Origin: a bacterium
GTDB lineage: Bacteria; Planctomycetota; Planctomycetia; Planctomycetales; Planctomycetaceae
Length of the DNA: 64,000 nucleotides
NCBI GenBank assembly: GCA_016125225.1
Contig: WGME01000011.1
Location: forward strand, 1 to 64,000
Direction of reading: 5' to 3'
How positions within the stretch are numbered: position 1 is the stretch's first letter; every line of letters begins with the position of its first letter. The position numbers and the translations under genes are program-made. This document shows positions 1-64,000 of the stretch, piece after piece. The notes beneath the pieces are model-generated. The model searched no databases and was not told where the DNA came from. It saw nothing but the letters and a program-made list of their open reading frames with translations.

Positions 1-691
1 TGCGACTCATGGAACAGACGATCCCGTATTCTTTCAGGAGTCGTTGATAGTGATCACAGGCATATTGGACACCCCGATCCGAGTGCACGATCAGCGTCTG
101 AGGGTGGCCTTCCCGTTCCAGAGCCATCTGCAGCGCATTGATGACCAGTCGGCTGTCGATTCGTTCGGACATCGACCAGCCCACGATCTTCCGCGAGAAC
201 AGATCCTCCACCACGGCCAGATACAGCCAGCCCTCGCGAGTCGGCACATAGGTGGCATAGTCGCGCTGGATGCGTTCGACTTCGCGATTGCACTCCGCAC
301 GCAAGGCCCCGGCCTGTTCGTTGGCCAGTCGCTCGGCAGCCTTGGCTTGGGCTTCCAGTTCGCGGAGCTGGACGGCCGAACCGCAGGCTTTCGCCAGACG
401 GGCTTTGGCGTTGTCGCCCATCTTGGGATCGATCGGTTTTTGAAACCTCACCAGCGGGTCGCCGACTTTCGGGCTTTTGACGTCCTTTAAGGCTTGCTTG
501 ATTTCGGCTTCAGATTGAAAGCCGGGAACGTCGGCAGCCGGTTGCTCGGTGGTCTCCTCGGTGGGGGTCTCGGGCTCGGCAATCGCGACCTGAGACGGAT
601 CGAGGGGCTGATTGGGGTCGAACGCGGTTTCGGCAACAGCGCCGGCGACGGAACGGGAACGTGGGGGCATGGGGGTCTCTTTCTCGAACAT
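1..691 (-). CDS. Chimeric ORF, runs off window edge: element protein N-terminus (MFEKETPMPPRSRSVAG...) fused in frame to an IS3-family transposase (OrfB) DDE segment
   Basis: Manual minus-strand translation is open from ATG at 691 to position 1. Positions ~1-250 read TYVPTREGWLYLAVVEDLFSRKIVGWSMSERIDSRLVINALQMALEREGHPQTLIVHSDRGVQYACDHYQRLLKEYGIVCSMSR, typical of IS3 integrase core. Confidence 0.75.
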   Translation of the reverse strand, partial: MFEKETPMPPRSRSVAGAVAETAFDPNQPLDPSQVAIAEPETPTEETTEQPAADVPGFQSEAEIKQALKDVKSPKVGDPLVRFQKPIDPKMGDNAKARLAKACGSAVQLRELEAQAKAAERLANEQAGALRAECNREVERIQRDYATYVPTREGWLYLAVVEDLFSRKIVGWSMSERIDSRLVINALQMALEREGHPQTLIVHSDRGVQYACDHYQRLLKEYGIVCSMSR

Positions 692-736
692 GGTGGTGAA
701 AAACTGGTGATCGCGATCTGAGGCAACGGCGGCGGA

Positions 737-928
737 TCATGGCGGACCGGCTCGGGCTGCCCGACGCTGCCGATAACCCGCGCCGATCCAATTGAGCCAC
801 AGGCGGAACTGACCGTCAGCCATTCGCGCTAGTAGTTGCTTGCAGGTCGTGCATTGCCGGATGCCAGGCTTGGGGCCTTCGGTTGTTTCGCTGCCTCTGC
901 AGTGCGGGCAGGTTGGTTGATTGTTCAT
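737..928 (-). CDS. Small CxxC...CxxC zinc-ribbon protein
   Basis: MNNQPTCPHCRGSETTEGPKPGIRQCTTCKQLL; start overlaps the dnaB stop (ATGA). Confidence 0.55.
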   Translation of the reverse strand: MNNQPTCPHCRGSETTEGPKPGIRQCTTCKQLLARMADGQFRLWLNWIGAGYRQRRAARAGPP

Positions 929-2229
929 TCGGTGAACTCCGTCAGATGCGCATTCCATTTCAGCTTCACCAGACCGCAGGGACCGGAACGGTTCTTCGCG
1001 ATGATCAGTTCGCCGTGGTCGTCATACTCACCGGGAACATCCTTCGATGGGCGATGCAGCAACCAGACTTGATCGGCGTCCTGTTCGATGGCCCCGGACT
1101 CACGAAGGTCTGCCAGCCTGGGGCGCTTGTCGTCCCGGTGTTCAACACCCCGATTGAGTTGCGACAGCACCAGGACGCAAATGCCCGCCTCCAGCGCGAT
1201 CTTCTTGAGCGATCGGGAAACCCCGGTAACTTGCTGTTCCCGGATTACCCGCCGGTCGCGGGGTTCGACCAACTGCAAGTAATCGATCACAGCCACCTTG
1301 ATGCCATGTTTGCGGGCTGCCAGTCTCAGCATGGTGACCAGTGCCAGCTCATCCGGTTGCGAATCGTCGATGAACAGGGGCATCAACCCGACGGCGTTAC
1401 AACCTTCTGCGATCGCGTAGCGTTCATCCGGGGCAGTGCCGCCGACTTCGACTGACTTGAGTTGCACCCGGCTTTCGATCGCGATCAGCCGATATAAGAT
1501 CTCATCCCAGTTCTGTTCGTAGCTGGCGATCAGACAGGGATTCCCGGCCCGCGCCAACCGCAAGGCGAGACTGCACACAAACGCGGTTTTGCCGTGGCTC
1601 GTGCGGGCAGCCAGGACCACCACCTTTCCCGGACCGATGCCGCCGGTCGTTTGGTCGATGCCCGCGTATCCGGTCTTGATGAACCGCTGCGAACTTCGGT
1701 CAGTCGTCATCTGTGCGAGCAGATCGACCGCCAACACCGACGTCGGTTGTGGTTCGTTCCGCTGGGCGGATTCGATCACCCGATGCAGACCGGTTTCCAC
1801 CTTGGCAAGGGTGCGGTCGATCTCGTCATCCGGCTGTGGGCTGTACAGACTCTCCAGGCTGTCGGTGAGCACATTGATGGCGGCCCGCTGTCGGGCTTTG
1901 TTCCGCACGATGTTCGCGTAATACTTCGCGCTCCCGGCATTGGGAACGGCTTCGTTGATCTCCATCAGGTAGGGCACACCGCCGATTTCATCGAGTTGCC
2001 CCAAACGGTTCAGTTGCTCCGCGATGGTGACGGCATCGATTCCCCGTTGTCCGCTTTCCCACATTCCTATGAAGGCGGAATAGATCCGTTGATTTTTGTC
2101 GGAGTAAAAATCACTGGCCGACAGGATCGAAGCGACTTCATCGACGGCCGAATTGCGGAGGAACAGGCTGCCGAGAACCGATTGCTCAGCCACCAGATTC
2201 TGCGGAGGGAGTCGGGCTTCAGGCTGCAT
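925..2229 (-). CDS. dnaB: DnaB-type replicative helicase of the first element
   Basis: N-terminal PPQNLVAEQSVLGSLF, RecA-like core GYAGIDQTTGGIGPGKVVVLAARTSHGKTAF, VAVIDYLQLV. Confidence 0.85.
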   Translation of the reverse strand: MQPEARLPPQNLVAEQSVLGSLFLRNSAVDEVASILSASDFYSDKNQRIYSAFIGMWESGQRGIDAVTIAEQLNRLGQLDEIGGVPYLMEINEAVPNAGSAKYYANIVRNKARQRAAINVLTDSLESLYSPQPDDEIDRTLAKVETGLHRVIESAQRNEPQPTSVLAVDLLAQMTTDRSSQRFIKTGYAGIDQTTGGIGPGKVVVLAARTSHGKTAFVCSLALRLARAGNPCLIASYEQNWDEILYRLIAIESRVQLKSVEVGGTAPDERYAIAEGCNAVGLMPLFIDDSQPDELALVTMLRLAARKHGIKVAVIDYLQLVEPRDRRVIREQQVTGVSRSLKKIALEAGICVLVLSQLNRGVEHRDDKRPRLADLRESGAIEQDADQVWLLHRPSKDVPGEYDDHGELIIAKNRSGPCGLVKLKWNAHLTEFTE

Positions 2230-3427
2230 CGGTGCCCCCTTCCGTCAGTTGCAGTCGGTTGCGTTGCTGGTCCATCTGCCGAACCGGCGAAGCCGCTTGC
2301 AGGGCTTTGAAGGCAATGCCGTGCTGTTCGGTGGCGGTCTGCAGTTCGGCCCCACTGAGGTCTGACCACGGTTCGCCGCCGTTGCTGGTGGCCTGGGAGC
2401 GAATCAGCTTCGTGAAGGTCTCGGGAGGCGTTGCCGAGCGGGCGGCCCGGAGAGCACAAGCAACCACGCGGACTTCCACCGAGCGAATCGACTGCAGGCC
2501 GGTTTGTGACCAGTGACCGCGAAACCAGCGAATGACGGCAGCCACGTCGGACAGGTCACCGGGCAGTTCGGTCAGTGGTCCCGTGGGCTTTGGTGGTTGC
2601 TGGCCGATCACGCTGGGCTGTGATTTCCGGCTGTTCCCTTCGCTGTCGGCTTTCGCGAGCCAGGCCCCGAGAAACTTGGGCATGCCCTTCGCGGTTTTTC
2701 GCTTGCCGGGGTTGTCGCTGCACCATTGCCGAGCTTTGCGAAGTTCGGCGAGAACGTCTATTCGGGGAAAGGTCGATTCGTACTCTCGGACCTTCGATTC
2801 CCGGAGTGGCCAGGTTTGGCCCGATTGCTTCGTGGGGAACTCCAGGATGATCGGGTTCGAGTCTGGATAATTTTCCGCCGACGGCGATGGAGCAATCGAA
2901 GATTGTTCCGAGCTAATAGAATTAGGTAATAGGGATAGGGTAGAAGAGCCTCCGTTTGAACTTTCACTCGACCTCCGCTCGACCTCCGTTTCCACCTCCA
3001 TAATGGAGGCTGAAGACGCTTCGGCCTCCGTTCGGCTTCCGTTTGCACCTCCATTTTGGAGGTCGATATGGAGGCTATCGCTTTCGTCCATCGGGGAGTC
3101 GGCAGCCTCCATCCCCTCGGGAATGGTGACCCAGTAGAGACCGGGTTTACGATTCCCACCCGATTCGTAATTCAGCCAACCGGCATCGATGCAACGCTGT
3201 CGGATTCGGATCAATCGATTCTCCGAAGCGAACCCGCAGACCGACATGAGTTGCGAGTTATAGAACAGGACCGGCCCCCGGTAATGCTTGGCGTCTTCCT
3301 GATGGGCGATCACATCCAGGAGCCAACAGCCTTCCGGGCCGATCTCCTGGGCAGCCACAACCTTTGCCAGCAGTCGGCAAAACTTATGGGCAAAGCATCG
3401 ATCGCGATTAGGGTATGTCGCTGTCAT
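2219..3427 (-). CDS. Replication initiator / helix-turn-helix replication protein
   Basis: N-terminal wHTH-like region, low-complexity middle, position directly upstream of dnaB; iteron-like DNA inside. Confidence 0.6.
   Translation of the reverse strand: MTATYPNRDRCFAHKFCRLLAKVVAAQEIGPEGCWLLDVIAHQEDAKHYRGPVLFYNSQLMSVCGFASENRLIRIRQRCIDAGWLNYESGGNRKPGLYWVTIPEGMEAADSPMDESDSLHIDLQNGGANGSRTEAEASSASIMEVETEVERRSSESSNGGSSTLSLLPNSISSEQSSIAPSPSAENYPDSNPIILEFPTKQSGQTWPLRESKVREYESTFPRIDVLAELRKARQWCSDNPGKRKTAKGMPKFLGAWLAKADSEGNSRKSQPSVIGQQPPKPTGPLTELPGDLSDVAAVIRWFRGHWSQTGLQSIRSVEVRVVACALRAARSATPPETFTKLIRSQATSNGGEPWSDLSGAELQTATEQHGIAFKALQAASPVRQMDQQRNRLQLTEGGTDAA
2948..3110. repeat. Cluster of short CCTCC(G/A)TT direct and inverted repeats within the initiator gene (possible iterons)
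   Basis: GCCTCCGTTT, GACCTCCGCT, GACCTCCGTTT, CACCTCCATAATGGAGGC, GGCCTCCGTT, GGCTTCCGTTT, CACCTCCATTTTGGAGGTC, ATGGAGGC, GCCTCCAT. Confidence 0.55.
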
Positions 3428-3630
3428 CGCGAGATCGGCTCCCGGGCCAGAATCCGCCGCAAAACTTCGGGCAAGATTTCTGAGATATGCACGGGTTCTG
3501 CATGCTCACCCGCCTCCCGCATCTGAGCCCGTACTCGTGCGCGTCTGGTCGCCTCGCGCAGTGCATCGCGGTCTGCGAGCGTGAGAGTCGCCCGGGATCT
3601 TGCCCGACGGCGTCTGGTCGATATGATCAT
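3424..3630 (-). CDS. Small basic hypothetical protein
   Basis: 68-aa ORF, stop overlapping the next gene start. Confidence 0.35.
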   Translation of the reverse strand: MIISTRRRRARSRATLTLADRDALREATRRARVRAQMREAGEHAEPVHISEILPEVLRRILAREPISR

Positions 3631-3705
3631 GATGTCGATGTCCTCAGCATCGACGAGCGGTCACAGCCCCGCTGGCAGCCACCAGCGGGCGCACCGCCCG
3701 TCTGG

Positions 3706-3996
3706 TTATCGCGTTGTCAGTGCTGACATAGCCGCATGGGCCTGCCGTTTGCGACGAGATGTGACTGCGGCCTGTGTCGGGGCTGCGGATGCAGTGTCAG
3801 CATTGAGTCGCTGAAGGAATCGCTCGACTGCCTCAGCAGTCGTGTAGCGACGAGCCCCCACGAGCCAGGACTCCAGTCGTACACCTCGGACGCCGTGTAG
3901 CATGTACCGCCACGTGGTGGCGATGTGTGTGTCGAGCAGGCGCGATGCCTGGGCGGGAGTGAGTCTCTCGCCTGAGATATGATCTGTGATCGTCAT
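3706..3996 (-). CDS. DUF1580-like HTH protein
   Basis: SGERLTPAQASRLLDTHIATTWRYMLHGVRGVRLESWLVGARRYTTAEAVERFLQRL. Confidence 0.65.
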   Translation of the reverse strand: MTITDHISGERLTPAQASRLLDTHIATTWRYMLHGVRGVRLESWLVGARRYTTAEAVERFLQRLNADTASAAPTQAAVTSRRKRQAHAAMSALTTR

Positions 3997-4087
3997 GTGT
4001 GTGCCCCCGAGCTTGCGAGTGATGTATGTCAGTCGCATATGACTGCGACGAGACACATATCAGCAGAGAGTCGGGGACTCGTGACTG

Positions 4088-5347
4088 TCAGTCCGTCCCG
4101 CCTCGGACGGCTCGGACGGACTCTCCATCAGATACTTCCAGCTCACGATAAAGTGCGCTGAGTTTCTGGTTACTGCCGCGTAACTCTTTCCTGCGGCATT
4201 CTTTACGGAACGCCTCAACGGTCGCGTTTCGAGACATTCCAGAGAGGATTTCCTTTCCGACGATTCGGTCAGCCTCTGTAGGAATGTCGGATTTTGGAGT
4301 TCTTTCACCATTTGGACGCACCGATTTGACAACCTGATTTGTCTCCCACTCGATTCTCCGGAGCAATTCCGACGTGTCGACATCGGGGATTGCCCACCGC
4401 GATCGAATGTCGGGAATCTTTGGGCGAAGATGTTCCGCCAGGTGGCACACATCCTCGTGACTTCCGATCGACAGGAGTGAATCACGTTGTTGCTGGTCAA
4501 CAGATGATTCAACGATGATCTCAATCTGGCGTGTAAGATCCCACGCATACAGGACAAAGGAATTGACATACTTGTCGCCAAGAGATGGCGGCCCGCCTTG
4601 GTACAGGCGAATCAAATTGCCGCGCAATGGGTGAGCCAGATCGCTGGTGACCTCGGATATGTCGCGCATGAAGGCATATGCCAGCGCCAGATTGTGAGCG
4701 GCGAACTTGTCCAAACTGCTCTGTGACAGTTCTTCATCCAGATTGGAAAGTGCGCAAACAAATTGCCGAGTTCGCTTCAGAATCTCCGGAGCACTGTTGA
4801 TGTTGGCAGGTGGTTTGTAAGTGATCAGATAGGAAAGTTGGCTATTAAGCCTACGTTGCCGTTCCTGCTCTTGGTTGTGTTCTTTGAGCCGTTCAGCCAG
4901 CCATTCGAGAACATGAGCGACCTTCCACTTTCGATCATCTGGCCGTAACTCTTCGCTGGTGTGAACGCCAGACGGATCAAATGGAACTTGCTTCGGAAAC
5001 TTCTCTGAGATTTGATCGCAGATCGTCAGCCAACCGTGGGCCTTGCTGCTCACAATCTGATCGGTTGAATCTTCGATCGCGTGAATCAATGTAACATGGC
5101 AGCCAATTAGCGGGGGTTGTGACTCGCGATCCCACGCGTCGAATGCCGCAGCAAAGATTGACCTCTGGAGTTCGTCTGTCGGGGGGCATTGCCGCAGATC
5201 AGCGGCGAGTTTGCGAAATACTTCTGTTGTTTGAGATGTCACGATCGCCAGCCCCTGATAAGCCGGTCTCCTGAAAGAAAAGAGCATCGCGGGAAAGCGG
5301 TCAGGATTCCGCCTTGTCGGGCTGCAGTTCCTATCCCGCGCGCTCAC
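4088..5347 (-). CDS. Hypothetical protein of first element (419 aa)
   Basis: Long ORF in the co-oriented minus-strand cluster. Confidence 0.55.
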   Translation of the reverse strand: MSARDRNCSPTRRNPDRFPAMLFSFRRPAYQGLAIVTSQTTEVFRKLAADLRQCPPTDELQRSIFAAAFDAWDRESQPPLIGCHVTLIHAIEDSTDQIVSSKAHGWLTICDQISEKFPKQVPFDPSGVHTSEELRPDDRKWKVAHVLEWLAERLKEHNQEQERQRRLNSQLSYLITYKPPANINSAPEILKRTRQFVCALSNLDEELSQSSLDKFAAHNLALAYAFMRDISEVTSDLAHPLRGNLIRLYQGGPPSLGDKYVNSFVLYAWDLTRQIEIIVESSVDQQQRDSLLSIGSHEDVCHLAEHLRPKIPDIRSRWAIPDVDTSELLRRIEWETNQVVKSVRPNGERTPKSDIPTEADRIVGKEILSGMSRNATVEAFRKECRRKELRGSNQKLSALYRELEVSDGESVRAVRGGTD

Positions 5348-5364
5348 AGATCATACCACGGTCG

Positions 5365-5598
5365 TCAATCGATGTTTTCTTTCGTCTCAGCCATCTCCGC
5401 CCAAATACGAATCAGGTCATCAGTCATGACATATCGATGAAGTGTGGCTGGTCGAAACACTCTCAAGCCGGCTTTGACCCACTTCCGGAATGTCTTGTCG
5501 GCAACCTTCAATTCAGAAAGCAAATCGTCGACAGACCAGATTTCACCTGTCCGAAACTTCGGTTGGCGAGGCTTGGGTTCGTTGACATGTCGTTTCAT
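5365..5598 (-). CDS. Small HTH / excisionase-like protein
   Basis: EIWSVDDLLSELKVADKTFRKWVKAGLRVFRPATLHRYVMTDDLIRIW. Confidence 0.55.
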   Translation of the reverse strand: MKRHVNEPKPRQPKFRTGEIWSVDDLLSELKVADKTFRKWVKAGLRVFRPATLHRYVMTDDLIRIWAEMAETKENID

Positions 5599-5852
5599 GC
5601 TGCCTTCCTTCCCCGTCGGCCGCCGCGCTTCCGGGCATCGTCAGTTTCTTTCGTCATCTCAGGCATTGCGTCCAGCATTTTCGACGCGGAATAACAGACC
5701 ACGTCGCCGAAGCGCCGGTAGGGGACTCCAAGCTGGTCACAATGCTTGCGAACAAATTCTTGCGACCGCTGAAAGCTCTCCGCCCACCATTCCAGTGTGC
5801 GGTAGTCGGTTCCAGGTATGCCGCCGAAATCAGATTGTCGATTATCTGCCAT
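5595..5852 (-). CDS. Small hypothetical protein
   Basis: 85-aa ORF overlapping the excisionase-like gene start. Confidence 0.45.
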   Translation of the reverse strand: MADNRQSDFGGIPGTDYRTLEWWAESFQRSQEFVRKHCDQLGVPYRRFGDVVCYSASKMLDAMPEMTKETDDARKRGGRRGRKAA

Positions 5853-5936
5853 GATTCAGTCTCGCGCCCGAAGGGGAAAACGTCGGCGTAACGGCTCGGG
5901 CATCAGGCCGAGTGCCGGACGAATCGCGAGAACCAA

Positions 5937-7025
5937 TCAACCAATCTTTGCCGCTACTTCAGCCGCGAGTTTGTCCATCTTGCGGGAATAATTCGCCGTC
6001 ATATCCGGTCGGGCGTGGCCTGCCATCGCCTGGGCGGCTTCAATGCCGAAACTGTCACGCACCTCGGTTGTCACATTGTGACGCAGCCAGTGAGGGGAAA
6101 AACGCTTCACACCGGCCCGAGTGCATGCCGCGGTGACCGCTTTGCCGTAACTGTCTCGACTGGTGGCAAACAGCCGTTGATCGGGATCCGCTTTGAGGTA
6201 TCGCGATAGGATGAGCTGGGCTTTCGGCCCGAAGTAGAGTTTCCGGGTTTTCCCGTGGTGCAGAGTCTTGTGGTCAACCAGTTTGGCCACCCACACACTC
6301 CCGCCGCGATCGATCATGCCGGTGGTCAACATGATCAGTTCGCCAGGTCGGGCCCCTGTCACTAATTGCAGGTCGATCAGATCGCGGTTCTGTTGTTTCA
6401 GCCGTTTCTTGACCGCTTCGATATCGGCCAGGGGGACGGCTTCCCGTTCGGGGTGGTCTTTCGCCTCGGTCTTTCCCGGCAGCAGAGGGGCAATGGCCCG
6501 AAGCCGATCAAGGACCGACGGTTCCACCATGTCGGATTCAATCCCCCATTTGAAGACGTGCCGCACCCGACAGACGGACTTATTGACGTATTTCCGACAC
6601 CATCCCTTATCCACCATGATGCTGCGGGCAGCCTTCAGGTGAGACGGCCGGAATTCGCTGATCGGCAAGAGCCCATACAGTTCGATCACGGGAGCCATCG
6701 CGGATTTGAAGCAGTAGACTTCATCAGTCTGCTTCCCGTTCTTCACATAGTACCGCTCGGCGTGGTGCAAGAACGCCAACCAGAGTTCTGCGATCGAGGG
6801 ACCGGGGTCGTCTACCACTGTTCCTACTACATCTGACGACGCCCGGGAGAGGGGATCAAACATCTGTCCAGAGCAGACCTTGGCAACCAGTTCACCATAC
6901 CTTTGGCGGGACTCCTCGGAGCCATACGGCCCCAAATAGTGATCTTTGCCATGGATGCGGACACGGGCTTGCCCGGTCGGTTTGTGCAGAAGATAAGCCG
7001 GGATAAGAGACTTCGGACGTGGCAT
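5937..7025 (-). CDS. Tyrosine recombinase/integrase of first element
   Basis: VTGARPGELIMLTTGMID, HWLRHNVTTEVRDSFGIEAAQAMAGHARPDMTANYSR; MPRPKSLIP is the likely start. Confidence 0.9.
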   Translation of the reverse strand: MPRPKSLIPAYLLHKPTGQARVRIHGKDHYLGPYGSEESRQRYGELVAKVCSGQMFDPLSRASSDVVGTVVDDPGPSIAELWLAFLHHAERYYVKNGKQTDEVYCFKSAMAPVIELYGLLPISEFRPSHLKAARSIMVDKGWCRKYVNKSVCRVRHVFKWGIESDMVEPSVLDRLRAIAPLLPGKTEAKDHPEREAVPLADIEAVKKRLKQQNRDLIDLQLVTGARPGELIMLTTGMIDRGGSVWVAKLVDHKTLHHGKTRKLYFGPKAQLILSRYLKADPDQRLFATSRDSYGKAVTAACTRAGVKRFSPHWLRHNVTTEVRDSFGIEAAQAMAGHARPDMTANYSRKMDKLAAEVAAKIG

Positions 7026-7045
7026 GGTGCGGGCCTCCTGTTGTT

Positions 7046-7065
7046 TCGTGGTAGAACTACCACGA
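7046..7065. promoter_or_regulatory. Palindrome TCGTGGTAG-AA-CTACCACGA just upstream of the integrase start
   Basis: 9-bp perfect arms, 2-nt spacer, ~20 nt upstream of the likely ATG. Confidence 0.5.
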
Positions 7066-7163
7066 TTCAATTCAGGTTTTCGGCCGCACTGCCGACCACC
7101 GGCAGGTAACGTAACTCGTTTCGGCTAGTTACTTACGTCAATACTAGAGGGTCTTGAAAGACC

Positions 7164-7190
7164 AGTTACCCCGCTAGGATTCGAACCTAG
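7164..7190. repeat. attL: 27-bp copy of the tRNA-Gln 3' end
   Basis: AGTTACCCCGCTAGGATTCGAACCTAG, identical to 30084-30110. Confidence 0.93.
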
Positions 7191-7225
7191 CGTTTATGCG
7201 TTTTATAGCTTGTTTTTGTTGACTT

Positions 7226-7269
7226 CTGGGGACAAGTTGCTCAAATTGTCCCCAGAAACTTGTCCCCAG
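7226..7269. repeat. Left cluster of integrase arm-type sites (3x TTGTCCCCAG)
   Basis: CTGGGGACAA 7226-7235 (inverted), TTGTCCCCAG 7246-7255 and 7260-7269. Confidence 0.75.
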
Positions 7270-7284
7270 ACAGGAAACAAAAGC

Positions 7285-8532
7285 ATGGCGAGCCTCGATC
7301 TGACTTACGACAAATCCGAAGACCGCTGGACGAAGAAGGTCAGAGGGATCAAGCAGCGATTCAAGTCCAAGAGGCACGCCACGAAACGGGAAGCCATTGC
7401 ACAGTTCAAGGCATGGTTGAACGAACACGAAGCATCCGAGGCAATGACTGAGGATGAGGAAGAAATCTTGATTCTGATGGAACAGATCGCCGTCGCTGCT
7501 TCCAACGAACAAGAGCAGATAGACAAGCTGAAACCCCAGAAGCCGTCTCGTGCGTTTGAAAGAGAAGTTGAACGGCAGTTCTCAGGCACCCCCAAAGATG
7601 ACAGCCTCGCCGCCGCCATTGATGCGTTCCTGCGGTTCAAAGAGAACACCATCAGTAAAGGGGCATACAACACCCTGTCTGCACATATTCGGTTCTTCCG
7701 TGGGTTTACCGTGGGTGCCGCAGTTGATGCCTTGCCACGTGATGCATGGGAACAGTTTCACCAGACCATCAAGAAGCGAATCAAGGACAAGGAATGGTCA
7801 AACAAGTACGGCAACTCGATCATTTTGGACGTGAGAGGGTTCTACAACTGGATGTACGATACGGAACGCATCGAAGCTATCCCTCGCTTCGTGAAAAGCG
7901 ACCTCTACACAATTGCTGTACCGTCGAAACTGCCAGCCACCTTCAAGCCCGAAGAGATCAAAGCCATCCTTGCAGCAGCGACCGACGAACAACGCTTGCA
8001 TTACCTGCTGATGCTGAATTGTGGCATGACGCAGATTGACCTGTCTGACTTGACCGCCGATATGATCAACATCAAGCAAGGCACCTTGACAAGACGGCGA
8101 ACCAAACACGAACACCAAGAGAGTGCAGAAATCCCAACAGTTGTCTACACCCTCTGGAAGCCCGTTATCGAGTTGCTGAAAGCACACGGCAAGTTGGACG
8201 GGACAGAGAGGGTGTTTACCAACAGAGAAGGATTGCCATTACTCAGAGGAGCACGAAGGGACACCGTTGCAGAGGCATTCAAGTCGGTCAAAGCGAAAAC
8301 GGGTATCAAGAAAAGCCTGAAGGTGTTTCGTAAGACAGGGGCAACCATTCTCGGATCGAACAAGGATTACCGCACATGGCGAAACATCTACCTTGCCAAC
8401 ACGCCGAAAGAGGTCACGGACAAATCGTATGACGGGACAACGATCCTCGACAATAAATACACCGAACATATCCGCACCGTGTTGGGCATCCCGAACACGC
8501 TGGACGAGTTGCGGACATTACAAAAATTGTAA
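7285..8532 (+). CDS. int: Phage tyrosine integrase
   Basis: SAM-like N-terminal domain, catalytic region to KVFRKTGATILGSNKDYR; adjacent to attL. Confidence 0.8.
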   Translation: MASLDLTYDKSEDRWTKKVRGIKQRFKSKRHATKREAIAQFKAWLNEHEASEAMTEDEEEILILMEQIAVAASNEQEQIDKLKPQKPSRAFEREVERQFSGTPKDDSLAAAIDAFLRFKENTISKGAYNTLSAHIRFFRGFTVGAAVDALPRDAWEQFHQTIKKRIKDKEWSNKYGNSIILDVRGFYNWMYDTERIEAIPRFVKSDLYTIAVPSKLPATFKPEEIKAILAAATDEQRLHYLLMLNCGMTQIDLSDLTADMINIKQGTLTRRRTKHEHQESAEIPTVVYTLWKPVIELLKAHGKLDGTERVFTNREGLPLLRGARRDTVAEAFKSVKAKTGIKKSLKVFRKTGATILGSNKDYRTWRNIYLANTPKEVTDKSYDGTTILDNKYTEHIRTVLGIPNTLDELRTLQKL

Positions 8533-8536
8533 TGCC
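8514..8536. promoter_or_regulatory. Dispersed palindrome copy 1
   Basis: GACATTACAA-AAA-TTGTAATGCC; supplies the int stop codon. Confidence 0.8.
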
Positions 8537-8560
8537 TGAAAGACCAGACACGTGAAAGCA

Positions 8561-8591
8561 ACGGGCAAGGGGAAACGAACCCCTTGCCCGT
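8561..8591. terminator. Convergent hairpin terminator
   Basis: ACGGGCAAGGGG-AAACGAA-CCCCTTGCCCGT between int (+) and 8610-9257 (-). Confidence 0.7.
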
Positions 8592-8609
8592 GTGCATTAC
8601 CAGACAGAC

Positions 8610-9257
8610 CTATGCCGCCGACGCCACGGGTTCCGCCGCCTTGGCGGTAAGTTTCGCCATCAGGTCAGACAACTCTGCCAACCGACGCCGCACGCTCTCC
8701 CGACCTGATGCGTCCAGCGGGGTCTTATCCTCAACCAGACCTTTCAAACTTCGCTTGATGCCGTCCAGCTTGGTCAGCAAGGGACGCACAGGGTTCTTGT
8801 CGGCACCAGCCACCCCGCCCAACAGCTTCCGCTTGGTTTCCATGATGAGGGACATGGTCGGACGTTCGGAACCCGCCGCCTCGATGACCGCAGACCAGAC
8901 TGCTTTCAACTGGTCACCCACCGACGACAATTCAAACGCTTGACCCTCATTCAACGGCAAGACCTCGAAGCCCAACTCTTCCAACTGGTCAGCCACCTTT
9001 GCCGCCGAGATCAAGCGGTAACCCTTCATGTAGGACAGATCAAACCGACGTCCGATGTAGTCGGTCCAAGTTCCCACGAACAAAGTGCCATCTTGCAGAG
9101 CGGACAAGGCGTGTCCGGCATCACGGTAGCCGGTCTGCCAGCCCTCAACCTGACGTTCCAGCTTGACCGCTTCCCGTTGTTCCGTGTTGGTCAGCTTGTC
9201 CTTGATGATTTCTTCTGTGGTGGTGTTCTCGGTGGTGTTCGTGGTGGCGTTGCTCAT
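8610..9257 (-). CDS. Hypothetical phage protein (215 aa)
   Basis: ORF divergent from the HTH gene. Confidence 0.6.
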   Translation of the reverse strand: MSNATTNTTENTTTEEIIKDKLTNTEQREAVKLERQVEGWQTGYRDAGHALSALQDGTLFVGTWTDYIGRRFDLSYMKGYRLISAAKVADQLEELGFEVLPLNEGQAFELSSVGDQLKAVWSAVIEAAGSERPTMSLIMETKRKLLGGVAGADKNPVRPLLTKLDGIKRSLKGLVEDKTPLDASGRESVRRRLAELSDLMAKLTAKAAEPVASAA

Positions 9258-9346
9258 GGTTCAGGACTCCTCAACTTGGGGTTCGTGTCAGCCAGCCCGT
9301 TGCCGTCTGACTCCCCGTATCTGTGGTCCATTTGCAGCCTCTTTTT

Positions 9347-9395
9347 GCGGTCATAATTGACCCTTTTAAATCGCAACGGCAAGATTATTGACCGC
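9347..9395. promoter_or_regulatory. Inverted repeat in divergent intergenic region (candidate operator)
   Basis: GCGGTCATAATTGA ... ATTATTGACCGC. Confidence 0.45.
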
Positions 9396-10209
9396 ATGTA
9401 TCAGAGTTATGAGGTCCAATGTGAACAGAAAAGAAGTATTCCGAGACCGCTTCAGAGAGGTCATTGACCACCACAAGCGGATACATCACCTGAACTTGGT
9501 GGGGATCGCTGCCAGAGCCGACGTATCGCTCAGGTGGGTACGCCGTCTGGTTTCGGAAGGGGTCAGCCATGTCAGGGGCGAACACAAAGCCCAGCTAGAC
9601 AAGTTGTGCGGCTATCTCGGTATCAGCCCCAGCCAGCTATGGGAACAAGAACCGCTGGCACCTGAACCGACCGCCATGCAGCAACGCAAAGGCTTGGACG
9701 CATTCAGCACCGACGAGCTATCCGCCAACCTGTCACTAGCTCGTATGGTGGCACTCGGCTTGATCCATGAAGCCACCGAGGATCACAAGGTCAATCGGTC
9801 AAGACTCTGGTACACGCTGCAACTGTTTGTAGGGCGACTGCAAGAGGAGATCACCAAGGAACTGAACCAAGAGCTAGAGATACCGCCGCCCACGATGTAC
9901 ACAATGCTTTCGAGACGAATTGACCTGTACGAATACGGCACGATCAGCCGCCACCGTCTCATGTCGATTGTCTCGAACATTCTAAAGGTTCTGGACGTAC
10001 CGCTATCAGAGGCAGAAGAGTTTGACCGAGCGATCAGGGAAGAATTGACGTGCAGACCTTACAACACCTTCCAGAAAGATGACACCTTGGCAGCAGCGAT
10101 CATCAAGCGGTTTCTGACGGGGAAAGACCCCGAAGACTACCGCCGTGATCCTGATGACGATGGCGAAACCCCAGAGGAGGCGATCAGAACCGCCTTACAA
10201 AGTTTGTAA
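9388..10209 (+). CDS. HTH regulator (candidate phage repressor)
   Basis: LNLVGIAARADVSLRWVRRLVSEGVSHVRGEHKAQLDKLCGYLGISPSQLWE; divergent arrangement; N-terminal start uncertain. Confidence 0.6.
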   Translation: MTACIRVMRSNVNRKEVFRDRFREVIDHHKRIHHLNLVGIAARADVSLRWVRRLVSEGVSHVRGEHKAQLDKLCGYLGISPSQLWEQEPLAPEPTAMQQRKGLDAFSTDELSANLSLARMVALGLIHEATEDHKVNRSRLWYTLQLFVGRLQEEITKELNQELEIPPPTMYTMLSRRIDLYEYGTISRHRLMSIVSNILKVLDVPLSEAEEFDRAIREELTCRPYNTFQKDDTLAAAIIKRFLTGKDPEDYRRDPDDDGETPEEAIRTALQSL

Positions 10210-10213
10210 GGTC
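10191..10213. promoter_or_regulatory. Dispersed palindrome copy 2
   Basis: CGCCTTACAA-AGT-TTGTAAGGTC; supplies the HTH gene stop codon. Confidence 0.8.
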
Positions 10214-10218
10214 TGCCG

Positions 10219-10440
10219 TTAAGCATCTTGGTTAGATGGTGGGTTCGATGCTAACCACTGCTGAGCCTCTTGAACGAAAGTTTCAAGGCGACTTCGTTTG
10301 AGAAAGAGGACACACGCCTCATCGTTATGTGTCCAAATCGTAACTTCAACCTGTCGCTTCTGGTTGCTGTCAATGTGTACTTTGATGTCCGCTGGGTCAT
10401 CCTTGATGCCGCTGAACTCGATACGACCAAACTTGACCAT
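10219..10440 (-). CDS. Small hypothetical protein
   Basis: 73-aa ORF with plausible composition. Confidence 0.4.
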   Translation of the reverse strand: MVKFGRIEFSGIKDDPADIKVHIDSNQKRQVEVTIWTHNDEACVLFLKRSRLETFVQEAQQWLASNPPSNQDA

Positions 10441-10602
10441 GATGCTTCCCCTCGATTGACGTTATGCTGATTTGAATGGCGTATATCACAATGTCATGAA
10501 GACCTGATGAACAAGGCGGTGTTTCGCTGTCCGTAAGCCCTTCCAATGCTCTGCCCCCCTGTTCTGACCCGTTTTCGCCTCTATCGTGCGTTATCGAGCG
10601 AA

Positions 10603-10821
10603 TTAGAGGGTGTTTTGAGGCATCTTTCCCAAGAGCCTGACCACGTAACGGCGATGGTCTAGGGCTTGTTCGATGATGGCTGGCTGTAAGGGAGACTTGC
10701 CGACCCTGACCTTGATACAGACCCCTTGCATCAACCCCTGTAGTTTCTGTTCCACTGTCTTGGGGATTGTCAGGTTGTCTCTGGTTTTGATGTTGTCTTG
10801 GGGGTTCTGCTGTCTGGTCAT
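10603..10821 (-). CDS. Small hypothetical protein
   Basis: 72-aa ORF. Confidence 0.35.
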   Translation of the reverse strand: MTRQQNPQDNIKTRDNLTIPKTVEQKLQGLMQGVCIKVRVGKSPLQPAIIEQALDHRRYVVRLLGKMPQNTL

Positions 10822-11493
10822 GTCTCTCGCCCTATATCTTCTATTCCATTTTCTAAATCCTCAGTACGTACCACCCCCTTGTGGACGCTGCCCCGCCACG
10901 GAGTAAGGGTTAGGTGTTGCCTCAGGTCTGGGTATCCCGTCTCTGGTTTACCGCTAGGGTTGTGCCAGTTAGGTGTTCCCTCCCAACAAAAGGTGTTGGT
11001 CCTGTGGGGTTTCCCGACTACTTCCTCATCCTACTTATCAGAAGACAAGTAGAAATGCTCCTTAGTATGGGTATAGCTATCAGACTGACTCACCCAGACA
11101 AGACTGAAATGAGATACTCCGTCTGACCCACGGCTACACATCGAGACCCATTGCCAGAGTCTCCACCCACTTGCCACCTGACCCCGTAGGATCAACAAGT
11201 CATGTCACCACGGCTTGTGACTGGTTACTTGCCGTTGCATCGGCTTGGACCAATCCTGCCCGTACCTACCCGAAACTGCCCCGAATAGGTGGAGTGCTTG
11301 TGTCTACATCCAGCCAACCGCCCGGCATGGCAAATGGTGCCTGTCAGAGTGCCAGTCTATCACCATGAGATGTAGTGCATGGTGAGGGGCAGGGTAACCC
11401 GTCCAAGAGTTACCTGTCTGGCAATATGTCTATCGCCAGCATGAAAGTATTATAGTGCGGTCGCTTCATTTTTTGAAGATGCGGTGTTTTTTC

Positions 11494-11533
11494 TTTTGGT
11501 CCCAAAGTTCGACAAGACAACTTTTGGACCAAA
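11494..11533. repeat. Inverted repeat, 15-bp arms with 1 mismatch
   Basis: TTTGGTCCCAAAGTT-CGACAAGAC-AACTTTTGGACCAAA. Confidence 0.65.
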
Positions 11534-11718
11534 TCTCCCATAAGCCTTATGGTTATAAGACAGAACTATAAGTAACTGACTCATGCAGAATACATAAAAT
11601 AATGATAAAATGGCGATTCAGGTGCAAAGAGGCAGAAACCACGGAAGACGTTTGGGGAAAAGTCAGAAGCCCCGATGTTCTCGGCAGGTAGCATCTGCAC
11701 GAGGGCGGCAGAGAATTT

Positions 11719-12327
11719 CTAGCATTTAGATTCAAGTAGTTGTGCTTCATCAATTATCCGTTGTCCAATCGCACGAACCTGATGGTGGTTGAGCCCTTCG
11801 TCGATGTCACAGGATATGGTGATCTGAGTTCCAAGTTCGGCAAGAAGTGAATTTACTTTCGAGACTTCTGAAATGATATTGATGCGAACGGTCCTTGTGA
11901 TTGACAGCATGGTTCTGGTTTCCTGCCCGTGTTCATCCGGGCTGGGACGTTTCATAAGGTCTACGAGCAAACCGGCAATAGTCTGACGCATCGTAAACAA
12001 CGCTTGTGCTGCCTTTTGGGAGCGATTCTTATCAATTAGCTTGGCATTGGCAGCATCTAAGTCTTGCATCAGGCGGCGACCTGCATCTCCACCTTTGAAG
12101 TATAAATCAACGATTACTCTTAGAGGCACTAGAACAATCGCTGCCAATGTCCCAAGAAGCACAGCATCTTTGCTGGCGGTGTCGTACAGCTTGATAGCTG
12201 TCACCGCAAAGCCACCTACATACAAACCCAATGTAGAGAGAGAAATAATGAATTTAGCACGCTCACTTGGAAGTGCTGGTGACCACCGTGCTCTGTCTGC
12301 CCAGAAATCGAGCATCGTGTGTTTCAT
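11719..12327 (-). CDS. Membrane protein, two predicted TM segments
   Basis: MKHTMLDFWADRARW...FIISLSTLGLYVGGFAVTAIKLYD...VLLGTLAAIVLVPLRVIVDLYF. Confidence 0.6.
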   Translation of the reverse strand: MKHTMLDFWADRARWSPALPSERAKFIISLSTLGLYVGGFAVTAIKLYDTASKDAVLLGTLAAIVLVPLRVIVDLYFKGGDAGRRLMQDLDAANAKLIDKNRSQKAAQALFTMRQTIAGLLVDLMKRPSPDEHGQETRTMLSITRTVRINIISEVSKVNSLLAELGTQITISCDIDEGLNHHQVRAIGQRIIDEAQLLESKC

Positions 12328-12345
12328 ATCGTGACTTCGCCTATT

Positions 12346-12639
12346 ATGCCCTCGAAACTCTGCCCCCATTGCGGTCACACCTACACGGATCGACCGTGTT
12401 GCAAGCTGTCTGCCCCCAGACCCGCCTACCATAGCCTCTACCGTTCGGACTGGTGGAAGCGGGTTCGGGTTCAGGTTCTTGCCACTGATCCGGTTTGCCG
12501 TGTCTGCACGAACGCAATCGCCACCGAAGTAGATCACATCATCCCGCACCGTGGCAACTGTGACCTGTTTCATGACCTCGATAACCTGCAACCCATCTGC
12601 CACCGCTGCCACACGGGAAAATCAGGGCGTGGCGGATAG
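12346..12639 (+). CDS. HNH endonuclease
   Basis: CPHCGHTYTDRPCC..., VCRVCTNAIATEVDHIIPHRGNCDLFHDLDNLQPICHRCHTGKSGRG. Confidence 0.85.
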   Translation: MPSKLCPHCGHTYTDRPCCKLSAPRPAYHSLYRSDWWKRVRVQVLATDPVCRVCTNAIATEVDHIIPHRGNCDLFHDLDNLQPICHRCHTGKSGRGG

Positions 12640-12693
12640 ATAGACGTGGACGATGCCACAGTGGTCACACACAGATCACACGACAACGCCGCA

Positions 12694-12716
12694 GACATTA
12701 CAAAAGTTGTAAGGTC
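12694..12716. promoter_or_regulatory. Dispersed palindrome copy 3
   Basis: GACATTACAA-AAG-TTGTAAGGTC. Confidence 0.8.
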
Positions 12717-13213
12717 GATGGTTGCAGACAGAGGAGTAGCTGCCGTGCTCTATGTGTCAAGCTGGATTGTGCTGTGTCTTGTGAGTGAATGTCGATATGT
12801 CGGCGAAATCGTTGCAGACGGAAAGGTTTCGCCGGTTGCTGCAACCTGCCGTATCTTCCCAGTCTCTTTTTATGCTCAATTATCTTGGAGTTAACCGAAA
12901 AAGGTTGTGCTTACTCGGAAGGAGTTGTGCCTTACGACAGAGGAGTGATCCGAATGAGAAAGAAGCAGCGGATGCTTGTCCATTCTAAACGAGGTAGCAA
13001 GCTCGGACCAAGCATGGTTGCAAGTCTGTGTGTGGTTTCGTTTCTGAGTCTGCTTCTGCTGATCATCATCAATTCGTTCGGATACTAAATATTGATTAAG
13101 GCTATGCATACCTAAACATTAGACACAGGGTCATTTTCTCCGTGCGTGAGGACGGAACAACGCCCGCTGCCCTTACCGTTTTTTTTGATCCTCGCCCGAC
13201 GCCTATTAACGCC

Positions 13214-13522
13214 ATGAAACTGAACCGTAAAGCCGCCGCCTATCGCAAGTTGCTCGAACGGGACTACCCATCAAGTCCGCTGGTCGATGTGGTGGCTGAT
13301 ACCCTTGCCCGTTACGAAGAGTGCAAGACCATCGTTGAGGCGGACGGCTTGTTACCGAATGGGAAACCACATCCGCTCCTGACCCAACTGCGAAGCCTTG
13401 CCCAAACGGTGACCTCAGCTATCAAGGTCATGCCGCAACCGAAAGAGACACCCCAGAGCGAAAGCACCCTGACTAAGTTACTCAACCGTAAACCCCGTGG
13501 CACCAAACACCCCGACAATTGA
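13214..13522 (+). CDS. Probable terminase small subunit
   Basis: Position before TerL, HNH-TerS-TerL order; MKLNRKAAAYRKLLERDYPSSPLVDVVADTLARYEECKTIVE. Confidence 0.6.
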   Translation: MKLNRKAAAYRKLLERDYPSSPLVDVVADTLARYEECKTIVEADGLLPNGKPHPLLTQLRSLAQTVTSAIKVMPQPKETPQSESTLTKLLNRKPRGTKHPDN

Positions 13523-15110
13523 ACTGCCGACCGACGCCGCAGCCATCCGTGAAGGGTGTTTCCTTGACCTCAGTTATGGGGAATATGTCTGTGAAGTTGT
13601 CGAGTCGATTTGCACCCTGACCACGGGAAAGTTTCAGGGACAACCGATAACCCTACTCCCGTGGCAACGTCGGTTGATTCACACGCTGTACGGTTGGCGA
13701 ACCAAGGGCAACCGCCGACGCTTCACCACGGCACACGTCTGGATACCTCGCAAGAACGGCAAGACCGAACTCGCCGCCGCCCTGACGTTGTACCATCTGC
13801 TGTTCGACCACGAAGCGAACCCCAACATCTACTTTGCCGCCAGCAGCATCGACCAAGCCAATCTTGCCTATCTGGCGACCACCAATTTCATCCTGAACAA
13901 TGCCGACATCAGGAAAGCGACTTGGTTACGGCGGCATATCAAGCGTATCGAGATCGTCCGCAACGGCACCTATCCTGCTGGTGGTTTCTGTCAGGTTCTC
14001 TCAGGATCAGGCAGAGCCAAGCAAGGTTTGAATTGTTCTTTTGCGGTCGCTGATGAGGTCGCCGAGTGGGGCAACCGTGAACTCTATGACGCCATCAAAT
14101 TGAGCATGGCGGCACGGTCGGAACCCCTGATGCTGACCATTTCCACGGCGGGGTATGACAAGTCCGGCATCGGGATCGGGTACGAGTTGTACCGATACAG
14201 CAAGCGAATCCAGTCTGGTGAGATCATCGACGACTACCGCACGTTGCCCGTCATCTACGAAGCCCCAGAGGAATCAGACTGGACAGACCTTGAAGAATGC
14301 AAAAGTTGTAATCCGTCATTCGGACACATCACGCAACCTGAGTTCTACACGCAACTCCTGACCGAAGCCAAAAACGAACCGATGAAGGAAGCCGCCTATC
14401 GGACGTTCCATCTGAACCAGTGGGTGGGCAACGCCAAGACTTGGTTACCGTCACTGTGGTGGTCGAAGTGTGCCGACACATTTACGGCTGATGATTTCGA
14501 CGGTCAGCCGTGCGTGATCGGCGTAGACCTCAGTATGCGGCATGACCTGACGGCGTATGTCTGCCTGTTCGAGCGGAATGGTCACTACTACGCCTTGCCG
14601 AGGTTCTTTATTCCTGAAACCTCAGCACAGGAACAGCAGATCAGGAGCAAGATACCGTACCTGAGTTGGTCGAAGGCGGATCAGATCACCCTCACACCCG
14701 GAGAGAGCATTTTTTACCGAGCGGTGAAAGAGTCGCTCGAAGATGACCTAAGCCGCTTCGATGTGCTGGAACTCCGCTTTGACCCGTATGGAGCGAAAGC
14801 CCTGATTGAGTCTATCGAGCAGGATCACATCGTCAGTTGTGTGGAGGTCAGGCAGAGCCGCCCGCACATGTCCCCCGCTACGGTCGAGTTCTACAACTGG
14901 ATCAAGGAAGGGGTGTTCCACCATCCGAACAACCCCGTGTTGAACTGGAACGCACAGAACGCCGTCGCCAGAGAGGACAACTTAGGCAGACCGCTCGTGG
15001 AAAAAGGGAAGTGTCTGCAACGGGTGGACGGGATCACGGCAAGCATCATCGCCGCCACGTATCACACTCGGTATCAGGACGATGAACCGGCGAGGTATCT
15101 GGTTGTCTAA
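13497..15110 (+). CDS. terL: Phage terminase large subunit
   Basis: LLPWQRRLIHTLYGWRTKGNRRRFTTAHVWIPRKNGKTELAAAL, FAVADEVAEW, nuclease-type VIGVDLSMRHDLTA. Confidence 0.92.
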   Translation: MAPNTPTIELPTDAAAIREGCFLDLSYGEYVCEVVESICTLTTGKFQGQPITLLPWQRRLIHTLYGWRTKGNRRRFTTAHVWIPRKNGKTELAAALTLYHLLFDHEANPNIYFAASSIDQANLAYLATTNFILNNADIRKATWLRRHIKRIEIVRNGTYPAGGFCQVLSGSGRAKQGLNCSFAVADEVAEWGNRELYDAIKLSMAARSEPLMLTISTAGYDKSGIGIGYELYRYSKRIQSGEIIDDYRTLPVIYEAPEESDWTDLEECKSCNPSFGHITQPEFYTQLLTEAKNEPMKEAAYRTFHLNQWVGNAKTWLPSLWWSKCADTFTADDFDGQPCVIGVDLSMRHDLTAYVCLFERNGHYYALPRFFIPETSAQEQQIRSKIPYLSWSKADQITLTPGESIFYRAVKESLEDDLSRFDVLELRFDPYGAKALIESIEQDHIVSCVEVRQSRPHMSPATVEFYNWIKEGVFHHPNNPVLNWNAQNAVAREDNLGRPLVEKGKCLQRVDGITASIIAATYHTRYQDDEPARYLVV

Positions 15111-15142
15111 CTCAGCTAACTTAGCTAACTCAGCTAACTACA
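15107..15142. repeat. 9-bp tandem repeat x4 (CTAACTCAG) at the terL stop
   Basis: CTAACTCAG CTAACTTAG CTAACTCAG CTAACTACA. Confidence 0.8.
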
Positions 15143-15496
15143 TTTACTCAGTAAAGTCATTCCAAGAAAATACTTACAGCGTGTTGACGTTATTGTTTCA
15201 GCGGATACAATGCCCCATCCCCAAAGCGGAAGGAGGTCGTCACATGTAAAACGCTAAAATGGTCACACTCGCCAAATTGATGCAGCGGACCTACTATTTC
15301 TCTGAAAGTTATTGTTAGAAAGAACCAATTCATGAAAAATCTGAAGACAGATTGGCTCAAACAATGTTTCTCTCTTTTAAGTTCGAAAAGAAGAAAACCA
15401 AAAATTCCGATACGTTGAGTTGCTCTTTTGAGATTGACATCTGGAAGCTGCTCTTCATCGCTGACTTCCTTGGTCATTTAATCCCGTAGTACTGGC

Positions 15497-15530
15497 GGCG
15501 GTGGAAGGACATTTCTTCCACCGCCGTTTT
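15497..15530 (+). terminator. Rho-independent terminator
   Basis: GGCGGTGGAAG-GACATTT-CTTCCACCGCC-GTTTTCTTT. Confidence 0.8.
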
Positions 15531-15716
15531 CTTTCCACGTCCCCTACAGGAATCTCACAATCTATCAGAATGACGAGCCTGCGAAGTACCTGATAGAAAG
15601 ATGGTTGAGACTGTTTTCGATTTTCTGAATTGTCAAACAGGATTCGCCCTTGTCAGTATTCTCAAACGCCCTAGATTGGCTACAGACCGAACCAACACCT
15701 TCAAAGGAGTGACGTT

Positions 15717-16001
15717 ATGCCGGAAGAGCTATCGGATTATCACAAGCCAGCCTCCCCGATAGCAGAGGGGAACTATTCAATCCATGAAATTCGCCAGATT
15801 ACCGGAAAGACCGTAAAAAAGGTGGAGTATGGGAATCGCAAATCGATTTCTGGCGTACACGAAAGCGAACTGATTTTGCTTCACTTTACAGACGGAACTT
15901 CACTGTCCCTCATGACTGGAAGCAATGCCAAGAACATTTTGGACAAGCCAGAATCTCTTCATGTAGATTTTATGCTGCAATGGGTTAAACCTAAAGAGTG
16001 A
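15717..16001 (+). CDS. Hypothetical phage protein
   Basis: 94-aa ORF with SD AAAGGAG. Confidence 0.6.
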   Translation: MPEELSDYHKPASPIAEGNYSIHEIRQITGKTVKKVEYGNRKSISGVHESELILLHFTDGTSLSLMTGSNAKNILDKPESLHVDFMLQWVKPKE

Positions 16002-16022
16002 ATATCTGACTGAGCAGTCCAG

Positions 16023-16055
16023 TGGCGTCAAGGGATTTTCCTTTGACGCCATTTT
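16023..16055 (+). terminator. Hairpin terminator upstream of portal
   Basis: TGGCGTCAA...TTGACGCCATTTT. Confidence 0.65.
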
Positions 16056-16056
16056 C

Positions 16057-16090
16057 GTGTCCACGTCCCATACATAGGACATGTGGACAC
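16057..16090 (+). promoter_or_regulatory. Hairpin enclosing portal SD and start codon
   Basis: GTGTCCAC-GTCC-CATACATA-GGAC-AT-GTGGACAC; ATG at 16081. Confidence 0.6.
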
Positions 16091-17433
16091 AATTACGAAA
16101 CCTCTATTACGCCCTGTCGAATCCCAGAGCCGCAACGCTTCTCTCTGGCATCAGCACGCCCATTCCCGATATTTCGGTCACACGGGAAACCGTACTCGGC
16201 TACCCCGCCGTGTGGGCAGCGGTCAATCTGATCAGCCAGACCGTCGCCAAGCTGAAACCCTATCCTTACAAGCGGATTGACGACACAGGTCGAAAACTCG
16301 ACCGCCGCCACCAAGCCTACCCGCTACTGGCGAATAAGGCGTCCCGCTACGTTTCGGCTTCCAACTTCCGCTTGGACATGACTGCGTTAGCCCTGATTCA
16401 CGGCAACGCTTACGCATGGGTCAGACGCAACTCTTTGGGCGAACCCGAAGAACTGGTGATTCTTGATCCACGGTCCAGTTACTTCGACCAGATGACAGGG
16501 GTCTACCGCAGCACGGTCTACACTGACCAACAGCCCAATACCGTGCAAATCCTGCCCGAAAATGTGATTCACATTCGGGGTCTGGGTGGCGATGGCATCA
16601 ATGGGTATCCCGTCGTCAGCATTCTCGCCGATGCTCTCAGTAACTCGCTGGCATTGCAGAAAACTTCGGTCTACAGCTTCGGGAACAGTATGCACCCCAG
16701 CGGTGTGATCGAGACCCCGAACACCATCACGAAGAACGTAGACGAACTCAACCAACTACACGAGTCTATCGAGAAGAAATATGCCGGTCTGAGCAAAGCC
16801 GGAAAACTGATGCTGTTGCAAGGGGGACTCAGCTACAAGCCCGTCACCTTCAACGCCGAAGAAATGCAGTTCCTACAGTCCCGTGAATTCGACCTCCGAA
16901 CGATTGCCCTGATCTTCGGTCTCGGTGGTTGCGTCCACAAGTTGGCATCGTCAGTCAATTCGTCCTACGGCAGTATTGAAGCCGCATCCCTCGAATTCCT
17001 AGACGCTATCGACTTCTGGCTCTGCCAATGGGAGACCGAACTCTCTGACAAGTTGCTGACCGAACGCCAGAAAGACAACGACAGTCATTACATTGAATTC
17101 AACCGAGAAGCCCTGATCCGTATGGACATGTTGAACAAGGTCAATGCCATCGTGACCCAACGCAATAACGGTCTGTTGAATACGGATGAAGCACGAGCCT
17201 TGCTGAATCTGTCCCCACTGCCTGACGAACTTGGCGAGACCTACTATCTCCCTGCGAACCTCGTGCCGATGGGTCAGGAGAACGCAGACCCGCAGACCAT
17301 TGACCCCGATCAGGACAGTACGCCGCTGGAATTGCAGCAACAGCTAGACGCTACGGCAGGACAGGGGGGCAAAGAAGACGACCTTACAAAAGTTGTAATG
17401 TCCGAAACACAGGAGACAACCCCCGATGAGTAA
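16081..17433 (+). CDS. Phage portal protein (HK97 family)
   Basis: YPAVWAAVNLISQTVAKLKPYPYKR...GNAYAWVRRNSLGEPEELVILDP...DALSNSLALQKTSVYSFGNSMHPSGVIETP. Confidence 0.93.
   Translation: MWTQLRNLYYALSNPRAATLLSGISTPIPDISVTRETVLGYPAVWAAVNLISQTVAKLKPYPYKRIDDTGRKLDRRHQAYPLLANKASRYVSASNFRLDMTALALIHGNAYAWVRRNSLGEPEELVILDPRSSYFDQMTGVYRSTVYTDQQPNTVQILPENVIHIRGLGGDGINGYPVVSILADALSNSLALQKTSVYSFGNSMHPSGVIETPNTITKNVDELNQLHESIEKKYAGLSKAGKLMLLQGGLSYKPVTFNAEEMQFLQSREFDLRTIALIFGLGGCVHKLASSVNSSYGSIEAASLEFLDAIDFWLCQWETELSDKLLTERQKDNDSHYIEFNREALIRMDMLNKVNAIVTQRNNGLLNTDEARALLNLSPLPDELGETYYLPANLVPMGQENADPQTIDPDQDSTPLELQQQLDATAGQGGKEDDLTKVVMSETQETTPDE
17380..17402. promoter_or_regulatory. Dispersed palindrome copy 4
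   Basis: GACCTTACAA-AAG-TTGTAATGTC near the portal 3' end, upstream of the protease start. Confidence 0.8.
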
Positions 17434-17980
17434 ACCCGAATACCGCAGCCTTGCCGTGATGCCGACCACCACTGACCAGACGATCCAAGGTTATGCCGCC
17501 ACCTATTGGGACGGCACCGCTGATACCGAGTTCCGCCAAGGTCGCTTTGTGGAACGCCTCTTGCCGGACTCACTCGAACTCAGCCCAGCCCTGTATGCCT
17601 GTCTGGATCATGATGACTCAAGGGTGCTGGATCATGTGAAAGCCACCTTGACGACCGTGCTGGATGCCAGAGGCTTGGCGTATGCGTTTCCGTTGCGGGA
17701 ACAAGACCCCGACCATAGCACGCTCAAAGCCAAACTCGACGGCGGCTTGATCACGGGTTCTTCGGTGGCGTTCGTGATCACGGACGAAGACTGGAAACGG
17801 GAACGCACCGATCAGGTGCGTTACGTCAAGCGGGCAACCGTTTTGCATGTCTCGCCTGTCTATATCCCAGCGTATCCCGCCACCAGTGCAGACCTTCGCA
17901 GCCAACAGAATCTTTCCGCCTTGTACCAGAAATATCAGACAAATCTGCGAGTGGCACGCTTACATAAACTGGCGTTGTAG
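17426..17980 (+). CDS. HK97-family prohead protease
   Basis: IQGYAATYWDGTAD...RFVERLLPDSLE...ALYACLDHDDSRVL...GGLITGSSVAFV. Confidence 0.88.
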   Translation: MSKPEYRSLAVMPTTTDQTIQGYAATYWDGTADTEFRQGRFVERLLPDSLELSPALYACLDHDDSRVLDHVKATLTTVLDARGLAYAFPLREQDPDHSTLKAKLDGGLITGSSVAFVITDEDWKRERTDQVRYVKRATVLHVSPVYIPAYPATSADLRSQQNLSALYQKYQTNLRVARLHKLAL

Positions 17981-18019
17981 TCCAGCCTCGAACAACGCCT
18001 GCCATCTTTGTTTGACCGA

Positions 18020-18060
18020 CCGCAGACCATCACGTTAGCCCCGATGGTCTGCGGTTTTTT
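18020..18060 (+). terminator. Rho-independent terminator upstream of capsid
   Basis: CCGCAGACCATC...GATGGTCTGCGG-TTTTTT. Confidence 0.85.
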
Positions 18061-18096
18061 GTTGCCCGTTACAAAACTTGCATTCTAGAACCCTAG

Positions 18097-18123
18097 ATAC
18101 CTCACACCTATCCCATGTGAGGT
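18097..18123 (+). promoter_or_regulatory. Hairpin enclosing major capsid SD
   Basis: TACCTCACA-CCTATCCCA-TGTGAGGTA, ATG at 18128. Confidence 0.6.
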
Positions 18124-18127
18124 AAGT

Positions 18128-19411
18128 ATGGACTATTTCCAAAGTAAGAAACTCCGTGAAGAACGGGCAGAGATTTGGGCGAAGATGAACGCCCTGTCTG
18201 ATGAGGTCATTGCCGAAAACCGTGCCATGTCCGCCGAAGAAATGCAGACCTTCGACAACTTCGATAACGACATCCGCACGCTTGATGACAAGATTGCCAG
18301 TGCGGAACGAGTCGAAAAGACCCAAGAGCTACGGGGAGCCAAAGCGGTTAAAGCCGACAGCACCATTCACGCCCCGCTGTCCCGTCAGGTGGTCAATGCC
18401 GCCTTGAAGGGTTTCATCCTCAATAACTCCCAGAAAAGCCAGTACGTTAGTGACGAAATGCGATCCGCCATGCAACGCTGCTCCCTGACTGGTCCCAGCT
18501 TCTCGGTTGAAAACCGTGCGTTAGAAGTTGGCACTCCAACTGGTGCGGGATACTTCACCCAAGAACAGCTTTTGCAAGGCATCATCCAAGCGGTGAAAGC
18601 CTATGGTGGGATGCGGAACCTCGCCACCGTCATTCAGTCCGCCAATGCCAACCCGCTGCCGTGGATCGTGGAAGACAACACCAGCACCGAAGCCGTGATC
18701 CGTGCCGAAGGTGCCAACACGACCTTTACCGATAACGTAATCGGCAAGAAAACCCTTGGCGGCTATGTCTTCACGACCGGAATCAAGGTCACGGTCGAAA
18801 TGCTCCGTGACTCCTATTTCGATCTACTCGGTTATGTTTCCCGTGCCTTGGGCGAACGTCTGGCTCGTGGCACCAATCGCAAGTTTTGTGTGGGTGCGGG
18901 ATCAGGCAGTGATGAACCTTGGGGACTGCTGACCCGGACCTCGGCTGGCGTGACCACGAGCGATGTCGATGCCTTTGACTTCGATGACCTGATTGACTTG
19001 GAACACAGCGTAGACCCCGGCGTCAGAAACATGGGGAACTGCCAGTACCAGTTGCATGATTCCGCCTTGAAGGTCATTCGCAAGATCAAAGACGACAACT
19101 TGCGTTACATCTGGCAACCGTCACCAGTCCCCGGCGTTCCATCGACCATCAACGGCTACAGCTACACCGTGAACCAGCATTACGAAGCGATGGGGACCGA
19201 TGAAAATCGTGTGCTGACCTTTGGTGACCACAGCTATTACACAATTCGAGACGTAGGCACGATGGATTTCGTCGTGTTGAACGAACTCTACCGACCATCA
19301 GAGGGTGCCATCGGCTTCATGATGGAATCGACCCATGATGCTGACCTGATCGTGCCATCGGGTTTCCATCCCGTGAAGCATTTGGAACTCGGTACGGGTG
19401 CTTCTGCCTAA
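18128..19411 (+). CDS. HK97-like major capsid protein with N-terminal delta domain
   Basis: Coiled N-terminus then GTPTGAGYFTQEQ...GGYVFTTGIKVTVEMLRDS...GVTTSDVDAFDFDDLIDLEHSVD. Confidence 0.95.
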   Translation: MDYFQSKKLREERAEIWAKMNALSDEVIAENRAMSAEEMQTFDNFDNDIRTLDDKIASAERVEKTQELRGAKAVKADSTIHAPLSRQVVNAALKGFILNNSQKSQYVSDEMRSAMQRCSLTGPSFSVENRALEVGTPTGAGYFTQEQLLQGIIQAVKAYGGMRNLATVIQSANANPLPWIVEDNTSTEAVIRAEGANTTFTDNVIGKKTLGGYVFTTGIKVTVEMLRDSYFDLLGYVSRALGERLARGTNRKFCVGAGSGSDEPWGLLTRTSAGVTTSDVDAFDFDDLIDLEHSVDPGVRNMGNCQYQLHDSALKVIRKIKDDNLRYIWQPSPVPGVPSTINGYSYTVNQHYEAMGTDENRVLTFGDHSYYTIRDVGTMDFVVLNELYRPSEGAIGFMMESTHDADLIVPSGFHPVKHLELGTGASA

Positions 19412-19438
19412 TCCGCAGTCACAGTAACGGAAGAACTC

Positions 19439-19469
19439 AGAGAGACCAGCGTCAAAAACTGGTCTCTCT
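19439..19469 (+). terminator. Hairpin downstream of capsid (possible terminator)
   Basis: AGAGAGACCAG-CGTCAAAAA-CTGGTCTCTCT; no clear U tract. Confidence 0.5.
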
Positions 19470-19485
19470 GTTCGTACATACTTCC

Positions 19486-20022
19486 ATGTTGAAACTGATC
19501 ACCCAATCTTCTGACCTCCCCGTGAGCCTGACTGACATCAAGGCACACTTGGTTATTGAACACACTGCCGACGATACCCGCTTGACGGCGTTGGCGTGGG
19601 CAGCGGTCTTGTACATCGAAAAAGAGACCAACCGCAGCTTTACGGCGAATACCTATGACCTGATTTTGTCGGGGTTTGCCGACCGTATCTATCTCCCGAT
19701 GCCGCCCTTAGCCAGCATCACCAGCGTGACCTACTACGACACGGACAACCAATTACAAACATTGGATTCCGCAGACTACTACCTGATCACGGGGAGATGG
19801 CGACAAGCCTACATAGAACCTGTCACCAGTTACCCCGCCACGTATTCCCGTCCTGATGCCGTGACCGTGCGTTTCGTGACAGGGGCAGCGAATGACGAAA
19901 TGTTCAAGTTGGCGGTCAAGTTGCTGGTAGGTCACTGGAACGAGAACCGAGAGGGTCAGGATGTCCCGCACGGCTTTGACCGCATCCTGAACTGCCTGAC
20001 CAATTGGCGGGAGGTCATCTAA
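19486..20022 (+). CDS. Head-tail connector (gp6-like)
   Basis: PVSLTDIKAHLVIEHTADDTRLTALAWAAVLYIEKETNRSF. Confidence 0.85.
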   Translation: MLKLITQSSDLPVSLTDIKAHLVIEHTADDTRLTALAWAAVLYIEKETNRSFTANTYDLILSGFADRIYLPMPPLASITSVTYYDTDNQLQTLDSADYYLITGRWRQAYIEPVTSYPATYSRPDAVTVRFVTGAANDEMFKLAVKLLVGHWNENREGQDVPHGFDRILNCLTNWREVI

Positions 20023-20346
20023 ATGATCACAGGCAAGCTACGTCATTTGGTCACCATCGAACAACCCAGCACCAGCCGTGACAGCACGGGACAAGTCAAT
20101 CCCGCTGATGAGTGGTCCACGTTTGCCACCCGCACCGTGGCCATCGAACCGACCACGAGCACCGAACCCAATGGGGAGAAACCCGAAGCCCAGACCACCT
20201 ACAAAGTCACGATGCGGTATCTGTCGGGGTTGTCTCACAGTCACCGGATCAAGTGGGGTTCCCGTGTGTTTCAGATCACGGGCATCGTAAACCCAGAGGA
20301 AAGAAACCTCTGGCAGGAGGTCACCGTCGTTGAGCGTATCGGTTGA
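20023..20346 (+). CDS. Phage head closure/adaptor protein
   Basis: GKLRHLVTIEQPSTSRDSTGQVNPADEWSTFATRTVAIEP...VFQITGIVNPEERNLWQEV. Confidence 0.88.
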   Translation: MITGKLRHLVTIEQPSTSRDSTGQVNPADEWSTFATRTVAIEPTTSTEPNGEKPEAQTTYKVTMRYLSGLSHSHRIKWGSRVFQITGIVNPEERNLWQEVTVVERIG

Positions 20347-20725
20347 TATTCGTGGTTTGAATCGAGTGCTCAAGCAACTGCGGAACCTTGAACCCAAGTT
20401 GTCAAAAAAGGTGCTTCGTAAAGCCCTGCGAGAGGGTGCCAAGGTTGTCCAGAAAGAGGCGAAAAGCACCATTCCCAAGGTGTCAGGCACCACACGCAAG
20501 AGTCTGAAAGTCCGAGCGGGCAAACGCAGTAAGCACACGATCCGCTTCAAGATGGTGACGGCGTTTCCCAAGAGTGACGCCGACGCCTTTTATTACAGTT
20601 TTGTCGAGCTAGGCACCCAATACATCAGAAGACGGAACTACCTGAAAGAGGCGACCGACCGCAAACGGCATGAGGTCTTACGGCAGGTCGAACAGAGCAT
20701 CCGAGCGGGATTACAAAGTTTGTAA
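20330..20725 (+). CDS. HK97 gp10-like tail-joining protein
   Basis: GLNRVLKQLRNLEPKLSKKVLRKALREGAKVVQKEAKSTIP. Confidence 0.88.
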   Translation: MSVSVDIRGLNRVLKQLRNLEPKLSKKVLRKALREGAKVVQKEAKSTIPKVSGTTRKSLKVRAGKRSKHTIRFKMVTAFPKSDADAFYYSFVELGTQYIRRRNYLKEATDRKRHEVLRQVEQSIRAGLQSL

Positions 20726-20729
20726 GGTG
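20707..20729. promoter_or_regulatory. Dispersed palindrome copy 5
   Basis: GGGATTACAA-AGT-TTGTAAGGTG; supplies the gp10 stop codon and lies 6 nt before the next ATG. Confidence 0.8.
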
Positions 20730-20734
20730 GGCAC

Positions 20735-23170
20735 ATGTCGTTAGCGAGTTACAGTCTAATCGTCGAAGCCGATGATGGGTCATGGCGTTACGATCCACCT
20801 TCTGGCAGTCTGACCCTCACGACCAATTTTGTAAACATCGAAGACAATGAGGGAACCTATGAGTCTACCGCCTTATTCTTGCGGTTCTCTGGGATCAACA
20901 TTGACCCCGCTTCTATTACCTCTGCCAACCTGACCTTAATCGCCAACACGACCCGTAGCGGTACGATGGGGGTCAAGGTGTGGGGAATCGACCTAGACAA
21001 CCCATCGGCTCCCGCTTCCGCTGCTGCCGCCACTGCCTACCGCAGCAATTACACGACGGCTTATGTCACCGACACGATTGGGGCAACCACATCGGGAACC
21101 GCTTGGACCGTTGATGTCACCGACATCATTCGAGAGTTGTTCGAGTCCTACACATTCGACGGTAAATCGTTGATGTTGTATGTCGAACCCAACGATACAC
21201 CGAACCGTTCCAGAGTCTTTTATGCTGCGGGAAGTGGTAGCCCGCCCGTCTTGGACATCAACTATTCCACTGGTGGCGGGACAACTTACGATGAGGTCGC
21301 CGAAGGTGGTCTCGTTGCTGGTGGTCAAACCCTACTCAGTACCGATGTGGTTGCCTCTGGTGGTGTTCTTGCTGGTGGGGCTGCTGTCGATACGTTCCAA
21401 CATTACGAATTCGCATCAGCCACAATCACCGCCACCAGTACCGCTACCGCCAATGCCGTGCGAATCCGCCCCATCAGCAGCACCATTGACGCAACCAGCA
21501 CAGCCGCCGCTGCTGCCCTGAGAATCCGTAAAGCCGAAAGCACGATCATAGGACAGGCAACCGCATCGGCAGCGATTCAGGTGAGTTACCGCAACACAGG
21601 GGCAGGCGGAATGGTGGCAGGGGGCACCTCCCGCCTGACCCGTCGCCTCAAAACCTCTGGCACGATCACTGCCGTTGCTGACGTGACAGGGTATGCCACC
21701 GCTATCTATGACCAACAGACCACAGGGGCAGCACTCGCATCAGGACAAGCCACCGCACAGGTGACGCATCAACCCACGGCAACCGTTGCAGCCGTCGCCA
21801 CAGTCACGGTGTCTGCGATCAACAGGGAAGCTATCGAAGTTTCCGCCACGGTTTCCGCTGTCTCGGAAATGCTGGTCACGGTGGGCTACCTGGTCCCCAC
21901 TGCCTCTAGCCTGGTGGGAACGTCGTCTGCAACTGCCCACGCCAGCAAGCGACTGACGGCACAAACCACGATAGAGGCACTCGAAACAGTTTCCGCCGTT
22001 GCCCATCGCACCCGCAACACGTCGGCAATGTTTACAACTTTTGTCATGTCGGAAGCGGAAACCACCCGGACCCGTAACACCGCCGCCACGATCACAGGCA
22101 CCAGCACAAAGACCGCTGATGCCGTGTTCCTGATCAACTGTGCCGCCACGGTCTCTGTCACCAGCACGGGAGAGGTCTCCGCCCACCGCACGGCGTCGGG
22201 TTCGGCATCGGTCACAGGCAGCAGCACGACCGAAGCCACCGCCGCACGCATCACCCCAGCTTCCGCCACGGTTGCCGGTTTGTCGGACGCCGAGAGTTTT
22301 GCCCGTGCGATCTATTCAGGGTCAGCCGACATTACAAACTTTGTAATCTCGGAAGCCCATGCCAGAGCCGATTACCAGACCGCCGCCACGATCACATGTC
22401 AGTCAGTCACTCAGGTTACCAGCATTTACCGACCGACGACTTTACCCGACCAGATTTACAACTGGTTAAGCGATCAACTCAGCGTTGCCCTGTATCCGTT
22501 AGTCTTGCCCCGAAATGTCACGCTCCCTGCAATCACCTACGGCAGACGGGCGACCGAGTTTGTGTATTACCTCGATCAGCCCAGCACCCAGCGAATCACC
22601 ACGTTGGGCTTTGACATCTTTGCCCGTTCCCAAGCCGAAGCCATCAATCTGACGGCTGAACTGGTGGAAGCCCTGCACGATTACCGTGGCAACATCGGGA
22701 ACACAATTGTGTCTCACGCCGAACTGATCAGCTTGGATGACACGGTGTTTGACGATGCTGGCGAGAACCATCAGGGAATCATTCGCAGCCTAGATTTTGA
22801 AATCATTCACAATCACCGCAGAGACGTTACCGCCACGGTCTGGACAGGGGACACCGACCTTGCCGAGTACCTGCAAGACTTCACTGCCCAACAGGTGACG
22901 ATGGTGCCAGACCTGACCGACAGTCGCCCGCTGATCACGGTCACGAGAGAGGGAACCGGACTCGAAACCTACATCGGTAACACGAGACCCTACACCGATG
23001 CCGATTACACCATCCGCATCGACAGCACCAGCTACGCCACAACCCTAGCCCTTGCAGACACGCTACGCCGGTCTCTGGGAAATCAGGTCGATGACGAGTC
23101 GGACACGTTTGATTTCACCAGTGATAACCAGCCCCTTTACCGCACAGAGTTAGCAATCAGTTTTTCGTAG
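20735..23170 (+). CDS. Fused protein: N-terminal beta-sandwich (DNRLRE/CBM-like), long T/S/A repeat array, C-terminal tail-terminator (DUF3168-like) region
   Basis: N-term ESTALFLRFSGINIDPASITSANLTLIAN; degenerate ATITGTSTxTAxAxRIR repeats; C-term VTLPAITYGRRATEFVYYLDQPSTQRITTLGFDIFARSQAEAINLTAELVEALHDYRG. Confidence 0.75.
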   Translation: MSLASYSLIVEADDGSWRYDPPSGSLTLTTNFVNIEDNEGTYESTALFLRFSGINIDPASITSANLTLIANTTRSGTMGVKVWGIDLDNPSAPASAAAATAYRSNYTTAYVTDTIGATTSGTAWTVDVTDIIRELFESYTFDGKSLMLYVEPNDTPNRSRVFYAAGSGSPPVLDINYSTGGGTTYDEVAEGGLVAGGQTLLSTDVVASGGVLAGGAAVDTFQHYEFASATITATSTATANAVRIRPISSTIDATSTAAAAALRIRKAESTIIGQATASAAIQVSYRNTGAGGMVAGGTSRLTRRLKTSGTITAVADVTGYATAIYDQQTTGAALASGQATAQVTHQPTATVAAVATVTVSAINREAIEVSATVSAVSEMLVTVGYLVPTASSLVGTSSATAHASKRLTAQTTIEALETVSAVAHRTRNTSAMFTTFVMSEAETTRTRNTAATITGTSTKTADAVFLINCAATVSVTSTGEVSAHRTASGSASVTGSSTTEATAARITPASATVAGLSDAESFARAIYSGSADITNFVISEAHARADYQTAATITCQSVTQVTSIYRPTTLPDQIYNWLSDQLSVALYPLVLPRNVTLPAITYGRRATEFVYYLDQPSTQRITTLGFDIFARSQAEAINLTAELVEALHDYRGNIGNTIVSHAELISLDDTVFDDAGENHQGIIRSLDFEIIHNHRRDVTATVWTGDTDLAEYLQDFTAQQVTMVPDLTDSRPLITVTREGTGLETYIGNTRPYTDADYTIRIDSTSYATTLALADTLRRSLGNQVDDESDTFDFTSDNQPLYRTELAISFS
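22328..22350. promoter_or_regulatory. Dispersed palindrome copy 6 (inside CDS)
   Basis: GACATTACAA-ACT-TTGTAATCTC. Confidence 0.75.
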
Positions 23171-23178
23171 GTCAAACG

Positions 23179-23217
23179 CATAGATACCCCCGACCAGTAA
23201 CCAAGGGGGAATCTATG
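23179..23217 (+). promoter_or_regulatory. Hairpin enclosing tail tube SD and start codon
   Basis: CATAGATACCCCC...GGGGGAATCTATG, 13-bp arms with 1 mismatch, ATG 23215. Confidence 0.65.
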
Positions 23218-23625
23218 GCAGACCTAACAATCAAGGGGATGTCTATCGCCTGTGAATTCAGCACAGGCACTTATACCGCAATCGCCAACGTTGAAAGTTT
23301 CTCAGGTCCAAACCCTGAGATCGACATGTTTGAAGTGTCGTATCTGGGTGACACCTACGTCACGAAGAAACCGACCGTCATTAACTCTGGACAACTCACG
23401 CTGACCATCGGTTATGACCCAGACAACACCACGCACCAGAACCTACGCACCAACTTTGTCGCCGGTACGGTGAAATCCTTCCGTGTCAGCTTCACCGACA
23501 GCAGCCCGACCACGTTTACGTTTGACGGGTTCGTGAAGTCGTTCACGATCACAGGTGGTACGTCCCGTGATCAGAACAAAGCCGAAGTTGTGATCGAAAT
23601 CACCGGCAGCATCACTGTTGCCTAG
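23215..23625 (+). CDS. Phage tail tube / major tail protein
   Basis: STGTYTAIANVESFSGPNPEIDMFEVSYLGDTYVTKKPTVINSGQLTLTIGYDPDN. Confidence 0.88.
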   Translation: MADLTIKGMSIACEFSTGTYTAIANVESFSGPNPEIDMFEVSYLGDTYVTKKPTVINSGQLTLTIGYDPDNTTHQNLRTNFVAGTVKSFRVSFTDSSPTTFTFDGFVKSFTITGGTSRDQNKAEVVIEITGSITVA

Positions 23626-23634
23626 TAAGGAACC

Positions 23635-23958
23635 ATGTTTACAGTAGAACGCAAGCAAGTACCGATCACCTTTTGTGGGCAATCCCTGTTCATTCAGGAG
23701 TTTTCCGCTCGTGACTTGGAGCAATTCGAGACCCTCTGTTACGAAGTGCAGACCAATCGAGCCAACAACGCCTTTCGTCGGACCTTGCTGAGTCTCTGTC
23801 TGGTGAACGCACACGGCGAAAAGGTGGCGACGGTGGAAGACCTAGCCGAAGTCCCCGCCCGTGAGATCATCACCGCAGCGAACAAGGCACTCGAACTGAA
23901 CCAACTCAATCGCAACGCTGTGGATGACCTCGAAAAAAACTCCGTAGACAACCGCTAA
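23635..23958 (+). CDS. Tail assembly chaperone, zero-frame product (gpG-like)
   Basis: Position between tail tube and TMP; ends DDLEKNSVDNR after the slippery site. Confidence 0.85.
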   Translation: MFTVERKQVPITFCGQSLFIQEFSARDLEQFETLCYEVQTNRANNAFRRTLLSLCLVNAHGEKVATVEDLAEVPAREIITAANKALELNQLNRNAVDDLEKNSVDNR

Positions 23959-23980
23959 GGCAATTTTCCTTGCGGTTGTC
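23934..23980 (+). promoter_or_regulatory. -1 programmed ribosomal frameshift signal
   Basis: Heptamer A AAA AAC (23934-23940), 6-nt spacer, hairpin GACAACCGC-T-AAGG-CAATTTT-CCTT-GCGGTTGTC (23947-23980). Confidence 0.9.
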
Positions 23981-24209
23981 CCGTCAACTCGGCATGACCC
24001 ACGGGGAACTCTTGGACCGGATGACCCGTGAGGAACTGTTAGAGCAGATCGCCTACGAACGGTTGAACCCTGAACCGTCTATCCCGCACATGTTCGCCCT
24101 GATCATGTCCGCCCTCACAGGCGAACGTCCTACCAAGTTTCTGCCTCAACCAGAGCAGAGCATCGAAGACACCAAAGCAAGGTTTTTCGCTCTCGCCGCC
24201 CCTACATAA
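23940..24209 (+). CDS. -1 frame extension of tail assembly chaperone (gpGT-like, ~191 aa total from 23635)
   Basis: After slippage: LRRQPLRQFSLRLSRQLGMTHGELLDRMTREELLEQIAYERLNPEP, no stop until 24209. Confidence 0.88.
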   Translation, partial: LRRQPLRQFSLRLSRQLGMTHGELLDRMTREELLEQIAYERLNPEPSIPHMFALIMSALTGERPTKFLPQPEQSIEDTKARFFALAAPT

Positions 24210-24225
24210 GGCATGGCAGCGAAAA
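24184..24225 (+). promoter_or_regulatory. Hairpin enclosing TMP SD and start codon
   Basis: TTTTCGCT-CTC-GCC-GCC-CCT-ACATA-AGG-CAT-GGC-AGCGAAAA, ATG 24213. Confidence 0.6.
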
Positions 24226-25928
24226 TCGATGAAATCTTTATCGGCATTGGTGGTAGCACCACCCAGCTAGTGCAACAGGTCAATAAAGCCTCTGTCTCAC
24301 TGAAGACCTTGGGATCAACCGCCCTTGGTATCAAGTCGGCGTTGGTGGGGTTTGCCGCTGCCGTGGCTGGTGCCGCCATCGTCAACAGCTTCCGTGATTT
24401 TGTGCAAGGTGGTCTCAGTGTGATCGACACCCAAACCAAACTTGCCCGTAATCTGGGAACCACCGCTGATGAGTTCGTGAAATGGAACTACATCGCCGGT
24501 CTGTCGGGTGTCACGACCGAAGAACTGGAAAAGGCATTCGAGAAACTTGGGATCAACGTCGCCAGCAATAGCAGCACGACGGCGAATGCACTCGGCAAAT
24601 TGGGTCTAAGCATTACCGACCTACAGCAACAGGACGTAGGCAGGGCATTCGGCACCGTTGCCACCCAATTGAGCAAGGTCGAGTCCGCCGCCCAGCGGAA
24701 TGCCCTTGCTATGCAGATTTTCGGCAAGTCTGGCACCGCTGTCATGGGCGTGATCAACAATGGACCCGCAGCCATTGCCGCTATGAGTGCCGAAGCCGAG
24801 CGACTCGGTTTGACGTTCGGGGGTGCGGGATCATCCGCCGAAGCCGCAAACGATGCCGTGGCAAAAGTTGGACTCGCCATTCAGGGTGTCGCCCAGACCG
24901 CAGCGATTGAGTTAGCCCCGACCATTGAAGCCGTCGCCAACGCCACCACAGATTGGCTAGTCGGTTCTCGTGATCAGGTATCAAGCCTCGTACCAACATT
25001 TGAAACACTGGCTGCATGGTTACAAGTCATTGCCGACGTTGCGGATTATCTGGTGATTCCCTTCAAAGCGTTGTGGATTGCCGCCCAGACGGTATCAACG
25101 GGTATCTATGGCATCGTGCAAGGTGTCTTAGAGATCGGCGAAGCGTTTGGGTTAGTGAGTACCGAGACCGCTGACTACTTTCGCCAACTGAGGCAAGACG
25201 CTGGCGATGGCTTACAGGCGAGTATTGACGACCTGTTCACCGATACAAACATCGGCGAAAGCACAGGCGGATTTCTGGACGGCATCCGGTCAAAACTGAA
25301 TGCAGTCAAGACCGCCGCCGAAGAGACCGCCCCCGCCGTTGGTACGCACATGGCAGAGGAGATAGCGAAATCGACCGAAGCCGCCACGAAATACATCGAC
25401 AAATTGCAGACACAGATTGCCACGTTCGGCATGAGCAGCACCGCCGCCGAAGTCTACAAGCTACAGCAGCAAGGGGTCGACCAAGCCTTGATTGATCAGG
25501 CAGCGGCACTCGGCAACCAACTGGACCAGATGACCCAAGCGAAGAAGCGACAGGAAGAGTTGAGCCAACAGGCGGAACAATTGACTGCCTCATTACAAAC
25601 ACCCTTCGAGAAAGCCCAGACCGAGTTTTTCAAAGTGGAAGAACTCTTCAATCAAGGTCTGATCAATCCTGAGACGTTCGGCAAAGCTGTGGACGAGATC
25701 AGCAGGGGATTGACCGACAAGGGGGCAGGGGAAGTCAAGTTTGCCTCAGCCGCAACCAAGGGCAGTCAGGAAGCCCGTAACCTTGTGCTGGCGAACCGTC
25801 AGACCAGCAAACAGGAAAGCACTCAACAGAAGCAACTGAAAGAACAGGTCAAAACGTCCGTCTACCTGAAAGAGATCAGAGACCAGTTAAAACTGCCCGA
25901 ACCCGAATCAGCCCTTGTAGACCTCTGA
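24213..25928 (+). CDS. Tail tape measure protein (571 aa)
   Basis: Follows chaperone pair; VGFAAAVAGAAIVNSFRDFVQ..., coiled-coil C-terminus. Confidence 0.85.
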   Translation: MAAKIDEIFIGIGGSTTQLVQQVNKASVSLKTLGSTALGIKSALVGFAAAVAGAAIVNSFRDFVQGGLSVIDTQTKLARNLGTTADEFVKWNYIAGLSGVTTEELEKAFEKLGINVASNSSTTANALGKLGLSITDLQQQDVGRAFGTVATQLSKVESAAQRNALAMQIFGKSGTAVMGVINNGPAAIAAMSAEAERLGLTFGGAGSSAEAANDAVAKVGLAIQGVAQTAAIELAPTIEAVANATTDWLVGSRDQVSSLVPTFETLAAWLQVIADVADYLVIPFKALWIAAQTVSTGIYGIVQGVLEIGEAFGLVSTETADYFRQLRQDAGDGLQASIDDLFTDTNIGESTGGFLDGIRSKLNAVKTAAEETAPAVGTHMAEEIAKSTEAATKYIDKLQTQIATFGMSSTAAEVYKLQQQGVDQALIDQAAALGNQLDQMTQAKKRQEELSQQAEQLTASLQTPFEKAQTEFFKVEELFNQGLINPETFGKAVDEISRGLTDKGAGEVKFASAATKGSQEARNLVLANRQTSKQESTQQKQLKEQVKTSVYLKEIRDQLKLPEPESALVDL

Positions 25929-25949
25929 CATTACAAAAATTGTAATGCC
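25927..25949. promoter_or_regulatory. Dispersed palindrome copy 7
   Basis: GACATTACAA-AAA-TTGTAATGCC overlapping the TMP stop. Confidence 0.85.
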
Positions 25950-25973
25950 AGCCTGCCTACATAGGGCATGGCT
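25950..25973 (+). promoter_or_regulatory. Hairpin enclosing SD and start codon of 25968 gene
   Basis: AGCC-TGCC-TACATAG-GGCA-T-GGCT, ATG 25968. Confidence 0.5.
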
Positions 25974-26828
25974 ATCGACACACTCACCAAACACACCGAG
26001 GAATCTGGGAAATGGGGTTTGCAGTCTCGTGAATACACGATGACCTACACCGCCATTCATGAGAGCGACGATACCCCCGCCGACCTGTTCCGTGACCTGC
26101 GAGACAATTTCAGTATCGGCATCGGCACCCTCTACGACTTCACGCTGCTGACCGATATCAGCATCAACCGGATCAGCAACACCGCTTCTACGGTTGAATG
26201 CTCTTACAAGACGTTACCGCCCCAAGAGAAAGACAAGGCGGAAGAACCTGACCCTTATTCACGGGCAACGGTTCTTAGCTATGCCACCAGAGAGACCGAA
26301 GAGGTCATTGAAAAGGACATTGACGGTGACCCTGTTGTCAATTCGGCGGGAGACCCGTTTCAACCCGGCATCGTCAGGCGGCAAGGTCACGGCGTCATTA
26401 CCGCCGTGAAGAACATGGAAAACCCCTTGAACGCTGCGGGTTACCTGTTCAAACGGAACGATTCAACCTTGTTCGGCTATTCCGCTGGTGAGTTACTTTG
26501 CGTAGGAATCAGTCAGCAGCAACAGACCGAAACCCAGAAGATTGACGACGAAGAACAGGAAATCACCTACTGGCAAGTCACGCTAGAGTTTGAGATCGAC
26601 GCCAGCCAGCACGAGCTAGAAATCATCGACGCTGGTTTTCGAGAGTGGAAGGAAGTCGATAGCGAAGATGTGCTTGTGAAGATTCTGGACGATTTCGGGG
26701 AGCCTGTCACAGAGCCACGATTCCTGAATTCCGATGGAACAGCGAAAGCCCCCGGACCTGATACCGACCCGGACTATCTCACCTTTGATGTCTATCCTGA
26801 AACCAGCTTTGGGGGTCTCGGCTTATGA
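25968..26828 (+). CDS. Phage tail protein (distal tail region)
   Basis: Directly follows TMP; 286-aa ORF. Confidence 0.65.
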   Translation: MAIDTLTKHTEESGKWGLQSREYTMTYTAIHESDDTPADLFRDLRDNFSIGIGTLYDFTLLTDISINRISNTASTVECSYKTLPPQEKDKAEEPDPYSRATVLSYATRETEEVIEKDIDGDPVVNSAGDPFQPGIVRRQGHGVITAVKNMENPLNAAGYLFKRNDSTLFGYSAGELLCVGISQQQQTETQKIDDEEQEITYWQVTLEFEIDASQHELEIIDAGFREWKEVDSEDVLVKILDDFGEPVTEPRFLNSDGTAKAPGPDTDPDYLTFDVYPETSFGGLGL

Positions 26829-27181
26829 CCCGTCTTTCCCCCCGCAGTCTGAGACGGCTACGGGCATCATTAAAAAAGAGTGAATCCCAACGCACACGAG
26901 CGGAACCCACGTCGAAACCTTATACGCTGCCGAGTCTGCAAGGGTTACTGGTCGATGATTTGGACGCCCCCGACGATTTCGACAGCAGCACCGAACAAGA
27001 CCTCCGCATGATGGTTCGCAGGGACGACAAGCTGACCCTGACCGAAACCACGTACAAGGTGAAGAACCGAGACCCCAGCTTGCAACTCGATAAGGGAGCC
27101 TATGTGGTCTGTCTGTCGATTGCTGGCGAATGGAGGATCGTGTGGGCTTCGTGTGATACCTACGAAGACCTGTTGGAATAG
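26825..27181 (+). CDS. Hypothetical phage tail-associated protein
   Basis: ATGA overlap with preceding gene. Confidence 0.6.
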   Translation: MTRLSPRSLRRLRASLKKSESQRTRAEPTSKPYTLPSLQGLLVDDLDAPDDFDSSTEQDLRMMVRRDDKLTLTETTYKVKNRDPSLQLDKGAYVVCLSIAGEWRIVWASCDTYEDLLE

Positions 27182-27203
27182 ACATTACAAAATTTGTAAG
27201 GTC
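27181..27203. promoter_or_regulatory. Dispersed palindrome copy 8
   Basis: GACATTACAA-AAT-TTGTAAGGTC between convergent gene ends. Confidence 0.85.
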
Positions 27204-35684: not shown

Positions 35685-37081
35685 AACGGACCTTTCTACT
35701 GTGGCTGGCTGCTGCACAGGCCGGCATTCAGGCCAACGGGCAGGAGACCAGAACCGAGCCTGCTCCCACGGCTGTGCTTGAAGTGTCCGGGGCGAATCAG
35801 GTCGAACGGATCGGTCTGGCTGTCACGATCGATGGCCTGCCGTACGATCAATACTGGACGCAGACTTTCGATGCGTTGTTTGACTTCGCGGACGTTGATG
35901 CCGATGGTGCCATCACTGCGGCGGAAATCCGCTGGCTTCCCTCGGCGAGGGCCGTGCGGTTATCGCTGGGAAACGCGTTTACGCCGCCGGTGGCACCCAT
36001 CGAGTCACTGACCGAGATCACCGCGAGTGATGCAGCCTCCGCGAGCCGAACCGATCTGCATCAATACTATCGGCGTCATCATGCCGGGGTGCTGCCGATG
36101 GGTTATGGCACATTGGCGAACACCAGCATCTTGACCAAGGCGCTGATGGATGCGCTTGATGCCGATCGGAATGGTCGCCTGTCTCATCCGGAACTGACCG
36201 AGGCTGTTACCGCTTTGCGGCAGTTCGATACCAACGATGACGAATTGATCGGCGTGGGTGAGTTGGTGCCTCATGGAACTTATCCCGGTAACGCCGCCGC
36301 TAACCCGTTGTTGTCCGGGACAGACATCAAAGTAACGGCAGAGGGCAAGCGACCTTGGGTTGTTCGCCGTTTGGATATTCCCGCGGAGGCGGTGAAGTCG
36401 CCGGGCATCTCTTCCATCTGGCAGATTGCCATTACGGGCGAGTTGCAAGCGTCGCAGTTGGCGATTCATGCCCCGCTCTACTGTGAAGCCTGGAGCGTGC
36501 CGGGACCGCTGCCGCAACTCTTTTCCGAATTTCATTCAGAGATGTTGCAACCTATCCCCGAGCCACCGCCCAACGAAGCCGAGCAGAGCCGCCGCAATCG
36601 CCGCGATACTCGTGCCTGGTTAACGCCGTTGGTTGATCGCGACGGCAATGGCGAAGCCTCACCCGCCGAAATCGAAGCCTGGCTGGCCGTGCAACGGCAA
36701 ATTGTGCACGGCCAACTACTGATCAGCCTGTATCACGGCGGCGGGCTGTTCGAACTCATCGACACGAATCACGATGCCGGTTTGTCGGTGCGTGAACTGC
36801 GGGAACTTTGGAAACAGCTCCAGGCGGCCGGATGCACCGAGGGAGACGATGTTGACATCAATCGCATTCCCGAAGTTGTCTTTCTGGTCGTCAGCCAGGG
36901 ATACCCCACGAATTTCCACACGGGAGCACCCTCGGTGATCGATTGGTTCCGGACGATGGACCGCAATGGTGATGGCGACGTTTCCCGCCGGGAATTTACC
37001 GGCTCACTCGCAGCGTTCAGCCGGCTCGATCAGGATCAAGATGAGCTGATCTCGCCGAGTGAAGCCGCCACTGTGAAATAG
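35681..37081 (+). CDS. EF-hand domain protein
   Basis: DVDADGAITAAEI, DADRNGRLSHPEL, DRDGNGEASPAEI, DRNGDGDVSRREF, DQDQDELISPSEA. Confidence 0.88.
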   Translation: MKRTFLLWLAAAQAGIQANGQETRTEPAPTAVLEVSGANQVERIGLAVTIDGLPYDQYWTQTFDALFDFADVDADGAITAAEIRWLPSARAVRLSLGNAFTPPVAPIESLTEITASDAASASRTDLHQYYRRHHAGVLPMGYGTLANTSILTKALMDALDADRNGRLSHPELTEAVTALRQFDTNDDELIGVGELVPHGTYPGNAAANPLLSGTDIKVTAEGKRPWVVRRLDIPAEAVKSPGISSIWQIAITGELQASQLAIHAPLYCEAWSVPGPLPQLFSEFHSEMLQPIPEPPPNEAEQSRRNRRDTRAWLTPLVDRDGNGEASPAEIEAWLAVQRQIVHGQLLISLYHGGGLFELIDTNHDAGLSVRELRELWKQLQAAGCTEGDDVDINRIPEVVFLVVSQGYPTNFHTGAPSVIDWFRTMDRNGDGDVSRREFTGSLAAFSRLDQDQDELISPSEAATVK

Positions 37082-37111
37082 CCACTACGATTCGCGATCC
37101 CATGGCGTTCG

Positions 37112-39349
37112 TCATTCCGGCTGCCACAGCGTAGCGATTTCTGCTGGCGACAAGGCTCGCAGGAAGATCGCGATTTCATCCAATCGGCCTTCCCAGTTTG
37201 AGTTGTTGTCGCAACGGCCACCCAGGAAAAGTTCTTCCAGGGATGCCAGTTCGGCGGCTGACGCTGTCGTCTCAATCTCGGGTGTGGTCTGACCATTCAG
37301 GTGAATGCGCACCGTTGCACCATCTCGCACAAATACTACATGATTCCAGGTCCAACGCAGGATCTCGGTCTGGCCGCCGAGAATCTCGCCGCTGTCACCG
37401 AACTGATAGATCAGTCGCCCCGGATGGTCTGAGTTGCCGCCGATGCCCACGTGATCCATCGAACCCATCAAGACTTGATTTTCGCCTCGGGAAAGGAACC
37501 AGCCTGCGACATCGCGACCATCGGCGGGCATGCCATTCCAGAGGCACAAAGCGACCGAATACTGATCACCCATCTCGGCAAAGCGGGTTCGCAATCGATT
37601 GCCGACAAAATGTGCCGCGCGATTGGTTTCCCCTGTTTCGCAGTAGTGATTCGACAGTGGGCCTGCCAGGAAGTAGGCGACTTGCGGTTCATAGATGCCA
37701 TCGTGCTCATGCCCCGACACATCTTTAGCTCGCGGACCGGCGAATTCATCGAGCCGATAATAGGCCGTGGGTTTCAATTGCAGCAAGGCCTTAGCGGCGG
37801 GACCTTGCGATGATACATACAGCTTGCGTGGCTGGCCCGCCACGTTCTGCAGAAGCCCAATCGCCGCAGCGGTAATTTTCGGTTCCGCCTGCACTTCCAG
37901 CCCTGCCGATCGCGCGGCCCATGTGTTGTAGCCACCGAGCAAATGCTGTTCGGGCGGGGGGATGTAACCATCGCCGCCGTTGGCCAGTTCAATCACCATG
38001 GTTTTCGGCAGCGGACTTTGCAACTTGATCTTCAGGCCCGTGAGTGCATAGGTTTCATTGGGCGTGGTGGCGATCGCGATGTTACCGATCCGTAATGCCT
38101 GAACCACCACTTCGGTCTCCTGCAGTTGATGAAGCAGAACCTGCTCGCGCGCGTAGACTTCGGTCGTATCTTTCGGCAAGCGGTCTCCCATCTCGGCAAC
38201 AATCCGCTGAGCCCACTCGAGCCGCTGTTGGTCAGGAACTCGATACTTCAAGGGAATCCGCGTCTCGGCCATAGCCAAATCGACATCGGACCGGTACTCG
38301 ATTTTCTGGTAGGCCTGCCATGCCAGGTCGAGCAGCCCCGTGGTAAACGATTCGATGGTGTGCTGATTCTGTGGAGCGTCGGGTTGCGTGTAATCCCGTC
38401 GCCAGATGTCGCCACTGCAGCCGTGCGACATGATGCCGACGAAGGACGGAGATCCCTCAGTGGGATTGGGAGACAAACGCTCTTTCAGCCCCTCGCAGAA
38501 CAAACCGAAATAGTCCGCACTGATGTCCTTGTCGCCAAAGTAGTGCATGGAAAAATTCGCGAGGACTGCCAACGGACGTCCATCCAGCGACTGCAAGGCG
38601 ATCAGGGACAAATCGGGATCTTCCGGACCGGATTCGCCCACCACATCGTCCCAGTTACGACCGGCGTGCATGTTGGCCCGTAATGTCTTGTTGCCGAATG
38701 GATCTTCCGCAATGCGGTCGGGTCGCCGAATCCAGCGACGTAAGGCGGTGAAGTCCGCGGCATTGATCACACCAAACCCGACTTTGGCGGGTTCCAGGTG
38801 GCCGCGAGCCTGTTGAATCGCTTCTACCAGCTTCTGCCGCAGAAACGGGACATAGACCGGATCGGCCTCGGTGCCCAGGCAACCCATAGCAGCCCCTGCG
38901 GAATGCGTATGCGTTGCCGAAATCAGAATGCGGTCGGGACGCATGCCCGTTGCCACCGAAGTGAGTTGCTTAACGTCATCCAGCAGGTCGCGCGGCAGCA
39001 TGCAACTGTCGACAACCACGATGGCCAACTGTTCGTGATCATCGGCGAGAACGATGGCCCGCGCATGCAATCGCGTATGCACCACTCCGACGGACCGCGA
39101 TAACATGCCCCCGTTAACAATCACGGGGAGTTGATCGGGCGTCACATCGACCACGGCGGACCCAGCCCGGAATTCCGCCTGAGCAAAAGGAGTCACCGCG
39201 AAGACGAAAATTATCAGCAGAACAAATTTCAGCACCAGCATGGCCTTTCCAGTGAAGCTCGATTGTCGACGACGTTCAGCGTCCTGTCCGTTCTTTGCCC
39301 CATTCCACCGCGAGTTCCACCAGCACCCGCACCGCCGTTTCCATCTCAT
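37112..39349 (-). CDS. Neutral/alkaline ceramidase-like protein with C-terminal LamG-like domain
   Basis: AEFRAGSAVVDVTPDQLPVIVNGG...ILISATHTHSAGAAMGCLG; HLNGQTTPEIETTASAAELASLEELFLGGR. Confidence 0.75.
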   Translation of the reverse strand: MRWKRRCGCWWNSRWNGAKNGQDAERRRQSSFTGKAMLVLKFVLLIIFVFAVTPFAQAEFRAGSAVVDVTPDQLPVIVNGGMLSRSVGVVHTRLHARAIVLADDHEQLAIVVVDSCMLPRDLLDDVKQLTSVATGMRPDRILISATHTHSAGAAMGCLGTEADPVYVPFLRQKLVEAIQQARGHLEPAKVGFGVINAADFTALRRWIRRPDRIAEDPFGNKTLRANMHAGRNWDDVVGESGPEDPDLSLIALQSLDGRPLAVLANFSMHYFGDKDISADYFGLFCEGLKERLSPNPTEGSPSFVGIMSHGCSGDIWRRDYTQPDAPQNQHTIESFTTGLLDLAWQAYQKIEYRSDVDLAMAETRIPLKYRVPDQQRLEWAQRIVAEMGDRLPKDTTEVYAREQVLLHQLQETEVVVQALRIGNIAIATTPNETYALTGLKIKLQSPLPKTMVIELANGGDGYIPPPEQHLLGGYNTWAARSAGLEVQAEPKITAAAIGLLQNVAGQPRKLYVSSQGPAAKALLQLKPTAYYRLDEFAGPRAKDVSGHEHDGIYEPQVAYFLAGPLSNHYCETGETNRAAHFVGNRLRTRFAEMGDQYSVALCLWNGMPADGRDVAGWFLSRGENQVLMGSMDHVGIGGNSDHPGRLIYQFGDSGEILGGQTEILRWTWNHVVFVRDGATVRIHLNGQTTPEIETTASAAELASLEELFLGGRCDNNSNWEGRLDEIAIFLRALSPAEIATLWQPE

Positions 39350-40526
39350 CGAGGCTGGCCCATTCGAGCGGCGAATGCGGATTGTGCTGACCCGTGCTCA
39401 GATTCGGGCAGGGTAGTCCTTTCGCGGTCAGCAGCGAACCGTCGGTCCCACCGCGAATGATTGAACGCTTCGGTTCGATGCCGATCGCTCGCATTGCAGC
39501 TTCCGCTTTGGGTATCGCTCGGGGTTCCTTCACCAGGCCTTCGCGCATGTTGCGGTACTGATGGCGCGTGGTCACTTCGATGCTTGCCCGGGGATATTCC
39601 GCACGTAGCGTCACAGCGATGGCTTCCAGCAACCGGGCCTGTTCGCCAAGGGCATCTGTCTCAAAGTCGCGAAGAATCAACCGGGCCGAGGCTTCTGCCA
39701 CGCCCCCTTCAACGTGATACGGATGCATGAAGCCCTGCCGACCATCGGTGGTTTCCGGTGACAGGCATGCCGTCGGCAAGCGCGATAGAAACTCGCTGAG
39801 GATTCGGATGGCGTTGACCATCGTTCCCTTGCCGATGGAGGGATGCGTATTGATTCCCTTGACCGTGATGATGGCTTGATCGGCCGAGAAGGTTTCCCCG
39901 TCGATCTCTCCCTGCCCGCCCCCATCGAGCGTGTATCCACAGATCGCGTTGAGTTTCTCGAGATCCAGCTTTTCGACCCCGCGACCAATTTCTTCATCAC
40001 AGGTGAAGCAGAGCCGCATGGGACTATGCGTGCGATCCAGATTCAACAATCGCTCGGCGGCCGTCATGATCACCGCGACTCCGGCCTTATCATCGCCCCC
40101 TAACAGGGTGTGGCCATCGGTAGTGATTAGCGTATGGCCGAGGCATTTTGTCAGCTCCGGATTCTCGGCGACACGAATCACCTTGCTGGTATCGCCCGGA
40201 AGCACCAGGTCACGTCCATCATAATTGGTGACGACCTGCGGCTTCACATTCGTCGAAGAGTATTCCGGCGAAGTATCGACATGTGCCACGAGGGCGAACA
40301 TCGGCGAGGCTTGCGAGGTAGTCCCCGGCACGGTCGCCATGACGATGCCGAACTCATCGATCGAGACATCGACCAGCCCCAGCGACCGGCACTCTTCCGC
40401 CAGCATCCGGCTCAGTTCGAGTTGTTTCGCTGTGCTGGGGTACGTGGGGCTGGTCTCATCCGATTGCGTATCAATCCGGACATACCGCAAAAAGCGTTCA
40501 AGCAACGAATTCATAGCGAATTTCAA
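39276..40526 (-). CDS. pepT: Peptidase T
   Basis: LERFLRYVRIDTQSDETSPTYPSTAKQLELSRMLAEE...TDGHTLLGGDDKAGVAVIMTAAERL...IIRGGTDGSLLTAKGLPCPNLSTG. Confidence 0.92.
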   Translation of the reverse strand: MKFAMNSLLERFLRYVRIDTQSDETSPTYPSTAKQLELSRMLAEECRSLGLVDVSIDEFGIVMATVPGTTSQASPMFALVAHVDTSPEYSSTNVKPQVVTNYDGRDLVLPGDTSKVIRVAENPELTKCLGHTLITTDGHTLLGGDDKAGVAVIMTAAERLLNLDRTHSPMRLCFTCDEEIGRGVEKLDLEKLNAICGYTLDGGGQGEIDGETFSADQAIITVKGINTHPSIGKGTMVNAIRILSEFLSRLPTACLSPETTDGRQGFMHPYHVEGGVAEASARLILRDFETDALGEQARLLEAIAVTLRAEYPRASIEVTTRHQYRNMREGLVKEPRAIPKAEAAMRAIGIEPKRSIIRGGTDGSLLTAKGLPCPNLSTGQHNPHSPLEWASLDEMETAVRVLVELAVEWGKERTGR

Positions 40527-40624
40527 TGTTGGAGCCAGGCGAGCGGGGGCATTATCCCCCTGATTGTCTTTCCGATCATACGCGAATGGTTGAACAACGT
40601 GAAACGTTCCACTCCCACGGCTTA

Positions 40625-42403
40625 CTACTGACCCGACAATGCGGCCGCGACGGCGGCGCGGTACCGGGCGATATCTTCCGGCGAGAGGTCGTAGACAAAA
40701 ATCGAATAGCCAATCCGTGCGTCGGGTTCAAAGAAGCGGAAGTATCCGAAGTCGTCGATATTGGCTGTAATATCGAGGCCATCGACATCGCGCAGACGGT
40801 GCGGTCGCCCCGCGACATAGTTGACGCTGACAGCATAGCGTCCTGGTGAGGGATAGCGAGTTGGAGGCAGGTGATAGTCGTTACCGAAACCGACGGCCGA
40901 TGGCGAGACCGTGCCGAAGTAGGCCAGCTTGATCGGTTCACCGGGATGCTCATCGAGCCAGTCTTTGAGTGCGTGCAGGTCTTGACCCCAGTCGACATTG
41001 GAATCGACGAGATGCTGCCAGCCATTCGCGGGACCACCAGCGTACTCGTTGAAGTAGGCCAGATGATGCGGATGGTATCGCAACGAGAAGGGGAGCGAGG
41101 CCGCGGCCAGCAGGATCACCACGGTACGGCGGGGCATCTTCTCCCAGTCGATCCAGCGGGCCGACGACGATGCTAACACGATCAGAAAGGGAAACGCGGG
41201 AAGTATGTACCGGATGCCGAGTTGATTGCCCGCTAGACTGGCCGGGACGATATAGGCCAGCACGAACATCAGCAAGAGGGCCGCCCGTTTGAGCTCTTGC
41301 CGCTCTTTGCGCTGAGCGAAAATGCTGAGCAATCCGCATAGCAGGCACGCCAGCGTTCCCAACGGCAACTTGTAAGCCAGTGCCCGCAGATAGTAATCGC
41401 GATAGCCCCCCTGGTCGGTCCATTCCCCATCGAGATAGACCGGATGCGTTGCGGTGACGGCGTGGCGCAATTGGCTCCAGCCTCGCAGGAATTCGATCGG
41501 TAGTACCAACATTCGCCAGCGCCGAATATCCCAGTTGGCTAGTGTCAAATTGTTATAAAGAAGACTGAAGATCAAACTACGGTTGGCATACTGATCCATT
41601 GCAAAGGCCAGATGAATTGCAATGAGAAGACCGAAGCCGACCAACGTGGCATAACCGATGAGTCGCTTCCAGTCCAAACCCCGGTCGTAAGGTAACAGGG
41701 TCGCTGCGACGACAGGGAGCAGTAGCAGCAACGGCAATGCTGAAAACTTGGTGACCAATGCCGCCCCGATGATCATGCCGAGCAATAGCGCTCGCCACCA
41801 GACGGGATGCTTGATCAACCAGAGTGTCGCGCAGAAGGCACCAAAGACCGCAACTGTCACCGGCAAGTCATGGGCCACAATGGCCGAGTTCGCAAGCAGG
41901 GTGGGACAACAGGCCCACAGCAACGCGGCGAGCAATCCACTCGGTGTGCCATACCACCCACGTGATAACCCGGCGACCAGCGCACCCCCGAGAATTCCCA
42001 GCGGGATGAGCATTAATCGGCCGTAAAAGTAGTAACGGCGAATGTCGTGCGGATGAGCATTCAGAAACGCATCCGCGTAGTCGTATTCATTGCTCTCCAG
42101 CATTCCGAAAGCGACATGCCCAAGCGTGGACCCCGCATCAACTTGCCCCAATGCCAGTGGCAATGCCGCCAGCATTCGAGGCAATGGTGGGTTGATGGGG
42201 TCAACCGAGTAATCGTTTGTTTGCAGATAGCGCAAACCCAGCGGCATGTGCCAGAATTCGTCGTGCGTGGGAGTCCAGCGGCGGGCACAGTCCACGGCCA
42301 ACCCCGCAGGGATCAACAGCAGCACCAGCACGATCGGCCAGAACCAGCGGTCCAACCTTGTCGCTGCTGTCAATGCGGTGTGGGGGTGGGCCGAAGACAT
42401 CAC
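40625..42403 (-). CDS. Polytopic glycosyltransferase (GT39/PMT-like)
   Basis: TPTHDEFWHMPLGLRYLQTNDYSVDPINPPLPRMLAALP and multiple TM segments. Confidence 0.75.
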   Translation of the reverse strand: MMSSAHPHTALTAATRLDRWFWPIVLVLLLIPAGLAVDCARRWTPTHDEFWHMPLGLRYLQTNDYSVDPINPPLPRMLAALPLALGQVDAGSTLGHVAFGMLESNEYDYADAFLNAHPHDIRRYYFYGRLMLIPLGILGGALVAGLSRGWYGTPSGLLAALLWACCPTLLANSAIVAHDLPVTVAVFGAFCATLWLIKHPVWWRALLLGMIIGAALVTKFSALPLLLLLPVVAATLLPYDRGLDWKRLIGYATLVGFGLLIAIHLAFAMDQYANRSLIFSLLYNNLTLANWDIRRWRMLVLPIEFLRGWSQLRHAVTATHPVYLDGEWTDQGGYRDYYLRALAYKLPLGTLACLLCGLLSIFAQRKERQELKRAALLLMFVLAYIVPASLAGNQLGIRYILPAFPFLIVLASSSARWIDWEKMPRRTVVILLAAASLPFSLRYHPHHLAYFNEYAGGPANGWQHLVDSNVDWGQDLHALKDWLDEHPGEPIKLAYFGTVSPSAVGFGNDYHLPPTRYPSPGRYAVSVNYVAGRPHRLRDVDGLDITANIDDFGYFRFFEPDARIGYSIFVYDLSPEDIARYRAAVAAALSGQ

Positions 42404-42606
42404 ACTCTCACCCTGGGAGCAACAGATTCTCTGTTACCAGCCCGCAGCGCAAGCAATGGCGCCTTCTGAGAGAGGATAAGCACACCCTTGCTCGCGCTGC
42501 GGGCTGATCGAGCGCTCTACACCGTACACGCTCTGATACCGCACGATCAACGAACAAGCCCCCGGGGTTGCCGAGGGCTTGTCTGAATCCAGGTGTCGTT
42601 CGTGCA

Positions 42607-43215
42607 TCAGGCCGGGGTCGGCGGATGTTCGGGCATGTGTTCGAGGACATGATCGATAAGGCCGTAGCTCTTGGCTTCATCAGCCATCATGAAGTTGTCA
42701 CGATCGGTATCCTGTTCAATTTTCTCCAGCGTCTGCCCGGTGTGCTTGAGATAAATCTCGTTCATCCGTCGTTTAGTACGGATGACTTCCTTGGCATGAA
42801 TCGCCAGTTCCGTGGCGGTTCCCTGCATCCCGGCGAGGGGCTGGTGAATCATGATGCGGCTGTTGGGCAGGCCATAGCGTTTGCCCTTGGCTCCGGCGGT
42901 CAGCAGCAGAGATCCCATGCTCGCACACTGGCCGATGCAGTAGGTCGCCACATCGCAGTTGATGAACTGCATGGTGTCGTAAATGGCCATGCCCGAGGTG
43001 ATTGATCCCCCCGGCGAGTTGATATAGAGATGAATGTCAGCCTTCGAATCTTCAAACTGCAGGTACAGCAACTGAGCCACGATGATGTTGGCCACATCAT
43101 CGTTAATGGCACTGCCCAGCAGAATGATGCGGTCGCGGAGCAACCGGCTGTAGATGTCCATGGCCCGCTCTTCGCGGCCGGACTTTTCGACAACGAACGG
43201 CACAAGTGATGACAT
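42607..43215 (-). CDS. clpP: ATP-dependent Clp protease proteolytic subunit
   Basis: [34 protein letters not shown]...[13 protein letters not shown]...[10 protein letters not shown]. Confidence 0.95.
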
Positions 43216-43277
43216 CGGTAAATCCGTGGGAAAGTGAACGATGGAATGAAGATTAACCGGTCCGGCCGAACACGCAG

Positions 43278-43901
43278 CTACGTCTTCGGCTTGTCATCTT
43301 TGGAAGGAATCAGGATTTCGTCAACCAGACCATATTCCTTGGATGCCCCCGCCGACAGATACCGATCGCGATCGGTATCCTTGGCGATCACATTGATGGG
43401 CTGGCCCGTATGATTCGCAAGGATACGGTTCAGCACATCACGGGTTTCCAGGATTTCTTTCGCCTGGATTTCGATGTCCGAAACCTGCCCGCCGACTTCA
43501 CCAAAGGGCTGGTGAATCATCATCTTGGCGTGAGGCAGAATAAAGCGTTTGCCTTTGGTGCCCCCAGCGACCAGCACCGCCGCACCACTCGCCGCGATCC
43601 CCACGCAGTAGGTCGCAATCGGGCACTGCAGGAACTGCATGGTGTCGTAAATGGCCATTGTGGCGGTGACCGACCCGCCCGGAGAATTGATGTAGAAGTG
43701 AATGTCCTGATGACGGTTTTCCGCCTGCAGGAACAACAGCTTCATCACCAGGAGATTGGCGCTGCCATCGTGAATCGGTCCATCGAGAAAGAGGATACGA
43801 TTCTCAAGCAGCAGATCTCCCAGGCCCATGTTACGCTGGCGGGTGTAATCGCGGCCGGCGTTCACGGCGGAACCGGCAACCGTCTGAGACCAAGACATCA
43901 T
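43278..43901 (-). CDS. clpP: ATP-dependent Clp protease proteolytic subunit, second paralog
   Basis: [30 protein letters not shown]...[16 protein letters not shown]...[14 protein letters not shown]. Confidence 0.93.
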
Positions 43902-44090
43902 TCCGAAGGTCTCCCTTAAGGGTTTGGAGCCAACCGGGTCGGACGCAGCACGCGTTAACCACAGTGGACCGCCACAGCCTATTCTACCACCCCAGTAAAG
44001 GGGCCTTCTGTTGCCGCTGCGGAGACCATATCAGAGCATCGACAGACCAGTTCGTCATCCCTGACGTTGTCTCTCCGCAAAGCGGAGTTG

Positions 44091-45554
44091 TTATTCTTCC
44101 TCTGTTCCTTGAGCTTCCGGAACCGCTCCTTGACCGCAAATGGCGAGCGAGACCGCTTCGACATCGTCGGTTTGTGGTGCGGGCATCGGCACGTCGGTGT
44201 AAACAGCGCTCTTCAGGATATGGTCGACGGCTTTCCGCTCGCGAATTTGAGCTTCCAGGTTATCGATCATGCCCGATTTCATCATCCGGGCCCGCACACG
44301 CCGCGGGTTTTCACCGCGCTGCAGGGCCATCATGTAAATTTCGGAATCGACATCGGGCGGGGTCGCTTCGATGCTTTCCTTCGTGGCAATCTTGTCGAGC
44401 ACAAAGTGCTCTTTCAGAGCTTGGCGAGTCGTGGTGACCGACTTCTGTCGCAGGCTGGCTTCGCGGGCACGAATTTCCTGCGTGGTGTATCCCGCCTGCT
44501 GCATTTCCAGAATTTCGCGACGCAGGGCGTTTTCCACTTGCTTACGGACGAGCTCTTCCGGCAGCTCCCACGTGGCCGATTCGGTAATCTTTTCGAGCAC
44601 CTGACGGCGAGTCGACTGGCGTTGCTCGAACTGCAGTTGCCGCTGCAGCATGCCCTTCACCGACACACGCAGATCATCTTCCGATTCCATGTCGAGCCGA
44701 GCCAGGAATTCCTTGTTCAGCTCGGGCATGACCAATCGCTTGACCATGTTGACGTGCACTTTGACCTGCACGGTTTCGCCACGTTTTTCGACCGATTCGG
44801 CTTCCGGCGAGATCACAAGCTGAGTTTCACGCACGTCACCGGCATTCGCACCGGCCAGCAACTGGTCAAAGCCGGTCAGTTCACCATCCGGGAACCGCAA
44901 GGTCGTCTTCAGTTGCAGCGTGAGGTCATTCATCCGACGCAGCAACGTGTCGTTCCAGAGGAACTCGATGTCCGCGTTAATATAGTCGCCCGATGCAGCG
45001 GGTTCGGTTTGATCCGACAGTGTGCCGTACTGCGCAAGGAACCGCTGCAGGTAACTATCGACGTCGGCGTCGCTGATTTCACGGACCGGGCGTTCAATCG
45101 CCAAGCCACTGTAATTCGGCAGCTCGAATTCCGGCCGAACTTCGACGTCGAATTCGTACTCGAAATCACCTTCGTCCGGCAGAACGAGCGTTTCGATATC
45201 GAAATCGGGTTCGTTGATCGGGTCGAGTGAATTCTCGTCAGCCAGCTGTTCCAGGCTGGTTAACAGCACCCGCTGACGGACCTGGTCGGAGATTTCTTTC
45301 TTGAAACGGCGTTCGACCAGTTTCGCCGGAACGTGCCCCGAGCGGAAACCTGGAACAGCAGCCGATTCAGCCACTTCTTTTAAGGCGGCATCACGAAAGT
45401 GATCGATATCGGACTGAGGCACTTTCACACGAATGTGCTTGCGGCAAGGGCCAATGTTCTGGATGTCAACAGCGAGGGACATCTTGAAACCGGTGGCCGC
45501 TTCGGCCGGGGCCTCGGTCACCGCGGTAGCTTGATCGTCAGACACTGTCAGCAA
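44091..45554 (-). CDS. tig: Trigger factor
   Basis: IQNIGPCRKHIRVKVPQSDIDHF...VPGFRSGHVPAKLVERRF; precedes clpP genes. Confidence 0.92.
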   Translation of the reverse strand: MLTVSDDQATAVTEAPAEAATGFKMSLAVDIQNIGPCRKHIRVKVPQSDIDHFRDAALKEVAESAAVPGFRSGHVPAKLVERRFKKEISDQVRQRVLLTSLEQLADENSLDPINEPDFDIETLVLPDEGDFEYEFDVEVRPEFELPNYSGLAIERPVREISDADVDSYLQRFLAQYGTLSDQTEPAASGDYINADIEFLWNDTLLRRMNDLTLQLKTTLRFPDGELTGFDQLLAGANAGDVRETQLVISPEAESVEKRGETVQVKVHVNMVKRLVMPELNKEFLARLDMESEDDLRVSVKGMLQRQLQFEQRQSTRRQVLEKITESATWELPEELVRKQVENALRREILEMQQAGYTTQEIRAREASLRQKSVTTTRQALKEHFVLDKIATKESIEATPPDVDSEIYMMALQRGENPRRVRARMMKSGMIDNLEAQIRERKAVDHILKSAVYTDVPMPAPQTDDVEAVSLAICGQGAVPEAQGTEEE

Positions 45555-45671
45555 TCCTCGTTGAACTGGGGACCTGGCACAGTGCTCGACGCCGCCCCCA
45601 TTTTTCTGGGCGGGGATTGTTGCCAGGCAATCCTTGCCGGGGTTCAGCAGCTCCCCGTATCAATAAAAAAG

Positions 45672-45744
45672 AGCGGGTGACCGGACTCGAACCGGCGACA
45701 ATCACGTTGGCAACGTGATGCTCTACCAACTGAGCTACACCCGC
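45672..45744 (-). tRNA. tRNA-Gly (GCC)
   Basis: GCGGGTGTAGCTCAGTTGGTAGAGCATCACGTTGCCAACGTGATTGTCGCCGGTTCGAGTCCGGTCACCCGC. Confidence 0.96.
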
Positions 45745-46303
45745 GTCTGGCTGTGACGCCAGCGGAGATTATGGCACCCTCACCGTGAGCGTCAAGCGTC
45801 ACACGGTTCTGATTCCTCCGGAAAGCGAAACGATCTGCGGACAGACCGGCTGGAATCGGCAGTTCTCCCGCACTCGATTTCCAGGCCGAGTTCACTACAT
45901 CAGGTGACCTGCTTGGGTCGAACCGGCCCTGTTGCCTCTTCACAACGCCCGGCAACATGCCTGGGCACATATTGCAAAGTATGTCTGCGTAATTGGATAC
46001 GGCGTGTGTTCCGACTTGTGCTCCCGATTGATGTTGCGAAAAAACACCTTTGTGCAAATTGCCGCGCGCAGGTGTTGTTAACAAAAATTATCGCCAACAA
46101 AAATTACGTAACCAACAGCTATACAAGGAAATACGAAAACACAGACAGGTCGATTATTCATAAATCTGATCGCGGTTAGCGCTTTGGCATTCAGGTTGCT
46201 TTACACCCTTTCATCCTGCGAAACACGACACCACACACTCAACACAACGTGTTTCAGGGATTGTTGTTACAACCACACACCGCAGCCAGAAAGAAACGCA
46301 ACC

Positions 46304-46609
46304 ATGCCCCAGAACATCCTCGTCAAACTGTACAACGATGACGCCGGCTTTATCGTCTCGGCCGAACTCGTCTTGGTCGGCACCATCGCCGTCCTCGCCA
46401 TGGTCGTCGGACTCAGCGAAGTCTCGGAAGCCGTGAATCAGGAACTTGAAGACGTCGCTTCTGCCTTCGGCTCCATCTGCCAGACCTACGAAGTGAAGGG
46501 AGCCAAAGGCTGCAAGGGAGCCATCAACGGCAGCACCTTCACCGACCTGCAGGACAACTGCGACAACTACTGCGACATCGTCCCCCTCGACCCCGTCGGC
46601 GAACGCTAA
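46304..46609 (+). CDS. Flp-pilin-like small protein
   Basis: NDDAGFIVSAELVLVGTIAVLAMVVGLSEVSEAVNQELEDVASA. Confidence 0.6.
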   Translation: MPQNILVKLYNDDAGFIVSAELVLVGTIAVLAMVVGLSEVSEAVNQELEDVASAFGSICQTYEVKGAKGCKGAINGSTFTDLQDNCDNYCDIVPLDPVGER

Positions 46610-46688
46610 GCCGTCATGATTCGCACCCAGGGATCGCGATCCCTGGGCGTCCCTCGACACACGCTGATGACCACTACCCCATCGAAAG

Positions 46689-46720
46689 CCCACGGTTGCA
46701 CGCCGTGGGTTTTTCTTTTG
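46689..46720 (+). terminator. Rho-independent terminator
   Basis: CCCACGG-TTGCACG-CCGTGGG-TTTTTCTTTT. Confidence 0.85.
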
Positions 46721-46735
46721 TAGCTGGCAAGCGGC

Positions 46736-47497
46736 TCAGTTCTCGGAACGAATGGCCGACAGAATGCCATCCCACAAAGCGATGCGCCGCCGCAAGGCTT
46801 CACAAGCGGTTTGCTCGGCCGCAGCCAGTTTGTCGGCGTCTCCAGCACACAATTGCTCGACCAGCCGTCGGGCTAACGGACCGTGATGATCGCCGTCGAG
46901 TTCAATGTGCCGCACGAGATAGTGCCGCAGCCGGTCGACTTCGTGGCCTTCGTTTTTCAAAGTTTCAACCATTCGCCGAAACATATCGGGGATGATGTCT
47001 TCGCGGCCATAAAAGAAAGCGGCGGCGACCTCATGCGGTTGGCCTTCTGTCGCCAAGTTCAGAGAGAATTCCACAAAGGACTGTGTGCTGGGCAAGGCGG
47101 ATGTCTCCTGCAGCACAGCGTTCCAGGCTTTCCCTGCTTGAAGTTGCCCCAGAAACCCATCGATGGGTTGAGTCTCCGCACCCAGTTCCTGCATCGCCTG
47201 ATGATAGAGTTCGTAATGGCTGGCATAACCACCCCGGCCGTCGTCATCGGCCTCCTCGCCCAGCACGATTTCCAGAATGAAGCGCGACAGGTCTGCATCG
47301 GCCGCGGGCATCCAGGGGAGAGTCACGCAGGTGACTTCACGCTGCAATCGTTTGAGCAGTGACATGAAGTCCCACACCGCGAAGACATGCTCTCGCATGA
47401 AAATACAAAGCGATCGCCGATCGTTGATGGCGGTATAAATCGGGTGATCGACGAGTTGCTGACGCAATTCGGCCAACTCGCCGGCGGAGGTTTCCAT
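46736..47497 (-). CDS. DUF3050 protein
   Basis: LVDHPIYTAINDRRSLCIFMREHVFAVWDFMSLLKRLQREVTCV. Confidence 0.88.
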   Translation of the reverse strand: METSAGELAELRQQLVDHPIYTAINDRRSLCIFMREHVFAVWDFMSLLKRLQREVTCVTLPWMPAADADLSRFILEIVLGEEADDDGRGGYASHYELYHQAMQELGAETQPIDGFLGQLQAGKAWNAVLQETSALPSTQSFVEFSLNLATEGQPHEVAAAFFYGREDIIPDMFRRMVETLKNEGHEVDRLRHYLVRHIELDGDHHGPLARRLVEQLCAGDADKLAAAEQTACEALRRRIALWDGILSAIRSEN

Positions 47498-47768
47498 GTC
47501 AGTCTAATCCAGAACAAGCATTTCGCAGACACAGGGTTAGGGTTTCGAGAACCCGGAAAGATTATGGTCTGCCCCATCCTTTCGACCACAATGCTCCGGG
47601 AGTTTCTCACGATTGGCAAGAGTGAGGCCCGTGGAGGCAGATTTTGAAAAAACCGGAAAAGGCTGAAGAAAATCGCCGGGGCTGTGCGTTGGGATAGCGG
47701 TGCCCGTGGGCGTTCGCGGAACCGCCGGTGCTACCGCTCCCCTTCTCTTTTCGACTGGGAAAGACTCA

Positions 47769-48661
47769 TGCCCACCCGACTGTTCCGATGTGGCGGCGTT
47801 GTGACATTGCTTGCCATCAGTCTCAGCCTGCTTTCCGCCGCGAATCAGGGACCGATTCGGCAACTCACGCTCGATCCGGATGCCGCGATGGTTCCATTGT
47901 TTGATGGCATGGAATCGGGGCAGTTCGAGGTGCGGATGTCGGCGATCAATGCCTATCAGTCCAACGTGGTGATTGCGAACACCGGGACCGAGGCGGTTAC
48001 GGTCGCGGTTCCCAAAGCCGCCGTTGGAGTGCATATCCTGCCCCAGTTTGGCTTTGGAAATGGTCCCGGCCAGAATCAGGGCCAAGGGTTCTTCAGTGGC
48101 AACAACAATGGGCAAAACGGTCAGGCAGGCCAGGCACAAGGCGTCGGAGGCACCATGCAGGGCAACTCGCCGTTCGGCCAGAGCAATGGCAATAACAACT
48201 TCTTCGGCAACGGCTTTCCCAGCGTACCGGCTGAGATGGTCACACCCGACCTGCAGCAATACGGCGGTCTTGCAACCATCCCCGCAGGAAAGTCGATCCT
48301 GCTAAAGATGAAAACCGTTTGCCTGAGTTATGGTCGGCCAGACCCGATGTCGAAGATGACCTATCGGCTGGTGCCGGTAGAAGAGTATTCCAGCGATCCT
48401 GTGCTGGCGGAACTCCTCGAAAGCTATACCGAACGGGTCGATCGAGACACGATGCAGGCCGCCACCTGGCATGTCGCGAATGGTCTCTCGTGGGACCAGA
48501 TTCGCCAGCTTCCCGATCGTCGCGTTCCCGGCGTGAGTGCCACCATTTTCACGCCGCGTGATGTGCAGTCCGCAGAACAATTCGTGACAGCGGTGACGGA
48601 AGCCGCAAAAGATCGTCCCGCATCAAAAACTCCCCCGGTCACCACCGCCAACCGCAATTAG
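47769..48661 (+). CDS. Secreted hypothetical protein with G/N/Q-rich insert
   Basis: Signal-like MPTRLFRCGGVVTLLAISLSLLSA; GNGPGQNQGQGFFSGNNNGQNGQ. Confidence 0.7.
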
Positions 48662-48708
48662 CCACGAGGCAGAGCCGAGCGCTGACCACGATCGCTGACC
48701 ATCCGAAG

Positions 48709-50205
48709 TCACCAGCCGAATTCCCCCGCTGCGGTGGGCATGGTGACTTCGAACCAGTCGTGATTTGTCGCTGATTCACGTGTCAGTTCCAGACAAGCCG
48801 CGCCGAGCGCAAAGGCCCGGTCGTCATGACAGCAGGGCTGACGGCGATGGTCGATTCGCACGCGGCCGCCGCTGTTGGTTCGCAACACCAATGCTGCCAG
48901 TTCGGTTTCCAGGTCGTCACAGGTTGGGCTGTTCGCGAGCTGTCCACAACCGGGATACCACCGCACCTGCTGATGGACGATGAGATTCCGCAGAGTCAAG
49001 GCGAGTGCATGATTGCCCCGCCCGGCGGCGAAGTCGAATCGCTGCAGCCGATACTTCGCCGACAGCCGCTGAATCACGCCGAGCAATTGATATTCATCGA
49101 GCACAAACCGCACCCTCGGAAAGTGGGCCGCGATGTGGGCGATCCAGTCCTCGACCCATTGCACCAGCACCGGTTGATCGGCCGAGGGAGCCACCACATC
49201 CATACGGTCCACAATCATGGTCGGTCCCTCGCGATGCACCACCACCCCCACGGTGCGGTCATGCTTTTCGGCATAGTCAATCGCTGCAACATAATCGAAC
49301 TCGGCATGACCATGTGATCGCAGCATCAGGCGACTATCCCGGCAAGCGGCGACCTCCGCGAGTGTGACAAACTCGCCATCAGAATGTTGCCACGCGTTCT
49401 CCCATAACCGGGCATAGACGCTCGGCGGTAACAAGCGTTGCTGCTCGGCGAGGCTGGCCGGGGTGATCCACGGAGCTTGCGGCCCCTGAAGTGACGAGAA
49501 GTACCACTCGGCCGAAGTCCGGGCGGTTTCGCGGAGTTCCCATTGCCAACCCGTGCCGATTCCGGCGTTGGTTAGCACCACCAGCACACAGCCGGGTTTC
49601 TTCGCTGCAGAAGACGACAGCGAATACCACAAATCGGGCTTGGCCCAATGGCAGACTTCATCACAAATCACGAAGTCGGGAAGTTGCCCCCAAGAACTAC
49701 TAACGTCGGAAGAGATCACCTGCAACTGGCTGCCGGTGTGACGATTCCGAATCACCTGCTTCTGCACCATCAGATCAGGGCAGAGGACCGGGTTGTGTCG
49801 CACCAGATCGGCAATAGCCGTGTGAATGAGCGTGGCCTGTTCCTGATCAGCGGCTGCGGCCAGTCCACGCAGCGTATGCGGCGACCACTGCAGAATCCAG
49901 GTGACTTGAATCGCGGTATCGGTGGTCTTGGAATGACCACGCGGCCGTTCGAGATACGCCCGACGTACCGTGGCATTCTCTGTCAACCCCGCCAAGGCTC
50001 TCCATGCCGGATCAAGAGCCAGAAAGTCACGTTGTTGCCACGCTTGAAGAACTTCACAGAATAACGGCCCCACGCCGGAGCCGATGCGGAGAATCTGACG
50101 GTAATCGGCCGGATCACGGGCGGCGAGCCGCTGTTGCCAGGCGTGCTGCAATCGCAGTCGGGAGATCAAGTCCTGCCGCGACGCAGGCGTCAACCAGTTC
50201 GTCAT
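48709..50205 (-). CDS. terL: Phage-type terminase large subunit of non-prophage island
   Basis: RPRGHSKTTDTAIQVTWILQWS...LPDFVICDEVCHWAKPDLWYSL...YVAAIDYAEKHDRTVG. Confidence 0.82.
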   Translation of the reverse strand: MTNWLTPASRQDLISRLRLQHAWQQRLAARDPADYRQILRIGSGVGPLFCEVLQAWQQRDFLALDPAWRALAGLTENATVRRAYLERPRGHSKTTDTAIQVTWILQWSPHTLRGLAAAADQEQATLIHTAIADLVRHNPVLCPDLMVQKQVIRNRHTGSQLQVISSDVSSSWGQLPDFVICDEVCHWAKPDLWYSLSSSAAKKPGCVLVVLTNAGIGTGWQWELRETARTSAEWYFSSLQGPQAPWITPASLAEQQRLLPPSVYARLWENAWQHSDGEFVTLAEVAACRDSRLMLRSHGHAEFDYVAAIDYAEKHDRTVGVVVHREGPTMIVDRMDVVAPSADQPVLVQWVEDWIAHIAAHFPRVRFVLDEYQLLGVIQRLSAKYRLQRFDFAAGRGNHALALTLRNLIVHQQVRWYPGCGQLANSPTCDDLETELAALVLRTNSGGRVRIDHRRQPCCHDDRAFALGAACLELTRESATNHDWFEVTMPTAAGEFGW

Positions 50206-50602
50206 CGTTGAGTTGCTCGTAAGAGTCTGCGGGAAGATCGGCGGCGAGGGATTGCGTCCAACCGGTGACGGGCCGATGCCGTAACCAGAACTGCTGAGCC
50301 GAGACCTGGCCTTTCATCGCCGCCTGATACAGAGCCGCGAGGACATTCTGACTGAGTGTGTCGAACACCTGCTGCAAGGTGGCCGTGAAGCCTTCGTCCT
50401 GGGCCAGCGTTTTCCAGAACCGTTCCACCGGCCAACCAAATTGAGCACACGCAGCCGCGGGGCTCGCTCCTCGCAACAACCACTCGACGAGTGTCTGTTG
50501 TTCATCAGTCGTGAGAACCGCCGGTAGCTGGGGGCGTGGCCGCCGTGTGCGACCGGTTGTCGAAGAGGTAGTAGACCGGCTCGGCATGGCGGCTTTTTTC
50601 AT
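50114..50602 (-). CDS. Terminase small subunit-like protein
   Basis: LTTDEQQTLVEWLLRGASPAAACAQFGWPVERFWKTLAQDEGFTATLQQV; adjacent to TerL. Confidence 0.55.
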   Translation of the reverse strand: MKKAAMPSRSTTSSTTGRTRRPRPQLPAVLTTDEQQTLVEWLLRGASPAAACAQFGWPVERFWKTLAQDEGFTATLQQVFDTLSQNVLAALYQAAMKGQVSAQQFWLRHRPVTGWTQSLAADLPADSYEQLNDDELVDACVAAGLDLPTAIAARLATAARRP

Positions 50603-51173
50603 ACGATTCGGCGGAGATGAGTCTCGGGCGGCCTTGCGCATCTCGCTGGGCTCCATAAATGGCAGAATGTCCGGCACGGGACCGGTTGGTTTTCTGGGTG
50701 ATGCCGACCCGCGTGAAACCGGCACGTTCAAAGAACGGGTTGTTGTGTCCCATTTCGGCGAGGGCTTCAATCCACGGCCAACGGCTTTGCTGGCAACTGG
50801 CCCGAATGAACGCCGCCGCCAGTCCGGCCCCGCGGTACGTCGGGTGCAACACCACGCGTGACAACGTCACCAGTTGCTGATTCAACGCCTGTAACCGCAC
50901 TCGCGACCAGCCGCCTTGCAAGCCAAAGAATCGCGAGCGGGCCTTTAAAGCCCTAGCGGGAGAAGCAAAAACACAAATGCCGATGGGGTCACATCCATGC
51001 CACAGCACCGTCACGTCACGCACGATGGGGAGCTTGTGGCTGCGGTAATGCCACCGAGCAAAGTACGGCCAATCGCGTGCCGATCCGGTGGTGAGTTGTA
51101 ACCCATCGGCGAAGCTGATGTCTTTTTTTTTACGTCGCGACGCGTGACTTCGATCTGCCCATCCAGCTGGCAC
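50505..51173 (-). CDS. GNAT acetyltransferase-like (Mom-like) domain, -1 frame relative to the ABC ATPase
   Basis: DWPYFARWHYRSHKLPIVRDVTVLWHGCDPIGICVFASPA...LSRVVLHPTYRGAGLAAAFIRAS. Confidence 0.75.
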   Translation of the reverse strand: MPAGWADRSHASRRKKKDISFADGLQLTTGSARDWPYFARWHYRSHKLPIVRDVTVLWHGCDPIGICVFASPARALKARSRFFGLQGGWSRVRLQALNQQLVTLSRVVLHPTYRGAGLAAAFIRASCQQSRWPWIEALAEMGHNNPFFERAGFTRVGITQKTNRSRAGHSAIYGAQRDAQGRPRLISAESYEKSRHAEPVYYLFDNRSHTAATPPATGGSHD

Positions 51174-51748
51174 CTCACCAGCACATCGGGTTGCAGATCA
51201 TCGAGGATATCAGTGTGAGTGGTGGCGATCAGAAAGCCAGTGCTGGTACGGCTTGCAACTTTCCGCAGATTGAAGGCGATCACTTTTGCCAAAGTGCGAT
51301 CCAATGCCGCAGTGAATTCATCGGCGACCAGCCAGTGCGGCTGCTGAGCGAGACCCAATGCGAGACGAAAGCGGTAACGCTGACCATCGCTCAGTTCCTG
51401 CGGTGTTCGCAGCATCAGTTGGGCTTCCCCTAGACCACACGAGGAGAGCAGCGACATCGTTTCCGCAAACGGGGTCGGCATGGCTTCAACGAGAATTCGT
51501 TCCCCGAGTTCCAACTGATCGGTCCAGACGACCTCGGTCAATTGTTCGGCGGCAGCCCGCAGCAAACTCGACTTACCCGAACCGGAAGCACCGACAAAGG
51601 CCACGATGTTGCCCGGTTGAATCGGCAGTTCGAGTTGCTCGGCAATCACATGCCGCCCCGTTTCGAAGCCAATTCCGAAATGATCCATGACCTGCGAGGC
51701 GTGCACCGAGGGGGTTTTCGGCAGAAAATCGTAGGCGACAGAAAGGTG
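51011..51748 (-). CDS. Soluble ABC-type ATPase
   Basis: Walker A GASGSGKSS, signature LSDGQRYRFRLALGLA, Walker B HWLVADEFTAALD; no TM segments. Confidence 0.85.
   Translation of the reverse strand, partial: HLSVAYDFLPKTPSVHASQVMDHFGIGFETGRHVIAEQLELPIQPGNIVAFVGASGSGKSSLLRAAAEQLTEVVWTDQLELGERILVEAMPTPFAETMSLLSSCGLGEAQLMLRTPQELSDGQRYRFRLALGLAQQPHWLVADEFTAALDRTLAKVIAFNLRKVASRTSTGFLIATTHTDILDDLQPDVLVRCQLDGQIEVTRRDVKKKTSASPMGYNSPPDRHAIGRTLLGGITAATSSPSCVT
51122..51128 (-). promoter_or_regulatory. Candidate -1 slippery heptamer A AAA AAG inside an A9 run, joining ABC and GNAT frames
   Basis: Zero frame GTA AAA AAA AAG ACA; -1 frame continues KK-DISFADGLQLTTGSARDWPYFARWHY. Confidence 0.65.
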
Positions 51749-51868
51749 CATAACCGTCTCGCAAGTGCTGAGTGGAAAGGTGGAACACATTTAGCGCGGT
51801 TGACGAACATGCAGGCGAACATCGGGATGCTCAGCCAGGCATTGATCGAGCACCGCACGCAGTTCGTC

Positions 51869-52384
51869 TCAGTCATCGATTGGGACTTCGAGTGTCACCT
51901 GCACCTGATCTTCATTGTCGCTGTCCGTATCAGCAGATTCGGGCGGCAACGGGGCGGGTGCCATCAGGAGATGCGTTAAGTCGGCGGTATCAAACCCCGT
52001 CAACGTGGCATCGAAATCGGGCAGAGATTGCAGTTCGCTCACCAGATCGATCAGCTTCGCGGAATCCCAATCTCCACCAACCCGCGCGTTGTTGAGCGCC
52101 ACATTCAGGGCCTTCTCGCGCTCCAATGGCAACTCAACCACGACACAGTCGACTTCCGTGGTTCCCTGGTCCCGCAGGACCTGCACCCGCTGATGACCAC
52201 CGACGATATGCCCCGTGGTGCGGTTCCAGACGATCGGCTGAACGAGTTCGAACTCCGTCAGCGACCGCAGCAACTTGTCATACCCGGGCATGCCGGGCTT
52301 AAGCGTTTTTCGCGGGTTATAGGGAGCCGATCGAAGTTGATCGATCGGTAAGCGTTCGATCTGCATGAGCGAGTCTTCCTTCAA
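51869..52384 (-). CDS. ParB-like nuclease domain protein
   Basis: IDQLRSAPYNPRKTLKPGMPGYDKLLRSLTEFELVQPIVWNRTTGHIVGGHQRVQVLRD. Confidence 0.88.
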   Translation of the reverse strand: MKEDSLMQIERLPIDQLRSAPYNPRKTLKPGMPGYDKLLRSLTEFELVQPIVWNRTTGHIVGGHQRVQVLRDQGTTEVDCVVVELPLEREKALNVALNNARVGGDWDSAKLIDLVSELQSLPDFDATLTGFDTADLTHLLMAPAPLPPESADTDSDNEDQVQVTLEVPIDD

Positions 52385-52749
52385 CGGTCCTGGTTTTTGT
52401 GGGGATGTGTCTGCCAGTCGGAGGTCTGTGGCAGGGATGCCTCAGCATCACGATCTGGATTCATGAAGGTGTCCAGGACTTCCGGAGGCAACGGCTCTAG
52501 AGCAAAGCGGTCCTGCAGTTCTCCCTTGATCTGTCGCAGACAACGCATGACATGCCCCTTGTGGTGGCCAAAGGCCAGGCCAATCTGCTCCAGGTTCCAA
52601 CCACAGGCTTCCCGCAAGGCGAACATCGCCAGGTAGCGCCAGCACTGAACGTCCTCTCTGGCAAAATTCTGTTCGACACGCGACCATAACTCTTGAGCCC
52701 CCGCTCGAGGCAACGGCACCTTCTGTTGATAACGATTGACAACGGTCAT
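52381..52749 (-). CDS. Sigma region 4-like HTH protein
   Basis: WRYLAMFALREACGWNLEQIGLAFGHHKGHVMRCLRQIK. Confidence 0.6.
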   Translation of the reverse strand: MTVVNRYQQKVPLPRAGAQELWSRVEQNFAREDVQCWRYLAMFALREACGWNLEQIGLAFGHHKGHVMRCLRQIKGELQDRFALEPLPPEVLDTFMNPDRDAEASLPQTSDWQTHPHKNQDR

Positions 52750-52905
52750 CCGATGGAACTCCTGATCGCGATCCGCTGTGTCGCGTCACCTGCTTCGAGG
52801 AAGAATGTTGCGCGACGTTTGCGGGAACGCGGTGACGTATGGTGGCAGGCAAATTGCTGTTGAAAAAGTAGAATTTCGGCCTTTTCACGAAATTGGTTTT
52901 CAGAC

Positions 52906-53955
52906 ATGACCGAGGAGTTTTCGATCCCCGAACGCTACAGCCGACAAGTTCGATTTGCCGGGTTGGGGACCGAGGGGCAAGCCCGGTTGATGCAAAGTCG
53001 GGCCGTCCTCTGCGGTTGTGGTGCGCTGGGGACGGTGCTGGCAGAAACTCTGGTGCGGGCGGGTGTCGGATTCCTGCGAATCATTGATCGCGACTTCGTA
53101 GAAGCCTCGAACTTGCAACGGCAGGTGCTGTTCGATGAAGACGATGTCGAGCAGCAGTTACCGAAAGCGATCGCTGCGGCGAACAAGCTGCGGCGGATCA
53201 ATTCATCGGTGGAGATTGAACCGATTGTCGCCGATGTCAGCCCGCAGAATGTGCGGTCGCTGTTCGCGGATGTCGATGTGATTCTCGATGGCACCGACAA
53301 CTTTGAAACCCGCTTCCTGATCAACGATGCGTCGCTGGAAATGGGGACGCCATGGATCTATGGCGGGTGTGTCGGCAGTCATGGGCAATCAATGACCATC
53401 GTTCCCGGTGAGACCGCGTGCTTGCGGTGCATCATCGAATCGCCACCGGAACCGGGATCGTCTGAAACGTGTGATACCGCAGGCGTGCTGGGACCGGCGA
53501 TTCAAGTAGTCGCCTCATTGCAAGCCGTCGCCGCCATGAAACTCCTCTCGGGACAGCGGCAACTCATTGCGCCGAAGCTCACGATTGTCGATGTGTGGGA
53601 ACCGAGTTGGCGAACGATGAACCTGGCCCATGTGCGGCCGGAGAATCAATGCCCGGCGTGCGTGCGCGGAGAACGAAAATGGCTGCAGGGAGCCAGCACG
53701 GCTCAAACCACGGTTCTCTGTGGCCGCAATGCCGTACAGGTCACACCCGCCGAAGCCGCGCAGCTCGATCTTGCGGCTCTCAGTCAGCGTTGGAGCAATC
53801 TGGGTCAGGTCACCAGCAACCCGTTTCTGGCGAAGTTACAGGTGACGGGTCAGCCGTTAGAACTCACCGTCTTCCGCGACGGACGGGCCATCATCAAAGG
53901 GACCGATGACCCCACCGCCGCACGCACCGCCTATGCAAAGTTCATCGGCGGGTGA
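52906..53955 (+). CDS. ThiF/MoeB/HesA family E1-like adenylyltransferase
   Basis: RYSRQVRFAGLGTEGQARLMQSRAVLCGCGALGTVLAETLVRAGVGFLRIIDRDFVEASNLQRQVLFDEDDV; CxxC...CxxC zinc motif. Confidence 0.9.
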   Translation: MTEEFSIPERYSRQVRFAGLGTEGQARLMQSRAVLCGCGALGTVLAETLVRAGVGFLRIIDRDFVEASNLQRQVLFDEDDVEQQLPKAIAAANKLRRINSSVEIEPIVADVSPQNVRSLFADVDVILDGTDNFETRFLINDASLEMGTPWIYGGCVGSHGQSMTIVPGETACLRCIIESPPEPGSSETCDTAGVLGPAIQVVASLQAVAAMKLLSGQRQLIAPKLTIVDVWEPSWRTMNLAHVRPENQCPACVRGERKWLQGASTAQTTVLCGRNAVQVTPAEAAQLDLAALSQRWSNLGQVTSNPFLAKLQVTGQPLELTVFRDGRAIIKGTDDPTAARTAYAKFIGG

Positions 53956-53993
53956 GTCGAAATCGTCAAAAGCAATCCCTCCGGCCTCATTCA

Positions 53994-54485
53994 TCAATCC
54001 GATTTCGCACAGGGATGAGTGCAGTCCAGTTCCAGCATCTGAATCCAATCGCGAATCAACTTCGCGGTTTGCTCAATGGCTTCCGCCGGACCAATTTCCA
54101 GCATTATTTCATTGCAACAATGCCCATCGTTAATACAGGGGCCAAACCGATACCGAAGTTTGGTGAGGAAGATGCGATCCCCCGATTTTTCCTGAGTGTC
54201 GATGCAGATTTCGAAATCTTCGCCCGCGTTGACAAGACTCGCAGCTTGTGTACCAGACTGTGACAAGAGGTCTAATCGAGTTGCAAACCTTGCCAGATCA
54301 TACCCGTAACACATCGACTGAAGGGTGACGGTTGTCTTACCTTGATAGCTCAATCCACCCACAAGTGTGACTTGAGCAGATATACTCAGTTCCGTCTGGT
54401 TGACAGGCGAAAAGCAAATTGTGCATTCGCAGTTTGTAGTCCAGCGAAGTACCAAGTCCATTCCATCGTTGAGAAACGAATGCAT
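53994..54485 (-). CDS. Hypothetical protein
   Basis: 163-aa ORF. Confidence 0.45.
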   Translation of the reverse strand: MHSFLNDGMDLVLRWTTNCECTICFSPVNQTELSISAQVTLVGGLSYQGKTTVTLQSMCYGYDLARFATRLDLLSQSGTQAASLVNAGEDFEICIDTQEKSGDRIFLTKLRYRFGPCINDGHCCNEIMLEIGPAEAIEQTAKLIRDWIQMLELDCTHPCAKSD

Positions 54486-54536
54486 GGCTGGATTGAAAAG
54501 CCTGCGAGTGTGTGATCGTCAACCTATCTGAGTCGT

Positions 54537-55790
54537 TCAATCCACAATCAGCACACGGTGCATTTCACTTAGCGTGGTGATGCCAGCGCGGACTTTTTTG
54601 ATGGCGGATTGTTCGAGTGTCTGCATGCCATTCTGGATGGCCATGGCCCGCAATTCCTTGGCACTGGCATTCCCTAAGATCGCGCTGCGGACGGTCGTGT
54701 CGATGCTCAGGACTTCAAAGACGCCCGTGCGGCCCAGATACCCCGTATGGAAGTTGATGTCGGCGGGAATGCCGCGACGCAATCGCACTTCGTGAGCCTG
54801 GCTGGGATCGATTCCCAGAATCGCCAGATCAGGGAAATCGGGCTGATACTCTTCAAACGATGATTCGCAGACTTTACGAACGAGTCGTTGTGAGATGATA
54901 CAGTTGACACTGTCGGCGATGAACATCGGCGGAATGCCGAAGTCACGGAAGACATCGACGGTGGCCGTGCTGTCATTCGCATGGAGCGTGCTGAGCACGC
55001 GGACGCCGGTGAGGCCCGCGCGAATGGCGATGTGTGCCGTCTCCGGATCACGAATTTCGCCCACCATGACCACATCCGGGTCTTGCCGGAGAATCCCGCG
55101 CAGAGCTTCGACAAAGCCAAAGTTGATTTTCGGATCGGTCTGAATCTGGGCGATGCCATCAATTCGGCGTTCGACCGGGTCTTCGATAGTGACCAGGCTG
55201 CGGCCCGGCTCATTGAGCCGTTCGAGACAGCTATACATCGTGCTGCTCTTGCCGCTACCGACCGGTCCCACGCTGAGGATCATGCCGTAGGGCAGCTTCA
55301 TCGCCGCGTTGAGCAGGCGGATCTGTTCATCGTCGAGGCCGAGTTCTTCCAGTTGGTTAAACGTGGTGGTGTCGGGCATGAGGCGAAGCACGAGCCGTTC
55401 GCCGAAAATGGTGGGCCCGCTGCCGACACGAACGTCGCGCTGGTGCTTGAGAACCGCGCTGGAGATATGACCATCTTGCGCGAACCGTCGCTCGGTGATG
55501 TCCATGCCCGACATCAGTTTCACGCGAGAGACCACCTGGTTCATCAACTCGGGCGGTAGTTGCAGCACATCGTGCAGCATGCCATCGACCCGCAATCGCA
55601 CCCGCAAGCCTGTTCGCGTGGGGTCGAGATGGATATCGGTGGCCCGCAACTGGAAGGCCCGTTCGAGCAGCAGGTCGACCAGGGGAGCCGGACCGACCAG
55701 ATCGACCAGTTCCCGAAGTTCTTCCTGCAGGGCTCGCTGACGTCCTTCAGGAGCCGGAGTGCCAGATGTCGACTCAACCATGACAAACAT
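54537..55790 (-). CDS. GspE/PilB-type secretion ATPase
   Basis: [49 protein letters not shown]...[29 protein letters not shown]. Confidence 0.92.
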
Positions 55791-55857
55791 CCCTCTATTT
55801 CCGGTGGTCGATCTCAGAGAACAATGTCGCGTGACCGATCATTGATCATCAACGGTG

Positions 55858-56682
55858 TTACGATTTCGCAGGGAGTTCGGCGGCCTCGGGTTCAGCGGTT
55901 TGAGGCTCTTGCGGACCAGGAACTTCCGGGGCAGCGACGGCTGGCTCTGGCTCGCCGGCGTTCTCCGGTTTTTCGGTCTCGGCTTCCGCTGTCTGGTCCG
56001 TCGTAGAAGATGTCTTGGGGGCGGCAATCGCGAAGACACTGGCCAGCAGAATGGTCAGTCCATACAGCAGCACACCGGTCCCCAGTGTTTTCTGAAAGCC
56101 TCGTGCATACAAGACCGCAACAGTAGCGAGGCTGAGTGCGGCAAAAGCACTGGCACAAGCAACCCAGGACGAGGCAGGTGAGGGCAGCCACTTGGCCTGC
56201 GTGAACGCCGCTACCAGGCAGACCGTACTGATGATCGCGGCGACTGTTGCCACCAGTACGAGGGTGCCAGAATTGGATTGCGAGGTGGCGTGACTTTCCG
56301 AACTGGCGCTGCGTCCCGGATCACCGCCCAACAGTCGGAGTCCTTCATCACGCGTGGTGACAATAGTCCAGAGTTTATTCAGGCCAGCCAGTGTCAGCAC
56401 TTCCTGAACCACGGGGTGTTGGTTAGCCACCACCATGGCTCCGGCGCGTTCCTTAATGGCTTTGAAGATGCGAACAATTAACGCAAGCTGAGCACTGCCC
56501 ATGTAATCGAGCGAGCACAGGTCAACCAGAATTTTGGGATGAGATGTCTCACTCAGCCGGGTCAGCACTTCCGTTCCGATGCTGTCGATATCGGCCCAGG
56601 CGACCTTATTCAGTTTGGGGAGCAGCACGATGATCAGACGGTTGCCGCTGGTCTCGAGTCGAAAGGCCGATGCGTCATTCAT
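55858..56682 (-). CDS. STAS-domain protein with C-terminal TM region
   Basis: KILVDLCSLDYMGSAQLALIVRIFKAIKERAGAMVVANQHPVVQEVLTLAGLNKLW; hydrophobic helices; AEP-rich tail. Confidence 0.75.
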   Translation of the reverse strand: MNDASAFRLETSGNRLIIVLLPKLNKVAWADIDSIGTEVLTRLSETSHPKILVDLCSLDYMGSAQLALIVRIFKAIKERAGAMVVANQHPVVQEVLTLAGLNKLWTIVTTRDEGLRLLGGDPGRSASSESHATSQSNSGTLVLVATVAAIISTVCLVAAFTQAKWLPSPASSWVACASAFAALSLATVAVLYARGFQKTLGTGVLLYGLTILLASVFAIAAPKTSSTTDQTAEAETEKPENAGEPEPAVAAPEVPGPQEPQTAEPEAAELPAKS

Positions 56683-57270
56683 GCGGAGAGCCCGTAGGTG
56701 TGAACGCGTGTTCCGTGCGACTGGTCATGACGAATCGACCGGTGAGTAGTTCCCCGTATCGATCCCTCCCGGTCAAGGCCAGATGAGCCTTTCTATCTTC
56801 TTCGGGTCAGGAAACTCCAGCAATAGCGCCGGGACGGGATTTATCAAAAAATCACCACGGAAGCGTCATTCCGGTCATAACGACACGCCCTGGATGGCTG
56901 GATCATTGCCAGCAAAAGACCGAACAGATCGACAGTGGAGCGAACTGCGGCACGTTCTGTGGCTGCGCAACCGTAATGGGTCTTCGATGAGCGGACAGCG
57001 ATCGACACAATCGCTGCAATCGTCGAGGGTTCAGGCGACAGGTAGTTTGTCTCCATCAGGCAGAGTTTCTCGTTGACAGCGATTTTTCTGGAGATGTAAG
57101 ATCAAGGAGTAGTTTGCGGACACGGATGTCGCCACGATCCTGTTTGAGACGTTAGCGGTGCGCTTGATCCCGTGTTCGACGGTATGTCGCGGGAGTGCTG
57201 TCGTTAACCCCGTCCTTCGCCCGTTCCCCGCCAACTCCGCTATGCACGCGGAGTGTGTCTGGAAATCGGA

Positions 57271-64000: not shown

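Follow-up and report, generated by a model that had tools for sequence, protein, structure and literature searches.

Dispersed palindromes of a planctomycete prophage supply stop codons and a shared C-terminal tail to unrelated proteins

The window, the whole stretch of 64,000 nucleotides that was analysed, contains a 22.9-kb prophage, which is integrated in the chromosome and bounded by 27-bp att repeats (Table 1). A 23-bp palindrome, GACMTTACAANNNTTGTAAKGTC, with the 15-bp core TTACAA-N3-TTGTAA, is dispersed over this prophage. The arms of the core are perfect, the only asymmetry is in the 3-bp centre. All eight exact cores of the window fall within the prophage, two further copies are degraded, and 300 rounds of order-2 Markov shuffling of the prophage produced no exact core. 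The copies are spaced more evenly than expected at random (CV 0.42, P 0.014). Recognisable hairpins with G+C stems adjoin some of the copies.

Table 1. Coordinates of the prophage features and of the palindrome copies in the window
Feature	Coordinates	Strand	Exact core	Remarks
attL-like 27-bp repeat of tRNA-Gln 3' end	7164..7190
Tyrosine integrase	7285..8532	+		ends in palindrome
Palindrome copy 1	8514..8536		8518-8532	TLQKL-stop of integrase; integrase and 8610-9257(-) converge on it
Candidate binder, 215-aa regulator-like protein	8610..9257	-
Different palindrome, GGTCATAATTGACC	9349..9362			in promoter region of divergent regulator and HTH genes; GCCGGTCACGCTGACCGGC in this position in C32
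Rival candidate binder, XRE/Cro-C1-like HTH protein	9421..10209	+		divergent from 8610-9257
Palindrome copy 2	10191..10213		10195-10209	ALQSL-stop of HTH protein
Palindrome copy 3	12694..12716		from 12698	intergenic, 59 bp past HNH gene stop
Palindrome copy 4	17380..17402		from 17384	portal gene 3' end, reads DLTKVVM, 35 bp ahead of stop; protease start just downstream
Neck/tail-completion protein (phrog_5)	20330..20725	+
Palindrome copy 5	20707..20729		20711-20725	GLQSL-stop of neck/tail-completion protein; next gene from 20735
Degraded copy, 1 core mismatch	22032..22046			within gene 20735-23170
Palindrome copy 6	22328..22350		from 22332	within gene 20735-23170, core 824 bp inside
Palindrome copy 7	25927..25949		from 25931	flank overlaps tape-measure gene TGA stop; entire site missing at orthologous C32 junction
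Palindrome copy 8	27181..27203		from 27185	overlaps both convergent stops, 26825-27181 (+) and 27202-28143 (-)
Degraded copy, 2 core mismatches	29846..29860			6 bp past stop of gene 29463-29840
attR-like 27-bp repeat	30084..30110			inside tRNA-Gln (30085-30156 -)

The copies are concentrated at the ends of genes. A gene 3' end lies no more than 5 bp away for five of the eight, compared with 2.75% of all positions (P about 8e-7), and no more than 60 bp away for seven (P 7e-6), a gene-boundary placement resembling that of mycobacteriophage stoperators. It had been noticed in the sequence that the integrase, the HTH protein and the neck (gp10-like) protein end in a palindrome copy, and this was confirmed: the cores supply the last four codons and the stop in ACA TTA CAA AAA TTG TAA (TLQKL-stop), GCC TTA CAA AGT TTG TAA (ALQSL-stop) and GGA TTA CAA AGT TTG TAA (GLQSL-stop), respectively. 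The stops of the tape-measure gene and of gene 26825-27181 were also said to overlap a copy, which holds for the 23-bp extended site, not for the 15-bp core. The tape-measure TGA (25926-25928) is separated from the core by 2 bp and overlaps the GA of GAC in the extended site, and the TAG of the other gene (27179-27181) stands 3 bp from the core and overlaps the first G of the extended site, which also extends into the stop of the convergent gene on the other strand.

A related prophage in the same genome, on contig C32, contains two exact cores only, both without the outer GAC/GTC, thus the site system is poorly conserved even between close relatives. The tape-measure/next-gene junction is 39 bp long in the window, palindrome included, and 7 bp in C32; the 26825/27202 junction measures 20 bp with its palindrome in the window, whereas the genes overlap in C32. 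At one other junction the copy is in C32 and the window has none. Copies were gained or lost at orthologous junctions with the reading frames left intact. The neck orthologue of C32, which has no palindrome, ends GLASVI-stop instead of GLQSL-stop, which places the origin of the shared tail in the DNA. The proposal that the tail results from DNA-level selection is supported by this difference, by the motif being found between genes as well and in reading frames other than this one, by the palindrome being extra DNA at the two junctions, by the copy present in C32 alone, and by a phage-plasmid (see below) whose different palindrome likewise supplies stop codons. Homologues retaining LQxL through other codons would speak against it, and the C32 neck protein does not do so. 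This comparison was feasible for one of the three proteins, because no close homologues were found for the C-termini of the integrase and the HTH protein; in the neck pair LQxL replaces the last codons, and is not, as had been supposed, an extension beyond the conserved domain. The case illustrates how protein C-termini can be dictated by a DNA site, unrelated proteins then having a tail in common for which neither homology nor function is needed.

The gain and loss of copies at junctions, together with their presence at integrase ends both here and in the phage-plasmid, might point to dispersed recombination, packaging or mobile-element repeats (e.g. a MITE or a packaging signal) devoid of regulatory role. 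We disfavour a mobile repeat, as there is no similarity outside the 23 bp and the centres and flanks differ between sites; a similar layout is, moreover, seen with two unrelated palindromes, and this whole class of explanation appears very improbable.

The entire 6.35-Mb genome has ten exact cores, the eight of the window prophage and the two of the C32 prophage; none was found in the host genome beyond these two, and the motif being host-wide was therefore rejected. That two related prophages in one host carry the core would be compatible with a regulator or nucleoid protein of the host whose sites the prophage exploits, but such a protein would find no further exact site in the host genome. 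In 197 relatives the core occurs zero to three times per genome, and genomes of the same family are not above background. We consider a host protein a highly unlikely reader of the sites.

It was also considered that the palindrome acts as RNA, its hairpin being a terminator or an RNA-processing or stability signal at mRNA 3' ends. The gene-end placement would suit such a role, and seven of the eight copies fold as RNA better than shuffles (z about -2.5 to -5), the exception being copy 20711. However, the stem is AT-rich, and neither the compensatory changes in paired arms nor the U-tract expected of an intrinsic terminator or RNA hairpin were found; some copies lie within genes, and it is the hairpins with G+C stems that adjoin some copies instead. 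The outer positions, including -1/+1, vary independently between the arms, columns 4/20 are unpaired in four of seven distinct copies, and pairing is no better than in shuffles. This absence of covariation speaks more for half-sites read in DNA by a dimeric protein than for a hairpin in RNA, and we give the RNA explanation very little credence.

If a prophage protein binds the palindrome, two divergently transcribed genes are the candidates, and the product of 8610-9257(-) is slightly favoured over the XRE protein. Homologues of the former were found in C32, G034, G020 and G086 and on cyanobacterial plasmids, and the divergent pair is also present in C32 and G020; none was found for the HTH protein/regulator in the genome contig and viral contig searches. 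The G034 homologue (48% identical, N-truncated) is followed 2 bp past its stop by a 1-mismatch copy, TTGCAAATTTTGTAA, and the C32 homologue 4 bp past its stop by a 2-mismatch copy, both of these near-copies having been found post hoc; in the window, 77 bp separate the 8610-9257 stop from the copy at 8518, across the convergent junction. Sites 3' of homologous regulator genes are reminiscent of the site-near-regulator arrangement of KorB and ParB. AlphaFold without alignment gave poor, unusable models for both candidates (mean pLDDT 40 and 50). The XRE protein is the best HTH candidate by profile, with weak Sigma70_r4 and HTH_26 hits and a match to a PDB XRE chain at E 0.007, and copy 2 ends its own gene, so it is possible that this protein is the binder and serves as immunity repressor in a system of the stoperator type. 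No close homologue was found for a co-occurrence test, and the palindrome nearest to its promoter is GGTCATAATTGACC, not the dispersed one. We hold this variant, which falls within the probability of our preferred reading, only tentatively. The divergent promoter region (9258-9420) has no copy of the dispersed site; a GGTCA-N3/4-TGACC palindrome occupies it in both the window and C32, so that there is a local operator distinct from the dispersed sites.

The phage-plasmid pPLIM01 of Planctopirus limnophila (NC_014149.1) is only distantly related to the window prophage, yet resembles it in carrying eight copies of a palindrome spread over a phage genome (CV of spacing 0.31, P 0.002), two of which supply, through the TGA of the left arm, the stops of genes, one encoding a tyrosine recombinase. 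The two elements differ in that the pPLIM01 palindrome, TGATTTCN4GAAATCA, is unrelated, the phage-plasmid is extrachromosomal, only two of its eight copies are within 60 bp of gene ends, and it encodes a full ParB (ParB_N and HTH_ParB). The latter suggests that the sites may be dispersed centromere or ParB-like loading sites, at which a ParB-type protein organises, condenses or partitions the phage genome, silencing being secondary. An evenly spaced set of palindromes on a circular extrachromosomal element is consistent with this, as is the fairly even spacing in the window; the pPLIM01 palindrome also occurs in G107:C42, where ParB is the sole gene in common with pPLIM01 (30% identity, 9e-54), and the palindrome-bearing G034 element retains a C-terminal fragment of ParB, although it shares three other genes with pPLIM01 as well. 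The window prophage is, however, integrated, and tblastn detected no ParB in it. The resemblance of the 8610-9257(-) protein to a ParB DNA-binding domain was seen by eye only: it had no Pfam match and no recognisable ParB_N CTPase domain, let alone ParB_N with HTH_ParB, and hhalign of its family with two phage ParBs gave no support. As an account of the window sites, ParB loading seems unlikely.

Searches for further phages with such sites returned little. Scanning IMG/VR with the strict 23-bp pattern gave no match and with a relaxed pattern five, and in the stretches examined none of these five had several exact cores; capsid and A1 scans of viral contigs gave no match. When the related prophage loci and the relatives from IMG/VR were searched de novo for palindromes, strong enrichment of dispersed ones was seen for the window and pPLIM01 alone.

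Our preferred reading, held with moderate confidence, is that a dimeric DNA-binding protein encoded by the prophage binds the palindrome, and that some eight copies let this protein act prophage-wide, most likely by blocking transcription. In the lysogen the protein would occupy the palindromes over 23 kb, mostly at gene junctions, and prevent read-through or new starts across the whole prophage, much as the stoperators of mycobacteriophages do, or KorB with its dispersed O_B sites. Little is lost by having a site where a gene ends, since the stop codon can come from TTG TAA in the right arm or, as TGA, from the flanking GAC; this stop sharing is plain from the sequence, and the regulatory role that the original description gave to the site is putative. 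Several observations count against a prophage repressor. No dispersed site is present in the promoter region between the divergent regulator and XRE genes, where one would expect a classical repressor to have its operator, and two copies, one exact and one degraded, lie deep within a gene; in addition, conservation in C32 is low, the G034 and C32 near-copies were noticed after the fact, and the binders are putative. The window prophage and pPLIM01 probably use spread-out sites for the control or silencing of the whole viral genome. It is a bolder and rather doubtful suggestion that planctomycete temperate phages share a general genome-wide silencing or organising system of evenly spaced palindromes, with lineage-specific sequence, a regulator with a ParB-like DNA-binding domain, and sites accommodated at gene ends by an arm reused as stop. 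The two phages with different palindromes are material for testing which regulator reads them, and published genetic tools exist for P. limnophila (PMC11958385).

Dispersed silencing sites have been described for a small number of phage groups (mycobacteriophages, SPbeta); the searchable literature gave us no report of them for phages of Planctomycetota, in which gene regulation has received little study. On plasmid RK2 about 12 palindromic O_B copies are dispersed. These operators act at a distance and are bound by the ParB-family protein KorB (PMC11790492), from which the candidate 8610-9257 differs in having no recognisable ParB_N CTPase domain. The SPBRE of Bacillus phage SPbeta is a dispersed 15-bp repeat recognised by the phage master repressor MrpR (PMC10516654); it is located in promoter regions and bound there by this tyrosine-recombinase-like repressor, whereas the window sites cluster at gene 3' ends. 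In Cluster A mycobacteriophages the repressor (L5 gp71, Bxb1 gp69) has many sites genome-wide, mainly intergenic, these stoperators being proposed to block elongation in the prophage (PMC3029335, PMC9283540). The L5 and Bxb1 stoperators are 13 bp long, asymmetric, orientation-dependent and present in 24-34 copies per genome; the window has eight copies of a 23-bp palindrome, whose perfect core arms do not show the asymmetry by which stoperators are oriented with transcription. Several window sites, unlike stoperators, supply stop codons and none is at the candidate repressor promoter. What the window sites have in common with stoperators is that multiple copies of one site are dispersed over the genome of a temperate phage.

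Alignment of the copies of TTACAA-N3-TTGTAA in the window prophage gave a 23-bp consensus palindrome, GACMTTACAANNNTTGTAAKGTC. The window has eight exact and two degraded cores (see the table), while 300 order-2 shuffles of the prophage sequence yielded no exact core. Only ten exact cores occur genome-wide (6.35 Mb), the two beyond the window belonging to another prophage, a related one, on contig C32; the other genomes among the 197 searched as relatives have at most three copies apiece. The window prophage encodes an integrase, terminase, portal, protease, capsid, connectors and tape measure; its planctomycete host shares a genome family with Planctopirus genomes. Convincing genes are scarce at 10.2-12.3 kb, between the HTH and HNH genes. 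In the C32 prophage the tape measure shows 74% identity to the window's. This prophage spans 1 to about 27 kb, its left end being cut by the contig start; no integrase resembling the window's was found on this contig.

Coordinates of the sites and genes discussed
Replicon	Feature	Position	Detail
Window	Prophage limits	7164, 30084	27-bp repeats of tRNA-Gln end
Window	Exact cores	8518, 10195, 12698, 17384, 20711, 22332, 25931, 27185
Window	Degraded cores	22032, 29846
Window	Regulator-like gene	8610-9257(-)	Exact palindrome 77 bp away, across convergent integrase end
Window	GGTCA-N3/4-TGACC	9349-9362
Window	XRE-like HTH gene	9421-10209(+)
Window	Putative membrane protein gene	11719-12330(-)	Within the 10.2-12.3 kb stretch
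Window	Neck protein gene	20330-20725
Window	Gene for 811-aa product	20735-23170	Repetitive middle; tail-terminator-like C-terminal region (phrog_347 at 572-694)
Window	Prophage gene	28617-29432	Weak similarity to LPS heptosyltransferases
C32	Gene with copy at its start	14501-15550(-)
C32	Regulator gene	22573-23151(-)	Two-mismatch palindrome 4 bp past stop
C32	XRE gene	23306-23824(+)
C32	GGTCA-N3/4-TGACC	L062 3183-3201
G034	Truncated 8610-9257 homologue	C1:627985-628560 (L189, L192)	48% identical; one-mismatch palindrome 2 bp past stop
pPLIM01	TGATTTC-N4-GAAATCA (L171+L172)	2620, 8990, 12902, 18249, 21384, 25164, 32399, 36364
pPLIM01	Gene ending in palindrome	2215-2622	TGA stop
pPLIM01	Tyrosine recombinase gene	24051-25166	TGA stop

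Five of the eight exact cores are no more than 5 bp from the 3' end of a gene, as against 2.75% of positions (P about 8e-7), and seven are no more than 60 bp from one (P about 7e-6). As originally noticed, the integrase (TLQKL*), the HTH protein (ALQSL*) and the neck protein (GLQSL*) have their C-termini encoded by the core; the right arm provides a TAA stop in three of the eight copies. The overlap noticed with the stops of the tape measure (TGA) and 26825-27181 (TAG) genes also holds, with respect to the 23-bp site, which in the latter case covers a convergent gene's stop too. One copy is deep within gene 20735-23170 and another within the portal gene, thus gene ends are a preference, not a requirement. 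The cores are spaced more evenly than random (CV 0.42, P 0.014).

The neck orthologue in C32, 79% identical across the last 48 aligned residues, lacks the palindrome and ends in GLASVI*. The window tail thus replaces the C32 ending, is shorter by one residue, and does not extend the conserved domain, the possibility originally put forward for checking. Downstream of the tape measure, the gap to the following gene is 39 bp including the palindrome in the window vs 7 bp in C32, and the 26825 and 27202 genes, separated by 20 bp including the palindrome in the window, overlap in C32. Conversely, C32 has a copy at a gene start where the window has none. Reading frames stay intact where junctions gain and lose sites. 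More distant integrases of the same genome end differently, their divergence being too great for a test.

When folded as RNA, seven of the eight copies beat their shuffles, as is expected of any palindrome. The arms outside the invariant core vary independently (columns 4 and 20 are unpaired in four of the seven distinct copies), and arm pairing is no better than in shuffles. This fits a dimer on two half-sites, not a selected RNA stem.

The best-supported reading is that the palindrome is a dispersed site for a phage-encoded regulator acting across the whole prophage, with the arms reused as stop codons, which would let sites fit gene ends. The bound regulator would most likely block transcription. 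The sites themselves, their confinement to prophages, their placement and turnover, and their behaviour as half-sites are shown; binding by a protein, silencing and which protein binds are inferred. Two candidate binders, the 8610-9257 and XRE-like proteins, are encoded back to back, an arrangement also present in C32 and in the related genome G020. At three loci (window, C32 and the related genome G034) a copy of the palindrome is found beyond the 3' end of the regulator gene, a post hoc link that slightly favours the 8610-9257 protein. The G034 locus, where the palindrome and a hairpin come after an isolated N-truncated relative, resembles a prophage remnant. The divergent promoter region of the pair carries a different palindrome, GGTCA-N3/4-TGACC, in the window and C32; it is likely a local operator, perhaps that of XRE. 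Predicted structures of the candidates were of too low quality for use. The 8610-9257 family reaches cyanobacterial plasmids; its similarity to the DNA-binding domain of ParB was judged solely by eye, with no profile support. In C32 a gene with a ParB-like nuclease domain and a DNA methyltransferase come after the pair.

A weak homologue of window gene 25968-26828 led to a distant relative, the phage-plasmid pPLIM01 of Planctopirus limnophila (NC_014149.1; circular, 37,010 bp). An unrelated palindrome, TGATTTC-N4-GAAATCA, is present there in eight copies, one of them mismatched, which are also spaced more evenly than random (CV 0.31, P 0.002). By the RefSeq gene calls two copies provide TGA stops, which are the same in the orthologous element of the related genome G107. 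Since only these two of eight are near gene ends, the layout resembles the window's without being identical. This palindrome also occurs in G107 contig C42 and a G034 chromosomal region; pPLIM01 encodes a ParB that is common to G107:C42 and retained as a fragment in G034. It is possible that the pPLIM01 copies are dispersed ParB sites.

We do not assign the window system to any of the known systems, because its site is palindromic and absent from the candidate repressor's promoter, and because the candidate protein lacks a ParB_N domain. Its working would be similar to that of stoperators (PMC3029335, PMC9283540), SPBRE (PMC10516654) and KorB/O_B (PMC11790492).
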